Made by a program: the position numbers and the translations under genes
Notes under the pieces: model-generated
Seen by the model: the letters and a program-made list of their open reading frames with translations, nothing else
Databases searched by the model: none
What the model was told of the DNA's origin: nothing
From: a virus
DNA: 39,185 bases
Strand: one strand, 5' to 3'
Virus record (IMG/VR): IMGVR_UViG_3300048586_000183
Location: 1 to 39,185 of that record
Shown here: positions 1 through 39,185 of the stretch, in pieces
Layout: each line of letters opens with the position of its first letter
How positions within the stretch are numbered: the stretch's first letter is position 1

Positions 1-127
1 CCGGACTCTTCCCGGGCCGGAGGATCGAACGGCTCCGGCTCGAGCTCGCCCGGTCCCTGATCGCCGTCGTCGGGCGCGGGCGGAGCGAAGTCGCCGGCGG
101 GCGGAGCGATGGTCTCGCCCGGATCGG
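1..127. repeat. Terminal direct repeat, left copy (assembly overlap of a circular genome)
   Basis: Bases 1-127 are identical to 39059-39185. The length of 127 equals a k-mer size commonly used by short-read assemblers, and a gene runs in frame across the joint. The simplest reading is a circular or circularly permuted molecule cut at an arbitrary point, not a physical terminal repeat. Confidence 0.95.
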
Positions 128-1022
128 GAGGTCCGTCGTCGCCGGGCCCGGGCTCCGGCTCCGGCTCCGGCTCCGGGAACGACGCCCGGTCGACGGGAGC
201 CGGGTCGAAGGTGGTCCCTCCGGCCGGGAGCGCGGGCGAGCCGCCGGCGTCGATCGCCGGACGTCCCTCGACGCCGACGAGCGCGGGCATCGTCGAGCCG
301 GACTCGAGCACGCCGAGCGAGTCGAGGACTGGGCCGAGCGTGCCGCGGAAGGTGATCGCCGGGACGTAGAAGGTCTTCTTCGGCGTGCCCGGTCGACGAG
401 CTCCCTCTCGAGGCTGAAGCCGGAGGTCGGCCGGGATCATCGTCCCGAGCCGGACCGCCGCCTCGACGAGCCCGGCCGCGCCGCCGAGCTCCGCGGCAGC
501 GTGGAAGCCGTGCGACTCGAGCCGCCAGATTCCGACGTCCGCGACGTCCGGGAGCATGAGCCGGACGCGGGTCGTCGGCTTGCACGCCTCGCCCTTCGCC
601 GCCTTCTCCTGCCGCTCCATCGGATCGGCCGGGCACGAGCACGGGCGGTCGACGAGGACTTGCCGCTCGCCGTCGCAACGCTTCGCGCATCCTCCGCCGG
701 TCCAGAGCTCGTACCACTGCTCGAAGAACTCGCCGGGCGGGATGATGACCGGGAGCGAGTCGACCTCGACGAAGACCTCGTACTCGTCGCCGCCGGTCCC
801 GTCGTTGTGCCACGGGCGGACCTCGCCGCCGAAGACCTCCGCGGCGTGCTCGATCAGGTGAGCCCACGGTGAGGTGAGCCGGAAGCGAGGGAGCTTCGAC
901 GGCCGGGTGACCGGCTGCCCCTTCTTCTTCCCGGACTGGTAGGTCTTGCCGGTCTCGATCTGCGCGCCGGTCCTGATCCGGCCGAGCTCGCGGAATCGCT
1001 TCTGAATGTCGACGATGGGCAC
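1..1022 (-). CDS. phiC31 gp3-like (recombination directionality factor-like) protein, N-terminal part
   Basis: This is the first 340 codons of a 529-residue protein that continues across the circular joint at 39058-38491. The GTG start at 1022 lies two bases after the previous stop and 8 nt after GGAGG. The N-terminus (MPIVDIQKRFRELGRIRTG), the central TSPWAHLIEHAAEVFGGEVRPW block, and Cys112, Cys116, Cys128, Cys130 and Cys147 followed by ACKPTTR match the Gp3-like family, whose phiC31 member is the recombination directionality factor of the serine integrase. Homologues also occur in phages without that integrase, where a DNA replication or recombination role is likely. The Cys set probably binds zinc. 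Residues about 282-340 form an acidic, proline-rich linker. No integrase is encoded here, so a directionality role is doubtful. Confidence 0.8.
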   Translation of the reverse strand, partial: MPIVDIQKRFRELGRIRTGAQIETGKTYQSGKKKGQPVTRPSKLPRFRLTSPWAHLIEHAAEVFGGEVRPWHNDGTGGDEYEVFVEVDSLPVIIPPGEFFEQWYELWTGGGCAKRCDGERQVLVDRPCSCPADPMERQEKAAKGEACKPTTRVRLMLPDVADVGIWRLESHGFHAAAELGGAAGLVEAAVRLGTMIPADLRLQPREGARRPGTPKKTFYVPAITFRGTLGPVLDSLGVLESGSTMPALVGVEGRPAIDAGGSPALPAGGTTFDPAPVDRASFPEPEPEPEPGPGDDGPPDPGETIAPPAGDFAPPAPDDGDQGPGELEPEPFDPPAREES

Positions 1023-1024
1023 GA

Positions 1025-1420
1025 TCAGAACCTCCGGCCGAAGACGCGCTCGTGCTCGTCCGCGTGGTGGATCAGCGCCGCGGCCATCGCTCGAGCCTCG
1101 CCGGGCTCCGGGTGGAGGTCGATCGAGTCGACGAGCGACTCGAGCTCCTCGCGCAGAGCGCGGACCTCGTCGGCCAGCGCGAGCACGTCGGCCTCGGTCG
1201 TCCCGGAGGTGACCGCGGCGTCCGCCGGGTACTGCCCGAGGAGGAGGTCGACTCGAGCGGCCTCGTCCGTGTTCCGGCCGCGGTGGCGCGTCCGGAGCTC
1301 TCGAGGGTCGACGTCGATCGAGACGGCGATGCTCCCCTCGTCGTCGGTCTCGACGGTGAAGTCGATCGTCCTCCCGTCGGGCCGGCGGGAGCGGTAGGGG
1401 TCGAGCGGAACTCGGATCAT
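1025..1420 (-). CDS. Hypothetical early protein, 131 aa
   Basis: I do not recognise this protein. It has a beta-rich N-terminus (RTIDFTVETDDEGSIAVSID), then a charged helix with coiled-coil character (residues about 80-97), and ends in an IHHADEHERVF stretch. The ATG at 1420 is preceded by an ACCACGAAGGA leader used by several early genes. It sits two bases upstream of the gp3-like gene in the early operon. Codon use matches its neighbours. Confidence 0.7.
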   Translation of the reverse strand: MIRVPLDPYRSRRPDGRTIDFTVETDDEGSIAVSIDVDPRELRTRHRGRNTDEAARVDLLLGQYPADAAVTSGTTEADVLALADEVRALREELESLVDSIDLHPEPGEARAMAAALIHHADEHERVFGRRF

Positions 1421-1423
1421 GGT

Positions 1424-1678
1424 TCAGTCCTTCGTGGTGGTGGTGCTGGTGCTGGTCTTCATGAGCTCGTAGAGCCAGAGCTCCTCGCCGTTCACGACGG
1501 CGACGAGCCGGACGCGCCGGTAGCGGAGGATCGAGACGAGCGTCGAGCCCGGCTTCGGAGGGAGGAGCGGATCGCCGGGAGCGAGGAGGAGCGGAGCCGG
1601 GAGCCCGTCGGGCCCGGACGGGACCATGTGCTCGAGCCCGTCGAGCCGCCCGCCGTAGAGGACCGCTCGAGCGCTCAC
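1424..1678 (-). CDS. Hypothetical early protein, 84 aa
   Basis: The GTG start at 1678 overlaps the stop of the nuclease gene (GTGA), the dominant spacing in this operon. The protein begins SARAVLYGGRLDGLEHMVPS, has a probable beta-barrel core (TLVSILRYRRVRLVAVV) and ends in a Thr/Ser run (KTSTSTTTTKD). That tail is encoded by DNA that also carries the Shine-Dalgarno leader of the next gene. I do not recognise a family. A small SH3-like barrel is possible but unproven. Confidence 0.65.
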   Translation of the reverse strand: MSARAVLYGGRLDGLEHMVPSGPDGLPAPLLLAPGDPLLPPKPGSTLVSILRYRRVRLVAVVNGEELWLYELMKTSTSTTTTKD

Positions 1679-2772
1679 GACGAGCTCCTCGAGCCCGCCG
1701 CCTTCTTCGCCGGAGCCTTCTTCGCCGCGGCCTTCTTCGCCGGAGCCTTCTTCGCCGGCCGCTTCGCCGGGACGGGCGGAGCGGTCTCGTCGACCACGGG
1801 CTCGCCGCCGGCCGGAGCCGTGCTCGAGGTGGCGGTCGTCTCCGGGATCGGCTTCGGGTCCGGCTGAAGCGGAGTCCCGAGGACCTCCTTCGAGACGACC
1901 TCCCGCCAGCGGAAGACCTCCCGGACGAAGAGGAACGACCGGAAGACCGAGTCGTCGAAGGACTGCCCCTCCGGGATCAGCCGCGGGTCCGGGCCGATGT
2001 TCACGGGCACCAGCCGCCAGCCCGACGCGTTCACGTGAAGGACTGCCGCGCCGTCGAGGAGCGGGAGCGGGTGCTCCTGCCCGTTCACCGCGCCGACGAA
2101 CTCCGCCCGCCCGTACGCCGCAAGCTGAAGCGCGACCTCCGGGTAGACGCCCTTCCCCTCGGCCACGTCGCCGCCGGTCTTCGTGTCGAGGATCAGGGTC
2201 ACGACGTCGCGGTCGTCGCGCGGCTCCCACGGGACCATGAGCTCGTTCCCGTGAGCGAGCTCGAGGAGGAGCCCGTACGGGACCTCGACCACGGCGTCGA
2301 GCGTGCCGGCGTACTTGTGCCGGCGGTTGTAGACGCTCGCTTCGGTGAGGAGGTAGCGCGGCCGGAGGGTCTCGACGAAGTCGAAGAAGTGCCCGATCGC
2401 CTTCGCCTCCTCGTCCGAGAACTCGTCCCGGCGGACCGGCGTCTGAAGGACGATCGCCTCGGTCGCGGCGTGGATCGCCTTCCCGTAGTTGGCGCGCTCG
2501 TTCGTGAAGCGGAGCGGCTCCTTCTTCAGCCACTCGACCGCCTCCGGCCGGGTCATCGTGAGCCACGTCGACTTCCGATCGAACGCGAACTCCGCGACGA
2601 CCTTCGCGGCCCAGAACTTGAGCGCGTCCTTCGGGAGCGCGCCGAGGATCGTCGTCACGGACCAGTAGCGCTCGCCGCGGCCCCACGTGTAGAAGCGGGA
2701 GCCGGACCTCGAGGTCGTCGCGTTCGCCGGCGAGAAGAGCGAGAAGAGCAGAAGGAGGAGCGCCGCGATCAT
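1675..2772 (-). CDS. RecB/Cas4-like PD-(D/E)XK exonuclease with Lys/Ala-rich tail
   Basis: This is a metal-dependent DNA nuclease of the RecB-like PD-(D/E)XK class, expected to act in phage recombination or end processing. The visible motifs are GKAIH (His101), Glu144 in LLTEASV, Asp159 in GTLDA, Asp196-x-Lys198 in ILDTKTG and QLAAY (Gln216, Tyr220), in the usual order for Cas4/RecB-like exonucleases. The ATG at 2772 overlaps the previous stop (ATGA). The first 18 residues are very hydrophobic and resemble a signal peptide, which is odd for a DNA enzyme; no good internal Met start is seen. The C-terminus (about 335-360) is an AKKAP/AKKAA repeat like histone H1 or bacterial Hc1 tails and probably binds DNA nonspecifically. 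A gp3-like protein and a RuvC-like enzyme are in the same operon. Confidence 0.85.
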   Translation of the reverse strand: MIAALLLLLFSLFSPANATTSRSGSRFYTWGRGERYWSVTTILGALPKDALKFWAAKVVAEFAFDRKSTWLTMTRPEAVEWLKKEPLRFTNERANYGKAIHAATEAIVLQTPVRRDEFSDEEAKAIGHFFDFVETLRPRYLLTEASVYNRRHKYAGTLDAVVEVPYGLLLELAHGNELMVPWEPRDDRDVVTLILDTKTGGDVAEGKGVYPEVALQLAAYGRAEFVGAVNGQEHPLPLLDGAAVLHVNASGWRLVPVNIGPDPRLIPEGQSFDDSVFRSFLFVREVFRWREVVSKEVLGTPLQPDPKPIPETTATSSTAPAGGEPVVDETAPPVPAKRPAKKAPAKKAAAKKAPAKKAAGSRSSS

Positions 2773-3044
2773 GCGAGCCTCCCGGACGTCGGGACGTAGA
2801 CCGCGATCCCGTCCTTCCGAGCGACGAGGATCGGGTCGACCTCCTCGAGCTTGTACTTCGACGCCTTCGCCCGGGCACCGCGCCCGGACTGCTCCTCCTC
2901 GAAGCCGGCGTCGAGGAGCTCGTTCGCCTCGTCCGCCAGCACGTCGAGGAGCCGGACGAGCGTCGGAGTCAGCCGTGCGCCGTCGTGGATCGTGAGGAGC
3001 CGACGTCGCCCGTCGACGATGTTCTTCTTCGGGTCGCTAGGCAT
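2769..3044 (-). CDS. Hypothetical early protein, 91 aa
   Basis: The start MPSDPKKNIVDGRRR at 3044 was chosen because it follows the stop of the upstream gene by two bases; in-frame extensions upstream are Arg-rich and lie inside the neighbour. The protein has a basic N-terminus, a leucine-rich helix (RLLDVLADEANELLDAGF) and a C-terminus of short strands. I do not recognise a family. It is co-transcribed with the nuclease, whose ATG overlaps its stop. Confidence 0.65.
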   Translation of the reverse strand: MPSDPKKNIVDGRRRLLTIHDGARLTPTLVRLLDVLADEANELLDAGFEEEQSGRGARAKASKYKLEEVDPILVARKDGIAVYVPTSGRLA

Positions 3045-3046
3045 CG

Positions 3047-4291
3047 TCAGAACTCCTCGCCGGTCGGCTCGAGGTCCGCGTCGTCCGGGACGTCGAGGTC
3101 GTCGGAGAGCTCCGGCGCGCCGTCGTCGACGGAGACGAAGAGCTCGCCGGCCCGCTTCTCGAGAGCGTCGAGCGCTCCCTTCCGCGGCTTCAGCCCACGG
3201 CCGCGCCCGTCCTCCTCGGCCGCGAGCCAGCGGAGCACGGTCTCCCGGTCGGAGGTCTCCTTGAGCCACGCCTTCAGGTCCGAGACGTCCCGGTCGACGG
3301 CGAGACAGTCGTCCGGCCCGTAGGCGACGACGGGAGCGGTCTCGACCTCGAGCTCGTCGTCGGGACGGTCTCCCTCGAAGGGTCCGTCCGGATCGGGCTC
3401 GCCCGGCTGAACGAGGTCCTCGTTCGCCTCCGGCGGATCGCCGGCGAGCCCGAGGTCTTCCATCGTCTGCCGGTCGGCGCGAGCCTCGGCCTCGAAGCGG
3501 TCCCGGAGCTCCTCGAAGCGGACGGTCTCCTCGTCCGTGAGCTCGTCGCCGTCCGCCTTCGTCCGGAGGAGCTCGAACTCCTCGAGCTCCGCCTCGCGCG
3601 CCTCGTCGGTCTCGGCCGCGTGCTCAAGCGCGAGGAGCCGCTCGTTCTCCCGCTCCGGAGTCCACTTGTCGAGCGTCTCGCCCGTCGTCGCGTCGAGGAG
3701 CTCGACGACCTGCGCCGTGTCGCCGGCCTTCGTCGAGCCCGGACGACGCATCGTCCCGCCGATCGGCGCGCGGGACTGCCCGGTCCCGGCCCAATCGTCC
3801 GGCCAGAGCCCGCGGCTCCCGTCGGAGAAGACGAGGACGACGTGATCGAAGCGCTCGTCGTCGAGAGCGGTCGACGGGTCCTCGCGCAGCGCGGCGAGCT
3901 CGGTCGGCGTGATCGCCACGCCCGCCGCGTCGACGGCGACCTCGAGCCCCTCGCCGGCGGTCTCGTCTCCGAGGGTCAGCGGGTCCTCGCCGGCCGCGCT
4001 CCGGTACGCCTGCCGGAGCGCCGCGAGGAGCCGCTTCCCGGGAGCGTCGTCGAGCTCGAACAGGTCGAGCACCTTCAGCGCCTCCGTGTAGAGCACGCCG
4101 TCGTCGGTGACCTCGTGCCCGGACTTCTTCACGTTCGCCTCGACGAAGAGGAACACGCGCTCTCCGAGCTCGTGAACCTTCGTGATCCGGTTCCCCGCGC
4201 CCGAGAGCGCGGTCTTCATGCCGGACGGCGTGCGCCCGTCGCGGGTCGGAGGGAGCACAAGCGCTCCCTGATTCGGGTCGGACTTGGTCAT
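3047..4291 (-). CDS. Hypothetical acidic early protein, 414 aa
   Basis: I do not recognise this protein. The N-terminal third (to about residue 175) looks globular (KVHELGERVFLFVEANVKKSG, then VVLVFSDGSRGLWPDDWAG). Residues about 215-280 are a highly charged helical segment, probably coiled coil. An acidic, proline-rich linker follows, and residues about 325-385 form a second small helical domain (DVSDLKAWLKETSDRETVLRWLAAEE). The ATG at 4291 is preceded by ACCACGAAGGA. It is the second gene of the early operon. A replication or host-interaction role would be a guess. Confidence 0.75.
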   Translation of the reverse strand: MTKSDPNQGALVLPPTRDGRTPSGMKTALSGAGNRITKVHELGERVFLFVEANVKKSGHEVTDDGVLYTEALKVLDLFELDDAPGKRLLAALRQAYRSAAGEDPLTLGDETAGEGLEVAVDAAGVAITPTELAALREDPSTALDDERFDHVVLVFSDGSRGLWPDDWAGTGQSRAPIGGTMRRPGSTKAGDTAQVVELLDATTGETLDKWTPERENERLLALEHAAETDEAREAELEEFELLRTKADGDELTDEETVRFEELRDRFEAEARADRQTMEDLGLAGDPPEANEDLVQPGEPDPDGPFEGDRPDDELEVETAPVVAYGPDDCLAVDRDVSDLKAWLKETSDRETVLRWLAAEEDGRGRGLKPRKGALDALEKRAGELFVSVDDGAPELSDDLDVPDDADLEPTGEEF

Positions 4292-4316
4292 GGTGGGTTC
4301 CTTCGTGGTCGTCGGG

Positions 4317-4568
4317 TTACTTCGCGAGTTGCGAGACGCGCTGAGGTGAGACGCCGAGCAAGCGCCCGACGTCCTTCCGCTCCCAGCCGGTCTCCTCGAG
4401 GTCGTCGATCGTCAGCTTCCGTAGCTGCCGGAGACGACGCTCGAGCTCGACGACCTCGTCGAGCCGATCCCGCAATGCGAGGAGTCGGTCCGCTAGGTCG
4501 TCGATCGCGACGACGTCCGCGAAGAGGAGCTTCTCGAGCTCTGCTTCCCGGTTCAGGTTCTCGGCCAT
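4317..4568 (-). CDS. Small helix-turn-helix DNA-binding protein, 83 aa
   Basis: This is the first gene of the early operon. The N-terminal two thirds are charged coiled-coil-like helix (EVVELERRLRQLRKL). The C-terminus carries a clear helix-turn-helix: GWERKDVGRLLGVSPQRVSQL, residues about 61-81, as in sigma-70 region 4-like or plasmid DNA-binding proteins. GAAGGAACCTCCG precedes the ATG. A TACGGT box with an upstream TTTCAC lies about 40 nt before the start. Its place at the head of the operon fits an early transcriptional regulator, but this is inferred. Confidence 0.75.
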   Translation of the reverse strand: MAENLNREAELEKLLFADVVAIDDLADRLLALRDRLDEVVELERRLRQLRKLTIDDLEETGWERKDVGRLLGVSPQRVSQLAK

Positions 4569-4608
4569 CGGAGGTTCCTTCGGTCGCTGCTGGTCGTCGC
4601 GGTGCGAG

Positions 4609-4637
4609 ACCGTAGCGCGATCCGAGACCTCGTGAAA
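4609..4637 (-). promoter_or_regulatory. Putative early promoter
   Basis: Read on the minus strand, TTTCAC (4637-4632) is followed 17 bases later by TACGGT (4614-4609), which fits the actinobacterial TANNNT -10 type. The core GCTACGGTC is shared with boxes upstream of the genes at 7198 and 7918. It would drive the early operon with a leader of about 35 nt. Putative only; no transcript data. Confidence 0.5.
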
Positions 4638-4721
4638 GGACCGGGTTTCGTTTCGTGCCGATCTAAGCGGTCGCGTCTCGAGGACGCACGACGGGAGCGA
4701 GGAGCCCTGAACGGCCGAGAC

Positions 4722-4742
4722 GCCCGGAATCTGCCCGGAATC
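4722..4742. repeat. Tandem decamer in the late/early intergenic region
   Basis: GCCCGGAATC occurs at 4722-4731 and again at 4733-4742, an 11-bp spacing equal to about one helical turn. It lies in the 276-bp gene-free stretch 4569-4844, between the hairpin after the holin gene and the early promoter box. It could be an operator or an initiation-protein site. Only two copies were seen. Confidence 0.4.
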
Positions 4743-4757
4743 CGGTCCCAGAACGAC

Positions 4758-4791
4758 CGGAGCCGCTCCCCGGTGACGAGGAGCGGCTCCG
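4758..4791 (-). terminator. Hairpin after the lysis genes (probable late terminator)
   Basis: CGGAGCCGCTCC (4758-4769) pairs perfectly with GGAGCGGCTCCG (4780-4791) around a 10-nt loop. It lies 54 bases after the stop of the holin gene. There is no clear T tract, as is common for actinobacterial terminators. It separates the late arm from the early promoter. Confidence 0.7.
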
Positions 4792-4844
4792 ATGGCGGTC
4801 TTCCCGGGCCGGCGACTGCCCGAGCTCCCGCTCGAGCGACGAGC

Positions 4845-5267
4845 CTACGCGGCCGGGTCGAGGTGAGCCGGGAGCGCCGCGGCCGAGCCCCTGCGCCCGA
4901 CGAAGCCGGCGACGAAGCCCTTCAGCACGGCGAGCCCGGCCGGGACCGCGGCGACCGCCGCGGCCGAGAGCGCCGAGACCGAGAGCACGGGAGCGGCGAG
5001 GAGGAGCCCGATCAGCGAGACGACGTACGCGACGCCGGCGCGCTCGAGGACGTCGACGTAGACGTTCGGCGCGCGGGTCCCGGTCCCGGAGAGCTCGAGG
5101 AGGAGGTTCTTCACGAGCGACAGGACCGCCGGGATCGCGCCGAGCGCCGCCGCGCCGATCACGGAGACGTCGAGCGTCTCGGCCATGAGGAGGAAGCCGA
5201 GGAACGACTCGAGGTACTGCGCGGTCGCCCGCTCGGCCAGATCAGCGAGGAAGGTCTTCGTCAGCAT
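4845..5267 (-). CDS. Putative r1t-type holin with duplicated domain, 140 aa
   Basis: This membrane protein has two similar halves. Each has an amphipathic start (LAERATAQYLESFLGFLL; then LERAGVAYVVSLIGLLL), a short L/V-S turn, and a second hydrophobic helix ending in a lysine (AAALGAIPAVLSLVK; then AAAVAAVPAGLAVLK). Each half matches the two-helix pattern of the r1t-like holins that accompany amidase lysins in actinophages, so this looks like a fused tandem duplication with about four membrane segments. It is the last gene of the late arm and is followed by a hairpin. Holin function is inferred from topology and position. Confidence 0.7.
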   Translation of the reverse strand: MLTKTFLADLAERATAQYLESFLGFLLMAETLDVSVIGAAALGAIPAVLSLVKNLLLELSGTGTRAPNVYVDVLERAGVAYVVSLIGLLLAAPVLSVSALSAAAVAAVPAGLAVLKGFVAGFVGRRGSAAALPAHLDPAA

Positions 5268-5277
5268 GAGCTCGACG

Positions 5278-5670
5278 CTACGGGTTCCGGGCGCGGCAGA
5301 CGCGGAGGAACGCGGCCGGGTCCTTCCGTGCTTGCCGGTTCAGGTCCTCGAACGCTTCGACGTCGGACTTGATCGCGGCGAACTCGTCGACCGCCTCGAC
5401 GAACGCCGGCGACTCGAGCTCCCCTCGAGCGACGAGCTCGAGGACGATCTTCTCCTTCTCCCTCGAGCGCTCGGCCGGAGCGTCGACGTACTCGAGCCGG
5501 AAGCCGGTCAGACAGCGGGAGACCTCGTCGCTCTGCTCCTGCGCGGTCTTCGCCGCGGCGTCCTTCTCGCTCGCGCGCCACTGCGCCAGCGCCGACGAGA
5601 CGCCGGCGAGGATGACGAACGCGAGCACGACGTAGAGCGCGATCCGCGCCCGGGTGCTACTCGTGGGCAT
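5278..5670 (-). CDS. Single-pass membrane protein of the lysis cassette, 130 aa
   Basis: The start MPTSSTRARIALYVV at 5670 follows GAGGAAGGACCTCCCT. A longer in-frame start at 5796 would overlap the neighbour heavily and encode an implausible basic segment. Residues 9-29 form one membrane helix with a basic N-terminal flank, giving an N-in, C-out topology. The outer part (about 100 residues) is charged and helical, with two cysteines (Cys52, Cys126) that could pair outside the cell. It lies between two other membrane proteins downstream of the amidase. A spanin-like or lysis-regulator role is possible; I do not recognise a family. Confidence 0.7.
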   Translation of the reverse strand: MPTSSTRARIALYVVLAFVILAGVSSALAQWRASEKDAAAKTAQEQSDEVSRCLTGFRLEYVDAPAERSREKEKIVLELVARGELESPAFVEAVDEFAAIKSDVEAFEDLNRQARKDPAAFLRVCRARNP

Positions 5671-5938
5671 AGGGAGGTCCTTCCTCTTCGGTCGTGATCC
5701 CTCGGAGCCCGAGGAGGTACCGAAGGTGAGCTTCGCGCCCCTCGGCTGCCTGCCGCCGGGTCCGCTCCTGATCGGCGGTCCGCTCGGCCGCTTCACGCTT
5801 CGCCCGCTCCTCCGCGAGCTCGCGGCGGTAGAGCTCGACGAAGTCCCGTTGGAACCAGCGGAAGAGGAGGACGACGACCCAGACGCCCGCGAAGGTTCCG
5901 AGCAGAGTCAGGACGGGCCCGACCGGCGAGACGTCCAC
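5657..5938 (-). CDS. Small membrane protein with coiled coil, 93 aa
   Basis: The GTG start at 5938 lies three bases after the upstream stop. Residues about 8-26 (VLTLLGTFAGVWVVVLLF) form one membrane helix. Residues about 30-75 are a highly charged Glu/Arg coiled coil. This layout is common among small phage lysis accessory proteins and type III-like holin candidates. Function is inferred from position between the amidase and the r1t-like holin. Confidence 0.7.
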   Translation of the reverse strand: MDVSPVGPVLTLLGTFAGVWVVVLLFRWFQRDFVELYRRELAEERAKREAAERTADQERTRRQAAEGREAHLRYLLGLRGITTEEEGPPYAHE

Positions 5939-5941
5939 GGC

Positions 5942-6352
5942 CTACCGCCGGAGCGGCTGAAGTGCGTCCGCCGCCGTGAGGATGAGCGCGGCGAGGATGC
6001 CGGCGAGCCAGACGATCCCCCAGCGGACGAACGCAGAGAGCTCGTCTCGGAAGTCGAGGACCTCCGAGCCGATCACGAGGAGCGAGAGCGCCCGGCCCCA
6101 AGCGCAGAGCGTCAGGAGGACGAGCCACGTCCAGCGGAGCGCCTCGACGCGCCACTCGAACGCGTAGACGACGCCGGCGACGGTCGCGAGCACGAAGAGC
6201 GGGCGAGCGTCGAGACCACGGAGACCGAGGAGCAGAGGTCCGTCCGGGCCGAAGTCAGCGTCCGCCGCTTGGGAGAGGTGACCGGCGACGACGAGCGTCG
6301 CGAAGCGCGCGATCCATCCCGCCGTCCGCCCGGTCGCCCAACGGGCGCGCAC
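5942..6352 (-). CDS. Multi-pass membrane protein, putative holin, 136 aa
   Basis: The gene uses GTG and starts three bases after the amidase stop. It has about three to four hydrophobic segments (around residues 15-27, 51-66, 75-92 and 108-127) and a short basic tail ending ALQPLRR. The position directly after the amidase is the usual holin position in actinophages. With the r1t-like protein further on, this phage would have two holin candidates, one of which may be a pinholin or antiholin. Confidence 0.65.
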   Translation of the reverse strand: MRARWATGRTAGWIARFATLVVAGHLSQAADADFGPDGPLLLGLRGLDARPLFVLATVAGVVYAFEWRVEALRWTWLVLLTLCAWGRALSLLVIGSEVLDFRDELSAFVRWGIVWLAGILAALILTAADALQPLRR

Positions 6353-6355
6353 GCC

Positions 6356-7198
6356 CTAGTCCTTCGCGTCGGGTCCGCCGACCGGGTCGTGCTTGTGCGC
6401 GAGCTCGCGAAGCTGCCCCAGCGACTTCGGCTTCTCGACGCCGATCACGGTCAGCCCGACCGCGACGAGCCACCCGCGGAGGGAGCCGTAGTGCTTCCGT
6501 CCCTCGTCGACGTCGACCATGATCCCGCCGGCGAGGTTGTTCAGCCTCTCGTCGATCTGATCGAAGCGCTCTCGAGTCGCGTCGTCCATCGTGGTCTCCT
6601 CCGTGTTGGGCCCGGGCATCCCGAGCAGATCGTGAACGAGCTCGGCGTACCGAGCGAGGAAGCGCTCCCACGGGAAGCCCGCTCCCGGATCGGAGCGCCG
6701 GCCCGGGTCGAGCTCGGCGTGCGTGACGAAGCCCGGGACTCGCGCTCGAGCCTGCGCCGCCGTGATCCGGCGAGCCGGGATGACGATTCCGTTCCGGGCA
6801 TGCAACCAGCGCGCGTACCGTGCCGCGGCCTGCGCCGCCTGCTCGACGGCTCCGGCCCGCCACGCCGGCGGAGCGAACGGCCAGACGTCCGCCCGGGTCG
6901 CGACGGAGAGCCCGTACGAGTGGTGGTTCGTCCCGGTCCCGTCGTGCCACGCGGCGTCCTCGTAGCGAACGAGGTTGATCGAGGAGTCCGAGTCGACGAG
7001 GTCGTGATACGAGCCCGGCGTCGTGCGGATCGTCTCGTACCGTGCGACCGCCTCGGCTCCGCCGTCGAAGGCGACCTCGTCGGGCGTGTTCTCCGCCGTG
7101 TGCACGACGACGACGCCGGACGGCTCCTCCCGCCGCGGAGACGTGTAGCCCCTCGAGACCGGGTTCGGGTGGAGCCGGAGGTACGCGTCGGTCGCCAT
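6356..7198 (-). CDS. Endolysin, N-acetylmuramoyl-L-alanine amidase (amidase_2/PGRP fold)
   Basis: This enzyme cleaves the amide bond between N-acetylmuramic acid and L-alanine in peptidoglycan. The zinc ligands of the amidase_2 family are visible: His33 in VVVHTAE, His160 in FVTHAELDPGRRSDPG and Asp170. The acidic and aromatic residues of the active site lie near 55-64 (YETIRTTPGSYH). The catalytic domain ends near residue 190. A coiled segment (residues 205-225) and a C-terminal region without a recognised wall-binding repeat follow. The four membrane proteins downstream complete the lysis module. A TACGGT box 8 nt upstream of the ATG and a palindrome after the previous gene suggest its own promoter. 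Confidence 0.9.
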   Translation of the reverse strand: MATDAYLRLHPNPVSRGYTSPRREEPSGVVVVHTAENTPDEVAFDGGAEAVARYETIRTTPGSYHDLVDSDSSINLVRYEDAAWHDGTGTNHHSYGLSVATRADVWPFAPPAWRAGAVEQAAQAAARYARWLHARNGIVIPARRITAAQARARVPGFVTHAELDPGRRSDPGAGFPWERFLARYAELVHDLLGMPGPNTEETTMDDATRERFDQIDERLNNLAGGIMVDVDEGRKHYGSLRGWLVAVGLTVIGVEKPKSLGQLRELAHKHDPVGGPDAKD

Positions 7199-7206
7199 GC
7201 CCGACG

Positions 7207-7212
7207 ACCGTA
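7207..7212 (-). promoter_or_regulatory. Putative -10 box for a near-leaderless lysin transcript
   Basis: TACGGT on the minus strand ends 8 nt before the amidase ATG, in the context GCTACGGTCGTCGGGC-ATG. No Shine-Dalgarno sequence lies between it and the start. This fits actinobacterial leaderless transcripts, where a TANNNT box sits about 7 nt before the start codon. Confidence 0.5.
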
Positions 7213-7214
7213 GC

Positions 7215-7240
7215 GTTCCTCTTCGACGTCGACGAGGAAC
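7215..7240. terminator. 26-bp near-perfect palindrome between tail gene and lysin
   Basis: GTTCCTC (7215-7221) pairs with GAGGAAC (7234-7240). Between them TCGACGTCGA (7223-7232) is itself palindromic; one mismatch (7222/7233) breaks the arms. It begins directly after the stop codon of the upstream gene and ends two bases before the TACGGT box. It could be a terminator for the tail operon or an operator for the lysin promoter. Confidence 0.55.
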
Positions 7241-7918
7241 CTAGAGGTCCTCGGCTTCGGGCCCGACGCGCTCGAGGAGCATCTGAACGGCGATTCCGGT
7301 CGCCGTGTCGATCGCCGCGCCGCCGCCGTTCGTGACCACGGCGACCTGAAGGTCGAAGACGTCGCCCGCTGCCCGGTCGCCGGCTGCGTCGAGCGGGACG
7401 CCGTTCACCAGCACGTCGTAGGCGGGACGAAACGCGCCGAGCGCCGCGAACGATGCGACTTCGATGGTCAGCGGGCACGGCTGCGCCACGAAGAATCGAG
7501 CATCGTTCGGCGTGAACGGGTCGCCGTCGTCGCCGTAGTCCGGCGGGCTCGCCGGGTCGTGTGCGATCAGGTAGACGACCACGTCGTCCGGGAGCGGCTC
7601 GCCGCTCCCGGACACCGCGGCGACGAGGTAGCGGAGCGCGTAGACGCCGACCGGGATACCTGCGACCTCGGTCGCGGAGCCGACGACGTCGCCCGCGTTG
7701 TACGACGTGCTCTCCACCAGCCCGGAGAGGAACGCCTGACCTCTCAGGAGCTCGACGGCCGGACGCCGGAGCTCGCCCCGATCGAGCACGGCGAGCTCGT
7801 TCACGACGCCCTCGCCTCCGCCGTGCACCTTCACGCCCTGGAAGTGTCGCCCGTCGACCTCGTCGGTCGCGAGCTCGGAGGTCGTGGTCGTCGGAACTTC
7901 GATGCTCGAAGCGGTCAT
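7241..7918 (-). CDS. Putative tail fibre or receptor-binding accessory protein, 225 aa
   Basis: This is the last structural gene before the lysin. The N-terminus TTTTSELATDEVDGRHFQGVKV resembles the start of many siphovirus tail-tip proteins that carry DGRHFQxVK-like repeats. The rest is beta-rich with Gly/Ala/Asp loops. It has no catalytic motif. The ATG at 7918 has no Shine-Dalgarno sequence but has a TACGGT box 7 nt upstream. A role at the tail tip is inferred from position and composition. Confidence 0.65.
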   Translation of the reverse strand: MTASSIEVPTTTTSELATDEVDGRHFQGVKVHGGGEGVVNELAVLDRGELRRPAVELLRGQAFLSGLVESTSYNAGDVVGSATEVAGIPVGVYALRYLVAAVSGSGEPLPDDVVVYLIAHDPASPPDYGDDGDPFTPNDARFFVAQPCPLTIEVASFAALGAFRPAYDVLVNGVPLDAAGDRAAGDVFDLQVAVVTNGGGAAIDTATGIAVQMLLERVGPEAEDL

Positions 7919-7925
7919 GGCCGCG

Positions 7926-7931
7926 ACCGTA
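7926..7931 (-). promoter_or_regulatory. Putative -10 box for a leaderless tail-protein transcript
   Basis: TACGGT lies exactly 7 nt before the ATG at 7918, in the context GCTACGGTCGCGGCC-ATG. It shares GCTACGGTCG with the box before the amidase gene. There is no ribosome-binding sequence between box and start. Confidence 0.5.
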
Positions 7932-7937
7932 GCGTCC

Positions 7938-8447
7938 CTACCCCTCGAAAGCGACGGACCGGATCGGCTGCACGAACAGAGCGCCGATCGCCCGGATCGG
8001 GTTCGAGCCCGGGACGCCCGGGCTCGACTGAGACGTTCCTCGAGCGTAGAAGCGGACCTTCTTCGTCCCGGACGTGCGCGCCAGCACGAAGCCAGCGGCC
8101 TGCCACGCCGACGTGAGCGGGCTTCCGGTCGTGATCCCGCCGGCGACGACGTTCGTCGCCTCGAACGGAGCCTCGAACGGGACGCCGGCCGAGACGAGGA
8201 GCTCGCCGTCCGCGAGGAACGATCCGAGGAACTCGATCTTCGAGAAGCCGGCCGGGAGCGTCAGCCGACCGGCGAAGACGTTCGAGCCGTCGGGCGGTAG
8301 CTCGAGGTTCCACGCCCACGCGTCGACGAGCGAGCCGTTCTCCGCCGCCGGGATGCGCTCGAGGACGTCGAGCCGGTCTCCGAGGTCTCGAAGGTCGGTC
8401 ACCGCGTCCGGCGTCGAGAAGATGCTCCGGGAGCCTCGAGCGGTCAC
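7938..8447 (-). CDS. Putative minor tail protein, 169 aa
   Basis: The GTG start overlaps the stop of the large minor tail protein gene (GTGA). A short helix (VTDLRDLGDRLDVLERI, about residues 16-32) may trimerise. A beta-rich C-terminal domain (residues about 42-169) follows, with FAGRLTLPAGFSKIEFLGSF and VRFYARGTSQSSPG. The short N-terminal coil plus beta-sandwich layout is typical of small trimeric tail-tip proteins. No family is recognised. Confidence 0.65.
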   Translation of the reverse strand: MTARGSRSIFSTPDAVTDLRDLGDRLDVLERIPAAENGSLVDAWAWNLELPPDGSNVFAGRLTLPAGFSKIEFLGSFLADGELLVSAGVPFEAPFEATNVVAGGITTGSPLTSAWQAAGFVLARTSGTKKVRFYARGTSQSSPGVPGSNPIRAIGALFVQPIRSVAFEG

Positions 8448-10159
8448 GTCGTCTCCGTGTTGAGGGTGAGAACCATCGTCTCCGTCTTCGGGTCGATCGA
8501 GAGCCGCACGATCCGGAAGACGGCGTCGACCTGAACGTAGCCGTCGTCGATCACGACGCGGACGAGGTCTCCGACGTCGAGGAGCTCGATCAGCGCGCCC
8601 GCGCCGCCGTACGTCGTGACCTCGAGCACGACGGCCGGACGCTTCCGGACCTCGAGCTCGTCCGCGGCGAAGTCGTCGAGGTCTCCGATCGTGAGGTTCG
8701 AGGGAGCGTCGACGAGGTCCTCGAGCACCAGCCCGTCGAGCGCCGCCGGGTCGATCGCTCCGCCCTCCTCACGGTCGGGCCCGTCCCCTTGTGCCCGGGT
8801 GACGACCGACGTCGCGCTCGAGCCGACCTCCCGCCCGCGCCGGTAGCTCGAGAGGTTCCCGCCGTCCTCCGGCCGGCCGAGCCGGAGCACGACGTCGTCG
8901 GAGCGGTCGACGCCCTTCCGCGGGTAGTGCGTCCGGAACGTCCTCGAGCGCTCGTCGACGTCGACCGAGAAGTCGAAGCCGTCCGGGAGCGTGCCGAGCT
9001 CGGTCACCGCGTCCGCGATCCACTGGTGGTCCGCGTGCTGCCACGCCCGCCTCCGGAGGACGCCCGTCGGAGGAGTGTCGGTCCCGACGTTGAGCGAGGA
9101 CTTCCCTCGTCCCGTCTGCGCGTAGCGGACGACCGTCGCCGCGAGCTCCGTCTGATCGGTCGGCGTGAAGCCCGCGCCCGTCGACTCCATGAGCACGGAG
9201 ACCGCGGCGTCCCAGACGATCCATCCGGCCGGCTGGTAGAGCCGGACCTCGACCTCGCCGTCCTCGTTCGGCGGGACGATGATCGAGGTCTCGAGCCGCA
9301 CCCACTCGCCGCGCGGCGAGTCGTTGTCGACGGCTGCCGCGTTCTGCACGGTGAACTCGCCGCCCACGCGCCGCCCGACGTAGAGCCCGAGCCCGAGCGC
9401 CGCCGGCCCGATCCAGCCGTCCCCGATCCAGTACCACGCGGCGACGGTGATCCTCTGCCCGGGCGGGAACGAGGTCCGGTAGCTGAAGCGGCTCCGGAGG
9501 TACGCGTTCTGCCCGGCGATGCCGGAGTCGAGCGAGACCGCCTTCGTCCCGGAGAGCGGAGCCGGGAGCCCGTGCCCGCCCGGCTTCGTCGCCGTCGTCC
9601 AGTGACGAGAGCGAGCTCCTCCGACCCGAGTCCATCCCGGGATCGAAGCGTTCAGCACGCCCGACGCCGCGCCGGTCTCGAAGTCGCCGTTCGTGAGGAA
9701 GTTCCTCCGGTCCGCCGTCCCGAAGAAGCGCTTCCGGAAGTACCACCACGGGCCGCGCCCGGTGAACGAGACCTTCGGGTCGGCCGAGCTCGCATCGTCT
9801 CCGACGACCGGCCCCCACGCCATGACGACGCCCTTCCGGAGCACCTGCGCCTCGCCGGCGAGCTCGACCGCCAGAGTCGCCGGGTCGTACTTCGGGCTCG
9901 AGAAGGAGAACTCGTCCTCGCCGTTCAGCGTGCGGACGACGGGCCCGACGTTCGCGTGCTCGAGCTCCTCGAGGACGTTCCCGGAGCGGTCGACGACGCG
10001 CACGATCCACGCCGGGTCCTCCGCCGGCCACGTCTCCGGCCGCGCTCGAGGAGCGCCAGCGGAGAAGCCGAGCTCGAGCTCGAGGTCGACGCCGGCGGTC
10101 ACGACGTCGACCGGCTCGCCGGTCCCGCCTACGGCCGGAGGGAGGAGCGGGTAGGGCAC
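8444..10159 (-). CDS. Minor tail protein with inserted carbohydrate-binding-like domain, 571 aa
   Basis: This is a tail-tip structural protein, probably related to the siphovirus gp37-like baseplate proteins of actinophages. The N-terminal part (residues about 48-150: AWIVRVVDRSGNVLEELEHA, then GEDEFSFSSPKYDP) and the C-terminal part (about 370-571, ending RIVRLSIDPKTETMVLTLNTE) flank an inserted beta-sandwich at about 153-320. That insert begins FLTNGDFETGAASG and continues IPGWTRVGG, the usual opening of CBM4/9-like carbohydrate-binding modules. It may bind cell-wall glycans. Start is GTG, three bases after the upstream stop. Confidence 0.8.
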   Translation of the reverse strand: MPYPLLPPAVGGTGEPVDVVTAGVDLELELGFSAGAPRARPETWPAEDPAWIVRVVDRSGNVLEELEHANVGPVVRTLNGEDEFSFSSPKYDPATLAVELAGEAQVLRKGVVMAWGPVVGDDASSADPKVSFTGRGPWWYFRKRFFGTADRRNFLTNGDFETGAASGVLNASIPGWTRVGGARSRHWTTATKPGGHGLPAPLSGTKAVSLDSGIAGQNAYLRSRFSYRTSFPPGQRITVAAWYWIGDGWIGPAALGLGLYVGRRVGGEFTVQNAAAVDNDSPRGEWVRLETSIIVPPNEDGEVEVRLYQPAGWIVWDAAVSVLMESTGAGFTPTDQTELAATVVRYAQTGRGKSSLNVGTDTPPTGVLRRRAWQHADHQWIADAVTELGTLPDGFDFSVDVDERSRTFRTHYPRKGVDRSDDVVLRLGRPEDGGNLSSYRRGREVGSSATSVVTRAQGDGPDREEGGAIDPAALDGLVLEDLVDAPSNLTIGDLDDFAADELEVRKRPAVVLEVTTYGGAGALIELLDVGDLVRVVIDDGYVQVDAVFRIVRLSIDPKTETMVLTLNTETT

Positions 10160-10162
10160 GGC

Positions 10163-10597
10163 CTACTCCGGAGCGCGGAGACGAACGAGCCCGGCCGCGT
10201 CATAGCTCACGGTGAAGTCCGTCCCCTCGGTCGCGGCGTCGACGTCGTCGAGGTAGAGCGCCGGCCAGGAGTCCGAGTCGTCCGTGACGAAGACGAAGAC
10301 GATCGCTCCGCCGACCGACGGCCCGCCGAGCCCGGGCCCGAGGTCCGGGAAGACCGTCGCGTCGGCGTGCCAGCGGACGAGGAGCTCGTCGTCGTCGCGC
10401 TCGGTCGTCCGGCCGGTGATCGGCTGCCGGGCGTAGCCGTCCGTCGCGAGCTCGCCGTCGACCGCCGAGACGAAGTCGAGCGTCGGGTCCTCGGAGAAGC
10501 CGCCCGCCGCGTCGAGGAGGAGGAGCCGGACGTCCGCCGTCGTCCAGTCGAAGCCGGAGCCGAGAGCGGTCTTCAGCGCTTGGAAGGCGAAGGACAC
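10163..10597 (-). CDS. Putative minor tail protein, 144 aa
   Basis: The protein has a strand-rich body with the pattern DVRLLLLDAAGGFSEDPTLDFVSAV ... DGYARQPITGR ... GGAIVFVFV, which recurs in small structural proteins of actinophage tail tips. The GTG start at 10597 lacks a Shine-Dalgarno sequence and is preceded by TAGGCT at 7 nt, though the TAG of that box is also the stop of the upstream gene. Position is between the distal tail protein and the large minor tail protein. Confidence 0.7.
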   Translation of the reverse strand: MSFAFQALKTALGSGFDWTTADVRLLLLDAAGGFSEDPTLDFVSAVDGELATDGYARQPITGRTTERDDDELLVRWHADATVFPDLGPGLGGPSVGGAIVFVFVTDDSDSWPALYLDDVDAATEGTDFTVSYDAAGLVRLRAPE

Positions 10598-10607
10598 GCG
10601 GGCGAGC

Positions 10608-11063
10608 CTAGGAGCCCGAGCCGTCCGGGAAGTAGACCGTCGGGTCGTTCGCTTGGAACGTGAGGAGCGCTCGAGCCTCGCCGGACTTGAGCATGGTCAG
10701 GTCCTCGACGAGACCTCGAGGTCGGCCGACGACGTAGAAGCGCCCCCAGCCCGGGAGCATCATCCAGAGCTCGAGGTCCTCGCTCCTCGAGTTGCGCCAC
10801 GCCTCGAGGAGCTCCGAGAAGTCGAGCATGACGTCTTCGGGCCCGTGCCCGCCCCAGCCGACCGGGAAGGTCAGCACGCGAGACGCGAGGAGGTCCCGGC
10901 CGGAGTACGAGCCGTCGCTCTGCTCGAGGTCGAAGTCGCTCGGCTTCACGGTCAGCCCGAAGCCGGCCCACGGCCCGTCCCAATGGAAGCGAGTCCCGGG
11001 CCCGTGAAGGAGCCCGCGGAGCTCGAGGTGGTACTCGTCGACGACGAGGTCTCCGGCTGCCAC
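10608..11063 (-). CDS. Putative distal tail (Dit-like) minor tail protein, 151 aa
   Basis: The gene lies directly after the tape measure gene, the usual position of the distal tail protein; the GTG start shares one base with the tape measure stop (TAGTG). The pattern LASRVLTFPVGWGG, LDFSELLEAWRNSR and WGRFYVVGRPRGLVED is the usual core of these proteins in actinophages. It would form the ring joining the tail tube to the tip. At 151 aa it is short, lacking the C-terminal extension seen in many relatives. Confidence 0.75.
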   Translation of the reverse strand: MAAGDLVVDEYHLELRGLLHGPGTRFHWDGPWAGFGLTVKPSDFDLEQSDGSYSGRDLLASRVLTFPVGWGGHGPEDVMLDFSELLEAWRNSRSEDLELWMMLPGWGRFYVVGRPRGLVEDLTMLKSGEARALLTFQANDPTVYFPDGSGS

Positions 11064-13540
11064 TAGCGCTTCCCTCCGACGTTCAGCCGCCAGCCGATCG
11101 ACCTCGCGGCGTAGTCCCCCACGGTCTCCGGCTCGTCGATCCCTCGAGCGTCGACGCGCACCGCGCCGTCCTGAAGCACGACGCCCGAGCCCGAGCTCGA
11201 GCCGGTGATCGAGTCGAGCGCGTGGTTCGGGAACACGTGCCCGCCGGTCCCGCGCATCCGGAGGAGCTCCGGGCCGAGCTCTCCGACGATGTAGTCCTTC
11301 CCGGGTCGGACCGGACCGCCGCCGGCGCGGAGCTCCGGGAGGTCGACTTCCGGAATCTCCCCGAAGTTCACGAGCGGGCCCGCGGCCTTGTCGATCCCGT
11401 CGAGCGCCGTGTTTAGGAGCCCGATCGCCGCGTTGATCCCGGCCTCGAGCGCGCCGAGGAGCCCGTTCAGCGCCCCCTTAGCCGCGTCGGTCAGCCCGTC
11501 CCAGATCGCGCCGAGCGTGTCGGTCATGAGCTCCCACGCGGCGTCCCACGCCTCCCGGAAGAGCGAGAGCACGGCCTCGAGCGCGTCGAGCGCGAGCTCG
11601 CCCGCCGAGCCGATCAGGTTCACGATCTGATCCCAGATCGCGGAGAGCGCCCCCATGATCCCGTCCCACGCGCCGGACCAGTCGCCCGCGATCAGCGAGA
11701 GCACGCCCTCGATGATCGAGCGAACGAAGTTGATCGCGTTCTCGACGGTCCGCCGGACGAAGTCCCACGCGGTCGTGAGGACGGAGAGGATTTCGTCTCC
11801 GAACGTGTTCCAGATCCACATGATGATCGAGACCGCGGTCTCGATCGTCGACCGGACTTGGGCCATGACGGACGCGATCGCCGCCTGAATCCGCGGCCAG
11901 TTTTCCTCGACCCACGCGACGACCGACCGGACCGCCTCGACGATGGTCGAGACGATGGTCTTCACGATCGGGAGCACGTTGTCGCGCACCCACGCCCACG
12001 CGACCATGATCCCGGCGACGATCGCGGCGACGATCGGCGGGACGTTCGTCTTCAGCCACTCGAACGCGACCGCGATCCCTGCGCGCATCTTCTCGAGCGC
12101 CGGCGGGACGTTCGCGACGAGCCAGCGCGCCACGGTGTCGACGACCTTCCGGAAGCCCTCGAACTTCACGTACGCCGCGAAGAGCGCCGCGCCGACGGTG
12201 AGGAACGGAGCGGCGAGGAGGAGGAACGCGCCGCCGACGACGGCGAGGATCGGCTTCGCGTTCCGCTCGAGCCAGCCGAAGAACTCCTTCGCCGCCGGGA
12301 GGAGTTGCTCGACGAAGAACTCCCGAATCCGGAACGCGCCGTCGATCCACGGCGAGTCCTCCGCGAACGGCCCGCCGGTGAAGTCCCCGCGGAAGATCAC
12401 GTCGAAGAGTTGCTTCGCGGAGTCGAGGAACGGACGGACCGCCTGCTCGACCGCGTCGAACGCTCCCGGGAGCCGATCCGCGAGCCACTCCCCGAAGGGA
12501 ACCATCTTGTCGAAGAGGACGTTCACGGCGTCGAACGCCTGCCCGGCCGGCTTCTCGAGTCCGAGGATGATCCGGTTCTTCAGCTTCGAGAACTTCTCCC
12601 CGAAGTCGTCGGTCGCCGCCGCGCTCCCCTCGATCGTGCCCTTCCCGTTCTTCAGGTCCGCGACGAGGTCTCCGACCTCGAAGCGCCCCTCCCGGATCGC
12701 CGCGGCCATATCGGGCCCGGCCCGAGCGCCGAAGAGCTCGAGCGCGAGCGCGTTCGCCTCGCCGGCGGAGCCCGCGTTCTTGATCTCGTCCGTGACTCGA
12801 GCGAGGGTCGCCTTCGGGTCCTCGCCGGCCTTCGCCATCTTCCCGAGGCTGATCCGGAGCGAGCCCATCACGAGGTCGGTGTTCACGCCCTCCTTCTGGA
12901 ACTTCCCGATCAGCGCGGCCGACTCCTCGAAGCCGAAGCCGAGTTGCCGGAGCGGCCCGCCGAACTTGGTCAGCTTCTCCTGAAGGTCGGCCACCGGGAC
13001 GCCGGTCTTCTGGGACGCCCGGAAGAGGAAGTCGAGCTTCGCGGACTGGTCCTCGGTCGCGATCCCCCAGTCTCCGAAGACCCGCGCCGTCGCCTCGACG
13101 TTCGTCGCGAGGTCGGTCCCGGTGATCCTCGAGAGCGTGAGGAGTTGCGTCGAGAGCTCCTCGAGCGGCTGCCCGGAGAGCCCGGTCTTCTGCGCCACCA
13201 GCGCGACGGCGTCGGACACTTCCGCGAGGTCGTTCGGGACGCGCTTCCCGACGTTCCGGAAGGAGTCCTCGAGCTTCGAGAGCTCGGCTCCGGTGAAGCC
13301 GGTCTTCGTCTGAAGGTTGTCGAGCGCGCCGTCGAGGTCGGAGCCCATCTTGAGGAGGAGCGCTCCGCCGCCGATCACGCCCGCGCCGAGCCCGAGCCCG
13401 ATCGCCTTCCCGATCGCCGCGCTCTTGCCCCTGATCCGGCCGAGCGGTCCGTCGACCTCCTTCTCGACCGCGCCGGACCAGCCTTGCTGAAGCCGAGGGA
13501 CGAGGTCGACGTACGCCGAGCCAGCGGAGAAGCCGGGCAT
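11063..13540 (-). CDS. Tape measure protein, 825 aa
   Basis: This protein sets tail length and is ejected with the DNA. It is the longest gene in the window. The N-terminus (GSAYVDLVPRLQQGWSGAVEKEV) and the segment at about 75-330 (LDNLQTKTGFTGAELSKLED onward) match the TP901-type tail tape measure core domain. Glycine-rich hydrophobic segments lie near residues 43-62 and several membrane-like helices in the 430-680 region. A long run of amphipathic helices follows. The C-terminus has GKDYIVGELGPELLRMRGTG, a common tape measure tail motif. The ATG is preceded by GGAGGAG. Eight hundred residues would correspond to a tail of roughly 120 nm at 1.5 A per residue. Confidence 0.95.
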   Translation of the reverse strand: MPGFSAGSAYVDLVPRLQQGWSGAVEKEVDGPLGRIRGKSAAIGKAIGLGLGAGVIGGGALLLKMGSDLDGALDNLQTKTGFTGAELSKLEDSFRNVGKRVPNDLAEVSDAVALVAQKTGLSGQPLEELSTQLLTLSRITGTDLATNVEATARVFGDWGIATEDQSAKLDFLFRASQKTGVPVADLQEKLTKFGGPLRQLGFGFEESAALIGKFQKEGVNTDLVMGSLRISLGKMAKAGEDPKATLARVTDEIKNAGSAGEANALALELFGARAGPDMAAAIREGRFEVGDLVADLKNGKGTIEGSAAATDDFGEKFSKLKNRIILGLEKPAGQAFDAVNVLFDKMVPFGEWLADRLPGAFDAVEQAVRPFLDSAKQLFDVIFRGDFTGGPFAEDSPWIDGAFRIREFFVEQLLPAAKEFFGWLERNAKPILAVVGGAFLLLAAPFLTVGAALFAAYVKFEGFRKVVDTVARWLVANVPPALEKMRAGIAVAFEWLKTNVPPIVAAIVAGIMVAWAWVRDNVLPIVKTIVSTIVEAVRSVVAWVEENWPRIQAAIASVMAQVRSTIETAVSIIMWIWNTFGDEILSVLTTAWDFVRRTVENAINFVRSIIEGVLSLIAGDWSGAWDGIMGALSAIWDQIVNLIGSAGELALDALEAVLSLFREAWDAAWELMTDTLGAIWDGLTDAAKGALNGLLGALEAGINAAIGLLNTALDGIDKAAGPLVNFGEIPEVDLPELRAGGGPVRPGKDYIVGELGPELLRMRGTGGHVFPNHALDSITGSSSGSGVVLQDGAVRVDARGIDEPETVGDYAARSIGWRLNVGGKR

Positions 13541-13543
13541 GCT

Positions 13544-14397
13544 CTACTCCTCCTCCTTCTTCGGCGTGTACCTGATGACGACGTTCTTCGACGGGCCGAA
13601 GACCTCGAGGAGCTCCTCGGTCGTCGACTGCCGCTTCCGCTGAGTCTGCCCGGCGGTCCCGGCCGGCCGAGGGACCTTGATCGCGTCGGGCGGACGCCGG
13701 CCCTTCTTCGAGTGGATCGAGAAGAGGAGCCGGTGCCCCTCGAAGACCGTCTCGATCAGGGTCGCGAGGAGCTCCTCGACGTTGTGCCACTGCCCGGGCC
13801 GGATCGAGCCGCCGATCGCCCGGATCGTCTGGGACTCGTCCGGGAGGTTCCGCACGAGGAGCTCGAAGCGCCGGAGCGTGATCGGCTCCGGCCCCCAGAT
13901 CGCGAGCGGGAGCGAAGGGACCGCCGGCTCGTAGTACCTCGTCCAGTCAGCCTCGAGCGTCGTCCAGTGTTCGAGAACGAAGACGCCGAGGCTTAGGAGT
14001 TTGGGAGCTCGATCCCGTACGCGCCGAGCGCGCCGTCGAGGAGGACCTCGAGGTCCTCGAACGAGAGCCCGTGCCCCTTCAGCTTCGGCCACGCCTCCCC
14101 GAAGAGCGAGCTCGCCGCTTCCTCGAGGGAGCCGAGCGCCTCGAGGTTCACGCGGTCGTCGTCGTCCTCGCCGGCGACGGCGAAGAGCGCCCCGAACGCG
14201 GTCAGCGCGCCGACCGGGAGCTCCGGAGCGAGGTCGTACCGCTCGCCGCCGAGGATCACGTGCGGGTCCTCGACCGAAGTCCCGGCCTCCTCCGCCGCCT
14301 TCCGCTTCGCCTCGGCTCGAGCGGCCCGGGCTGCGTCGAGGTCGATCCTCTTCGACGCCGCCGGCGGGACCTCGACGACCTCCGCCGCCTCGCTCAC
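13544..14397 (-). CDS. Tail assembly chaperone gpGT, made by -1 frameshift (284 aa)
   Basis: This is the extended chaperone, read from the gpG start at 14397, shifting -1 at CCCAAAC (14005-13999) and continuing to 13544. The downstream part (residues about 134-284) begins LLSLGVFVLEHWTTLEADW and has no start codon of its own. It ends in a basic segment (QTQRKRQST, then RYTPKKEEE). In lambda-type siphoviruses gpG and gpGT coat the tape measure during tail assembly and are absent from the virion. The order major tail protein, gpG/gpGT, tape measure is exactly the expected one. Confidence 0.85.
13993..14397 (-). CDS. Tail assembly chaperone gpG, 134 aa
   Basis: This is the unshifted product. 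GTG at 14397 overlaps the major tail protein stop (GTGA). The protein begins with a charged helix (DLDAARAARAEAKRKAAEE) and a YDLAPELPVGALTAFGAL motif usual for actinophage chaperones, which normally have RFELPDELPL in this place. It ends GIELPNS, with the slippery heptamer spanning the P-N codons. Confidence 0.85.
   Translation of the reverse strand: MSEAAEVVEVPPAASKRIDLDAARAARAEAKRKAAEEAGTSVEDPHVILGGERYDLAPELPVGALTAFGALFAVAGEDDDDRVNLEALGSLEEAASSLFGEAWPKLKGHGLSFEDLEVLLDGALGAYGIELPNS
13999..14005 (-). promoter_or_regulatory. Programmed -1 ribosomal frameshift site CCCAAAC
   Basis: The heptamer fits X-XXY-YYZ and is in the right phase: frame 0 reads CTC CCA AAC TCC TAA, and after slipping the ribosome reads CCC AAA CTC CTA AGC. 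The zero-frame stop follows one codon later. The -1 frame is open to 13544 with typical codon use. Confidence 0.85.
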
Positions 14398-14972
14398 GAG
14401 CCGCTCCCCGCGGCCGCGGCGAACGCCGGGTCGTTCGTGTCGAAGTACCACGGGTCCTGACCATCGCGGCCGAGCACCGCGAACGTGATCGGCAGGACGC
14501 CGGCCTCCGTGCGGACGATGTTCGTCTCGACGCCCTCGGAGACCATGCCGGCCGGGAGGACGAGCCGGTAGTCCTTGTCTCCGTCCTCCCACTCGATCCC
14601 GAGCATCGTCTCGCCGGTCTCGGAGGGAGCGGGCGGGACGAAGCGGTACGCCTCCGGAGCGGTCTCGACGACGTCGCCGCCGCCGTAGGCCAGCTTCACG
14701 GTGTCGCCGTTCCACTGCATGAGCCCGAAGGACGCCGTCCCCTCCCGGGACTCGATCACGCGGCGGAGGTCGTAGAACGACTGCCACGCCCGGATCGAGT
14801 TGACGGACTTCCCGTCGTTCCACGTCACGCCGTCCTCGGTCACGTAGCCGAGGTCGATCCAGAACTCCGGGTCGAAGGGATCGTGGATCGAGTCCGGGAG
14901 CGGCGAGCCGATCGGAGCGGAGAAGATCGAGCCGTTCGAGCCGACGACGAGCTCGGAAGCGTTCTTGCCCAT
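14394..14972 (-). CDS. Major tail (tube) protein, 192 aa
   Basis: This is the tail tube subunit, identified by position between tail terminator and chaperones and by its content. The N-terminus (NASELVVGSNGSIFSAPIGSPL) followed by WIDLGYVTEDGVTW matches the phage tail tube family of actinophages, in which a DLGYxSEDGVT motif is near-universal. A beta-rich body follows, and the end is a short Ala/Gly/Ser tail. The ATG has GAAGGACACACCATC upstream. Confidence 0.9.
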   Translation of the reverse strand: MGKNASELVVGSNGSIFSAPIGSPLPDSIHDPFDPEFWIDLGYVTEDGVTWNDGKSVNSIRAWQSFYDLRRVIESREGTASFGLMQWNGDTVKLAYGGGDVVETAPEAYRFVPPAPSETGETMLGIEWEDGDKDYRLVLPAGMVSEGVETNIVRTEAGVLPITFAVLGRDGQDPWYFDTNDPAFAAAAGSGS

Positions 14973-14998
14973 GATGGTGTGTCCTTCGGGTGAGGGTG

Positions 14999-15014
14999 CC
15001 GGGCCCGGGCCCGG
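14999..15014. terminator. 16-bp perfect GC palindrome upstream of the major tail gene
   Basis: CCGGGCCCGGGCCCGG lies in the 62-bp gap between the tail terminator gene and the major tail gene. It could fold into a strong hairpin and act as an attenuator, terminator or RNA processing or stability element for the abundant tube transcript. There is no T tract. Confidence 0.4.
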
Positions 15015-15034
15015 TTGGATCGACGAGCGCGACT

Positions 15035-15460
15035 CTAGGACTCGGCCGGGTGCGCGAAGAGGATCGCGGCGAACTCGTAGCGATGAGCTCCGCTGATCGG
15101 GTCCGGGATGCGCCGGAGCCCGAGGTCCTGCCGGACCGCCGTCACGACGCCTCCGGTCACCTTCTGCCCGCCGAGCTTCCGGAGCTCGACCAGCGCTCGC
15201 GCGGCGATGTTGTACGCCTCGAGGTCGTCGCCGGCGAACGCCTCGACGGTCAGCCGGGCCCGGTCGAGCCAGCCGTCCGCGGCCGGGTCGGGCGTGCCGC
15301 CGGTGCGCGTGATCCGGACCGCCCGGTCGCCCTTCGTGAAGCCGCGGCGGAGCTTGCCGGCGACGAAGTCGGCCGAGCCGAGGAGCTCGACGAGCTCGGT
15401 CGAGGTGGAGAGCCACTCGATCGCGACGGTCTCGAGGTCGGGCGGGAGGAGGTCCGTCAC
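15035..15460 (-). CDS. Putative tail terminator protein, 141 aa
   Basis: This protein would cap the tail tube and join it to the head. The layout is that of small minor capsid or tail terminator proteins: an N-terminal helix (DLETVAIEWLSTSTELVELLG), then RAVRITRTGGTPDPAADGWLDRARLTVEAFAGD, then a helix (AYNIAARALVELRKL) and a final strand (HRYEFAAILFA). Start is GTG overlapping the upstream stop. Confidence 0.75.
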   Translation of the reverse strand: MTDLLPPDLETVAIEWLSTSTELVELLGSADFVAGKLRRGFTKGDRAVRITRTGGTPDPAADGWLDRARLTVEAFAGDDLEAYNIAARALVELRKLGGQKVTGGVVTAVRQDLGLRRIPDPISGAHRYEFAAILFAHPAES

Positions 15461-15792
15461 GGTCCGAGCTCCTCGTCTCCGACTTCGAGCCCCATCTGCT
15501 CGAGCGCCGGCCGGAGGAACGGGCGCGGCGCGTTGTCGATCGTGCCCGCCTCGAAGAAGAGCCCCTTGTAGTTCCGCGCGATAACGCGCCCGCGGAAGCC
15601 GTCCGGCGTGAGGAGTACCTCTCCGACGATCGAGCCGGCGAGGTCCTCGTCGGGCCCGGTCGAGGGATCGTCGGGAGCGAGGTCTCGAGCGCGGTCGGCT
15701 CCTTCCTCCGCTAGCTCGAGGAGGGTCTCGCGGACCTCCGGCGACCGGAGGACCGCCTGCTCGAAGGTCGGGTTCGGGACGAAGACGCCCAT
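15457..15792 (-). CDS. HK97 gp10-like head-tail joining protein, 111 aa
   Basis: The N-terminal helix (LRSPEVRETLLELAEEGADRARDLAP) leads into a strand-turn-strand core with VIARNYKGLFFEAGTIDNAPRPFLRPALE. The FEAGT...PRPFLRPAL signature is the hallmark of the HK97 gp10-like family. These proteins act at the neck or tail completion step. The ATG is two bases after the preceding stop. Order and length are typical. Confidence 0.85.
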   Translation of the reverse strand: MGVFVPNPTFEQAVLRSPEVRETLLELAEEGADRARDLAPDDPSTGPDEDLAGSIVGEVLLTPDGFRGRVIARNYKGLFFEAGTIDNAPRPFLRPALEQMGLEVGDEELGP

Positions 15793-15794
15793 CG

Positions 15795-16148
15795 TCAGGA
15801 CCTCCGCTCGACGAGGAGCTCGAAGTGGTGCGGGCGACCGCCGCGCCGGCGGACGACGAGCTCCGGCTCGCCCACGACGGAGAAGGTCTCGTCGCCGTCG
15901 TCGACCTCCGAGTAGCCGTCGATCGAGAGCATCGTCCCGCGGTGGCGCGCCGGGATCAGGTAGACGAAGCGCCGCTCCTGCGCGTCCCGGTCGTCTGTCT
16001 GCTCGTCGGCTCCCTCGAGCTCGCGCGCCGCCGGGACGTCGACGTGCTCCGGGCCCGGCCCGAGGACGTCGTCGTTCCGGTCGTCCTTCCCGACGACGAT
16101 CCGGCCGCGCACGGTCACGCGCCGGTCGAGGAGCCGGCGGAAGGTCAC
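15795..16148 (-). CDS. Putative head-tail stopper (head closure) protein, 117 aa
   Basis: The GTG start at 16148 overlaps the upstream stop (GTGA); a longer in-frame start would lie inside the connector gene. It begins FRRLLDRRVTVRGRIVVGKDDRNDDVLG, with the strand pattern of SPP1 gp16/HK97 gp7-type head closure proteins. The middle (RRFVYLIPARHRGTMLSIDGYSEV) and the C-terminus (HHFELLVERR) are the recurring elements in actinophage versions. Confidence 0.75.
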   Translation of the reverse strand: MTFRRLLDRRVTVRGRIVVGKDDRNDDVLGPGPEHVDVPAARELEGADEQTDDRDAQERRFVYLIPARHRGTMLSIDGYSEVDDGDETFSVVGEPELVVRRRGGRPHHFELLVERRS

Positions 16149-16753
16149 GAGCCGCTCCCGGAGCCGTAGCTCGAGGACGGGCGCGGGCGAGGAGCCGAGC
16201 CGACGACGAACGGCGCGAGCGCCAGCCGGTCCGGAGCGAAGAGCCCGACGCCGGCCTCGGCTCCCGCCATCGTGTACGAGTACCGCCCGAGCGTCTCGGA
16301 GCGGAGCCCGCCTCCGGGCGACTCGAGCGAGCGAGCGGCGACGGAGAGCGCGACGCCCTTCGGGACGTCCGGGATCGGGTCCCAGCCGTGCGAGTAGACG
16401 ACGCGGTAGTGCCGGAAGCGCCGAGCCCAGACGCCGGACCGCCGGCGGAGGATGCCGGTCTCCGACCACTCCCAGACGGGCGAGCTCGAGGACGGGCCCG
16501 GGAGCTCCGTCCGCGCGCCGCCGGGTCCCTCCTCGACGAGCGAGACGTCGAGGACCGGGAGCTCCGGGAGGAGGAGGACCGCCGTCCCGCGCCCGTCGAG
16601 CTCGAGCTCGTCGTCGGTGCGCGGCGTGAACTCCTGCCCCGTGTACGCCCGGACCTCGCCGGACGCGAGCTCGAGGTAGAGCCGGCCGGACGCCGGGTCG
16701 ACGGAGTCCTCGAGGAACGTCTCGAGCTCCTCGAGGGTTGCGAGCGGCTCCAC
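16145..16753 (-). CDS. Head-tail adaptor (connector), 202 aa
   Basis: This is the HK97 gp6/SPP1 gp15-like adaptor that binds the portal. It begins LATLEELETFLEDSVDPASGRLYLELASGEVRAYTGQEF, the typical helical start. RHYRVVYSHGWDPIPDVPKGVALSVAARSL then matches the Y-xHGW...P..v...v...aar family pattern almost exactly. The C-terminus is Ser/Gly/Pro-rich. GTG start, with the upstream stop overlapping by one base. Confidence 0.85.
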   Translation of the reverse strand: MEPLATLEELETFLEDSVDPASGRLYLELASGEVRAYTGQEFTPRTDDELELDGRGTAVLLLPELPVLDVSLVEEGPGGARTELPGPSSSSPVWEWSETGILRRRSGVWARRFRHYRVVYSHGWDPIPDVPKGVALSVAARSLESPGGGLRSETLGRYSYTMAGAEAGVGLFAPDRLALAPFVVGSAPRPRPSSSYGSGSGS

Positions 16754-17214
16754 TACTCCGCGGCCTTCTCGCCGGCCGGACGCCGACGACGCGAGCCGGC
16801 GGTCGGCTGGTCCCGCTTCTTCTGCCGGGCGGGCGCGCCGGGCTCGGCCGGCTCGAGCGGCTCGTCGGCTCCCTCGGCCGGTGCGCCGGCGGGCTCCGGG
16901 TCGGCCTGCGCCTTCGCTCGAGCTCGAGCGGTCGGACCGCCGGGCGCGAGCGCCCCCTTCGGGACGGCCGGGCGACGGGACGCGCCGGCCGGCGTCGGAG
17001 CGGGAGCGTCGACGTCCTCGAGGAGCCCCATCCTCCGAGCTCGCTCGTCAGAGAGGAGCACGTAGCCCGGGCCCGTCGGGTTCTTGTACCGCTTCTTCTT
17101 CGATCCGGGCATGGTGGAGCTCCTCACTCGCTGGTCGACGGCGACGACGTTCGCCGGCTCGCCCGTGCTGGTGCACGAGCACGAGGTACTCGAGCAGACG
17201 AGACAGCGCTTCAC
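16753..17214 (-). CDS. Small head-module protein with N-terminal Cys motif, translated from an internal start (153 aa)
   Basis: An internal GTG at 17214 is preceded by GAGGAG with a 6-nt gap and begins KRCLVCSSTSCSCTSTGEP. The Cys cluster followed by ANVVAVDQRV is a pattern found in small proteins between capsid and connector in many actinophages. KRYKNPTGPGYVLLSDERARRMGL follows and then a Pro/Ala-rich tail with a basic end (QKKRDQP, then SRRRR). The frame is shared with the upstream glycerophosphotransferase-like domain without any stop, so this protein may be made alone, as a fusion, or both. A second possible start is ATG 17112 (MPGSKKKR). Confidence 0.65.
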   Translation of the reverse strand: MKRCLVCSSTSCSCTSTGEPANVVAVDQRVRSSTMPGSKKKRYKNPTGPGYVLLSDERARRMGLLEDVDAPAPTPAGASRRPAVPKGALAPGGPTARARAKAQADPEPAGAPAEGADEPLEPAEPGAPARQKKRDQPTAGSRRRRPAGEKAAE

Positions 17215-18201
17215 GCCGAGCTCCTCGAGAACCGCGTTCGCTGCTCGTGCTGCGCTCGTGCCATCGCGGACAGGGTAGACCCGCGCCACGGCGCGCTCCC
17301 GGGACCGGCGGACGGGCGACGGGTCCTCGAGCGCCCGGAGGATGCCGGCGACGAGGTGCTCCGGGTGGTCGACCTGAACGCCGACGTTCGCGTCCTTCCA
17401 GAAGCGAAGCCCGTGCTCGACGCCCCGGCGGTAGCGCGGCGAGTTGAGCACGACGACGGGCCGGTCGAGCGCGGCGAACTCGAAGAGCGTCGACGAGTTG
17501 TCGACGGCGTAGACGTGCGCCCGGCGGACGACCTCCTCGAAGTCCTCGACGACTTCGAGCCCGAGCTCGGAGAAGACCGGGCCCGCTTCCGGGAGGAGCC
17601 GCGGGTGAGCGTGCGCGAGGAGCTCGACGCCGGCGCGCTCGAGCTCGGCCCGCGCCGACTCGAGGACCGGGACGAAGTGGTCGTACGCCGTGTCGGTCTC
17701 CGGCGCGACCTTGCATCGCCAATGGAACGAGACGACGGCGACCGGCGGACCAGCGGGCGGGTCCGGGTGCCAGCCGTCGAGCTTCGGGCATCCGACGACC
17801 GCGTTCGGCGTGCGCGGGTAGCGGGCGCGGTTCCGCTTCGCCGCGTGCATGTTCGGGACGACGAAGAGGACGACGTTCTCCCGGCCGAGCCCGCCGGCGT
17901 ACGACGGATGCCGGCTCGAGTACGTCTGTCCGGCTCCGTGCTCCGCGAGGACGATCGGCCGGCGACGGTCCTCCTTCGTCACGCGCCGGAGGTCTCCGAT
18001 CGCCGCGACGTAGGTCAGCACGCCGTGCTCCGGGACGCCGACGACGGGCTCGAGCCCCCGGGCCCGGGCGTGAGCGACGAGGTCCTCGTCCCGGACGTAG
18101 AAGCCGGCCCGGTACTCGTCCGGCAGGTCGTGCCAGACGGGCGCGAGGTGGTCGAGGAAGTGCCCCTCGCCGGCGAAGAAGGCGACGCGATCAGTAACCA
18201 T
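16753..18201 (-). CDS. TagF-like glycerophosphotransferase in frame with a small head protein (482 aa)
   Basis: Residues 1-329 resemble CDP-glycerol glycerophosphotransferases (TagB/TagF, GT-B-like fold), which transfer glycerol phosphate in teichoic-acid-type polymers. Visible are the first Rossmann half (VAFFAGEGHFLDHLAPVW), AEHGAGQTY with His88, VVGCPKLDGW, AHAHPRL, and the family hallmark VDNSSTLFEFAALDRPVVV (about 233-251). VYPVRDGTSAARAANAVLEEL ends the domain. From residue 330 the frame continues into a Cys-rich head-module protein. The ATG at 18201 overlaps the glycosyltransferase gene by 11 bases. It may decorate virion proteins or the host wall; donor and acceptor are unknown. Whether the full fusion is made is unknown. 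Confidence 0.75.
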   Translation of the reverse strand: MVTDRVAFFAGEGHFLDHLAPVWHDLPDEYRAGFYVRDEDLVAHARARGLEPVVGVPEHGVLTYVAAIGDLRRVTKEDRRRPIVLAEHGAGQTYSSRHPSYAGGLGRENVVLFVVPNMHAAKRNRARYPRTPNAVVGCPKLDGWHPDPPAGPPVAVVSFHWRCKVAPETDTAYDHFVPVLESARAELERAGVELLAHAHPRLLPEAGPVFSELGLEVVEDFEEVVRRAHVYAVDNSSTLFEFAALDRPVVVLNSPRYRRGVEHGLRFWKDANVGVQVDHPEHLVAGILRALEDPSPVRRSRERAVARVYPVRDGTSAARAANAVLEELGVKRCLVCSSTSCSCTSTGEPANVVAVDQRVRSSTMPGSKKKRYKNPTGPGYVLLSDERARRMGLLEDVDAPAPTPAGASRRPAVPKGALAPGGPTARARAKAQADPEPAGAPAEGADEPLEPAEPGAPARQKKRDQPTAGSRRRRPAGEKAAE

Positions 18202-19546
18202 GCCCGGCCCGCTCCTCTCCGATGTGCTCGACCGCCGGCGGACTCGAGCTCGAGTCCCAGAAGGCGAAGCGCCGGTGCGGCTGGTCCCGGAGGAGCTCGT
18301 CCCCGAAGACCTTCTCCGAGCCCTTCACGCCCGGCCACGGACGAGCGAGGAGCTCGGCCCGGAAGAGCGTCGGGTTCACGGAGAAGAAGACCTCGTGCTC
18401 GACGTGCGGGACCGGCTCGTCGACGTCGACGAACGAGCCCGGGAAGACCTCGAGGAGCCCGCCCGCCCGCCGCTCTCGCGGGTACCACGGCTGCCGCCGG
18501 AGCACGACTTGAGCGAGCTCGCCGCGCGCCTCGAGGAGCTCGGCCATCCCCTCGAGCGGGACGTCTCCGAGCACGAAGTCCTCCTCGAGCCAGAAGATCA
18601 GCGGGAGCCCGGTCTCGGCCGCGGCCCGCCACGCCGAAGCCATCGCGCCGGCGTAGCCCGCTCGGCTCGTCGTGACCATCGTCGGCGTGATCCTCGAGCC
18701 TCGATCGAGCTCCTCGAGGAGCCAGCGCCGGAACTCGAGGTCGTCCGAGTCGTCGTGAACGATCAGGTCCTCGACGAGCTCGTGCTCGAGGAGCCGGAAG
18801 AGCCCCGGGAGCGTCCGCTGGAGGTACGAGCGCCGCCCGTTCGCCATGAGGACGACCGCCGTCCGGGCCCGGGCCCGCTTCGCCTCGAGCCGGAGCTCCT
18901 CGAGCTCGATCGAGCTCGCCCGCTTGTACCGAGCGCCGAGCTCCTCCGCCGCGCGGTACTCCGCGCGCCGAGGATCACGAGCCGGGCTCCGCGGGTGCCA
19001 GAGGTGCCACGCCTCGCCCGGGACGCGGAGCTCCTCGCCGCCGAGCTCGTTCGCCTGCCGACGGAACGCCACGTCCTCCCAGCCCCAGCCGGCGAAGCGC
19101 TCGTCGAAGCCGCCCACGGCGTCCCAGAGCTCCCGAGGGACGGCGAGAGCCGACGACGGCGACCGCTCCTTCGTCCACTTCGTCCAGCGCCCCCAATACC
19201 CGCGGAAGCCCTCGAGGACCGCCTCGGTCCCGGCGAAGGTCAGCGCCCGGAGGTCCTCGAACGCGTAGACGAGCCGGCCGGTCTCCCGTGCTAGCTCGAG
19301 CGCGTCCCGGACTTGGCGCGGGTCGACGTGCGTATCGCCGTCGAGGATCAGCGCCACGTCCCACGGAGGAGCCTCACGTGCGGCTCGGTTCAGCGCGGCC
19401 GACCTCGAGAACGGGCCGAGCTCGTGGTGCCCCTCGACCACGGGACAGTCCGGGAGCTCGAGCTCGAGTCGGCCGCGGAGCCAGCGCCAGACGCGGTCGC
19501 GGTGAGGGTCGCCAGCGCGACGAGGGACGAGGATCGGTGTCGCCAT
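18191..19546 (-). CDS. Two-domain glycosyltransferase (two GT-A folds), 451 aa
   Basis: Domain 1 (residues about 1-215) is GT2-like with the metal-binding Asp-Gly-Asp (69-71, ILDGDTHVDP) and the GGFDERFAGWGWEDVAF motif (145-161) seen in galactosyltransferase/chondroitin-type enzymes. Domain 2 (about 227-451) starts RTAVVLMANGRRSYLQRTLP and has FWLEEDF (319-324) as a DXD-like site, then QVVLRRQPW, VNPTLFR and a C-terminal VEHIGEERAGHGY. This second domain matches a glycosyltransferase common in actinophages. The gene directly follows the capsid gene, a hairpin lies between them, and it has its own TACGCT box 7 nt before the ATG. The likely target is a phage structural protein or a host envelope sugar. 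Confidence 0.85.
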   Translation of the reverse strand: MATPILVPRRAGDPHRDRVWRWLRGRLELELPDCPVVEGHHELGPFSRSAALNRAAREAPPWDVALILDGDTHVDPRQVRDALELARETGRLVYAFEDLRALTFAGTEAVLEGFRGYWGRWTKWTKERSPSSALAVPRELWDAVGGFDERFAGWGWEDVAFRRQANELGGEELRVPGEAWHLWHPRSPARDPRRAEYRAAEELGARYKRASSIELEELRLEAKRARARTAVVLMANGRRSYLQRTLPGLFRLLEHELVEDLIVHDDSDDLEFRRWLLEELDRGSRITPTMVTTSRAGYAGAMASAWRAAAETGLPLIFWLEEDFVLGDVPLEGMAELLEARGELAQVVLRRQPWYPRERRAGGLLEVFPGSFVDVDEPVPHVEHEVFFSVNPTLFRAELLARPWPGVKGSEKVFGDELLRDQPHRRFAFWDSSSSPPAVEHIGEERAGHGY

Positions 19547-19553
19547 GCCGGCG

Positions 19554-19559
19554 AGCGTA
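19554..19559 (-). promoter_or_regulatory. Putative -10 box for the glycan cassette
   Basis: TACGCT lies 7 nt before the ATG at 19546 (CCTACGCTCGCCGGC-ATG) and about 13 bases after the hairpin that follows the capsid gene. No Shine-Dalgarno sequence is present. This suggests a separate leaderless transcript for the two enzymes. Confidence 0.5.
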
Positions 19560-19572
19560 GGTCGAGACGCGA

Positions 19573-19601
19573 ACGGGCCCGGAGGATCACTCCGGGCCCG
19601 T
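19573..19601 (-). terminator. Hairpin after the major capsid gene
   Basis: ACGGGCCCGGAG (19573-19584) pairs perfectly with CTCCGGGCCCGT (19590-19601) around a 5-nt loop, giving a 12-bp GC-rich stem. It begins 41 bases after the capsid stop. A terminator after this gene is usual in siphoviruses. No T tract follows. Confidence 0.75.
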
Positions 19602-19642
19602 CCTGCTCTTCGACTCCCGGGCGGATCACGCCCGGGCTCGGA

Positions 19643-20962
19643 CTAGCTGCCCGAGTTGAGGTCGATCGCCGCGAACGCGAGCGGGCGGATCACGCCGAAC
19701 GCGGCGCGCATCTCGGCCAGGATCGCGACGAGGTTCCGCACGAAGAAGTCCTCGTGCGAGTCGCTCACGGTGAGCGCGGCCTGCTCGCGATCCCAGAGGA
19801 CCGCCATCTTCCAGTTGGCGAGCATGCCGGTTCCGACCGGGACCGCCTCCGACTCGAGCCGCGGGAGACCCCAGAGCGTCTGCACGCCGGTCGACGCCGG
19901 CCCGCCGAAGAGGAAGGCTCCACTGTTCTCGGAGCCTCCCGAGCCGTCCCGCATGAGGTCGAAGCGCTCGTTGTCCTCCGGGTTCAGGACGTAGGCGGTC
20001 GGAGCCGTGCGCCCGTTCACGCGGATGGCGGTCTTCGCCTTCCGGGTCGTGACGAGGAGGTCCGTCTCGAACGGGATGCTCTGGATGCCATCGACCTCGA
20101 GGATGCCCTCGAAGTTCTCGCCGTTCCCGTCGCCCGAGACGATCTGGTCCTCGAGCTCCTCGGCCAGCCCGTAGCGGAGGAACTCGTCGATCAGGGTCCG
20201 GATCTGCGCGGCGTCCGAGAGCGCCCGCTTCGTCGCCGGGAGCCAGTGAGCCAGGGTCTTGACGTTCGTCGTCACCTTCTCGAGCTCCATGCTCGACTCC
20301 GGCTTCCGGCCGGTGACCTGCGGCGAGGTCGCGCCCGTCTGCGAAGCGCCCCGAGCCTCCGGGACGGGAGCCGCGTTGTTCGTGAAGCCGACCACGCGGG
20401 CATAGCTCACGGTGTCGCCGTCGGTCTGGCCGCGGGTGACGAGGTCCGCGATCGTAAGCGGACGCTGGAACTGCCCGAGCCCGTCGAGGAGCCCGAGCCA
20501 CTGCGGGTTCACCAGCGCGCCGGCCGCGCCGTCGCCGTCGGTCACGCCGCCGGCGAGGATGTCCTTCGCGGAGAACGCGACGGGCGGGCTGCTGATGCCC
20601 TTCGTCGAGTCCGGGATGATGCCGGTCGGAGCGATGCGCTCGAGCCAGGACTTCACGTCGGCCGACTCGGTGAAGCGCTCGCCCCACGTCTTGCCCTTGC
20701 CGGGCCGGACGCCGCCGGCCTTCGCGAGCTCGCCCACGGGCTGCCCGAGGACGTTCAGGTCCTCGAGGAGCTTCGCGTCGCCGTCGAGCTCGAGGATCGC
20801 GCCGTGCGACTTGCGCGCCTCGTCGATGTGCGCCTTGATCTGCGTCCGCTCCTCGCCGGAGAGGTTGCGTCCCTCGGCCTCGGCCTTCGCGGCGATGGTC
20901 CGAGCGCTCTCGAGCTCGGCGGTCTTGGCGAGGAGGAGCTCGTCGCGGGTCTTCGTGGTCAT
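19643..20962 (-). CDS. HK97-fold major capsid protein, 439 aa
   Basis: This is the coat protein. The N-terminal about 125 residues are helical, charged and Glu/Lys-rich (LLLAKTAELESARTIAAKAEAE), like the delta scaffold domain that the prohead protease removes. The HK97 core follows: LTIADLVTRGQTDGDTVSYARV, PESSMELEKVTTNVKTLAHWLPATKRALSD, EELEDQIVSGDGNGENFEGIL, AYVLNPEDNERFDLMRD, LWGLPRLESEAVPVGTGMLANW and VRNLVAILAEMRAAFGVIRPLAFAAI, the standard order for actinophage capsids. CGGGAGGG precedes the ATG. Protease and portal genes lie upstream and a hairpin lies downstream. Confidence 0.97.
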   Translation of the reverse strand: MTTKTRDELLLAKTAELESARTIAAKAEAEGRNLSGEERTQIKAHIDEARKSHGAILELDGDAKLLEDLNVLGQPVGELAKAGGVRPGKGKTWGERFTESADVKSWLERIAPTGIIPDSTKGISSPPVAFSAKDILAGGVTDGDGAAGALVNPQWLGLLDGLGQFQRPLTIADLVTRGQTDGDTVSYARVVGFTNNAAPVPEARGASQTGATSPQVTGRKPESSMELEKVTTNVKTLAHWLPATKRALSDAAQIRTLIDEFLRYGLAEELEDQIVSGDGNGENFEGILEVDGIQSIPFETDLLVTTRKAKTAIRVNGRTAPTAYVLNPEDNERFDLMRDGSGGSENSGAFLFGGPASTGVQTLWGLPRLESEAVPVGTGMLANWKMAVLWDREQAALTVSDSHEDFFVRNLVAILAEMRAAFGVIRPLAFAAIDLNSGS

Positions 20963-20977
20963 GGTCCCTCCCGGGGA

Positions 20978-22216
20978 TCAGATGGGGGAGGGAGCCGCTC
21001 CTTCGCTTCCGAGCTCGAGGTCTGCGATCGCGAGCTCGACGAGCGCGGGATCGGCTCCCGGGTCGTCGCCCTCGACCTGATCCTCGACTTCCGGCTCCTC
21101 GAGCGTGCCGCTCTTGGCCTTCGCCTTGTCGGTCTTCGGCTGGTCCGAGACCATAGCGCCGCTCTCCGACTTCCACGCGGACCGCCGGCCCTTCGAGCGC
21201 GTGGTCGCCTCGACGACGACCTCGACGGGCTCCTCGAGCACGGCCGCGCCGTCCTCGATCGAGTAGGCGACCTCGTACGGGATGCCGGTCCCGACGGGAT
21301 CGTTCCAGCCCTCGACGACGATCACGGCGCGCTCGTCGAAGGTCGCGTCGAGGTGCACGCCGTAGAAGCCTCCGTTCCCGACGTCGCCGGCGGACGCCCA
21401 CTCGTACGCCGCCTCGAGGATCGCCGCTTGCCGCTCCTCGGCCGAGCCGGCGTAGGTGATCGGCGCGGCCGACTTCGAGTCGCCCGGCTCCCGGGAGACC
21501 ATGTTCAGGTGCCCGAGCGTCGACCGGGTGAGACCACAGAGGACGCACCGCGACGGGTCGTCGTCGAGCGGAAGGAACGCGTGCGAGAAGGTCTTCGCGA
21601 GCGCGGTCGCCTGCTCGAGCTCGCCCATCGCCCGGAGGTCCTCGAAGACCTTCATCCCGAGCTCGGCCCGGTCCTCGTCCGGGAGGTCCTCGAGCGCCTT
21701 CGACATGAGCGCGGTCGACGGGTTCATCCCCTTGAGACAGGGTCCGACCTCGATCAGATCGAGCTCGACGAGGTCGTTCGCTCCGTCGCCGGCGCGCCGC
21801 TCGACCTTCACGTCGTACGCGAAGGAGAACTCCCGGAGCGAGCGCCGCTCGAGCTTCTTCGCGAGCCGGCCGGCGAAGTCCTCCTCGACGTCGAGCCGGA
21901 ACTTCACCCAGAGCCCGCCGTTCGCCTTGAGCTCCTCCGGGAGCCGGGCATCGCCGGGCGCGAGCTCCTCGGCCTCGAGCACGACGCCGACGTGCGAGTC
22001 GAGGTCGTCCCACTGGTGCGAGAAGATGACCGGGATCGGGTCGCCCGAGCTCTTCCACGCCTCGAGCGAGTTTGCGAACGCGCCGAAGAGGACGCGGTCG
22101 CCGGCGTAGTCCACGTTCCCGAAGACCGAGACGATCGCCTCGAAGACGCCGGCCCCCTCTCCGGTGAGGGTCTTCAGCCCGTAGGCCAGTCCGGAGGTAC
22201 GTCGCTTCGTGGTCAT
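20978..22216 (-). CDS. Prohead protease (S78 family) with C-terminal extension, 412 aa
   Basis: This protease cleaves the capsid delta domain and itself during maturation. Catalytic His67 (PVIFSHQWDD) and Ser131 (SLREFSFAYDV) are visible with the family spacing, and IEVGPCLKGMNPSTALMS closes the domain near residue 172. Residues about 172-412 are an unusual extension: a helix (LEQATALAKTFSHAF), a CVLCG pair with a later His (residues about 220-232), a globular part (QAAILEAAYEWASAGDVGNGGFYGVHLDATF) and an acidic Glu/Asp-rich tail. The acidic tail may serve as scaffold. The Shine-Dalgarno TAAGGAG overlaps the portal stop. Confidence 0.9.
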   Translation of the reverse strand: MTTKRRTSGLAYGLKTLTGEGAGVFEAIVSVFGNVDYAGDRVLFGAFANSLEAWKSSGDPIPVIFSHQWDDLDSHVGVVLEAEELAPGDARLPEELKANGGLWVKFRLDVEEDFAGRLAKKLERRSLREFSFAYDVKVERRAGDGANDLVELDLIEVGPCLKGMNPSTALMSKALEDLPDEDRAELGMKVFEDLRAMGELEQATALAKTFSHAFLPLDDDPSRCVLCGLTRSTLGHLNMVSREPGDSKSAAPITYAGSAEERQAAILEAAYEWASAGDVGNGGFYGVHLDATFDERAVIVVEGWNDPVGTGIPYEVAYSIEDGAAVLEEPVEVVVEATTRSKGRRSAWKSESGAMVSDQPKTDKAKAKSGTLEEPEVEDQVEGDDPGADPALVELAIADLELGSEGAAPSPI

Positions 22217-22225
22217 GGTGGCTCC

Positions 22226-24265
22226 TTAGTTGCCGAAGGTGAGCGAGCAGAGACAGCCCGCGGACTCGTCCGCCGGGAGGATGGGATCGCCCGGCCACTG
22301 CGCGCCGTTCGAGAAGGTCTCGTCGAGCCCGACGGTCTCGCCGTCGAGCGAGCCGTGCCTCGAGGGTGACGCGTTGACGTTCCACGTCTTCGTCCGGACG
22401 CCGGCCTGCCCGGCTCCCTCGCGCCGGCTCCACTCTCCGAGAGACGTCGTCCGGCTCGTCGCGATCTGCGCGGCTCGAGCGGCGAGCGCCACGGCGAAGA
22501 CCTCACGGGCGGAGACGACGGGATCGGTCGGGTCGTCCGGCGTCTCGTCGTCGAGGAGGTCGACGCCGTCGAGCTCGAGGAGGAGGTCGTCGAGGAGCTT
22601 CGAGCCCGACCGGGACGCCGCCGACGGGACGCCGACCGCCTCGGCCAGCGCGGCGTAGGTGGTCGCGTTGATCTTCTCCGCGCTGATCCGAGCGTTCTCC
22701 CGGAGGTACGGGAGCGCCCGGTCGAGCGAGAACTCGCCGCCCCACTCCGCCGCCATCTGCCCGCCGAGGTCCTCGGCCATGCTCGAGGAGAGCGCGAGGA
22801 GGTCGACGCCGAGCTCCTCGTTCCAGCGGTCGACGTCGAAGGCGACCTCGACCGGGTTCCGAGCGCCGAGCCGGGAGAGGACCGCGTTCTTCTGCCGCTC
22901 GAAGAACGCGGTCAGGACCTCGAGGTGCTTCGCCTCCCAGCCGGCCCGGTACGCCGGCGCGGACTTCGTCCCGTGCTGGTGCTGGTGCTTCGAGCTCGAG
23001 CTCGGCCGGCCGGCCGCGCCGATGGCGGGCGGAGCCGTGTCGGTCGGAGAAGCGAGCCCGCCGACGAGCACGTTCAGCGGGACGACCAGCGCGTCGCCTC
23101 CCTCGACCGGCGGGAGGTTGCGGAGCGCCCGCGCCTCGTTCCGGGTCATCCACGGCGCGCCCGTCGAGCTCTGGATCGCGGTCGCCTGCTCCTCGAAGTT
23201 GCCGGCGAGCTTCGCCTCGAGCGAGAAGTCGACGTACACGTCGTCGACGTCCGCGAGGTCCGGGAGAAGCTGAATCTCGAGCTCGGTCGTGATCCAGTCG
23301 AGCCACGGGCCGAGCGTGTCGACGTAGAGCCCGACGTGCTGCTCGCGCATGTTCGCGAAGTTGGCATTCTCGAGGATGCCGACGAACGCCGGCGGAATGT
23401 GGAAGAGCGCCGCGGCCTCCTCCCTCGAGAGCCGGCGAGCTCCGAGGTACTCCGAGTCCTTCGCGGAGAAGCCCGTTTGCTCGAAGGTCATCCCCTCCTC
23501 GAGCACGGGCGTACCGCCGGCCTCGGTCCCGGAGCCGGTCCACGTCGCCCGCCAGTCCTCGAGGAAGCGCTCGCGCGCCGGGTCGCTCCACTTCGGGACC
23601 TCGGCCGGCCGGGTGAGCACGCCCGGGACCCGCGCCGCGTTCTTCCAGAACTGCTCGCGGTACTCGCCCGCGGCGGAGTCCTCGGCCAGCACGCGCCGGA
23701 GCGCCTCGAGCGGCGAGACGCCGTCGTTCGGGTTCGCCGGGTCATGCCCGAAGAGGTGGATCACGTCGGACGGCTCGAAGAACCTCGACGGGCCCGAGCC
23801 GAAGAGCTCGTACTTCGCCGGGCCGATCCACGTCCCGCCGACGGGCTTCATCATCTGCGGAGGAACGCGGACGATGTTCAGCCGGCCCGTGTTCGTGTTC
23901 CTGATCTTCACCGCGTAGTAGCGGTCGAAGATCGCGAGGTCCTCGACCATCGTCCGGACGAAGCGATGCCTCGTCGGAGGCTTCGGCGCGGCCGGGAACG
24001 GCGACTTCAGGACTTGCGCGAGCTCGTGCGTCGACGGGAGCTCCTCGCGCTCGTCGAACGAGACGCGGCGGTAGCCCTTCAGCGGGAGGGACGCGGCCAT
24101 CCGACCGAGGAAGCGGACGCAGAGCCGGACGTTCGGCTGCGTCCGGTAGAGCGCGGCGTAGTCCTCGACCACGCCGCGGTAGAGCTCGAGCCCGTTCCGA
24201 GGAGCCGGAGGTCCCCAGGACGAGCCAGTCGAGACGAGGCTTCCGGAGCTCTGAACGACGGCCAC
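22226..24265 (-). CDS. Portal protein fused to a MuF-like head morphogenesis domain, 679 aa
   Basis: Residues about 1-410 are an HK97-type portal: LYRTQPNVRLCVRFLGRMAASLPLKGY, DRYYAVKIRN, PSDVIHLFG, SPLEALRRVLAEDSAAGEYREQFWKNAARVPGVL, EYLGARRLSREEAAALFHIPPAFVG and MTRNEARALRNLPPVEGGD. A Ser/His/Gln-rich linker (about 430-445) leads to a second domain (about 446-679) with KTWNVNASPSRHGSLDGETVGLDETFSNGAQWPGDP and CLCSLTF at the end. This W-x-...-R-H-x-x-L-D-G...F...PGDP...CRC pattern is the Mu gpF-like head morphogenesis signature; here the last Cys pair reads CLC. Start is GTG with AAGGAG upstream. Confidence 0.9.
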   Translation of the reverse strand: MAVVQSSGSLVSTGSSWGPPAPRNGLELYRGVVEDYAALYRTQPNVRLCVRFLGRMAASLPLKGYRRVSFDEREELPSTHELAQVLKSPFPAAPKPPTRHRFVRTMVEDLAIFDRYYAVKIRNTNTGRLNIVRVPPQMMKPVGGTWIGPAKYELFGSGPSRFFEPSDVIHLFGHDPANPNDGVSPLEALRRVLAEDSAAGEYREQFWKNAARVPGVLTRPAEVPKWSDPARERFLEDWRATWTGSGTEAGGTPVLEEGMTFEQTGFSAKDSEYLGARRLSREEAAALFHIPPAFVGILENANFANMREQHVGLYVDTLGPWLDWITTELEIQLLPDLADVDDVYVDFSLEAKLAGNFEEQATAIQSSTGAPWMTRNEARALRNLPPVEGGDALVVPLNVLVGGLASPTDTAPPAIGAAGRPSSSSKHQHQHGTKSAPAYRAGWEAKHLEVLTAFFERQKNAVLSRLGARNPVEVAFDVDRWNEELGVDLLALSSSMAEDLGGQMAAEWGGEFSLDRALPYLRENARISAEKINATTYAALAEAVGVPSAASRSGSKLLDDLLLELDGVDLLDDETPDDPTDPVVSAREVFAVALAARAAQIATSRTTSLGEWSRREGAGQAGVRTKTWNVNASPSRHGSLDGETVGLDETFSNGAQWPGDPILPADESAGCLCSLTFGN

Positions 24266-24268
24266 GTG

Positions 24269-24496
24269 CTACTCCTTCGGTCGTGCGGGCGCGACCTGCA
24301 CGAAGTCGACGTTCGCTCGATCGACGAGGACCTCGCCGTCGACCTTCACGGGCGGGACCTTCGGCTCGAGGAGCGTCGCGTCCTTCAGGACCAGCACGCC
24401 CCGACGCCTCGTCCAGAGCACGCCCTCGAGCGCCTTCCCGGTCTTCAGGTTCACGAGCACGCGACGACGAAGGACGAGCGGGCGAGGTCCGAGCAT
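24269..24496 (-). CDS. Small Sm-like beta-barrel protein before the portal, 75 aa
   Basis: Residues 8-70 (LRRRVLVNLKTGKALEGVLWTRRRGVLVLKDATLLE ... DGEVLVDRANVDFVQV) match an Sm/SH3-like barrel that is common just upstream of portal genes in actinophages; its function is unknown. The ATG at 24496 has no Shine-Dalgarno sequence but has TAGTCT at 7 nt, after a hairpin, so it may open a leaderless capsid transcript. Three bases separate it from the portal GTG. Confidence 0.75.
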   Translation of the reverse strand: MLGPRPLVLRRRVLVNLKTGKALEGVLWTRRRGVLVLKDATLLEPKVPPVKVDGEVLVDRANVDFVQVAPARPKE

Positions 24497-24503
24497 GATC
24501 GGC

Positions 24504-24509
24504 AGACTA
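24504..24509 (-). promoter_or_regulatory. Putative -10 box of the portal/capsid transcript
   Basis: TAGTCT lies 7 nt before the ATG at 24496 (CGTAGTCTGCCGATC-ATG). It lies in the 116-bp gap 24497-24612 that also holds a 9-bp hairpin. No ribosome-binding sequence is seen. Confidence 0.45.
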
Positions 24510-24535
24510 CGCCGCGACCTTCGGCGGGACGCGGA

Positions 24536-24565
24536 AGGGACCCGCGGCCGGAGCCACGGGTCCCT
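24536..24565 (-). terminator. Hairpin upstream of the portal operon
   Basis: AGGGACCCG (24536-24544) pairs perfectly with CGGGTCCCT (24557-24565) around a 12-nt loop. It lies about 48 bases after the stop of the upstream HTH gene and just before the TAGTCT box, which suggests a transcript boundary. A shorter CGGAG/CTCCG hairpin lies at about 24577-24591. Confidence 0.6.
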
Positions 24566-24612
24566 CCTCGAAGAGTCGGAGCATCGCTCCGTCCCCAGCG
24601 CTCGAGACGGTA

Positions 24613-24861
24613 CTACGCCTCCCAGAGCCGGACGACGTACTGCCTCGAGACGCCGGCCAGCTTCGAGACCTCCGTCGAGGTCGGGCGGACGCTCTCCGGG
24701 AGTCGACCGAGCCCGACGATCGCCCGGTTCCGAGCGGCTCGAGCCTCCTCGAGCTTCTTCTCGCGCTGCACGACGATGCCTCGAGCTCCGCCGAGCTCCG
24801 ACTCGAGGAGTTGCCGGCGAGCCGCCGGGCCCATCGTGACGCGCTTCGGTTCGCGGGTCAT
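24613..24861 (-). CDS. Small helix-turn-helix protein, 82 aa
   Basis: The N-terminal half is a charged helix (about 15-50, ending AIVGLGRLPES). The C-terminal half carries a helix-turn-helix: PTSTEVSKLAGVSRQYVVRL (residues about 60-79), similar to resolvase- or MerR-like recognition helices with SRQ-x-V-x-R-L. The ATG overlaps the previous stop (ATGA). It may regulate the neighbouring promoters, such as the palindromes near 27257-27296, but no direct link can be shown. Confidence 0.7.
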   Translation of the reverse strand: MTREPKRVTMGPAARRQLLESELGGARGIVVQREKKLEEARAARNRAIVGLGRLPESVRPTSTEVSKLAGVSRQYVVRLWEA

Positions 24862-25013
24862 CGGAAGAGCCTCCCGAGGAAGCGCCCGGTCGCTCGGCCG
24901 GCCGCACGTCGAGCGACGCGCTTCCCGACGCGGCCACGCCGGACGGCGTCGACGTCGCCCCAGCCTCGAGCCACGCGGTAGAGCCACCCGCGCCCGTTCA
25001 CGAGAGAGCCCAT
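24858..25013 (-). CDS. Arg-rich small protein, 51 aa
   Basis: The sequence GWLYRVARGWGDVDAVRRGRVGKRVARRAAGRATGRFLGRLFR follows a pattern of short basic proteins found beside actinophage terminase or portal genes (L-Y-R-x-A-R ... D-x-x-A-x-R-R-G-x-V-G-x-R). It is too short to appear in many gene finders. Start ATG 25013 overlaps the upstream gene by 16 bases; stop overlaps the next ATG. Function unknown; nucleic acid binding is plausible from charge. Confidence 0.65.
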   Translation of the reverse strand: MGSLVNGRGWLYRVARGWGDVDAVRRGRVGKRVARRAAGRATGRFLGRLFR

Positions 25014-25189
25014 CGGTAGCCGTGCACGAGAGCCCAGACGACCGGGATCAGCACGAAGGCGAGGAGCACGAAGAAGACGATCGCCGTCGCGATCGAGGTC
25101 GCCCGGTCCTTCACGACGTCGCGCTCCGGAGCCGGAGCGGGAGCCGGCCGACCGCCGGCTCGACGGTGAGCTCGACGCGCCGGACTCAC
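24998..25189 (-). CDS. Small single-pass membrane protein, 63 aa
   Basis: A basic, Ala/Pro-rich N-terminus of about 25 residues precedes one strong membrane helix (residues about 33-55, TAIVFFVLLAFVLIPVVWALV). GTG start at 25189 overlaps the upstream stop. Function unknown. Confidence 0.6.
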   Translation of the reverse strand: MSPARRAHRRAGGRPAPAPAPERDVVKDRATSIATAIVFFVLLAFVLIPVVWALVHGYRWALS

Positions 25190-25488
25190 GACGCGCTCCG
25201 GGCACGGGCTCGAGCCTGCTCGAGCTCGTCGTCCTCGAGCTCCTCGACGGAGAAGATCGTCGCGAGCGAGACCGCCTGATCCCAGCCGCCGCCCGGGAAC
25301 GGACGGACGATCGCGAGCTCCGTCCCGGTTCCGAGGTTCGAGGTCGCGACCGAGAGGAGCACGCCCTCGAGGGTCGTCGCCGTCGACTTCTGCCGGAGCC
25401 CGTCCCAGACGATCCGGACCGGGAGCCCGGCGAAGTTCCGGACGGCGTGGAAGCGCTCGTTCCTCTCGAGAGCGTGGATCGCCTTCAT
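25186..25488 (-). CDS. Small SH3/Sm-like protein, 100 aa
   Basis: Residues about 15-82 read as a small beta barrel (GLPVRIVWDGLRQKSTATTLEGVLLSVATSNLGTGTELAIVRP then VSLATIFSVEEL), followed by an acidic/basic helical tail. ATG 25488 overlaps the stop of the DUF6884-like gene (ATGA), so the two are translationally coupled and may work together. No family assigned. Confidence 0.65.
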   Translation of the reverse strand: MKAIHALERNERFHAVRNFAGLPVRIVWDGLRQKSTATTLEGVLLSVATSNLGTGTELAIVRPFPGGGWDQAVSLATIFSVEELEDDELEQARARARSAS

Positions 25489-27212
25489 CGGCCGACCGCC
25501 TTCGAGCTCGAGCCGGCGACTTCGTCGACGCACTCCGGGCACGGGACCATCTGCCCGGACCGGAAGACCACGCGCTCGCCGTCGCACGAGTCGCACGCCG
25601 GGACCTCGACGTCGTCCGCGAGGAAGATCAGCCCCTCCCGCATGACCGCCGAGCGCTCCTCGTCCGGGAGCTCGAGCTCGGAGCGGAGCCGGAGCTTCTG
25701 CCGGCCCTGCTCGTCGGTCCCAATCGAGACGACCTCCTCGCCGGCGAGGAGCGCCACGGTCTCGAGCTCGATCGACCGAGCCTCGCCGCACAGAGCGCAC
25801 GAGCCCGGGAGCCCGGGCCCGTGGTGCCCGCGGCACGCCGACTCGTCCGCCGGTGCGCCGGCGACCGGCTCGAGGTCGGAGTCGAGGACCTCGCCTGCCG
25901 CGGTCAGGAGGTCCGCGACGATCGGCCGGAGCCAGCCGGCCGGGCACTTCGCCGGAGCCGAGCCCTCCTCCGCCTCGTCGAAGGTGACGAGGTAGTTCCC
26001 GTCCTCGTCCCGGCCGACGATGTTCGTCACCTTCCCGAAGCGCGGGTCGTGCTCCCGGGCGGGCTCGTAGGCGGGCCCGAGCGCGGCGCGCCCGGAGACG
26101 TACGCCCGGTCGCCGGGCCGGAAGCCGACGACGTCGAGGTAGCGCTCGACCGCCTTCGACCAGCGGTCGGAGCTCCCGGCCTGCCCGACCGAGCGGGACG
26201 CCTCGAGGAGCTCCTTCGCCGCGGCCCGCTGGAACGCCTCGAGCTCGACCTCTGCGCCGCATCCCGGGCACAGGAGCGCCGGCCCGTCGTTCAGGTGACC
26301 GGACCCGCGGTGGACGAGCGGCTTCTCGAGGTGCGAGCACGGCTCGCCGGACGGGACCTCGTCGGGCCGGAGGTACGCGCCCGGATCGGGCTCGTCGAGC
26401 TCGACGTCGGCTTCCCGGAGCTCCTTCGCCCGGGCGAGGTGGTCCCCGATCCCTCGAGCTCCCTCGAACGGGAGGACGATCCGAGCGCCGGAGCCGAACG
26501 CCTCGACCGCCCGGCCGGCGTAGGCGGAGCCGGCGAGCACGACGACCGACCGGCGAGCGGCGAAGACGTCGTCCAGCGCCGGCGCGAGCGCCACGTCCCG
26601 ACGGAGGTCCTCCGCCGAGACCGCGCCGGGCTCGTCGATCCTCTGCTCGTACGGCTCGAGCTCGGTCGAGAGCGAGACGAAGCCGTGCTTCCCGGAGAGG
26701 ACGAAGATCAGGTCGTCCGAGGTGAGCGAGCGAGCCGCGGCCAGCATCGCCCGGAAGTACGAGCCGACGTAGAAGTCCTGCGCCGGCGCGGCGTACGGCG
26801 TCTTCCGCCCGCCGCACGGGATCACGACGACCGGGAGGTCCTCGTCGACCTCGAGGAGCGCCTTCGCCTCGAGCTCGAGGTCGTAGTAGTTCGCCCGGAG
26901 GAACTTCGGGTCGACGCGGTAGGTCTTCCCGTCGAAGAGCCGCTCGACGGTGACGGTCTCGGAGTTGACGCGGACGACGTCGGCCAGTCCGCACGACGCC
27001 TCCTTCGACGCGGCTCCCGGGAGGAGCGAGACGCGGTCGCCGGTGCGGAAGCCTCGAGCCGCGGCGTAGGCACGGAACGCCTCGCCCACGGCGAGCCGAG
27101 CGTCGTCGGTCGAGGGACGGTCGAGGAACGGGATCGCGACGAGCCGGTCGTAGGCGACGGTCGCCTCGATCCAGCGGAGAGCGAGCTCGCGGAGCTCGGT
27201 CGAGGTGGTCAT
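25485..27212 (-). CDS. Multidomain DUF6884-like protein with zinc motifs, 575 aa
   Basis: This is an unusual protein lying between terminase and portal. Layout: helical N-terminus; KOW/SH3-like segment (about 55-108, FRTGDRVSLLPG ... GKTYRVDPKFL); a domain at about 126-265 with PVVVIPCGGRKTPYAAPAQD, FVLSGKHGFVS, ELEPYEQ and VVLAGSAYAGRAVEAFG, matching DUF6884 (YaaA-like pattern); Cys292, then CPGCG (315-319); a second SH3-like segment (about 363-432); CRGHHG and CALC (460-475); and a C-terminal CDSC ... CPEC pair (540-561) typical of a zinc ribbon. DUF6884 has no settled function. A role in DNA modification or in countering host defence is possible but not shown. ATG 27212 was chosen for its AAGGAG leader; an upstream in-frame ATG at 27248 lacks one. 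Confidence 0.75.
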   Translation of the reverse strand: MTTSTELRELALRWIEATVAYDRLVAIPFLDRPSTDDARLAVGEAFRAYAAARGFRTGDRVSLLPGAASKEASCGLADVVRVNSETVTVERLFDGKTYRVDPKFLRANYYDLELEAKALLEVDEDLPVVVIPCGGRKTPYAAPAQDFYVGSYFRAMLAAARSLTSDDLIFVLSGKHGFVSLSTELEPYEQRIDEPGAVSAEDLRRDVALAPALDDVFAARRSVVVLAGSAYAGRAVEAFGSGARIVLPFEGARGIGDHLARAKELREADVELDEPDPGAYLRPDEVPSGEPCSHLEKPLVHRGSGHLNDGPALLCPGCGAEVELEAFQRAAAKELLEASRSVGQAGSSDRWSKAVERYLDVVGFRPGDRAYVSGRAALGPAYEPAREHDPRFGKVTNIVGRDEDGNYLVTFDEAEEGSAPAKCPAGWLRPIVADLLTAAGEVLDSDLEPVAGAPADESACRGHHGPGLPGSCALCGEARSIELETVALLAGEEVVSIGTDEQGRQKLRLRSELELPDEERSAVMREGLIFLADDVEVPACDSCDGERVVFRSGQMVPCPECVDEVAGSSSKAVGR

Positions 27213-27254
27213 GGTGGGTTCTCCTTCGTGGTCGGTACTGCTGGTCACGAGGAG

Positions 27255-27260
27255 ACCGTA
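27255..27260 (-). promoter_or_regulatory. Putative -10 box of the DUF6884-like gene
   Basis: TACGGT in the context GTTACGGTC lies about 42 nt before ATG 27212. It overlaps the first CGTAAC-N3-GTTACG palindrome, so binding of a protein there would block the box. No good -35 hexamer was found. Confidence 0.45.
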
Positions 27261-27271
27261 ACAGAGTTACG
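27257..27271. promoter_or_regulatory. Palindromic operator-like site 1
   Basis: CGTAAC-AGA-GTTACG is a perfect 6-bp inverted repeat with a 3-bp centre. It is followed by CGGTCG, and the 12-bp string GTTACGCGGTCG recurs 25 bases further on. A/T-rich half sites are rare in this GC-rich genome. Confidence 0.55.
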
Positions 27272-27281
27272 CGGTCGCGTG

Positions 27282-27296
27282 CGTAATCGGGTTACG
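27282..27296. promoter_or_regulatory. Palindromic operator-like site 2
   Basis: CGTAA-N5-TTACG (CGTAATCGGGTTACG) is an imperfect copy of site 1, centred 25 bp away. The stop codon of the large terminase lies inside it (27292-27294). The two sites together resemble a tandem operator for a dimeric repressor. Confidence 0.5.
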
Positions 27297-29136
27297 CGGT
27301 CGAGAGCCCGCGCTCTTCGTAGACGCTCTCGCCGTACGTGTCCCGGGCGTACGCGTCGACGCCCATCACCACGGCGACCGCCGGGTCGACGTGACCGCCG
27401 GAGCGCTTCCGGTTCGGCTTGATGTTCCCGGACGGGTCGAGCTCGACGGCGAGGTTCCCGAACGCGTAGCGGAGGATCGGGTTCCCGCCATGCCGGAGCC
27501 GGCGGTCGAGGACGATCCTCTCCGTCTCCTTCATCGCCGGCGAGATTCCGGCGAAGCCCTGCCCGACCTCGACGACGGTCAGCCCGCCGGAGCGGAGGTG
27601 CCCGACCATCTGCTTCGAGCCCCAGCGGTCGAAGGCGAGTCGCTCGAAGCCGAAGAAGTCCGCGAGCCGGATCGCCTCGTCCTCGACCTCGTCGTAGTCC
27701 ACGGTCTCGCCCTCGCATCCGAGGAGCACGGTCCCGCCGCCGAACGGGTTCGGAGTCTCGAGCCAAAGCCGGAAGAGCTCCCGCTCTCGAGGAGGTCGAG
27801 CGTCGATCCGGCCGAGCGGAGTCCACACGCGGAGTACGACCTCGAGGACCTCGACCTCGTACGCCGGGTCGGCCGGGTCCGGCTGCCATCGCGGGATCAG
27901 CACGGCGAGCGCGGTTAGGTCGTTCGAGCTCGAGAGGTCGAGCCCGCCGTACGCGGTCAGCCCGCGGAGCTCTGGCATCGTCGGGACGAGGAACGCTCCC
28001 GACGCGTCGAACGCCTCGAGGTCGATCCAGCGCGAGACCGCCTCCGTGCGGACGTTCAGGTGGAGCCGGAGGAACGAGAGCCGCTTCGGCTCCGACCGGC
28101 GCGCCTTCTTCGCCTGCTCCTCGAGGTACTCGACCGAGACCGAGACGCCGTAGCCCGGGTTCGCGATCGCCCACGTCTCCGGCTGGTCCCAGAACTCCTC
28201 GAGCTCCTTCGGGATCGTGTAGACGACCGCCCACGTCCGAAGGTCCTCGACCTCGCCCCTCCCGATCGCGACGGCGAGGTCGTGCTTCTCGGCGTAGATC
28301 GTCCCGTCCGTGTCCGCGCCCGCCGTCGTGAGGTGCACGACGAGCGGTTGCGTCCGAGCCGTCGTCCCGGTCTCGATCGTGTCGATCAGCGCCCGCGACT
28401 TGTGCACGTGCGTCTCGTCGATCACCGCGCCCGAGACGTTCCCGCCCATCTTCTCCTCGGCCTTCGCCGGGTCGCCGCTGATGACCTCGTACTTCGAGAG
28501 CGTCGCGTCGACGATCAGCGCCGAGCCGAGGACGTTCAGCTTCGACGCGTACGCCGACCGAGCCGCCATGTTCCGAGCCGGCTCGAACACGTTCAGCGCT
28601 TGCGCGGTCGTTGTCGCCGCGGCGTAGACCTCCGCGCCCGGCTCGTACAGCCGGCCGGCCTTCAGGTTCGAGTCCGCCATGAGGAGATAGAGCGTCAGCG
28701 CGGCGGAGAGCGTGCTCTTCCCGTTCTTGCGCGGGACCTCGAGGAAGAGCTCCCGGTAGTAGCGCTCGCCGTCGGACTGCCGGACGCCGAAGACCGGAGC
28801 CAGCACGTAGAGCACTTGCCAGAGGTCCGGGACGAGCGGGCTCCCGCCCCACTTCCCCTTCACGTGACGGAGCCCGATCGTGAACTCGAGGAAGCGCCGG
28901 ACCTCCTCGGCGGAGAAGACGATCCCGAGCTCCCTCCGGACCTTCCTCGACGGAAGCGGCGAGACGTACAGAGGTGGCGCGCACCGATCGAGCTCCGCCT
29001 CGAGGTCCGCGTAGAGCTCGAGCTCGAGGATCACGTCCCGGAGACCGGAGAACCGCTCGAGGTCCGCCCGGACCCGCGCCCGCCGCTCGACCGGGTCAGT
29101 AACCGAGGAGCTCGGAAGCGCCGTCGCCGTCGTCAC
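27292..29136 (-). CDS. terL: Terminase large subunit (HK97-like), about 614 aa
   Basis: This is the DNA packaging motor and nuclease. Counted from GTG 29136, the Walker A variant VPRKNGKS is at about 134-141 and Walker B GAVIDETH at about 236-243. The RNase H-type nuclease shows GLDLSSSNDLTAL (Asp400), GCEGETVDYDE, AFDRWGSKQM and GGHVDPAVAVVMG. GTG 29136 has GAGGAGG at a good distance; GTG 29160 (eight residues longer) is possible. Both overlap the end of the small subunit gene. The stop lies within a palindromic site. The HK97-like type can be either cos or pac; no cos site can be recognised from sequence alone. Confidence 0.93.
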   Translation of the reverse strand: MTTATALPSSSVTDPVERRARVRADLERFSGLRDVILELELYADLEAELDRCAPPLYVSPLPSRKVRRELGIVFSAEEVRRFLEFTIGLRHVKGKWGGSPLVPDLWQVLYVLAPVFGVRQSDGERYYRELFLEVPRKNGKSTLSAALTLYLLMADSNLKAGRLYEPGAEVYAAATTTAQALNVFEPARNMAARSAYASKLNVLGSALIVDATLSKYEVISGDPAKAEEKMGGNVSGAVIDETHVHKSRALIDTIETGTTARTQPLVVHLTTAGADTDGTIYAEKHDLAVAIGRGEVEDLRTWAVVYTIPKELEEFWDQPETWAIANPGYGVSVSVEYLEEQAKKARRSEPKRLSFLRLHLNVRTEAVSRWIDLEAFDASGAFLVPTMPELRGLTAYGGLDLSSSNDLTALAVLIPRWQPDPADPAYEVEVLEVVLRVWTPLGRIDARPPRERELFRLWLETPNPFGGGTVLLGCEGETVDYDEVEDEAIRLADFFGFERLAFDRWGSKQMVGHLRSGGLTVVEVGQGFAGISPAMKETERIVLDRRLRHGGNPILRYAFGNLAVELDPSGNIKPNRKRSGGHVDPAVAVVMGVDAYARDTYGESVYEERGLSTA

Positions 29137-29659
29137 CCGCGCCTCCTCGACCAGCCGCACCAGCGGACCTCGCCGGCCGGAGTCCCATCCTCGCGGACGG
29201 CGTCAGCCCGAACTCGACGCACCAGCGGAGGTACGCCGCCTGAGCGGACGTGAAGACGGCGACGGACGGGTGCTTCTTCAGCATCCCGCCGTGCACTCGA
29301 TCGACCTCCGTCGTCGTGAGCTTCTTCGTCCGACGGTCGACCGTTCCCGTCGCCGTGCGCGGCCGGAGGTCCTCGAGCGCGTACCGAGCGAGCGCGAAGG
29401 TCTCCATCGCCAGAGCGAACGAGCCGGCGTCGATCTTCGTCAGGAGCCCGAGCCGCTCGAGTTGCGCGGCGTGCTGGTCCCACGCCTCCGACGCGTACGT
29501 CGAGAGCCACGCCGGCTTCGAGGGACGGATCGGAGCCGGCCGAAGCGCCGCCTCCTCGCGCCGACGCTCCTCGAGCTCCTCGTCCGACAGCTTCGACTTG
29601 TTCCCGTGAAGCGCGATCACGTCCGCCGGGAGCTTCGGCGGGCCCGGCTTGCGCGGCAT
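29096..29659 (-). CDS. terS: Terminase small subunit (P27 family), 187 aa
   Basis: The small subunit recognises phage DNA at packaging start. The opening PRKPGPPKLPADVIALHGNKSKL, then PAPIRPSKPAWLSTYASEAWDQHAAQLERLGLLTKIDAGSFALAMETFALARYA is the P27-type pattern (P...P.WLS..A...W......L...G.L...D...F). The end of the conserved region, HGGMLKKHPSVAVFTSAQAAYLRWCVEFGLTPSARMGL, is also typical. The C-terminus is Gly/Ala/Arg-rich and overlaps terL. Start ATG 29659. Confidence 0.9.
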   Translation of the reverse strand: MPRKPGPPKLPADVIALHGNKSKLSDEELEERRREEAALRPAPIRPSKPAWLSTYASEAWDQHAAQLERLGLLTKIDAGSFALAMETFALARYALEDLRPRTATGTVDRRTKKLTTTEVDRVHGGMLKKHPSVAVFTSAQAAYLRWCVEFGLTPSARMGLRPARSAGAAGRGGAGDDGDGASELLGY

Positions 29660-29662
29660 GCC

Positions 29663-29998
29663 CTACTCCGCCCGCTTCACGACGAGCCGCGCGCCTTCCG
29701 GGTGCTCCCGCTGCGCGTGGTCGAGCCCGACCGCCCGCGCCGCCTTCCGCTTCGGGATCACGAGCGGCTCATCGACCGACGGCCCGAGCGTCCCGTGCTC
29801 CGAGCACTTCACGCCCCAGCCCGTGAGCCGGCCGACGTGCATCGTCTCGACGGTGACGACCGCCTTCTCCGGAGCCGGCCGGAGCGTCTGCCGGACCTTC
29901 GTCTTCAGCGACCGCTCCCGGCCGGTCGCCTCGTCGAGCTCGTCGAGGACGTGCCGCGGGTTCGCCGCGACGACGAGGTCGTGCTCCGCCGCGGTCAT
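29663..29998 (-). CDS. Hypothetical protein upstream of terminase, 111 aa
   Basis: ATG 29998 overlaps the previous stop (ATGA). A helical first half (NPRHVLDELDEATGRERSLKTKVRQTLRP) is followed by a strand-rich second half with KCSEHGTLGPSVDEPLVIPKRKAARAVGLDHAQREH. The single Cys-x-x-His (CSEH) could bind metal with HAQREH, but this is weak. No family recognised. Confidence 0.65.
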   Translation of the reverse strand: MTAAEHDLVVAANPRHVLDELDEATGRERSLKTKVRQTLRPAPEKAVVTVETMHVGRLTGWGVKCSEHGTLGPSVDEPLVIPKRKAARAVGLDHAQREHPEGARLVVKRAE

Positions 29999-30432
29999 CG
30001 GAACTCGATCCGGGTCTTCCCGCCATGCCCGTGCACGGCGTCGACCGCCTCGAGCCCGCGGTCGTGGAAGACGACGGAGGTCGGCCACTCCGAGAGCCAG
30101 CGGAGCGCCACGGTCCCGTCCGAGAAGACGACGCCCTCGGCCACGGTGCCCGATCCGGAGACGCCGGTCACGTCCTCGTCGCGCTCGAGCGTGAAGAGCC
30201 GAGCTCCGTCGATCGGCTTCAGCGCCGCGTAGCGCCGTCGCTCCTCGAGCTCCTCGAGTTGCCGGCCGAGGTCATCGCCGCCGGCCGAGCTCGAGCGCGG
30301 CCACGTGTCGACGCCGTCCCAATGGTCGGTGAGGACGTCGTGCCCGAGCGGGCGACAGCACGGAGAGCCGCCGTCCGGGTTCGGGTGCGAGCAGAGGTTC
30401 GAGTCGGTCTGGGTGTCGCCTGAAGTGGTCAT
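29995..30432 (-). CDS. Hypothetical protein with N-terminal Cys/His cluster, 145 aa
   Basis: The N-terminus (CSHPNPDGGSPCCRPLGHDVLTDHWDG) has three Cys and several His that resemble a zinc knuckle. A short charged helix follows (LGRQLEELEERRRY), and the C-terminal half is beta-rich (GTVAEGVVFSDGTVALRWLSEWPTSVVFHD). ATG 30432 overlaps the HNH stop and lies 6 nt after TACGAT. Function unknown. Confidence 0.65.
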   Translation of the reverse strand: MTTSGDTQTDSNLCSHPNPDGGSPCCRPLGHDVLTDHWDGVDTWPRSSSAGGDDLGRQLEELEERRRYAALKPIDGARLFTLERDEDVTGVSGSGTVAEGVVFSDGTVALRWLSEWPTSVVFHDRGLEAVDAVHGHGGKTRIEFR

Positions 30433-30944
30433 GGCGCGATCGTACGGCGTCGTCTCACAACGCGGCGAGGACCTCCGCCGGTGACAGCCCGACTCCCTGG
30501 GCGGGCTTCCGGCGTCGATCCTCGCGACGTCGACTCCCCTTCCCCCCTTCGGTAGTCCCCGCGGCCCTGCTGCTGAAGGTGGATCGAGGTCCCGGTCTCG
30601 ACGACGGTCTTCTTCGAGTGGTGCGAGTGGCAGAGCGTCTGAAGTTCCGCCGGGTCGTAGGGGTCGCGTCCTTCGTCGAAGATCAGGTCGAGCCCGTCGA
30701 CGTGATCGACGTCGGTCGCTGGTGCCGGGCATCCTCGAGGGTGGTCGTCGTCGACGACGCCGCACCACGGGTCCGCTTCGAGCATCTGCCTCGAGACGAT
30801 GCGCCAGCGCTTCGAGAGGTAGAGCTTCTTCTTCCTCGTGCGTCGTGCTTCTCGCTGGTCCTCGTTCTTGCGCCCGTGGATCGGGCATGGCTTGTAGTGG
30901 GAGCACGGCCACTCCGGGCACGGGCGGAGGTTGCGAGGTGGCAT
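30429..30944 (-). CDS. HNH endonuclease, 171 aa
   Basis: HNH enzymes next to terminases take part in DNA packaging cleavage in HK97-like phages. The zinc ligands are visible: CPEWPCSHYKPCPIHG at the N-terminus, WCGV, and CPAP ... DVDHVDGLD (Asp-His as metal and catalytic pair) and LQTLCHSHHSKKT at about 103-112. The basic segment RKKKLYLSKRWRIVSRQM is the usual nucleic acid contact. The C-terminal about 45 residues are Arg/Gly-rich. The ATG has no Shine-Dalgarno sequence but has TACCCT at exactly 7 nt. It opens the late arm. Confidence 0.85.
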   Translation of the reverse strand: MPPRNLRPCPEWPCSHYKPCPIHGRKNEDQREARRTRKKKLYLSKRWRIVSRQMLEADPWCGVVDDDHPRGCPAPATDVDHVDGLDLIFDEGRDPYDPAELQTLCHSHHSKKTVVETGTSIHLQQQGRGDYRRGEGESTSRGSTPEARPGSRAVTGGGPRRVVRRRRTIAP

Positions 30945-30951
30945 GGTCTCG

Positions 30952-30957
30952 AGGGTA
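30952..30957 (-). promoter_or_regulatory. Putative -10 box at the head of the late arm
   Basis: TACCCT lies 7 nt before the HNH ATG (ACTACCCTCGAGACC-ATG), again without a ribosome-binding sequence. It lies in the 185-bp divergent region 30945-31129, which also holds a TTGACA box for the other strand. Confidence 0.5.
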
Positions 30958-31001
30958 GTTATCCCCAGCGGTCGGAGGTCGAAGTGGTGGTGGCTCTGGC
31001 C

Positions 31002-31007
31002 TTGACA
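31002..31007 (+). promoter_or_regulatory. TTGACA box of a possible plus-strand promoter
   Basis: This is an exact -35 consensus in a G+C-rich region, about 120 bases before the first plus-strand gene. No convincing TATAAT lies at 16-18 bases; TACGGA occurs at 21 bases and TACGCT closer. Nearby TCCGT-CCCGT-ACGGA (about 31022-31036) is an inverted repeat. Confidence 0.4.
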
Positions 31008-31090
31008 GAGTCGGTACGCTCCGTCCCGTACGGAACGAGGGACGGGCGACCGATCGACCAGCGCCGCTCGAGACCTCCGGGTTCCGTGAG

Positions 31091-31107
31091 GTGGAGAGGT
31101 TCTCCAC
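31091..31107. promoter_or_regulatory. 17-bp palindrome GTGGAGA-GGT-TCTCCAC
   Basis: Perfect 7-bp arms around a 3-bp centre, lying 22 bases before the first plus-strand start codon. It may be an operator or an RNA hairpin in the leader of the island transcript. Confidence 0.5.
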
Positions 31108-31129
31108 AGAAGGCGACGAGGTGCTGAAG

Positions 31130-31441
31130 ATGGCTCGATCAGCGGTCAGGATGGCGGTCGGGCGGGCGAGGTGCTGCACGTGCGGCGAGGACGTCGGCCC
31201 TTGGCTGAACGCCGTCCTCCGTCTTTCCAGCGTCGACCCGAGCGGGCTCGAAGCGAAGCGCCGGCCGGTCCTGAAGCTGGTCGAGGACGAGTCCTTCGAC
31301 GAGGTGTACGAGCTCCGGGACGCGCTTGAGGAGCACGCCGTCCGCCATCCCGGAGGGTTCGAGGTGGAGCTCCGAGCGCCGGGTTCGTGGCGCGGTGCTC
31401 AACAGGTCGAGGGAGAGCCCGCCCGGGTCGAGGGTCGGTGA
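31130..31441 (+). CDS. Small Cys-motif protein on the plus-strand island, 103 aa
   Basis: This is one of only two genes read left to right. It has an N-terminal RCCTCGEDVGPW motif with three Cys and a body rich in charged helices (KLVEDESFDEVYELRDALEEH, about 50-70). No family is recognised. The start ATG 31130 follows GAGGTGCTGAAG; upstream in-frame starts at 31091 (GTG, inside the palindrome) are possible. Codon use (GTC, CTC, GAG) matches the rest of the phage, so it is not a shadow of an opposite frame. Confidence 0.65.
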   Translation: MARSAVRMAVGRARCCTCGEDVGPWLNAVLRLSSVDPSGLEAKRRPVLKLVEDESFDEVYELRDALEEHAVRHPGGFEVELRAPGSWRGAQQVEGEPARVEGR

Positions 31442-31452
31442 TCGGTCGGCCG

Positions 31453-31629
31453 ATGCTGAAGTGCTCGTGCTGCGGAGACCAGCACGAGGACGTCGGCCCG
31501 GTCGTGATCGACGGCGTCGAGCTCGTGCTCTGTTGGCTCTGCCAGCCGTGCGCGTACTGCGGCGAGACCGGCGGAGCGTGCGATCCCTACGTCTTCGGCT
31601 CGGCGGGATGCGTGAGCGCGACGAAGTAG
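31453..31629 (+). CDS. Cys-rich zinc-binding-like protein, 58 aa
   Basis: The sequence begins LKCSCCGDQHEDVG, continues LVLCWLCQPCAYCGETGGAC and ends GSAGCVSATK. Nine Cys in 58 residues, in C-x-C-C and C-x2-C-x2-C-x2-C groups, suggest one or two zinc sites, like a zinc ribbon or LIM-type fold. It follows the first island gene by 11 bases, so they form one transcription unit. Small zinc-binding phage proteins often act on host RNA polymerase or other host proteins; here that is only a guess. No ribosome-binding sequence stands out. Confidence 0.7.
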   Translation: MLKCSCCGDQHEDVGPVVIDGVELVLCWLCQPCAYCGETGGACDPYVFGSAGCVSATK

Positions 31630-31774
31630 GGTCGTCGCCGTTCCGGGTCGAGGAGCTCGGTCAGCGGTCGAGACGTCGGCCGCTCGAGGCTGGATCGGAA
31701 GGACGCGCCGGTCGGTTCGCTCGAGAAGGTGTTCCTCGAGGTCTACGGCTCCTCGGCCCGGTCCGTGAACGCGA

Positions 31775-31805
31775 CGGAGCCCGCCCCTCGAGGGAGCGGG
31801 CTCCG
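31775..31805. terminator. Bidirectional terminator between converging genes
   Basis: CGGAGCCCGC (31775-31784) pairs with GCGGGCTCCG (31796-31805). The inner CCCTCGAGGG (31785-31794) is palindromic, with one bulged A at 31795, so the stem has about 15 bp. It sits between the end of the plus-strand island and the stop of the last early gene at 31826. The stretch 31630-31774 holds no convincing gene. Confidence 0.75.
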
Positions 31806-31825
31806 GGCTGGTGCGTCGGATCGGG

Positions 31826-32101
31826 TCAGGCTTCGAGCGCGGCGAGCCGTGCCTCGTGGTCTCCGACGAGGGTCCCGATCAGGTTCGAGCCGACGGCGAG
31901 GATCGCGACGTAGCGGCCGAGGACGTCGAGGTAGTCCGCGACGTCCTCGGGCGGAGACGGGAAGAGCGAGTCGAGGACGCTCTCGATCTGCTCGTACTGC
32001 TCGTCGGAGACGTCGGCGCCGAGCGCCGCGGCTGCTTCCTCGAGCGCTTCGCGCCGCTGCGCGGGGTCGAACATCTTCGCCGGGACGTCGATTAGGGCCA
32101 T
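31826..32101 (-). CDS. Hypothetical acidic protein, last early gene, 91 aa
   Basis: The helical first part (DPAQRREALEEAAAALGADVSDEQYEQIESVLDSLF) and a more hydrophobic second part (LDVLGRYVAILAVGSNLIGTLVGDHEARLAAL) suggest a small helical domain; the second part could be a weak membrane segment. ATG 32101 follows GAAGGAGGAACCCATC. I do not recognise it. It is the last gene before the bidirectional hairpin. Confidence 0.7.
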   Translation of the reverse strand: MALIDVPAKMFDPAQRREALEEAAAALGADVSDEQYEQIESVLDSLFPSPPEDVADYLDVLGRYVAILAVGSNLIGTLVGDHEARLAALEA

Positions 32102-32148
32102 GATGGGTTCCTCCTTCGGGCTCGTGGTTCGAGCTCCGGGAGGAGAGG

Positions 32149-32562
32149 CTACGGCTCGGTCTCGTCGGGTGTGCCGATGGTGGTCGAGACGTCGTGCTCG
32201 AGGAGGTTCAGGTCGGGCTCGAGCTCGTGCGCGAGCCGGTCGGCTTCGAGGATCGGGTCGTCGCGCTCGCCGGGTTGCGGGAGGAGCTCTCGATCGAGCC
32301 ATGCTCGGCCGAGCGGGGTCGGCTTCAGCGCTCGCGTGTCCTCTCGTCTCGAGACCTTCCCGACGCGGTGGAGCGCGCCGAAGGCGACGAGGTCGTAGAG
32401 CGCGTTCTCGACGGTCTTCACGGGTCGGTCCTGCTCGAGTCCGAAGACGCCGAGGAGCTCGTTCCACGGGATCGGCTCGTCCGCGTCGTAGACGTAGCCG
32501 AGGAGCTCGAGGACGAGGGTCGGGCTCCTGAAGCGGAGCGCCTTCGCGGGATCGCTGGTCAT
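32149..32562 (-). CDS. Winged-helix DNA-binding-like protein, 137 aa
   Basis: Residues about 12-85 read as a winged helix: LVLELLGYVYDADEPIPWNELLGVFGLEQDRPVKTVENALYDLVAFGALHRVG, with a wing at VGKVSRREDTRALKPTP. The C-terminal third is acidic. The ATG overlaps the methyltransferase stop (ATGA). It could regulate the early arm or assist the methyltransferase. No closer family assigned. Confidence 0.7.
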   Translation of the reverse strand: MTSDPAKALRFRSPTLVLELLGYVYDADEPIPWNELLGVFGLEQDRPVKTVENALYDLVAFGALHRVGKVSRREDTRALKPTPLGRAWLDRELLPQPGERDDPILEADRLAHELEPDLNLLEHDVSTTIGTPDETEP

Positions 32563-33599
32563 CCCTCGACCTCCGCTCGAGGTTCAGCCTCGAGGAGCTC
32601 CTCGACGTAGGCGACCTGCTCGGAGGTCATCTTCTGCTCGCGAGCGAGGTCCTCGAGGGTTCGGCCCTTCGTGAGCTCCCTCGAGACGTAGTAGAGGGTT
32701 GCGGGCTTGAGCCCTACCCTCGAGAGGTCCTTGAGGTCGACGGTTCCGGGCTTCGAGACGAGCCTCGAGCTCTTCTCGAGGGTGCGCCGGCGGATCGCTT
32801 CGGGCGTGACGTCGACGCCGGCGTAGAGGTCGGTCCCGATCCCGACGCGGCCGAGCTCGGCCGCGACGCGCCTCGTCGTCCCGGAGCCGTCGAACGGGTC
32901 GAAGACGACGTCGCCCGGGAGGGTCGTCGGGAGGATGCATCGTCGAGCGAGCTCGTCCGGGAACGGTGCGAGGTGAGCGGGCCCGCTCCCGCCCGGGCGG
33001 AAGTGCCAGATCGAGCCGGTCTCCTCGAGTTGGGACGGGTAGAAGCGGGCGGGCGGTCGCTCCTTCTTCCGGGCCGGGCGTGGAGCGGGCGAGAGGAGGT
33101 AGATCATCTCGTGCCGGAAGCGCGGCCTCTTCACGTGAGCGAGCGACTCCGGAGCCTCGCGGAGCTTGTCCCAGACGATCGGCATTCGGAGCCGCCAGCC
33201 GCGCCGGATGAGCTCCGCGACGACGGCTCCCGGGACGTCGAGGTACGTCGCCTCCTCGTAGAGCGGGTCGAGGAACTTCCCGGGCCCGCGGTCGCGCTGC
33301 TGCCTCGCGGCGAGGTCGGAGTCGGGCCGGGCCCGGGACCAGTCGCCGCCAGCGCCGCCGGAGCCGTTGGCCTTGTCTCCGATGTTGAGCCACGCGTGCC
33401 CGGATGGGTGGAGGACGCGCCGGAGCTCGTCGAAGACGCCGGCGAGCCACTGCACGTACGCCTCGAGGGTCTCCTCGCGCCCGCCTTCGAGGTCGGAGTC
33501 GCCGTAGACGCGCTGCCGGAGGTAGGGCGGGCTCGTGACGACGGTCTGAACGGAGTTGTCGGCCAGCGGGAGCCGGCCGGCGTCGGCGCGGATCAGCAC
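32559..33599 (-). CDS. DNA methyltransferase, beta class (TSPPY), 346 aa
   Basis: This is an S-adenosylmethionine-dependent DNA amino-methyltransferase. Motif IV TSPPY (residues 22-26) comes before motif I DPFDGSGTT (234-242), which defines the beta order. TSPPY occurs mostly in N4-cytosine enzymes, but some N6-adenine enzymes have it. Between them lie a target-recognition region (about 80-180) and LPGDVVFDPF; VGIGTDLYAGVD follows as motif II. A C-terminal helical segment (TLEDLAREQKMTSEQVAYVEELL) resembles an HTH. GTG 33599 overlaps the ASCH stop. No restriction endonuclease is nearby, so it is probably a solitary, protective methylase. Confidence 0.88.
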   Translation of the reverse strand: MLIRADAGRLPLADNSVQTVVTSPPYLRQRVYGDSDLEGGREETLEAYVQWLAGVFDELRRVLHPSGHAWLNIGDKANGSGGAGGDWSRARPDSDLAARQQRDRGPGKFLDPLYEEATYLDVPGAVVAELIRRGWRLRMPIVWDKLREAPESLAHVKRPRFRHEMIYLLSPAPRPARKKERPPARFYPSQLEETGSIWHFRPGGSGPAHLAPFPDELARRCILPTTLPGDVVFDPFDGSGTTRRVAAELGRVGIGTDLYAGVDVTPEAIRRRTLEKSSRLVSKPGTVDLKDLSRVGLKPATLYYVSRELTKGRTLEDLAREQKMTSEQVAYVEELLEAEPRAEVEG

Positions 33600-34168
33600 G
33601 ACGCCTCCTCGAGCTCCTCGAGGAGCAGATCGAGCGACTCCGGGAGCCCCGGGAGCCGGTCGGCGCGCCAGAGCCCCAGAGCGCCCGGGACGACGGGCCC
33701 GGAGCACGTGCGAGCGTGCTCGAGGACGAGGTGCGTCGGAGAGCTCTCGCCCGGGTACGCCTCCTCGGCCCACGGGCTCGAACAGCATCCCGGCTCCGCG
33801 TGGTGCACGTCGACGACGTCGACGAGCCCGATCACGGCTCCGAGGACGAAGCCGGCCTCGCGGAAGCCGCCGCGGAGCGTGTTCGTCTCCGGGTAGTGCT
33901 CGAGGATCAGGTCGGAGACGAGCCCGTGCTCGGACCATGCCGCGCCGGCGTGAATCCAGAGCGGCCCGCGGTAGGTGAGCCCGAAGCCGTGCCCGCGGTT
34001 CTCGACGGTCTTCAGCCCGTCGACGATCGGCTTCGCCCACGGCTGCCGGACGGTGAGGAGCCGGTGATCGGCGCGCTCGAGCTCGTGTCCCTCGATCGAG
34101 TGGAGCTCTTCGCCGCGGCGGAGTCGATCGAGCACGTCTCGGTCGACGGGAGTCGGTAGGTCGGTCAT
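33593..34168 (-). CDS. ASCH-domain protein, 191 aa
   Basis: ASCH domains are PUA-like and bind RNA or nucleotides. The hallmark HRLLTVRQPWAKPIVDGLKTVENRGHGFG is at about 36-64, followed by GPLWIHAGAAW and VLGAVIGLVDVVDV, the remaining core strands. Residues 65-160 carry an insertion with a CCSSPWAEE stretch before LGLWRADRL closes the fold. ATG 34168 was chosen for its GAAGGA; a start at 34204 would add MTSTTTTTKDQQ, which is really leader sequence. It is coupled to the methyltransferase by overlap. Confidence 0.82.
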   Translation of the reverse strand: MTDLPTPVDRDVLDRLRRGEELHSIEGHELERADHRLLTVRQPWAKPIVDGLKTVENRGHGFGLTYRGPLWIHAGAAWSEHGLVSDLILEHYPETNTLRGGFREAGFVLGAVIGLVDVVDVHHAEPGCCSSPWAEEAYPGESSPTHLVLEHARTCSGPVVPGALGLWRADRLPGLPESLDLLLEELEEASC

Positions 34169-34206
34169 CTGCTGGTCCTTCGTGGTGGTGGTGGTGCTGG
34201 TCATCG

Positions 34207-35850
34207 CTAGAAGTTGTCCTTCTTCCAGTCCTCGAGCGAGGTCACGTTGCCGGGATCGGGAGGAGGATCGTCGTCGTCAGGATCGGAGCCGTCGAAGAGT
34301 CCGGGAGGTGGCTCGAGGAGCTCCTCCGGCTCGGAGCTCGAGCCCCTCGTCGGGCCCGGGTCGGGCTCCGTGTACGGCTTCACGTGCTCGTAGGCGGTCG
34401 ACCGGCCGAGCTTCGTCCGGGCGATGTAGCCCTCCTGCTCGAGCCTCGAGATTGCTTCCTCGAGGAGCTTCGGCTTCTCGGAGTGGACGAGCGCCTTCAG
34501 GGTGCGGGCGGAGAGCGGCTTCCCGGACTTCTCGAGCTCCTCCGAGACGCGCCGCATGAGGACGGTCGGCTTCCAGACGTCGGAGACCTTCCGGTCGCCC
34601 GTGTCGGGCTCGAGCCGGACGAGGACGCGTGCTCCGTCGGCGTGCGGCTCGACGTAGCCGATCGCGGCGGTCTCCCCGATCGCTCCGACGCCGCCGGGCC
34701 GGTCCTTCGCGATCACGAGCCGGACGATCCCGGCTCGCCGGCGGGAGAACGCGGAAGCGACCTTCACGTGATAGGCCGCGCCGTCGATCGCGCCGAGCTT
34801 CGCGCCGGTGCCGCGGGCCCATCGGCCCTGCGACTCTTTGTCCTTCGCGACGTGATCGAGGAGGAGCACCGCGGCTCCGGTGCGCGCGATCGGGTTCGGC
34901 ATCCTCTCGAACCACTCGAGGAACTCGGTCGCGGAGTCCTCGGAGAGCCCGTCGCGGGTGAGCGCGACCGCGACGCCGTCGATCACGACGAGGTCCGGGT
35001 TCAGGTCGGCCAGCATGGCGGAGAGCTCGAGTTGCTCGGCGGGCCCGTACCCTCCGGCGAGTTGAGCGACGCGGAAGCGCTCGCGGACGGCGACCGGGTC
35101 GGCTCCGAGAGCGAGGAGCCGGCCGAGGACGCCTCGCGGCGTGTCCTCGTAGTCGAGGAAGACCGCGGAGCCGCCGACCTCGAGGAGCTCGAGCACCGCG
35201 GCGAGAGCGAGCCACGTCTTCCCGGCGGACGGTTCCGCTTGGAGCATGTGGACCTTCCCGGCGTAGAGGAGGGACTTCCCGTCGGTCCGGGTGAGGAAGT
35301 CGGCTTCCTCTACCTCGAGCCCGCCGTCGATCAGCGCGCCGACGTCGGCAATCTCGAGCGCGGAGTAGCTCCTCGAGCCGTTGTTCGCGGAGACGTGCGA
35401 GAGCCGCTCTTGAGCTCGGACGACGGCGTCGTGCGCGTCTGCCTGCGGATCGAACGCGAGCTCGCGGAGCTCTTCGCCGGCCGCGGCGAGCCGGCGGAGC
35501 GTGGCTTTGTCGTGAACGATCCGGGCGTATCGGCTCGCGCTCGAGGTCGCCGGCGTGTCCGCCTGAAGCCCGATCAGGACCGAGGGACCGCCGACGTCGT
35601 CGAGGACCTTCCTCGAGCGGAGCACGTCCGCGAGCGTGACCGGGTCGACCGGGAGGTCCTCGGCTAGCATCGCGCCGAGCGCCGCGGCGATGTGCTGGTG
35701 CTTCGGGACGTGGAAGTCCTCCGGCCGGGTCTCGCGGACCATGACCGCTCGAGCCTTGTCGGAGAGGATCGCCGCGCCGAGGAGCGCTCGCTCGGCGGAC
35801 GTGTCGTACGGGACGCGGCTGCTACCTTCGTCTTCGCGGTCGTCGGTCAT
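34207..35850 (-). CDS. Replicative helicase: DnaB-N domain plus RepA/RecA-like ATPase, 547 aa
   Basis: Residues about 10-120 are a DnaB N-terminal domain (SAERALLGAAILSDKARAVM ... FHVPKHQHIAAAL ... LRSRKVLDDVGG). The ATPase domain (about 190-410) is of the RepA/AAA_25 type: Walker A QAEPSAGKTW (Lys211-Thr212), Walker B DLVVIDGV (Asp291) and VLLLDHVAKD. A winged-helix segment follows (about 430-490, RVSEELEKSGKPLSARTLKALV ... LLEEAISRLEQEGYIARTK), then an acidic Pro/Asp tail. This is the likely replication helicase, and the only one in the genome; no polymerase or primase gene was recognised. Confidence 0.85.
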   Translation of the reverse strand: MTDDREDEGSSRVPYDTSAERALLGAAILSDKARAVMVRETRPEDFHVPKHQHIAAALGAMLAEDLPVDPVTLADVLRSRKVLDDVGGPSVLIGLQADTPATSSASRYARIVHDKATLRRLAAAGEELRELAFDPQADAHDAVVRAQERLSHVSANNGSRSYSALEIADVGALIDGGLEVEEADFLTRTDGKSLLYAGKVHMLQAEPSAGKTWLALAAVLELLEVGGSAVFLDYEDTPRGVLGRLLALGADPVAVRERFRVAQLAGGYGPAEQLELSAMLADLNPDLVVIDGVAVALTRDGLSEDSATEFLEWFERMPNPIARTGAAVLLLDHVAKDKESQGRWARGTGAKLGAIDGAAYHVKVASAFSRRRAGIVRLVIAKDRPGGVGAIGETAAIGYVEPHADGARVLVRLEPDTGDRKVSDVWKPTVLMRRVSEELEKSGKPLSARTLKALVHSEKPKLLEEAISRLEQEGYIARTKLGRSTAYEHVKPYTEPDPGPTRGSSSEPEELLEPPPGLFDGSDPDDDDPPPDPGNVTSLEDWKKDNF

Positions 35851-36125
35851 CGGGCGGTCGGCTGCTGGTCAACGCGGCTTCGGGCCCGGCTTCGGCCGGG
35901 CCCGTCGTCGTTCCGGAGCTCCGGATCGCGGACGGACCAGTCGAAGACCGAGTACGTGCGGACGGTCGGGCGTGCTGGTGGTCGACGTCGGAGCTCGTCC
36001 TCGAGGTGGTCGAGGTGGCGGTCGTCGTGCGTCGAGAGGAAGCCGACGAGCACGGCCACGCCGACGACGGCGAGCAGGAGGACGACGATCCCGGTCTCGG
36101 TTGCGGATGCGAGAGCGAGGGTCAC
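35847..36125 (-). CDS. Small membrane protein in the early arm, 92 aa
   Basis: GTG 36125 overlaps the previous stop (GTGA) and the stop overlaps the helicase ATG. Residues about 11-30 (TGIVVLLLAVVGVAVLVGFL) form a single membrane helix, followed by a charged cytoplasmic segment (HDDRHLDHLEDELRRRPP). A membrane protein in a replication operon may act in superinfection exclusion or host interference, but no family is recognised. Confidence 0.65.
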   Translation of the reverse strand: MTLALASATETGIVVLLLAVVGVAVLVGFLSTHDDRHLDHLEDELRRRPPARPTVRTYSVFDWSVRDPELRNDDGPGRSRARSRVDQQPTAR

Positions 36126-36952
36126 GGCTGCCTCCTCCTCGAGCGGGCGGTCGAGGTTCGCGTGGTCGGTGCGGAGCCGAGGTGCTTCGGAGCTCGGAGC
36201 TCCGGCCGCGGCTCTTGCATGGTCGCGCGCATCTGCTCGAGCCGTCGGACGCCCGTCGGGACGATGCCGTAGACCTCGCGCTCGAAGGGAGGGTCGAGCT
36301 CGACCTCGAGCGGCTTCTCGTCGAGGAGGTAGCGCCGGAGGACCGGCTCGTCGTGCACGGGCCCGAAGACCGGCTTCAGGAGGTCCTCGCGCTTCGCCGT
36401 AGACCAGTCGGCCGGGACGGGCCGGTCGGCCGGCGGAGCGGGATCGGGTTCGTCGACGACGAGCCGGACGGGCCCGTAGCCGAGGATCGAGGTCGGCACG
36501 CCGTAGAGCCGGGCGACGAGGTCCCGGTCGATCGAGAACGTCGTCGACCGGATGACGTGCGCCGTCCGCGTCATCGCTGCGGCCCATGCGCGCTGCGCCC
36601 GCTCCGCCTCCTCGAGCGCGGAGCGGTAGACCGCCGAGAACGACGCGACCGAGCCGAGCGCCGCCACGGAGCCGCCGGGCCCGACGATGTAGGCGACGCC
36701 TCCGAGCACGGCTCGAGGAGCTCCGGTCGACGTGCGCTCCGGAGGCTTCAGCCCGCCGGCGCGGTAGTCCTCGTCCGTCGCTCCGTAGGTGCCGGCCTGA
36801 CGCCTCGAGGAGACCTCGGCCTCGCCCCACTGGCGCGCCCACGCGATCCCGTCCGGCGTGCTGAAGCCGTGCGGGTTGTCGGCCTGCGCGTAGCCGGCCG
36901 CGTGCGCCGCCGCGCCGTTGTCCGGGACGTCGAAGTAGTCGAGCGCGGTCAT
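36122..36952 (-). CDS. Hypothetical early protein, 276 aa
   Basis: ATG 36952 overlaps the resolvase stop (ATGA). Noted segments are TALDYFDVPDNGAAAHAAGYA, a Gly/Ala stretch (about 85-110, AVLGGVAYIVGPGGSVAALGSVASF), a helix (ALEEAERAQRAWAAAMTRTAH) and a Pro-rich linker. The C-terminus is basic (TTRTSTARSRRRQP). It is not recognised; nucleic acid binding through the tail is possible. Confidence 0.65.
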   Translation of the reverse strand: MTALDYFDVPDNGAAAHAAGYAQADNPHGFSTPDGIAWARQWGEAEVSSRRQAGTYGATDEDYRAGGLKPPERTSTGAPRAVLGGVAYIVGPGGSVAALGSVASFSAVYRSALEEAERAQRAWAAAMTRTAHVIRSTTFSIDRDLVARLYGVPTSILGYGPVRLVVDEPDPAPPADRPVPADWSTAKREDLLKPVFGPVHDEPVLRRYLLDEKPLEVELDPPFEREVYGIVPTGVRRLEQMRATMQEPRPELRAPKHLGSAPTTRTSTARSRRRQP

Positions 36953-37476
36953 CGGTCGATCCTCGGCCACGTGTGCGCCGCGATGACCTCGAGCCCGTGC
37001 TTCGTGCGGACGTCCTCGAGCCCGTACGCCGCCCGGCCGAGGTGGCGGAGGTGGAACGCGTCCGCCTCGTCGTCGTTCCTCGGCTCGGCCCCCAGAGCGA
37101 CCGCGGCCTCGATCATGGCCTCCTTCGACGCGTTCCCGTTCCCGGTCGCGTACCGCTTCAGCGCGCCGGGCTCGATCAGGACCGCCTCGACGCCGAGCTC
37201 GAAGAGCCGGAGGAGGACCACGGCCCGGTAGCCGGCGGAGGTGAGCTTGCCGGCCACGCCGGGCCCGCCGAGCGCCGGTCCCTCGTAGACGGCGAGGTCC
37301 GGGACGGGCGGGTAGCGCCGGAGCGTCTGCTCGAGCGCGCCGGCGAGCTCGTGGAAGCGCCGCCCGGGCTGGTCCGGGCCCGTGCGGAGGGTCAGCCGGA
37401 GGAGGGTCCCATCGTGGAGCGCGACGCCGGTCTTCCCGGAGACGTCGAGCCCGATCACTCGAGGTTCACTGGTCAT
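36949..37476 (-). CDS. RuvC-like Holliday junction resolvase, 175 aa
   Basis: This RNase H-fold nuclease would resolve branched DNA before packaging or during recombination. The opening strand VIGLDVSGKTGVAL carries Asp11, LAVYEGPALG carries Glu65, LIEPGALKRYATGNGNASKEAMIEAA is the usual RuvC core, and RNDDEADAFHLRHLG supplies the final acidic residues (Asp136, Asp139). The length fits RuvC (about 170). ATG 37476 follows ACCACGAAGGACCC. Confidence 0.88.
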   Translation of the reverse strand: MTSEPRVIGLDVSGKTGVALHDGTLLRLTLRTGPDQPGRRFHELAGALEQTLRRYPPVPDLAVYEGPALGGPGVAGKLTSAGYRAVVLLRLFELGVEAVLIEPGALKRYATGNGNASKEAMIEAAVALGAEPRNDDEADAFHLRHLGRAAYGLEDVRTKHGLEVIAAHTWPRIDR

Positions 37477-37723
37477 CGGAGGGTCCTTCGTGGTCGAGGA
37501 GGTCGGCGCGGTGCTCGAAGCGTCGAGCGGCGACCTTGAGCGAGTAGGACGCGGCTCGGAGGTGCCCGGCCGCGGCGCGGAGCGTCTTCGACGAGACGCC
37601 GTCGAGCTCGGAGGTCTTCAGGTAGCGGAGCCGCTTCGCGATCTGCGCGGCGTCGGATGCGTCGAGGACGAACGCGGTCACGCGGGCGAGCCCGCCGGAC
37701 CGGAGGTGGCGCGCTTCGGTCAT
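37466..37723 (-). CDS. Hypothetical early protein, 85 aa
   Basis: The protein is basic and helical (AQIAKRLRYLKTSELDGVSSKTLRAAAGHLRAASYSLKVAARRFEHRAD). It starts ATGA-coupled to the gene upstream and overlaps the resolvase by 11 bases. A DNA-binding helical protein is plausible; no family recognised. Confidence 0.65.
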   Translation of the reverse strand: MTEARHLRSGGLARVTAFVLDASDAAQIAKRLRYLKTSELDGVSSKTLRAAAGHLRAASYSLKVAARRFEHRADLLDHEGPSDDQ

Positions 37724-38016
37724 GCCGGGAGCCAGCGGAAGAGCCGGAGCCGAGGGAACGGGTTCGGAGTCTCGAGCCGGAGCGCGTGTACCTCGACGAG
37801 CACGAGCTCGTCGGGCGGGCCCGGGAACCGCGAGTCGACGAGTTGCACGCGGAACGGCTCGAGCGGGATCGCGTACTCCTCGAGGAGTCGCGCCTCGAGG
37901 TCGTCCATCGCCCACTCGATCGAGCGTCGACGTCGCTCGTCGACGACGGCGAGGTCTCGGACGTGCGCGGTCGAGGTCGGGAGCCAGACGGCGAAGAGGT
38001 CGGACCACTCGGTCAC
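37720..38016 (-). CDS. Hypothetical early protein, 98 aa
   Basis: GTGA-coupled start. Strand-rich ends (DLFAVWLPTSTAHVRDLAVV; FRVQLVDSRFPGPPDELVLVEVHALRLETP) surround a helix (RSIEWAMDDLEARLLEEY). It ends FRWLPA. Not recognised. Confidence 0.6.
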   Translation of the reverse strand: MTEWSDLFAVWLPTSTAHVRDLAVVDERRRRSIEWAMDDLEARLLEEYAIPLEPFRVQLVDSRFPGPPDELVLVEVHALRLETPNPFPRLRLFRWLPA

Positions 38017-38330
38017 GTTCGAGCCTCCGGAGGGAGGTAGGGGAGCACGCCGAGCGCGAAGGACTGCGCCAGCCGGGCGACGACGTAGAGCTCGGTCTCG
38101 GAAAGCCCCTCGCGCTCGTGCGCGTTGTTCGCGAGCTCGACGAGGAACGCCGCGGTCGTGAGCGCGGCGAAGAGCGTCTCCGGGTCGGCCAGGACGAGCC
38201 CGAAGCGGTCGAAGGTGTCCCGGGCGTACGCCTGCACGACGTCGGCTCGTGCGAGGTTCGCCGGGTCCTCGAGGAGCTCCTCGAGGTCGCCCACGGCGCG
38301 CCGGACGAGGTCCCAGCGGAGCGCGGTCAC
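38013..38330 (-). CDS. Hypothetical early protein, 105 aa
   Basis: GTG 38330 overlaps the stop of the small zinc protein (GTGA). A longer in-frame start at 38477 would read through that gene in the wrong frame and give a Pro/Arg-rich stretch, so it was rejected. The protein is almost all helix (RRAVGDLEELLEDPANLARADVVQAYARDTFDRFGLVL ... LVELANNAHEREGLSETELYVVARLAQSFALG). Not recognised. Confidence 0.65.
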   Translation of the reverse strand: MTALRWDLVRRAVGDLEELLEDPANLARADVVQAYARDTFDRFGLVLADPETLFAALTTAAFLVELANNAHEREGLSETELYVVARLAQSFALGVLPYLPPEART

Positions 38331-38494
38331 GAGCTCGTCTCCGCCGGCCGGGTGCCGGGCTCCGCGATCGAGTCGCACGAGCACGCCCGGACGTCGAGGT
38401 GACCGCCTCGGTAGTGGTGGTGGTGCCCGCGCCACTTCGGAGAGGTGCATCCCATGAGGGTGCATCGCTCCGGCCACGTACGGAGCCCGCTCAC
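38327..38494 (-). CDS. Very small Cys/His zinc-binding-like protein, 55 aa
   Basis: This gene fills the gap between two longer genes; both ends are GTGA overlaps, which strongly supports it. The sequence begins SGLRTWPERCTLMGCTSP, has a HHHHY run and a C-terminal CSCD. Four Cys plus several His could bind one zinc. Function unknown. Confidence 0.65.
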   Translation of the reverse strand: MSGLRTWPERCTLMGCTSPKWRGHHHHYRGGHLDVRACSCDSIAEPGTRPAETSS

Positions 38495-39185
38495 GAGCTC
38501 GTCTCCGCCTCGACGAAGCCGAGGAGGTCCTCGGCCAGCCCGGAGCCGGCGAGGTCGTCGAGCGTGCCCGGAGCGGACGCTCCGGCCTCCCGTGCGAGCC
38601 TCGAGGCTTCCCGGAGGAGCGCGGTCACCTTGACGCCCTTCGCCTTCAGGAGCGCCCGCCAGTCGTCGCCGGTCATGGCGGACGGAGCCGGCCGGGAGCT
38701 CTGCGCCGGCCGGCGGGTCTCGCGCGCCGTCGTCTCGATCGGAGCGGGCGGAGGTGGCGGGCTCGAGCTCGAGGTCGGCTCCGGCTCGTCGGGCACGCCG
38801 GCGGGCTCGTCCTCGATCGGGTCGAGGTACTCGAACGCCTTCACCGCGGCCTCCTCGAAGCGTGCGTCGTCGTTCAGGACGGCGAGGATCGTCCGGACCT
38901 CGGCCGGCTTGAGGTCCTTCGACGAGCCGATCCGACGGCCGACCACGGCCGAGCAGAACGCGACCTTCTCGGCTCGGTCCGTGATCCCGCGGTCCTTCGT
39001 GCGGACCGCGATCATCTGCGGGCCCGTGAGCGAGCCGTACTGGTCGCCGTCGGGCCCGCCGGACTCTTCCCGGGCCGGAGGATCGAACGGCTCCGGCTCG
39101 AGCTCGCCCGGTCCCTGATCGCCGTCGTCGGGCGCGGGCGGAGCGAAGTCGCCGGCGGGCGGAGCGATGGTCTCGCCCGGATCGG
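38491..39185 (-). CDS. phiC31 gp3-like protein, C-terminal part (continues at 1-1022)
   Basis: These bases carry residues from the acidic linker to the stop of the 529-residue protein; 39059-39185 repeat codons already present at 1-127. After the linker, GSLTGPQMIAVRTKDRG (about 347-363) opens a helical domain with RAEKVAFCSAVVGRRIGSSKDLKPAEVRTIL (about 368-398). This resembles the C-terminal SSKDL-T/KPAEA module attached to several phage recombination proteins. A Ser/Pro-rich linker (about 430-460) leads to a final small domain (MTGDDWRALLKAKGVKVTALLREA ... GLAEDLLGFVEAE). Thus three domains: gp3-like with Cys cluster, SSKDL module, and a terminal helical module. Confidence 0.8.
   Translation of the reverse strand, partial: DPGETIAPPAGDFAPPAPDDGDQGPGELEPEPFDPPAREESGGPDGDQYGSLTGPQMIAVRTKDRGITDRAEKVAFCSAVVGRRIGSSKDLKPAEVRTILAVLNDDARFEEAAVKAFEYLDPIEDEPAGVPDEPEPTSSSSPPPPPAPIETTARETRRPAQSSRPAPSAMTGDDWRALLKAKGVKVTALLREASRLAREAGASAPGTLDDLAGSGLAEDLLGFVEAETSS
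39059..39185. repeat. Terminal direct repeat, right copy
   Basis: Identical to 1-127 (offset 39058). Removing one copy gives a 39058-bp circle in which the gp3-like gene is 1590 bases, a multiple of three. Confidence 0.95.

Follow-up and report, generated by a model that had tools for sequence, protein, structure and literature searches.

A putative virion-decoration cassette in the head gene module of an uncultured phage, and the serine-ended capsid tails that accompany such cassettes

Glycosylated virions are already known (PMC12363180, PMC11256854, PMC12619734). Those of phages Che8 and Corndog are reported to carry glycans in accounts that cite Freeman et al. 2023 (PMC12363180, PMC11256854). 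Another account, citing the same work, places mycobacteriophage glycans on the C-terminal ends of the subunits that form the capsid and the tail tube (PMC12619734). Transferases encoded by phages have, of course, been given other roles as well. Prevention of superinfection has been proposed for glycosyltransferases in other actinophages (PMC10202952). In Bacillus phage SP-15, a CDP-glycerol glycerophosphotransferase lies within a DNA-modification cluster, where DNA hypermodification has been proposed (PMC5977210).

The DNA considered here, called the window, is the entire IMG/VR virus record IMGVR_UViG_3300048586_000183, which holds 39,185 bases (71% GC) from an uncultured virus. Its minus strand carries genes for portal, protease, capsid, connector, major tail and tape measure proteins, recognised by Pfam and PHROG matches. 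By this gene content, the genome is of the siphovirus type. The protease and portal genes lie upstream of the capsid gene. The nearest relatives of the capsid and portal proteins come from phages of Arthrobacter, Gordonia and Mycobacterium (40-47% identity), and thus an actinobacterium is the likely host.

Two relatives without a cassette, Arthrobacter phage Jamun and Gordonia phage Reyja, have a simple gene order: capsid, one small gene, head-tail adaptor. In the window, two enzyme genes are inserted between the capsid gene and the small head gene. A sequence-only reading of this DNA had placed an enzyme pair between the capsid gene (ending at 19643) and a connector gene (starting at 16753), with coordinates that prove to be correct. 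The features of the region are these:

19643-20962, minus strand: major capsid protein (PF05065, E 1.7e-35), C-terminus ...AIDLNSGS
19616-19636, minus strand: second perfect hairpin, 8/8 bp, with the same TGATC loop (sequence folding)
19573-19601, minus strand: perfect hairpin that separates the capsid gene from the enzyme genes, 12-bp arms 19573-19584 and 19590-19601, 5-nt loop
19554-19559, minus strand: TACGCT, a box of the -10 type (TANNNT), set 7 nt ahead of the glycosyltransferase ATG
18191-19546, minus strand: two-domain GT-A glycosyltransferase, 451 amino acids (Pfam, PHROG and phage-protein matches)
17212-18201, minus strand: TagF-like GT-B transferase domain, 330 amino acids, residues 1-330 of its reading frame (motifs, Pfam, model)
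16753-17211, minus strand: C-terminal extension of the same 482-amino-acid reading frame, made of a linker (17113-17211) and a small head protein (16753-17112)
17110-17112, minus strand: possible internal ATG start, in the same frame, with GAGGAG before it
16145-16753, minus strand: head-tail adaptor (phrog_442, E 1.6e-31), C-terminus ...SSSYGSGSGS
14394-14972, minus strand: major tail protein, C-terminus ...AAAGSGS
10608-11063, minus strand: tail protein directly 3' of the tape measure gene, C-terminus ...FPDGSGS, a further candidate acceptor

The 12-bp hairpin behind the capsid gene, which had been noted from sequence before, is real. Its arms pair at 12/12 positions, and the region folds with z = -5.4, matched by 0/200 shuffles. 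No run of T follows the two hairpins. The 12-bp element is possibly an attenuator or a signal for the end of a transcript. The TACGCT box reported 7 nt before the first enzyme gene likewise holds up, as one instance of a pattern common to six genes. A TANNNT box stands 6-8 nt before the start in 6 of 49 same-strand genes, and all six are without a Shine-Dalgarno sequence. About 0.0026 such boxes are expected per gene (binomial p 3.5e-9). The box is therefore above chance, and it resembles the -10 box of leaderless genes. No ribosome site was found before the glycosyltransferase gene. TACGCT is thus a candidate for the -10 box of a leaderless promoter, and the natural reading is that the enzyme and connector genes share a separate transcript. 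Such a leaderless transcript would begin at the cassette, past the hairpin. This, in turn, would mean that the enzymes are made apart from the abundant capsid protein.

The first enzyme is itself composite. Its N-terminal half matches Glyco_transf_7C (E 4.8e-6) and phrog_1721 (E 2.2e-18), with residues 1-228 matching Che8 gp109 (E 8e-11), Firecracker gp35 (E 9e-11) and their relatives. Its C-terminal half matches GT2 (E 2.2e-5) and phrog_3047 (E 3.6e-16), with residues 229-451 matching Octobien14 gp118 and A3Wally gp179. Since the counterparts of the two halves are separate genes in other phages, the window protein is a fusion. Sequence comparison gave no match between it and Che8 gp110. Two-domain glycosyltransferases of about 515 amino acids, like that of the window, are present in the relative loci L024 and L051. 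In Firecracker, of the Corndog group, homologous glycosyltransferase genes lie between portal and protease.

The second gene (16753-18201, minus strand, 482 amino acids) scores 23.7 bits with PF04464, the family of CDP-glycerol glycerophosphotransferases, where the cut-off is 22.1, and it matches only the C-terminal half of the domain. NCBIfam gave no match for the protein. The motif, which had been called clear, is therefore real, but weaker than that word implies. The domain carries EHG (H88), PKLD, HPR (H199), DNSS (D234) and E241, and H88, H199-P200, D234 and S237 are invariant across 52 TagF-like sequences. A model built from the alignment of these 52 (pLDDT 95.8) has a GT-B fold, with Foldseek TM scores of 0.69 to TagF (3l7j) and 0.58-0.70 to UDP-GlcNAc 2-epimerases. 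Comparison of structures, a check proposed with the sequence-only reading, thus finds the likeness to TagF but finds the epimerases about equally near. Despite the likeness in fold, the enzyme does not group with UDP-GlcNAc 2-epimerases in sequence (profile E 0.9, no Pfam match); the best PDB sequence matches of its family, by profiles and alignment, are the TagF-like Cps3D and TarL. With folds that tie epimerases and TagF, and sequence profiles that favour Cps3D and TarL, a cytidine-linked donor is no more than somewhat favoured. A limited tblastn search found no cytidylyltransferase in the window; CDP-glycerol may be supplied by the host.

It is tempting to regard the 482-amino-acid reading frame as one enzyme. 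This view was rejected; residues about 364-482 (the last ~119) match a head gene that stands alone between capsid and adaptor in relatives. The TagF-like enzyme is therefore fused to a head protein. The cassette-free relative L088, for example, encodes the small head protein by itself (MATKRYPNP...). This portion of the frame had been overlooked in the sequence-only reading. An artefact of sequencing was also considered as the origin of the fusion, and rejected because the join is conserved: in-frame joins of the same kind are found in L092 and in L013, whose enzyme is 57% identical to that of the window. The Cys-rich linker (KRCLVC...) is likewise similar in L013. The internal ATG at 17112 may also yield the small head protein in free form.

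How widespread are such genes? Queries with one or two sequences found no relatives of the TagF-like protein in viral or genome contigs. After the alignment was enlarged with a distant protein from phage P1312, a profile search reached the family, and found it in 69 IMG/VR loci, 53 of them non-redundant. A recognised head or tail gene lies within the fetched stretch in 45 of the 53, a capsid gene lies within six genes of the TagF-like gene in 31, and another gene of the glycosyltransferase type lies within five genes in 36. In 15 loci, a glycosyltransferase akin to the window's two-domain enzyme lies within five genes. Thus, the survey of gene neighbourhoods that had been suggested places TagF-like genes mostly in head modules. 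Phage Rctr41k, whose gene 32 product is 37% identical to the TagF-like protein, also has its gene there.

The company kept by these genes is varied. It includes GT2 and GT4 enzymes, PF11316 proteins, FkbM and other methyltransferases, epimerases, an N-acetyl sugar amidotransferase (TIGR03573, in L027), a NeuD-type acetyltransferase, a PseB-like dehydratase and cytidylyltransferase-like genes. In locus L028, about ten sugar genes separate the connector genes. The genes of L051 run capsid, TagF-like, TagD-like, glycosyltransferase, two-domain glycosyltransferase. The best PDB match of the TagD-like protein there is a glycerol-3-phosphate cytidylyltransferase (1coz, E 1e-11), with an NCBIfam TagD match far under the cut-off (50 vs 165 bits). 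The cytidylyltransferase-like genes of L028 and L037, two of the three such neighbours, score better as heptose(-phosphate) adenylyltransferases.

The window capsid ends in -AIDLNSGS, and the proposed acceptor tail is encoded at 19646-19657. Across the TagF-like loci, 31 of 35 capsids, from six clusters, end in Ser or Thr, against 164 of 777 other proteins. Because this pattern was noticed after the fact, the rule was tested on capsid relatives fetched separately. Family 1 consisted of 80 loci with relatives of the window capsid. With an insert defined by distance to the adaptor, Ser/Thr ends were found in 14/20 capsids against 2/43 without insert (Fisher p 1e-7). When loci with an enzyme-sized gene were compared to those with none, the window and the TagF-like loci being added, the counts were 30/34 and 2/46. 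In family 2, which has an unrelated capsid and for which the rule was fixed beforehand, they were 25/25 with a cassette and 9/36 without (p 7e-10). Removal of five loci of the discovery set from family 2 leaves 20/20 cassette capsids that end in Ser or Thr. The ends beside cassettes are usually -Gly-Ser. Because the capsids share ancestry, these Fisher values overstate the association; each family offers only about three independent contrasts in which both traits change, and every one of them goes the way the rule predicts (sign test p 0.25 in each family).

Could such tails be a by-product of ribosome sites that overlap the end of the capsid gene? This was rejected. Where the next gene is more than 25 nt away, the association persists (17/17 vs 2/10 and 14/17 vs 2/17), and the serine codons at capsid ends are mixed, TCN and AGC. 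In the window, the GS tails of the major tail protein and the adaptor are encoded where the following gene has its ribosome site and start, and are weaker evidence. The capsid tree points the same way as the counts. The sister of the window capsid, L086, has no insert and ends in -AALA; L013, which like the window bears the insert, has as its sister L088, which has no insert and ends in -LTA. Stopper proteins in family 1 follow the capsid trend, with Ser/Thr ends in 9/17 against 0/35. The major tail proteins of family 1 gave 3/5 against 12/32, which is not significant.

There are exceptions in both directions. L093, L103, L162 and L018 have an insert and no Ser/Thr end. Nine cassette-free capsids of family 2 end in Ser or Thr, a number that includes any whose cassette lies off the fetched stretch or is of an unrecognised type. 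Home-made profiles and gene size served to call a cassette present or absent, so that missed cassettes are likely among the controls; genes in the uncultured loci were called with our own script, checked on the window only; and the C-terminal rule pools Ser with Thr. Among named phages, Che8 has GS ends on its capsid (-KTGS) and major tail protein (-SDGS), and on no other of ten structural proteins checked. Capsid and tail proteins end in Ser in Octobien14, Babsiella, P1312 and Rctr41k, as does the capsid of Firecracker; the capsid and tail proteins of TM4, Bxb1, Jamun and Reyja do not. Myrna, reported to be glycosylated, is an exception, with a capsid that ends in -LRKA.

These observations are best explained, and quite probably so, if the enzyme pair is a virion-decoration cassette that builds a short glycan on the Ser tails of the phage's own capsid and tail proteins. 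Here, the fused GT-A enzyme would put sugars on the terminal serine of exposed tails, during or after assembly. The TagF-like enzyme would add a further, terminal group from a cytidine-activated or other nucleotide-activated donor, to give a short O-linked glycan on a C-terminal -Gly-Ser-COOH. The acceptors would be the capsid and probably also the major tail protein and some connector or tail proteins. The small head protein in the same frame may hold the TagF-like enzyme at the assembling head, to which the fusion would tether it.

The sequence-only reading had proposed that the phage decorates its capsid or tail with a sugar chain carrying glycerol phosphate. The first part of that proposal stands: a glycosyltransferase of the Che8/Corndog type, a family seated in head modules and the Ser/Thr ends make glycosylation of the virion well supported. 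The second part is in doubt. The PF04464 match is marginal, the fold is also epimerase-like and the window yielded no cytidylyltransferase; on the other side stands the TagD-like gene of L051. Glycerol phosphate on the window virion is possible, though we would sooner bet against it. In nature the decoration may serve protection, adsorption or stability; mimicry of teichoic acid and concealment of antigenic surface, which that reading had also suggested, are conjecture. A bolder reading is offered only tentatively: numerous tailed phages, with capsids of several unrelated families, would mark their capsid and tail proteins with a C-terminal Ser (-Gly-Ser) acceptor tag for head-module transferases, and here and in the TagF-like relatives an enzyme joined to a head protein would put phosphodiester-linked glycerol phosphate, or a similar alditol phosphate, on the virion surface.

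Within virion decoration, the TagF-like enzyme might be an ordinary UDP-, GDP- or CMP-sugar transferase that adds no glycerol phosphate. This rival is one form of the best explanation, so that our confidence in the two overlaps; we judge its chances to be about even. The Foldseek scores (0.58-0.70 for the epimerases, 0.69 for TagF), the two of three cytidylyltransferase-like neighbours that look like heptose-phosphate adenylyltransferases and the failure of limited tblastn to find a cytidylyltransferase in the window would all suit such an enzyme. However, the best PDB sequence matches of the family are Cps3D and TarL, and the TagD-like gene of L051 lies directly downstream of the TagF-like gene. 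Further, UDP-GlcNAc 2-epimerases carry GG where TagF-type enzymes have DxSS, and the window enzyme has DxSS. A different doubt concerns the tails, which might be linker-like ends that go with larger head modules or certain lineages and are unrelated to glycosylation. Lineage dependence does limit the tail tests, and Ser ends occur as well on some capsids for which no cassette was recognised. Such ends would not, however, be expected to give the same outcome in two unrelated capsid families, to use mixed serine codons, to set both the window and L013 apart from their nearest cassette-free sisters, or to occur in Che8, for which glycans are reported at C-termini. We think this rather unlikely.

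Enzymes of the PF04464 family normally make teichoic acids or capsules. The pair might therefore modify the host envelope, acting on teichoic acid or another wall glycan to block superinfection, for example, or to change a receptor; a superinfection role has, after all, been proposed for other actinophage glycosyltransferases (PMC10202952). Yet inspection of the sequences revealed no obvious membrane-anchoring segment in either product, most relatives keep the genes within the late head module, a head protein is joined to one of the enzymes, and the capsid tails vary with the presence of the cassette. Action on the envelope is, in light of these points, improbable. Still less probable, to the point of being hard to credit, is hypermodification of phage DNA. 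It has the SP-15 precedent (PMC5977210), and the window does encode a DNA methyltransferase (32559-34040). But a scan of a portion of the window proteins recognised no base-hypermodifying enzyme, the cassette is not close to the genes for DNA metabolism, and the association with capsid tails would be left unexplained.

Virion decoration thus remains the preferred reading, and the more valuable result is that Ser-ended capsid tails accompany head-module transferase cassettes in unrelated phages. Capsid or tail proteins that end in Ser, usually -Gly-Ser, beside transferase genes could be used to predict virion glycosylation in uncultured phages, and the rule pinpoints the exact residue for testing. 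The survey suggests that gene sets for decorating the shell, some with an enzyme of the teichoic acid type, are common in environmental phages. Virion glycosylation would then reach beyond a few mycobacteriophages and take in many kinds of environmental phages, whose enzyme sets vary and include TagF-like, GT2 and GT4 enzymes, methyltransferases and enzymes of sugar-nucleotide metabolism. Should the TagF-like step prove to add glycerol phosphate, the particles of such phages would bear a group resembling teichoic acid. We know of no earlier report of a phosphodiester-linked or teichoic-acid-like virion decoration.

The individual parts of the cassette have counterparts elsewhere. With TagF, TarL and Cps3D, the PF04464 CDP-alditol phosphotransferases, the window domain shares the GT-B fold, the HP and DxSS motifs and a marginal Pfam match, and these are its best PDB sequence neighbours. 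The window domain differs in being a catalytic core of 330 amino acids only, found in phage head modules, and a gene for CDP-alditol supply is seen in only some of its relatives. The SP-15 cluster also joins a gene of the CDP-glycerol glycerophosphotransferase type to glycosyltransferases in a phage, but the substrate proposed there is a DNA base. Gene 32 of Rctr41k is TagF-like, lies in a head module and accompanies a capsid that ends in -GS; Thermobifida phage P1312, whose capsid also ends in -GS (-PDGS), encodes a distant TagF-like protein in gene 27. Neither has a two-domain glycosyltransferase beside the TagF-like gene, and in P1312 that gene follows the tail genes and adjoins an O-methyltransferase. 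The two GT-A families of the window occur together in Microbacterium phage A3Wally (gp179/gp180) and Gordonia phage Octobien14 (gp118/gp120), but there as separate genes, in the opposite order and outside the head module.

A close parallel is the virion glycosylation of Che8 and Corndog. Here, the GT-A enzyme is related (Che8 gp109, Corndog group), the glycosyltransferase genes of Corndog and Firecracker lie among structural genes as they do in the window, and capsid and tail proteins have Ser ends, as do the window capsid (-NSGS) and major tail protein (-AGSGS). The window differs in having two glycosyltransferase domains in one protein, the second of them unlike the family of Che8 gp110. To these it adds a TagF-like enzyme, fused to a head protein, in a cassette placed between capsid and adaptor.

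Six genes of the window that lack a ribosome site carry TANNNT 6-8 nt upstream of their start codons:

4845-5267 (-), TANNNT-preceded gene
6356-7198 (-), TANNNT-preceded gene
7241-7918 (-), TANNNT-preceded gene
10163-10597 (-), TANNNT-preceded gene
18191-19546 (-), TANNNT-preceded gene, the two-domain GT-A glycosyltransferase
29995-30432 (-), TANNNT-preceded gene

The six boxes are candidate leaderless promoters in this phage. The window also holds a phrog_67 DNA methyltransferase gene (32559-34040, -).

In the viral loci compared with the window, a family of 547-611 aa proteins is encoded immediately 3' of capsids ending in -GS (L106, L109, L117, L120, L144, L152, L159, L165). Gene context makes this family likely to be transferase-like; the next genes, judged by eye, are methyltransferase-like and sulfotransferase-like. 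In L013, a 73-aa collagen-like ORF (GPPGPPGPP; 6307-6528) lies directly 3' of the capsid gene, ahead of a methyltransferase and a TagF-like fusion. In L028, about 10 sugar-biosynthesis and transferase genes form an insertion between head-tail connector genes (4565-10967).

In the gene at 5740-7515 of L044, a locus resembling phage Rctr41k, the TagF-like domain is followed by a C-terminal nucleotide-diphospho-sugar transferase domain (PF03407, tested in L044); L070-L074, other Rctr41k-like loci, have TagF-like genes of equal length.

The rule that capsids beside transferase cassettes end in Ser/Thr, usually -GS, has an exception that counts against it, for Myrna (L249) is reported as glycosylated and its capsid, gp99, ends in -LRKA.
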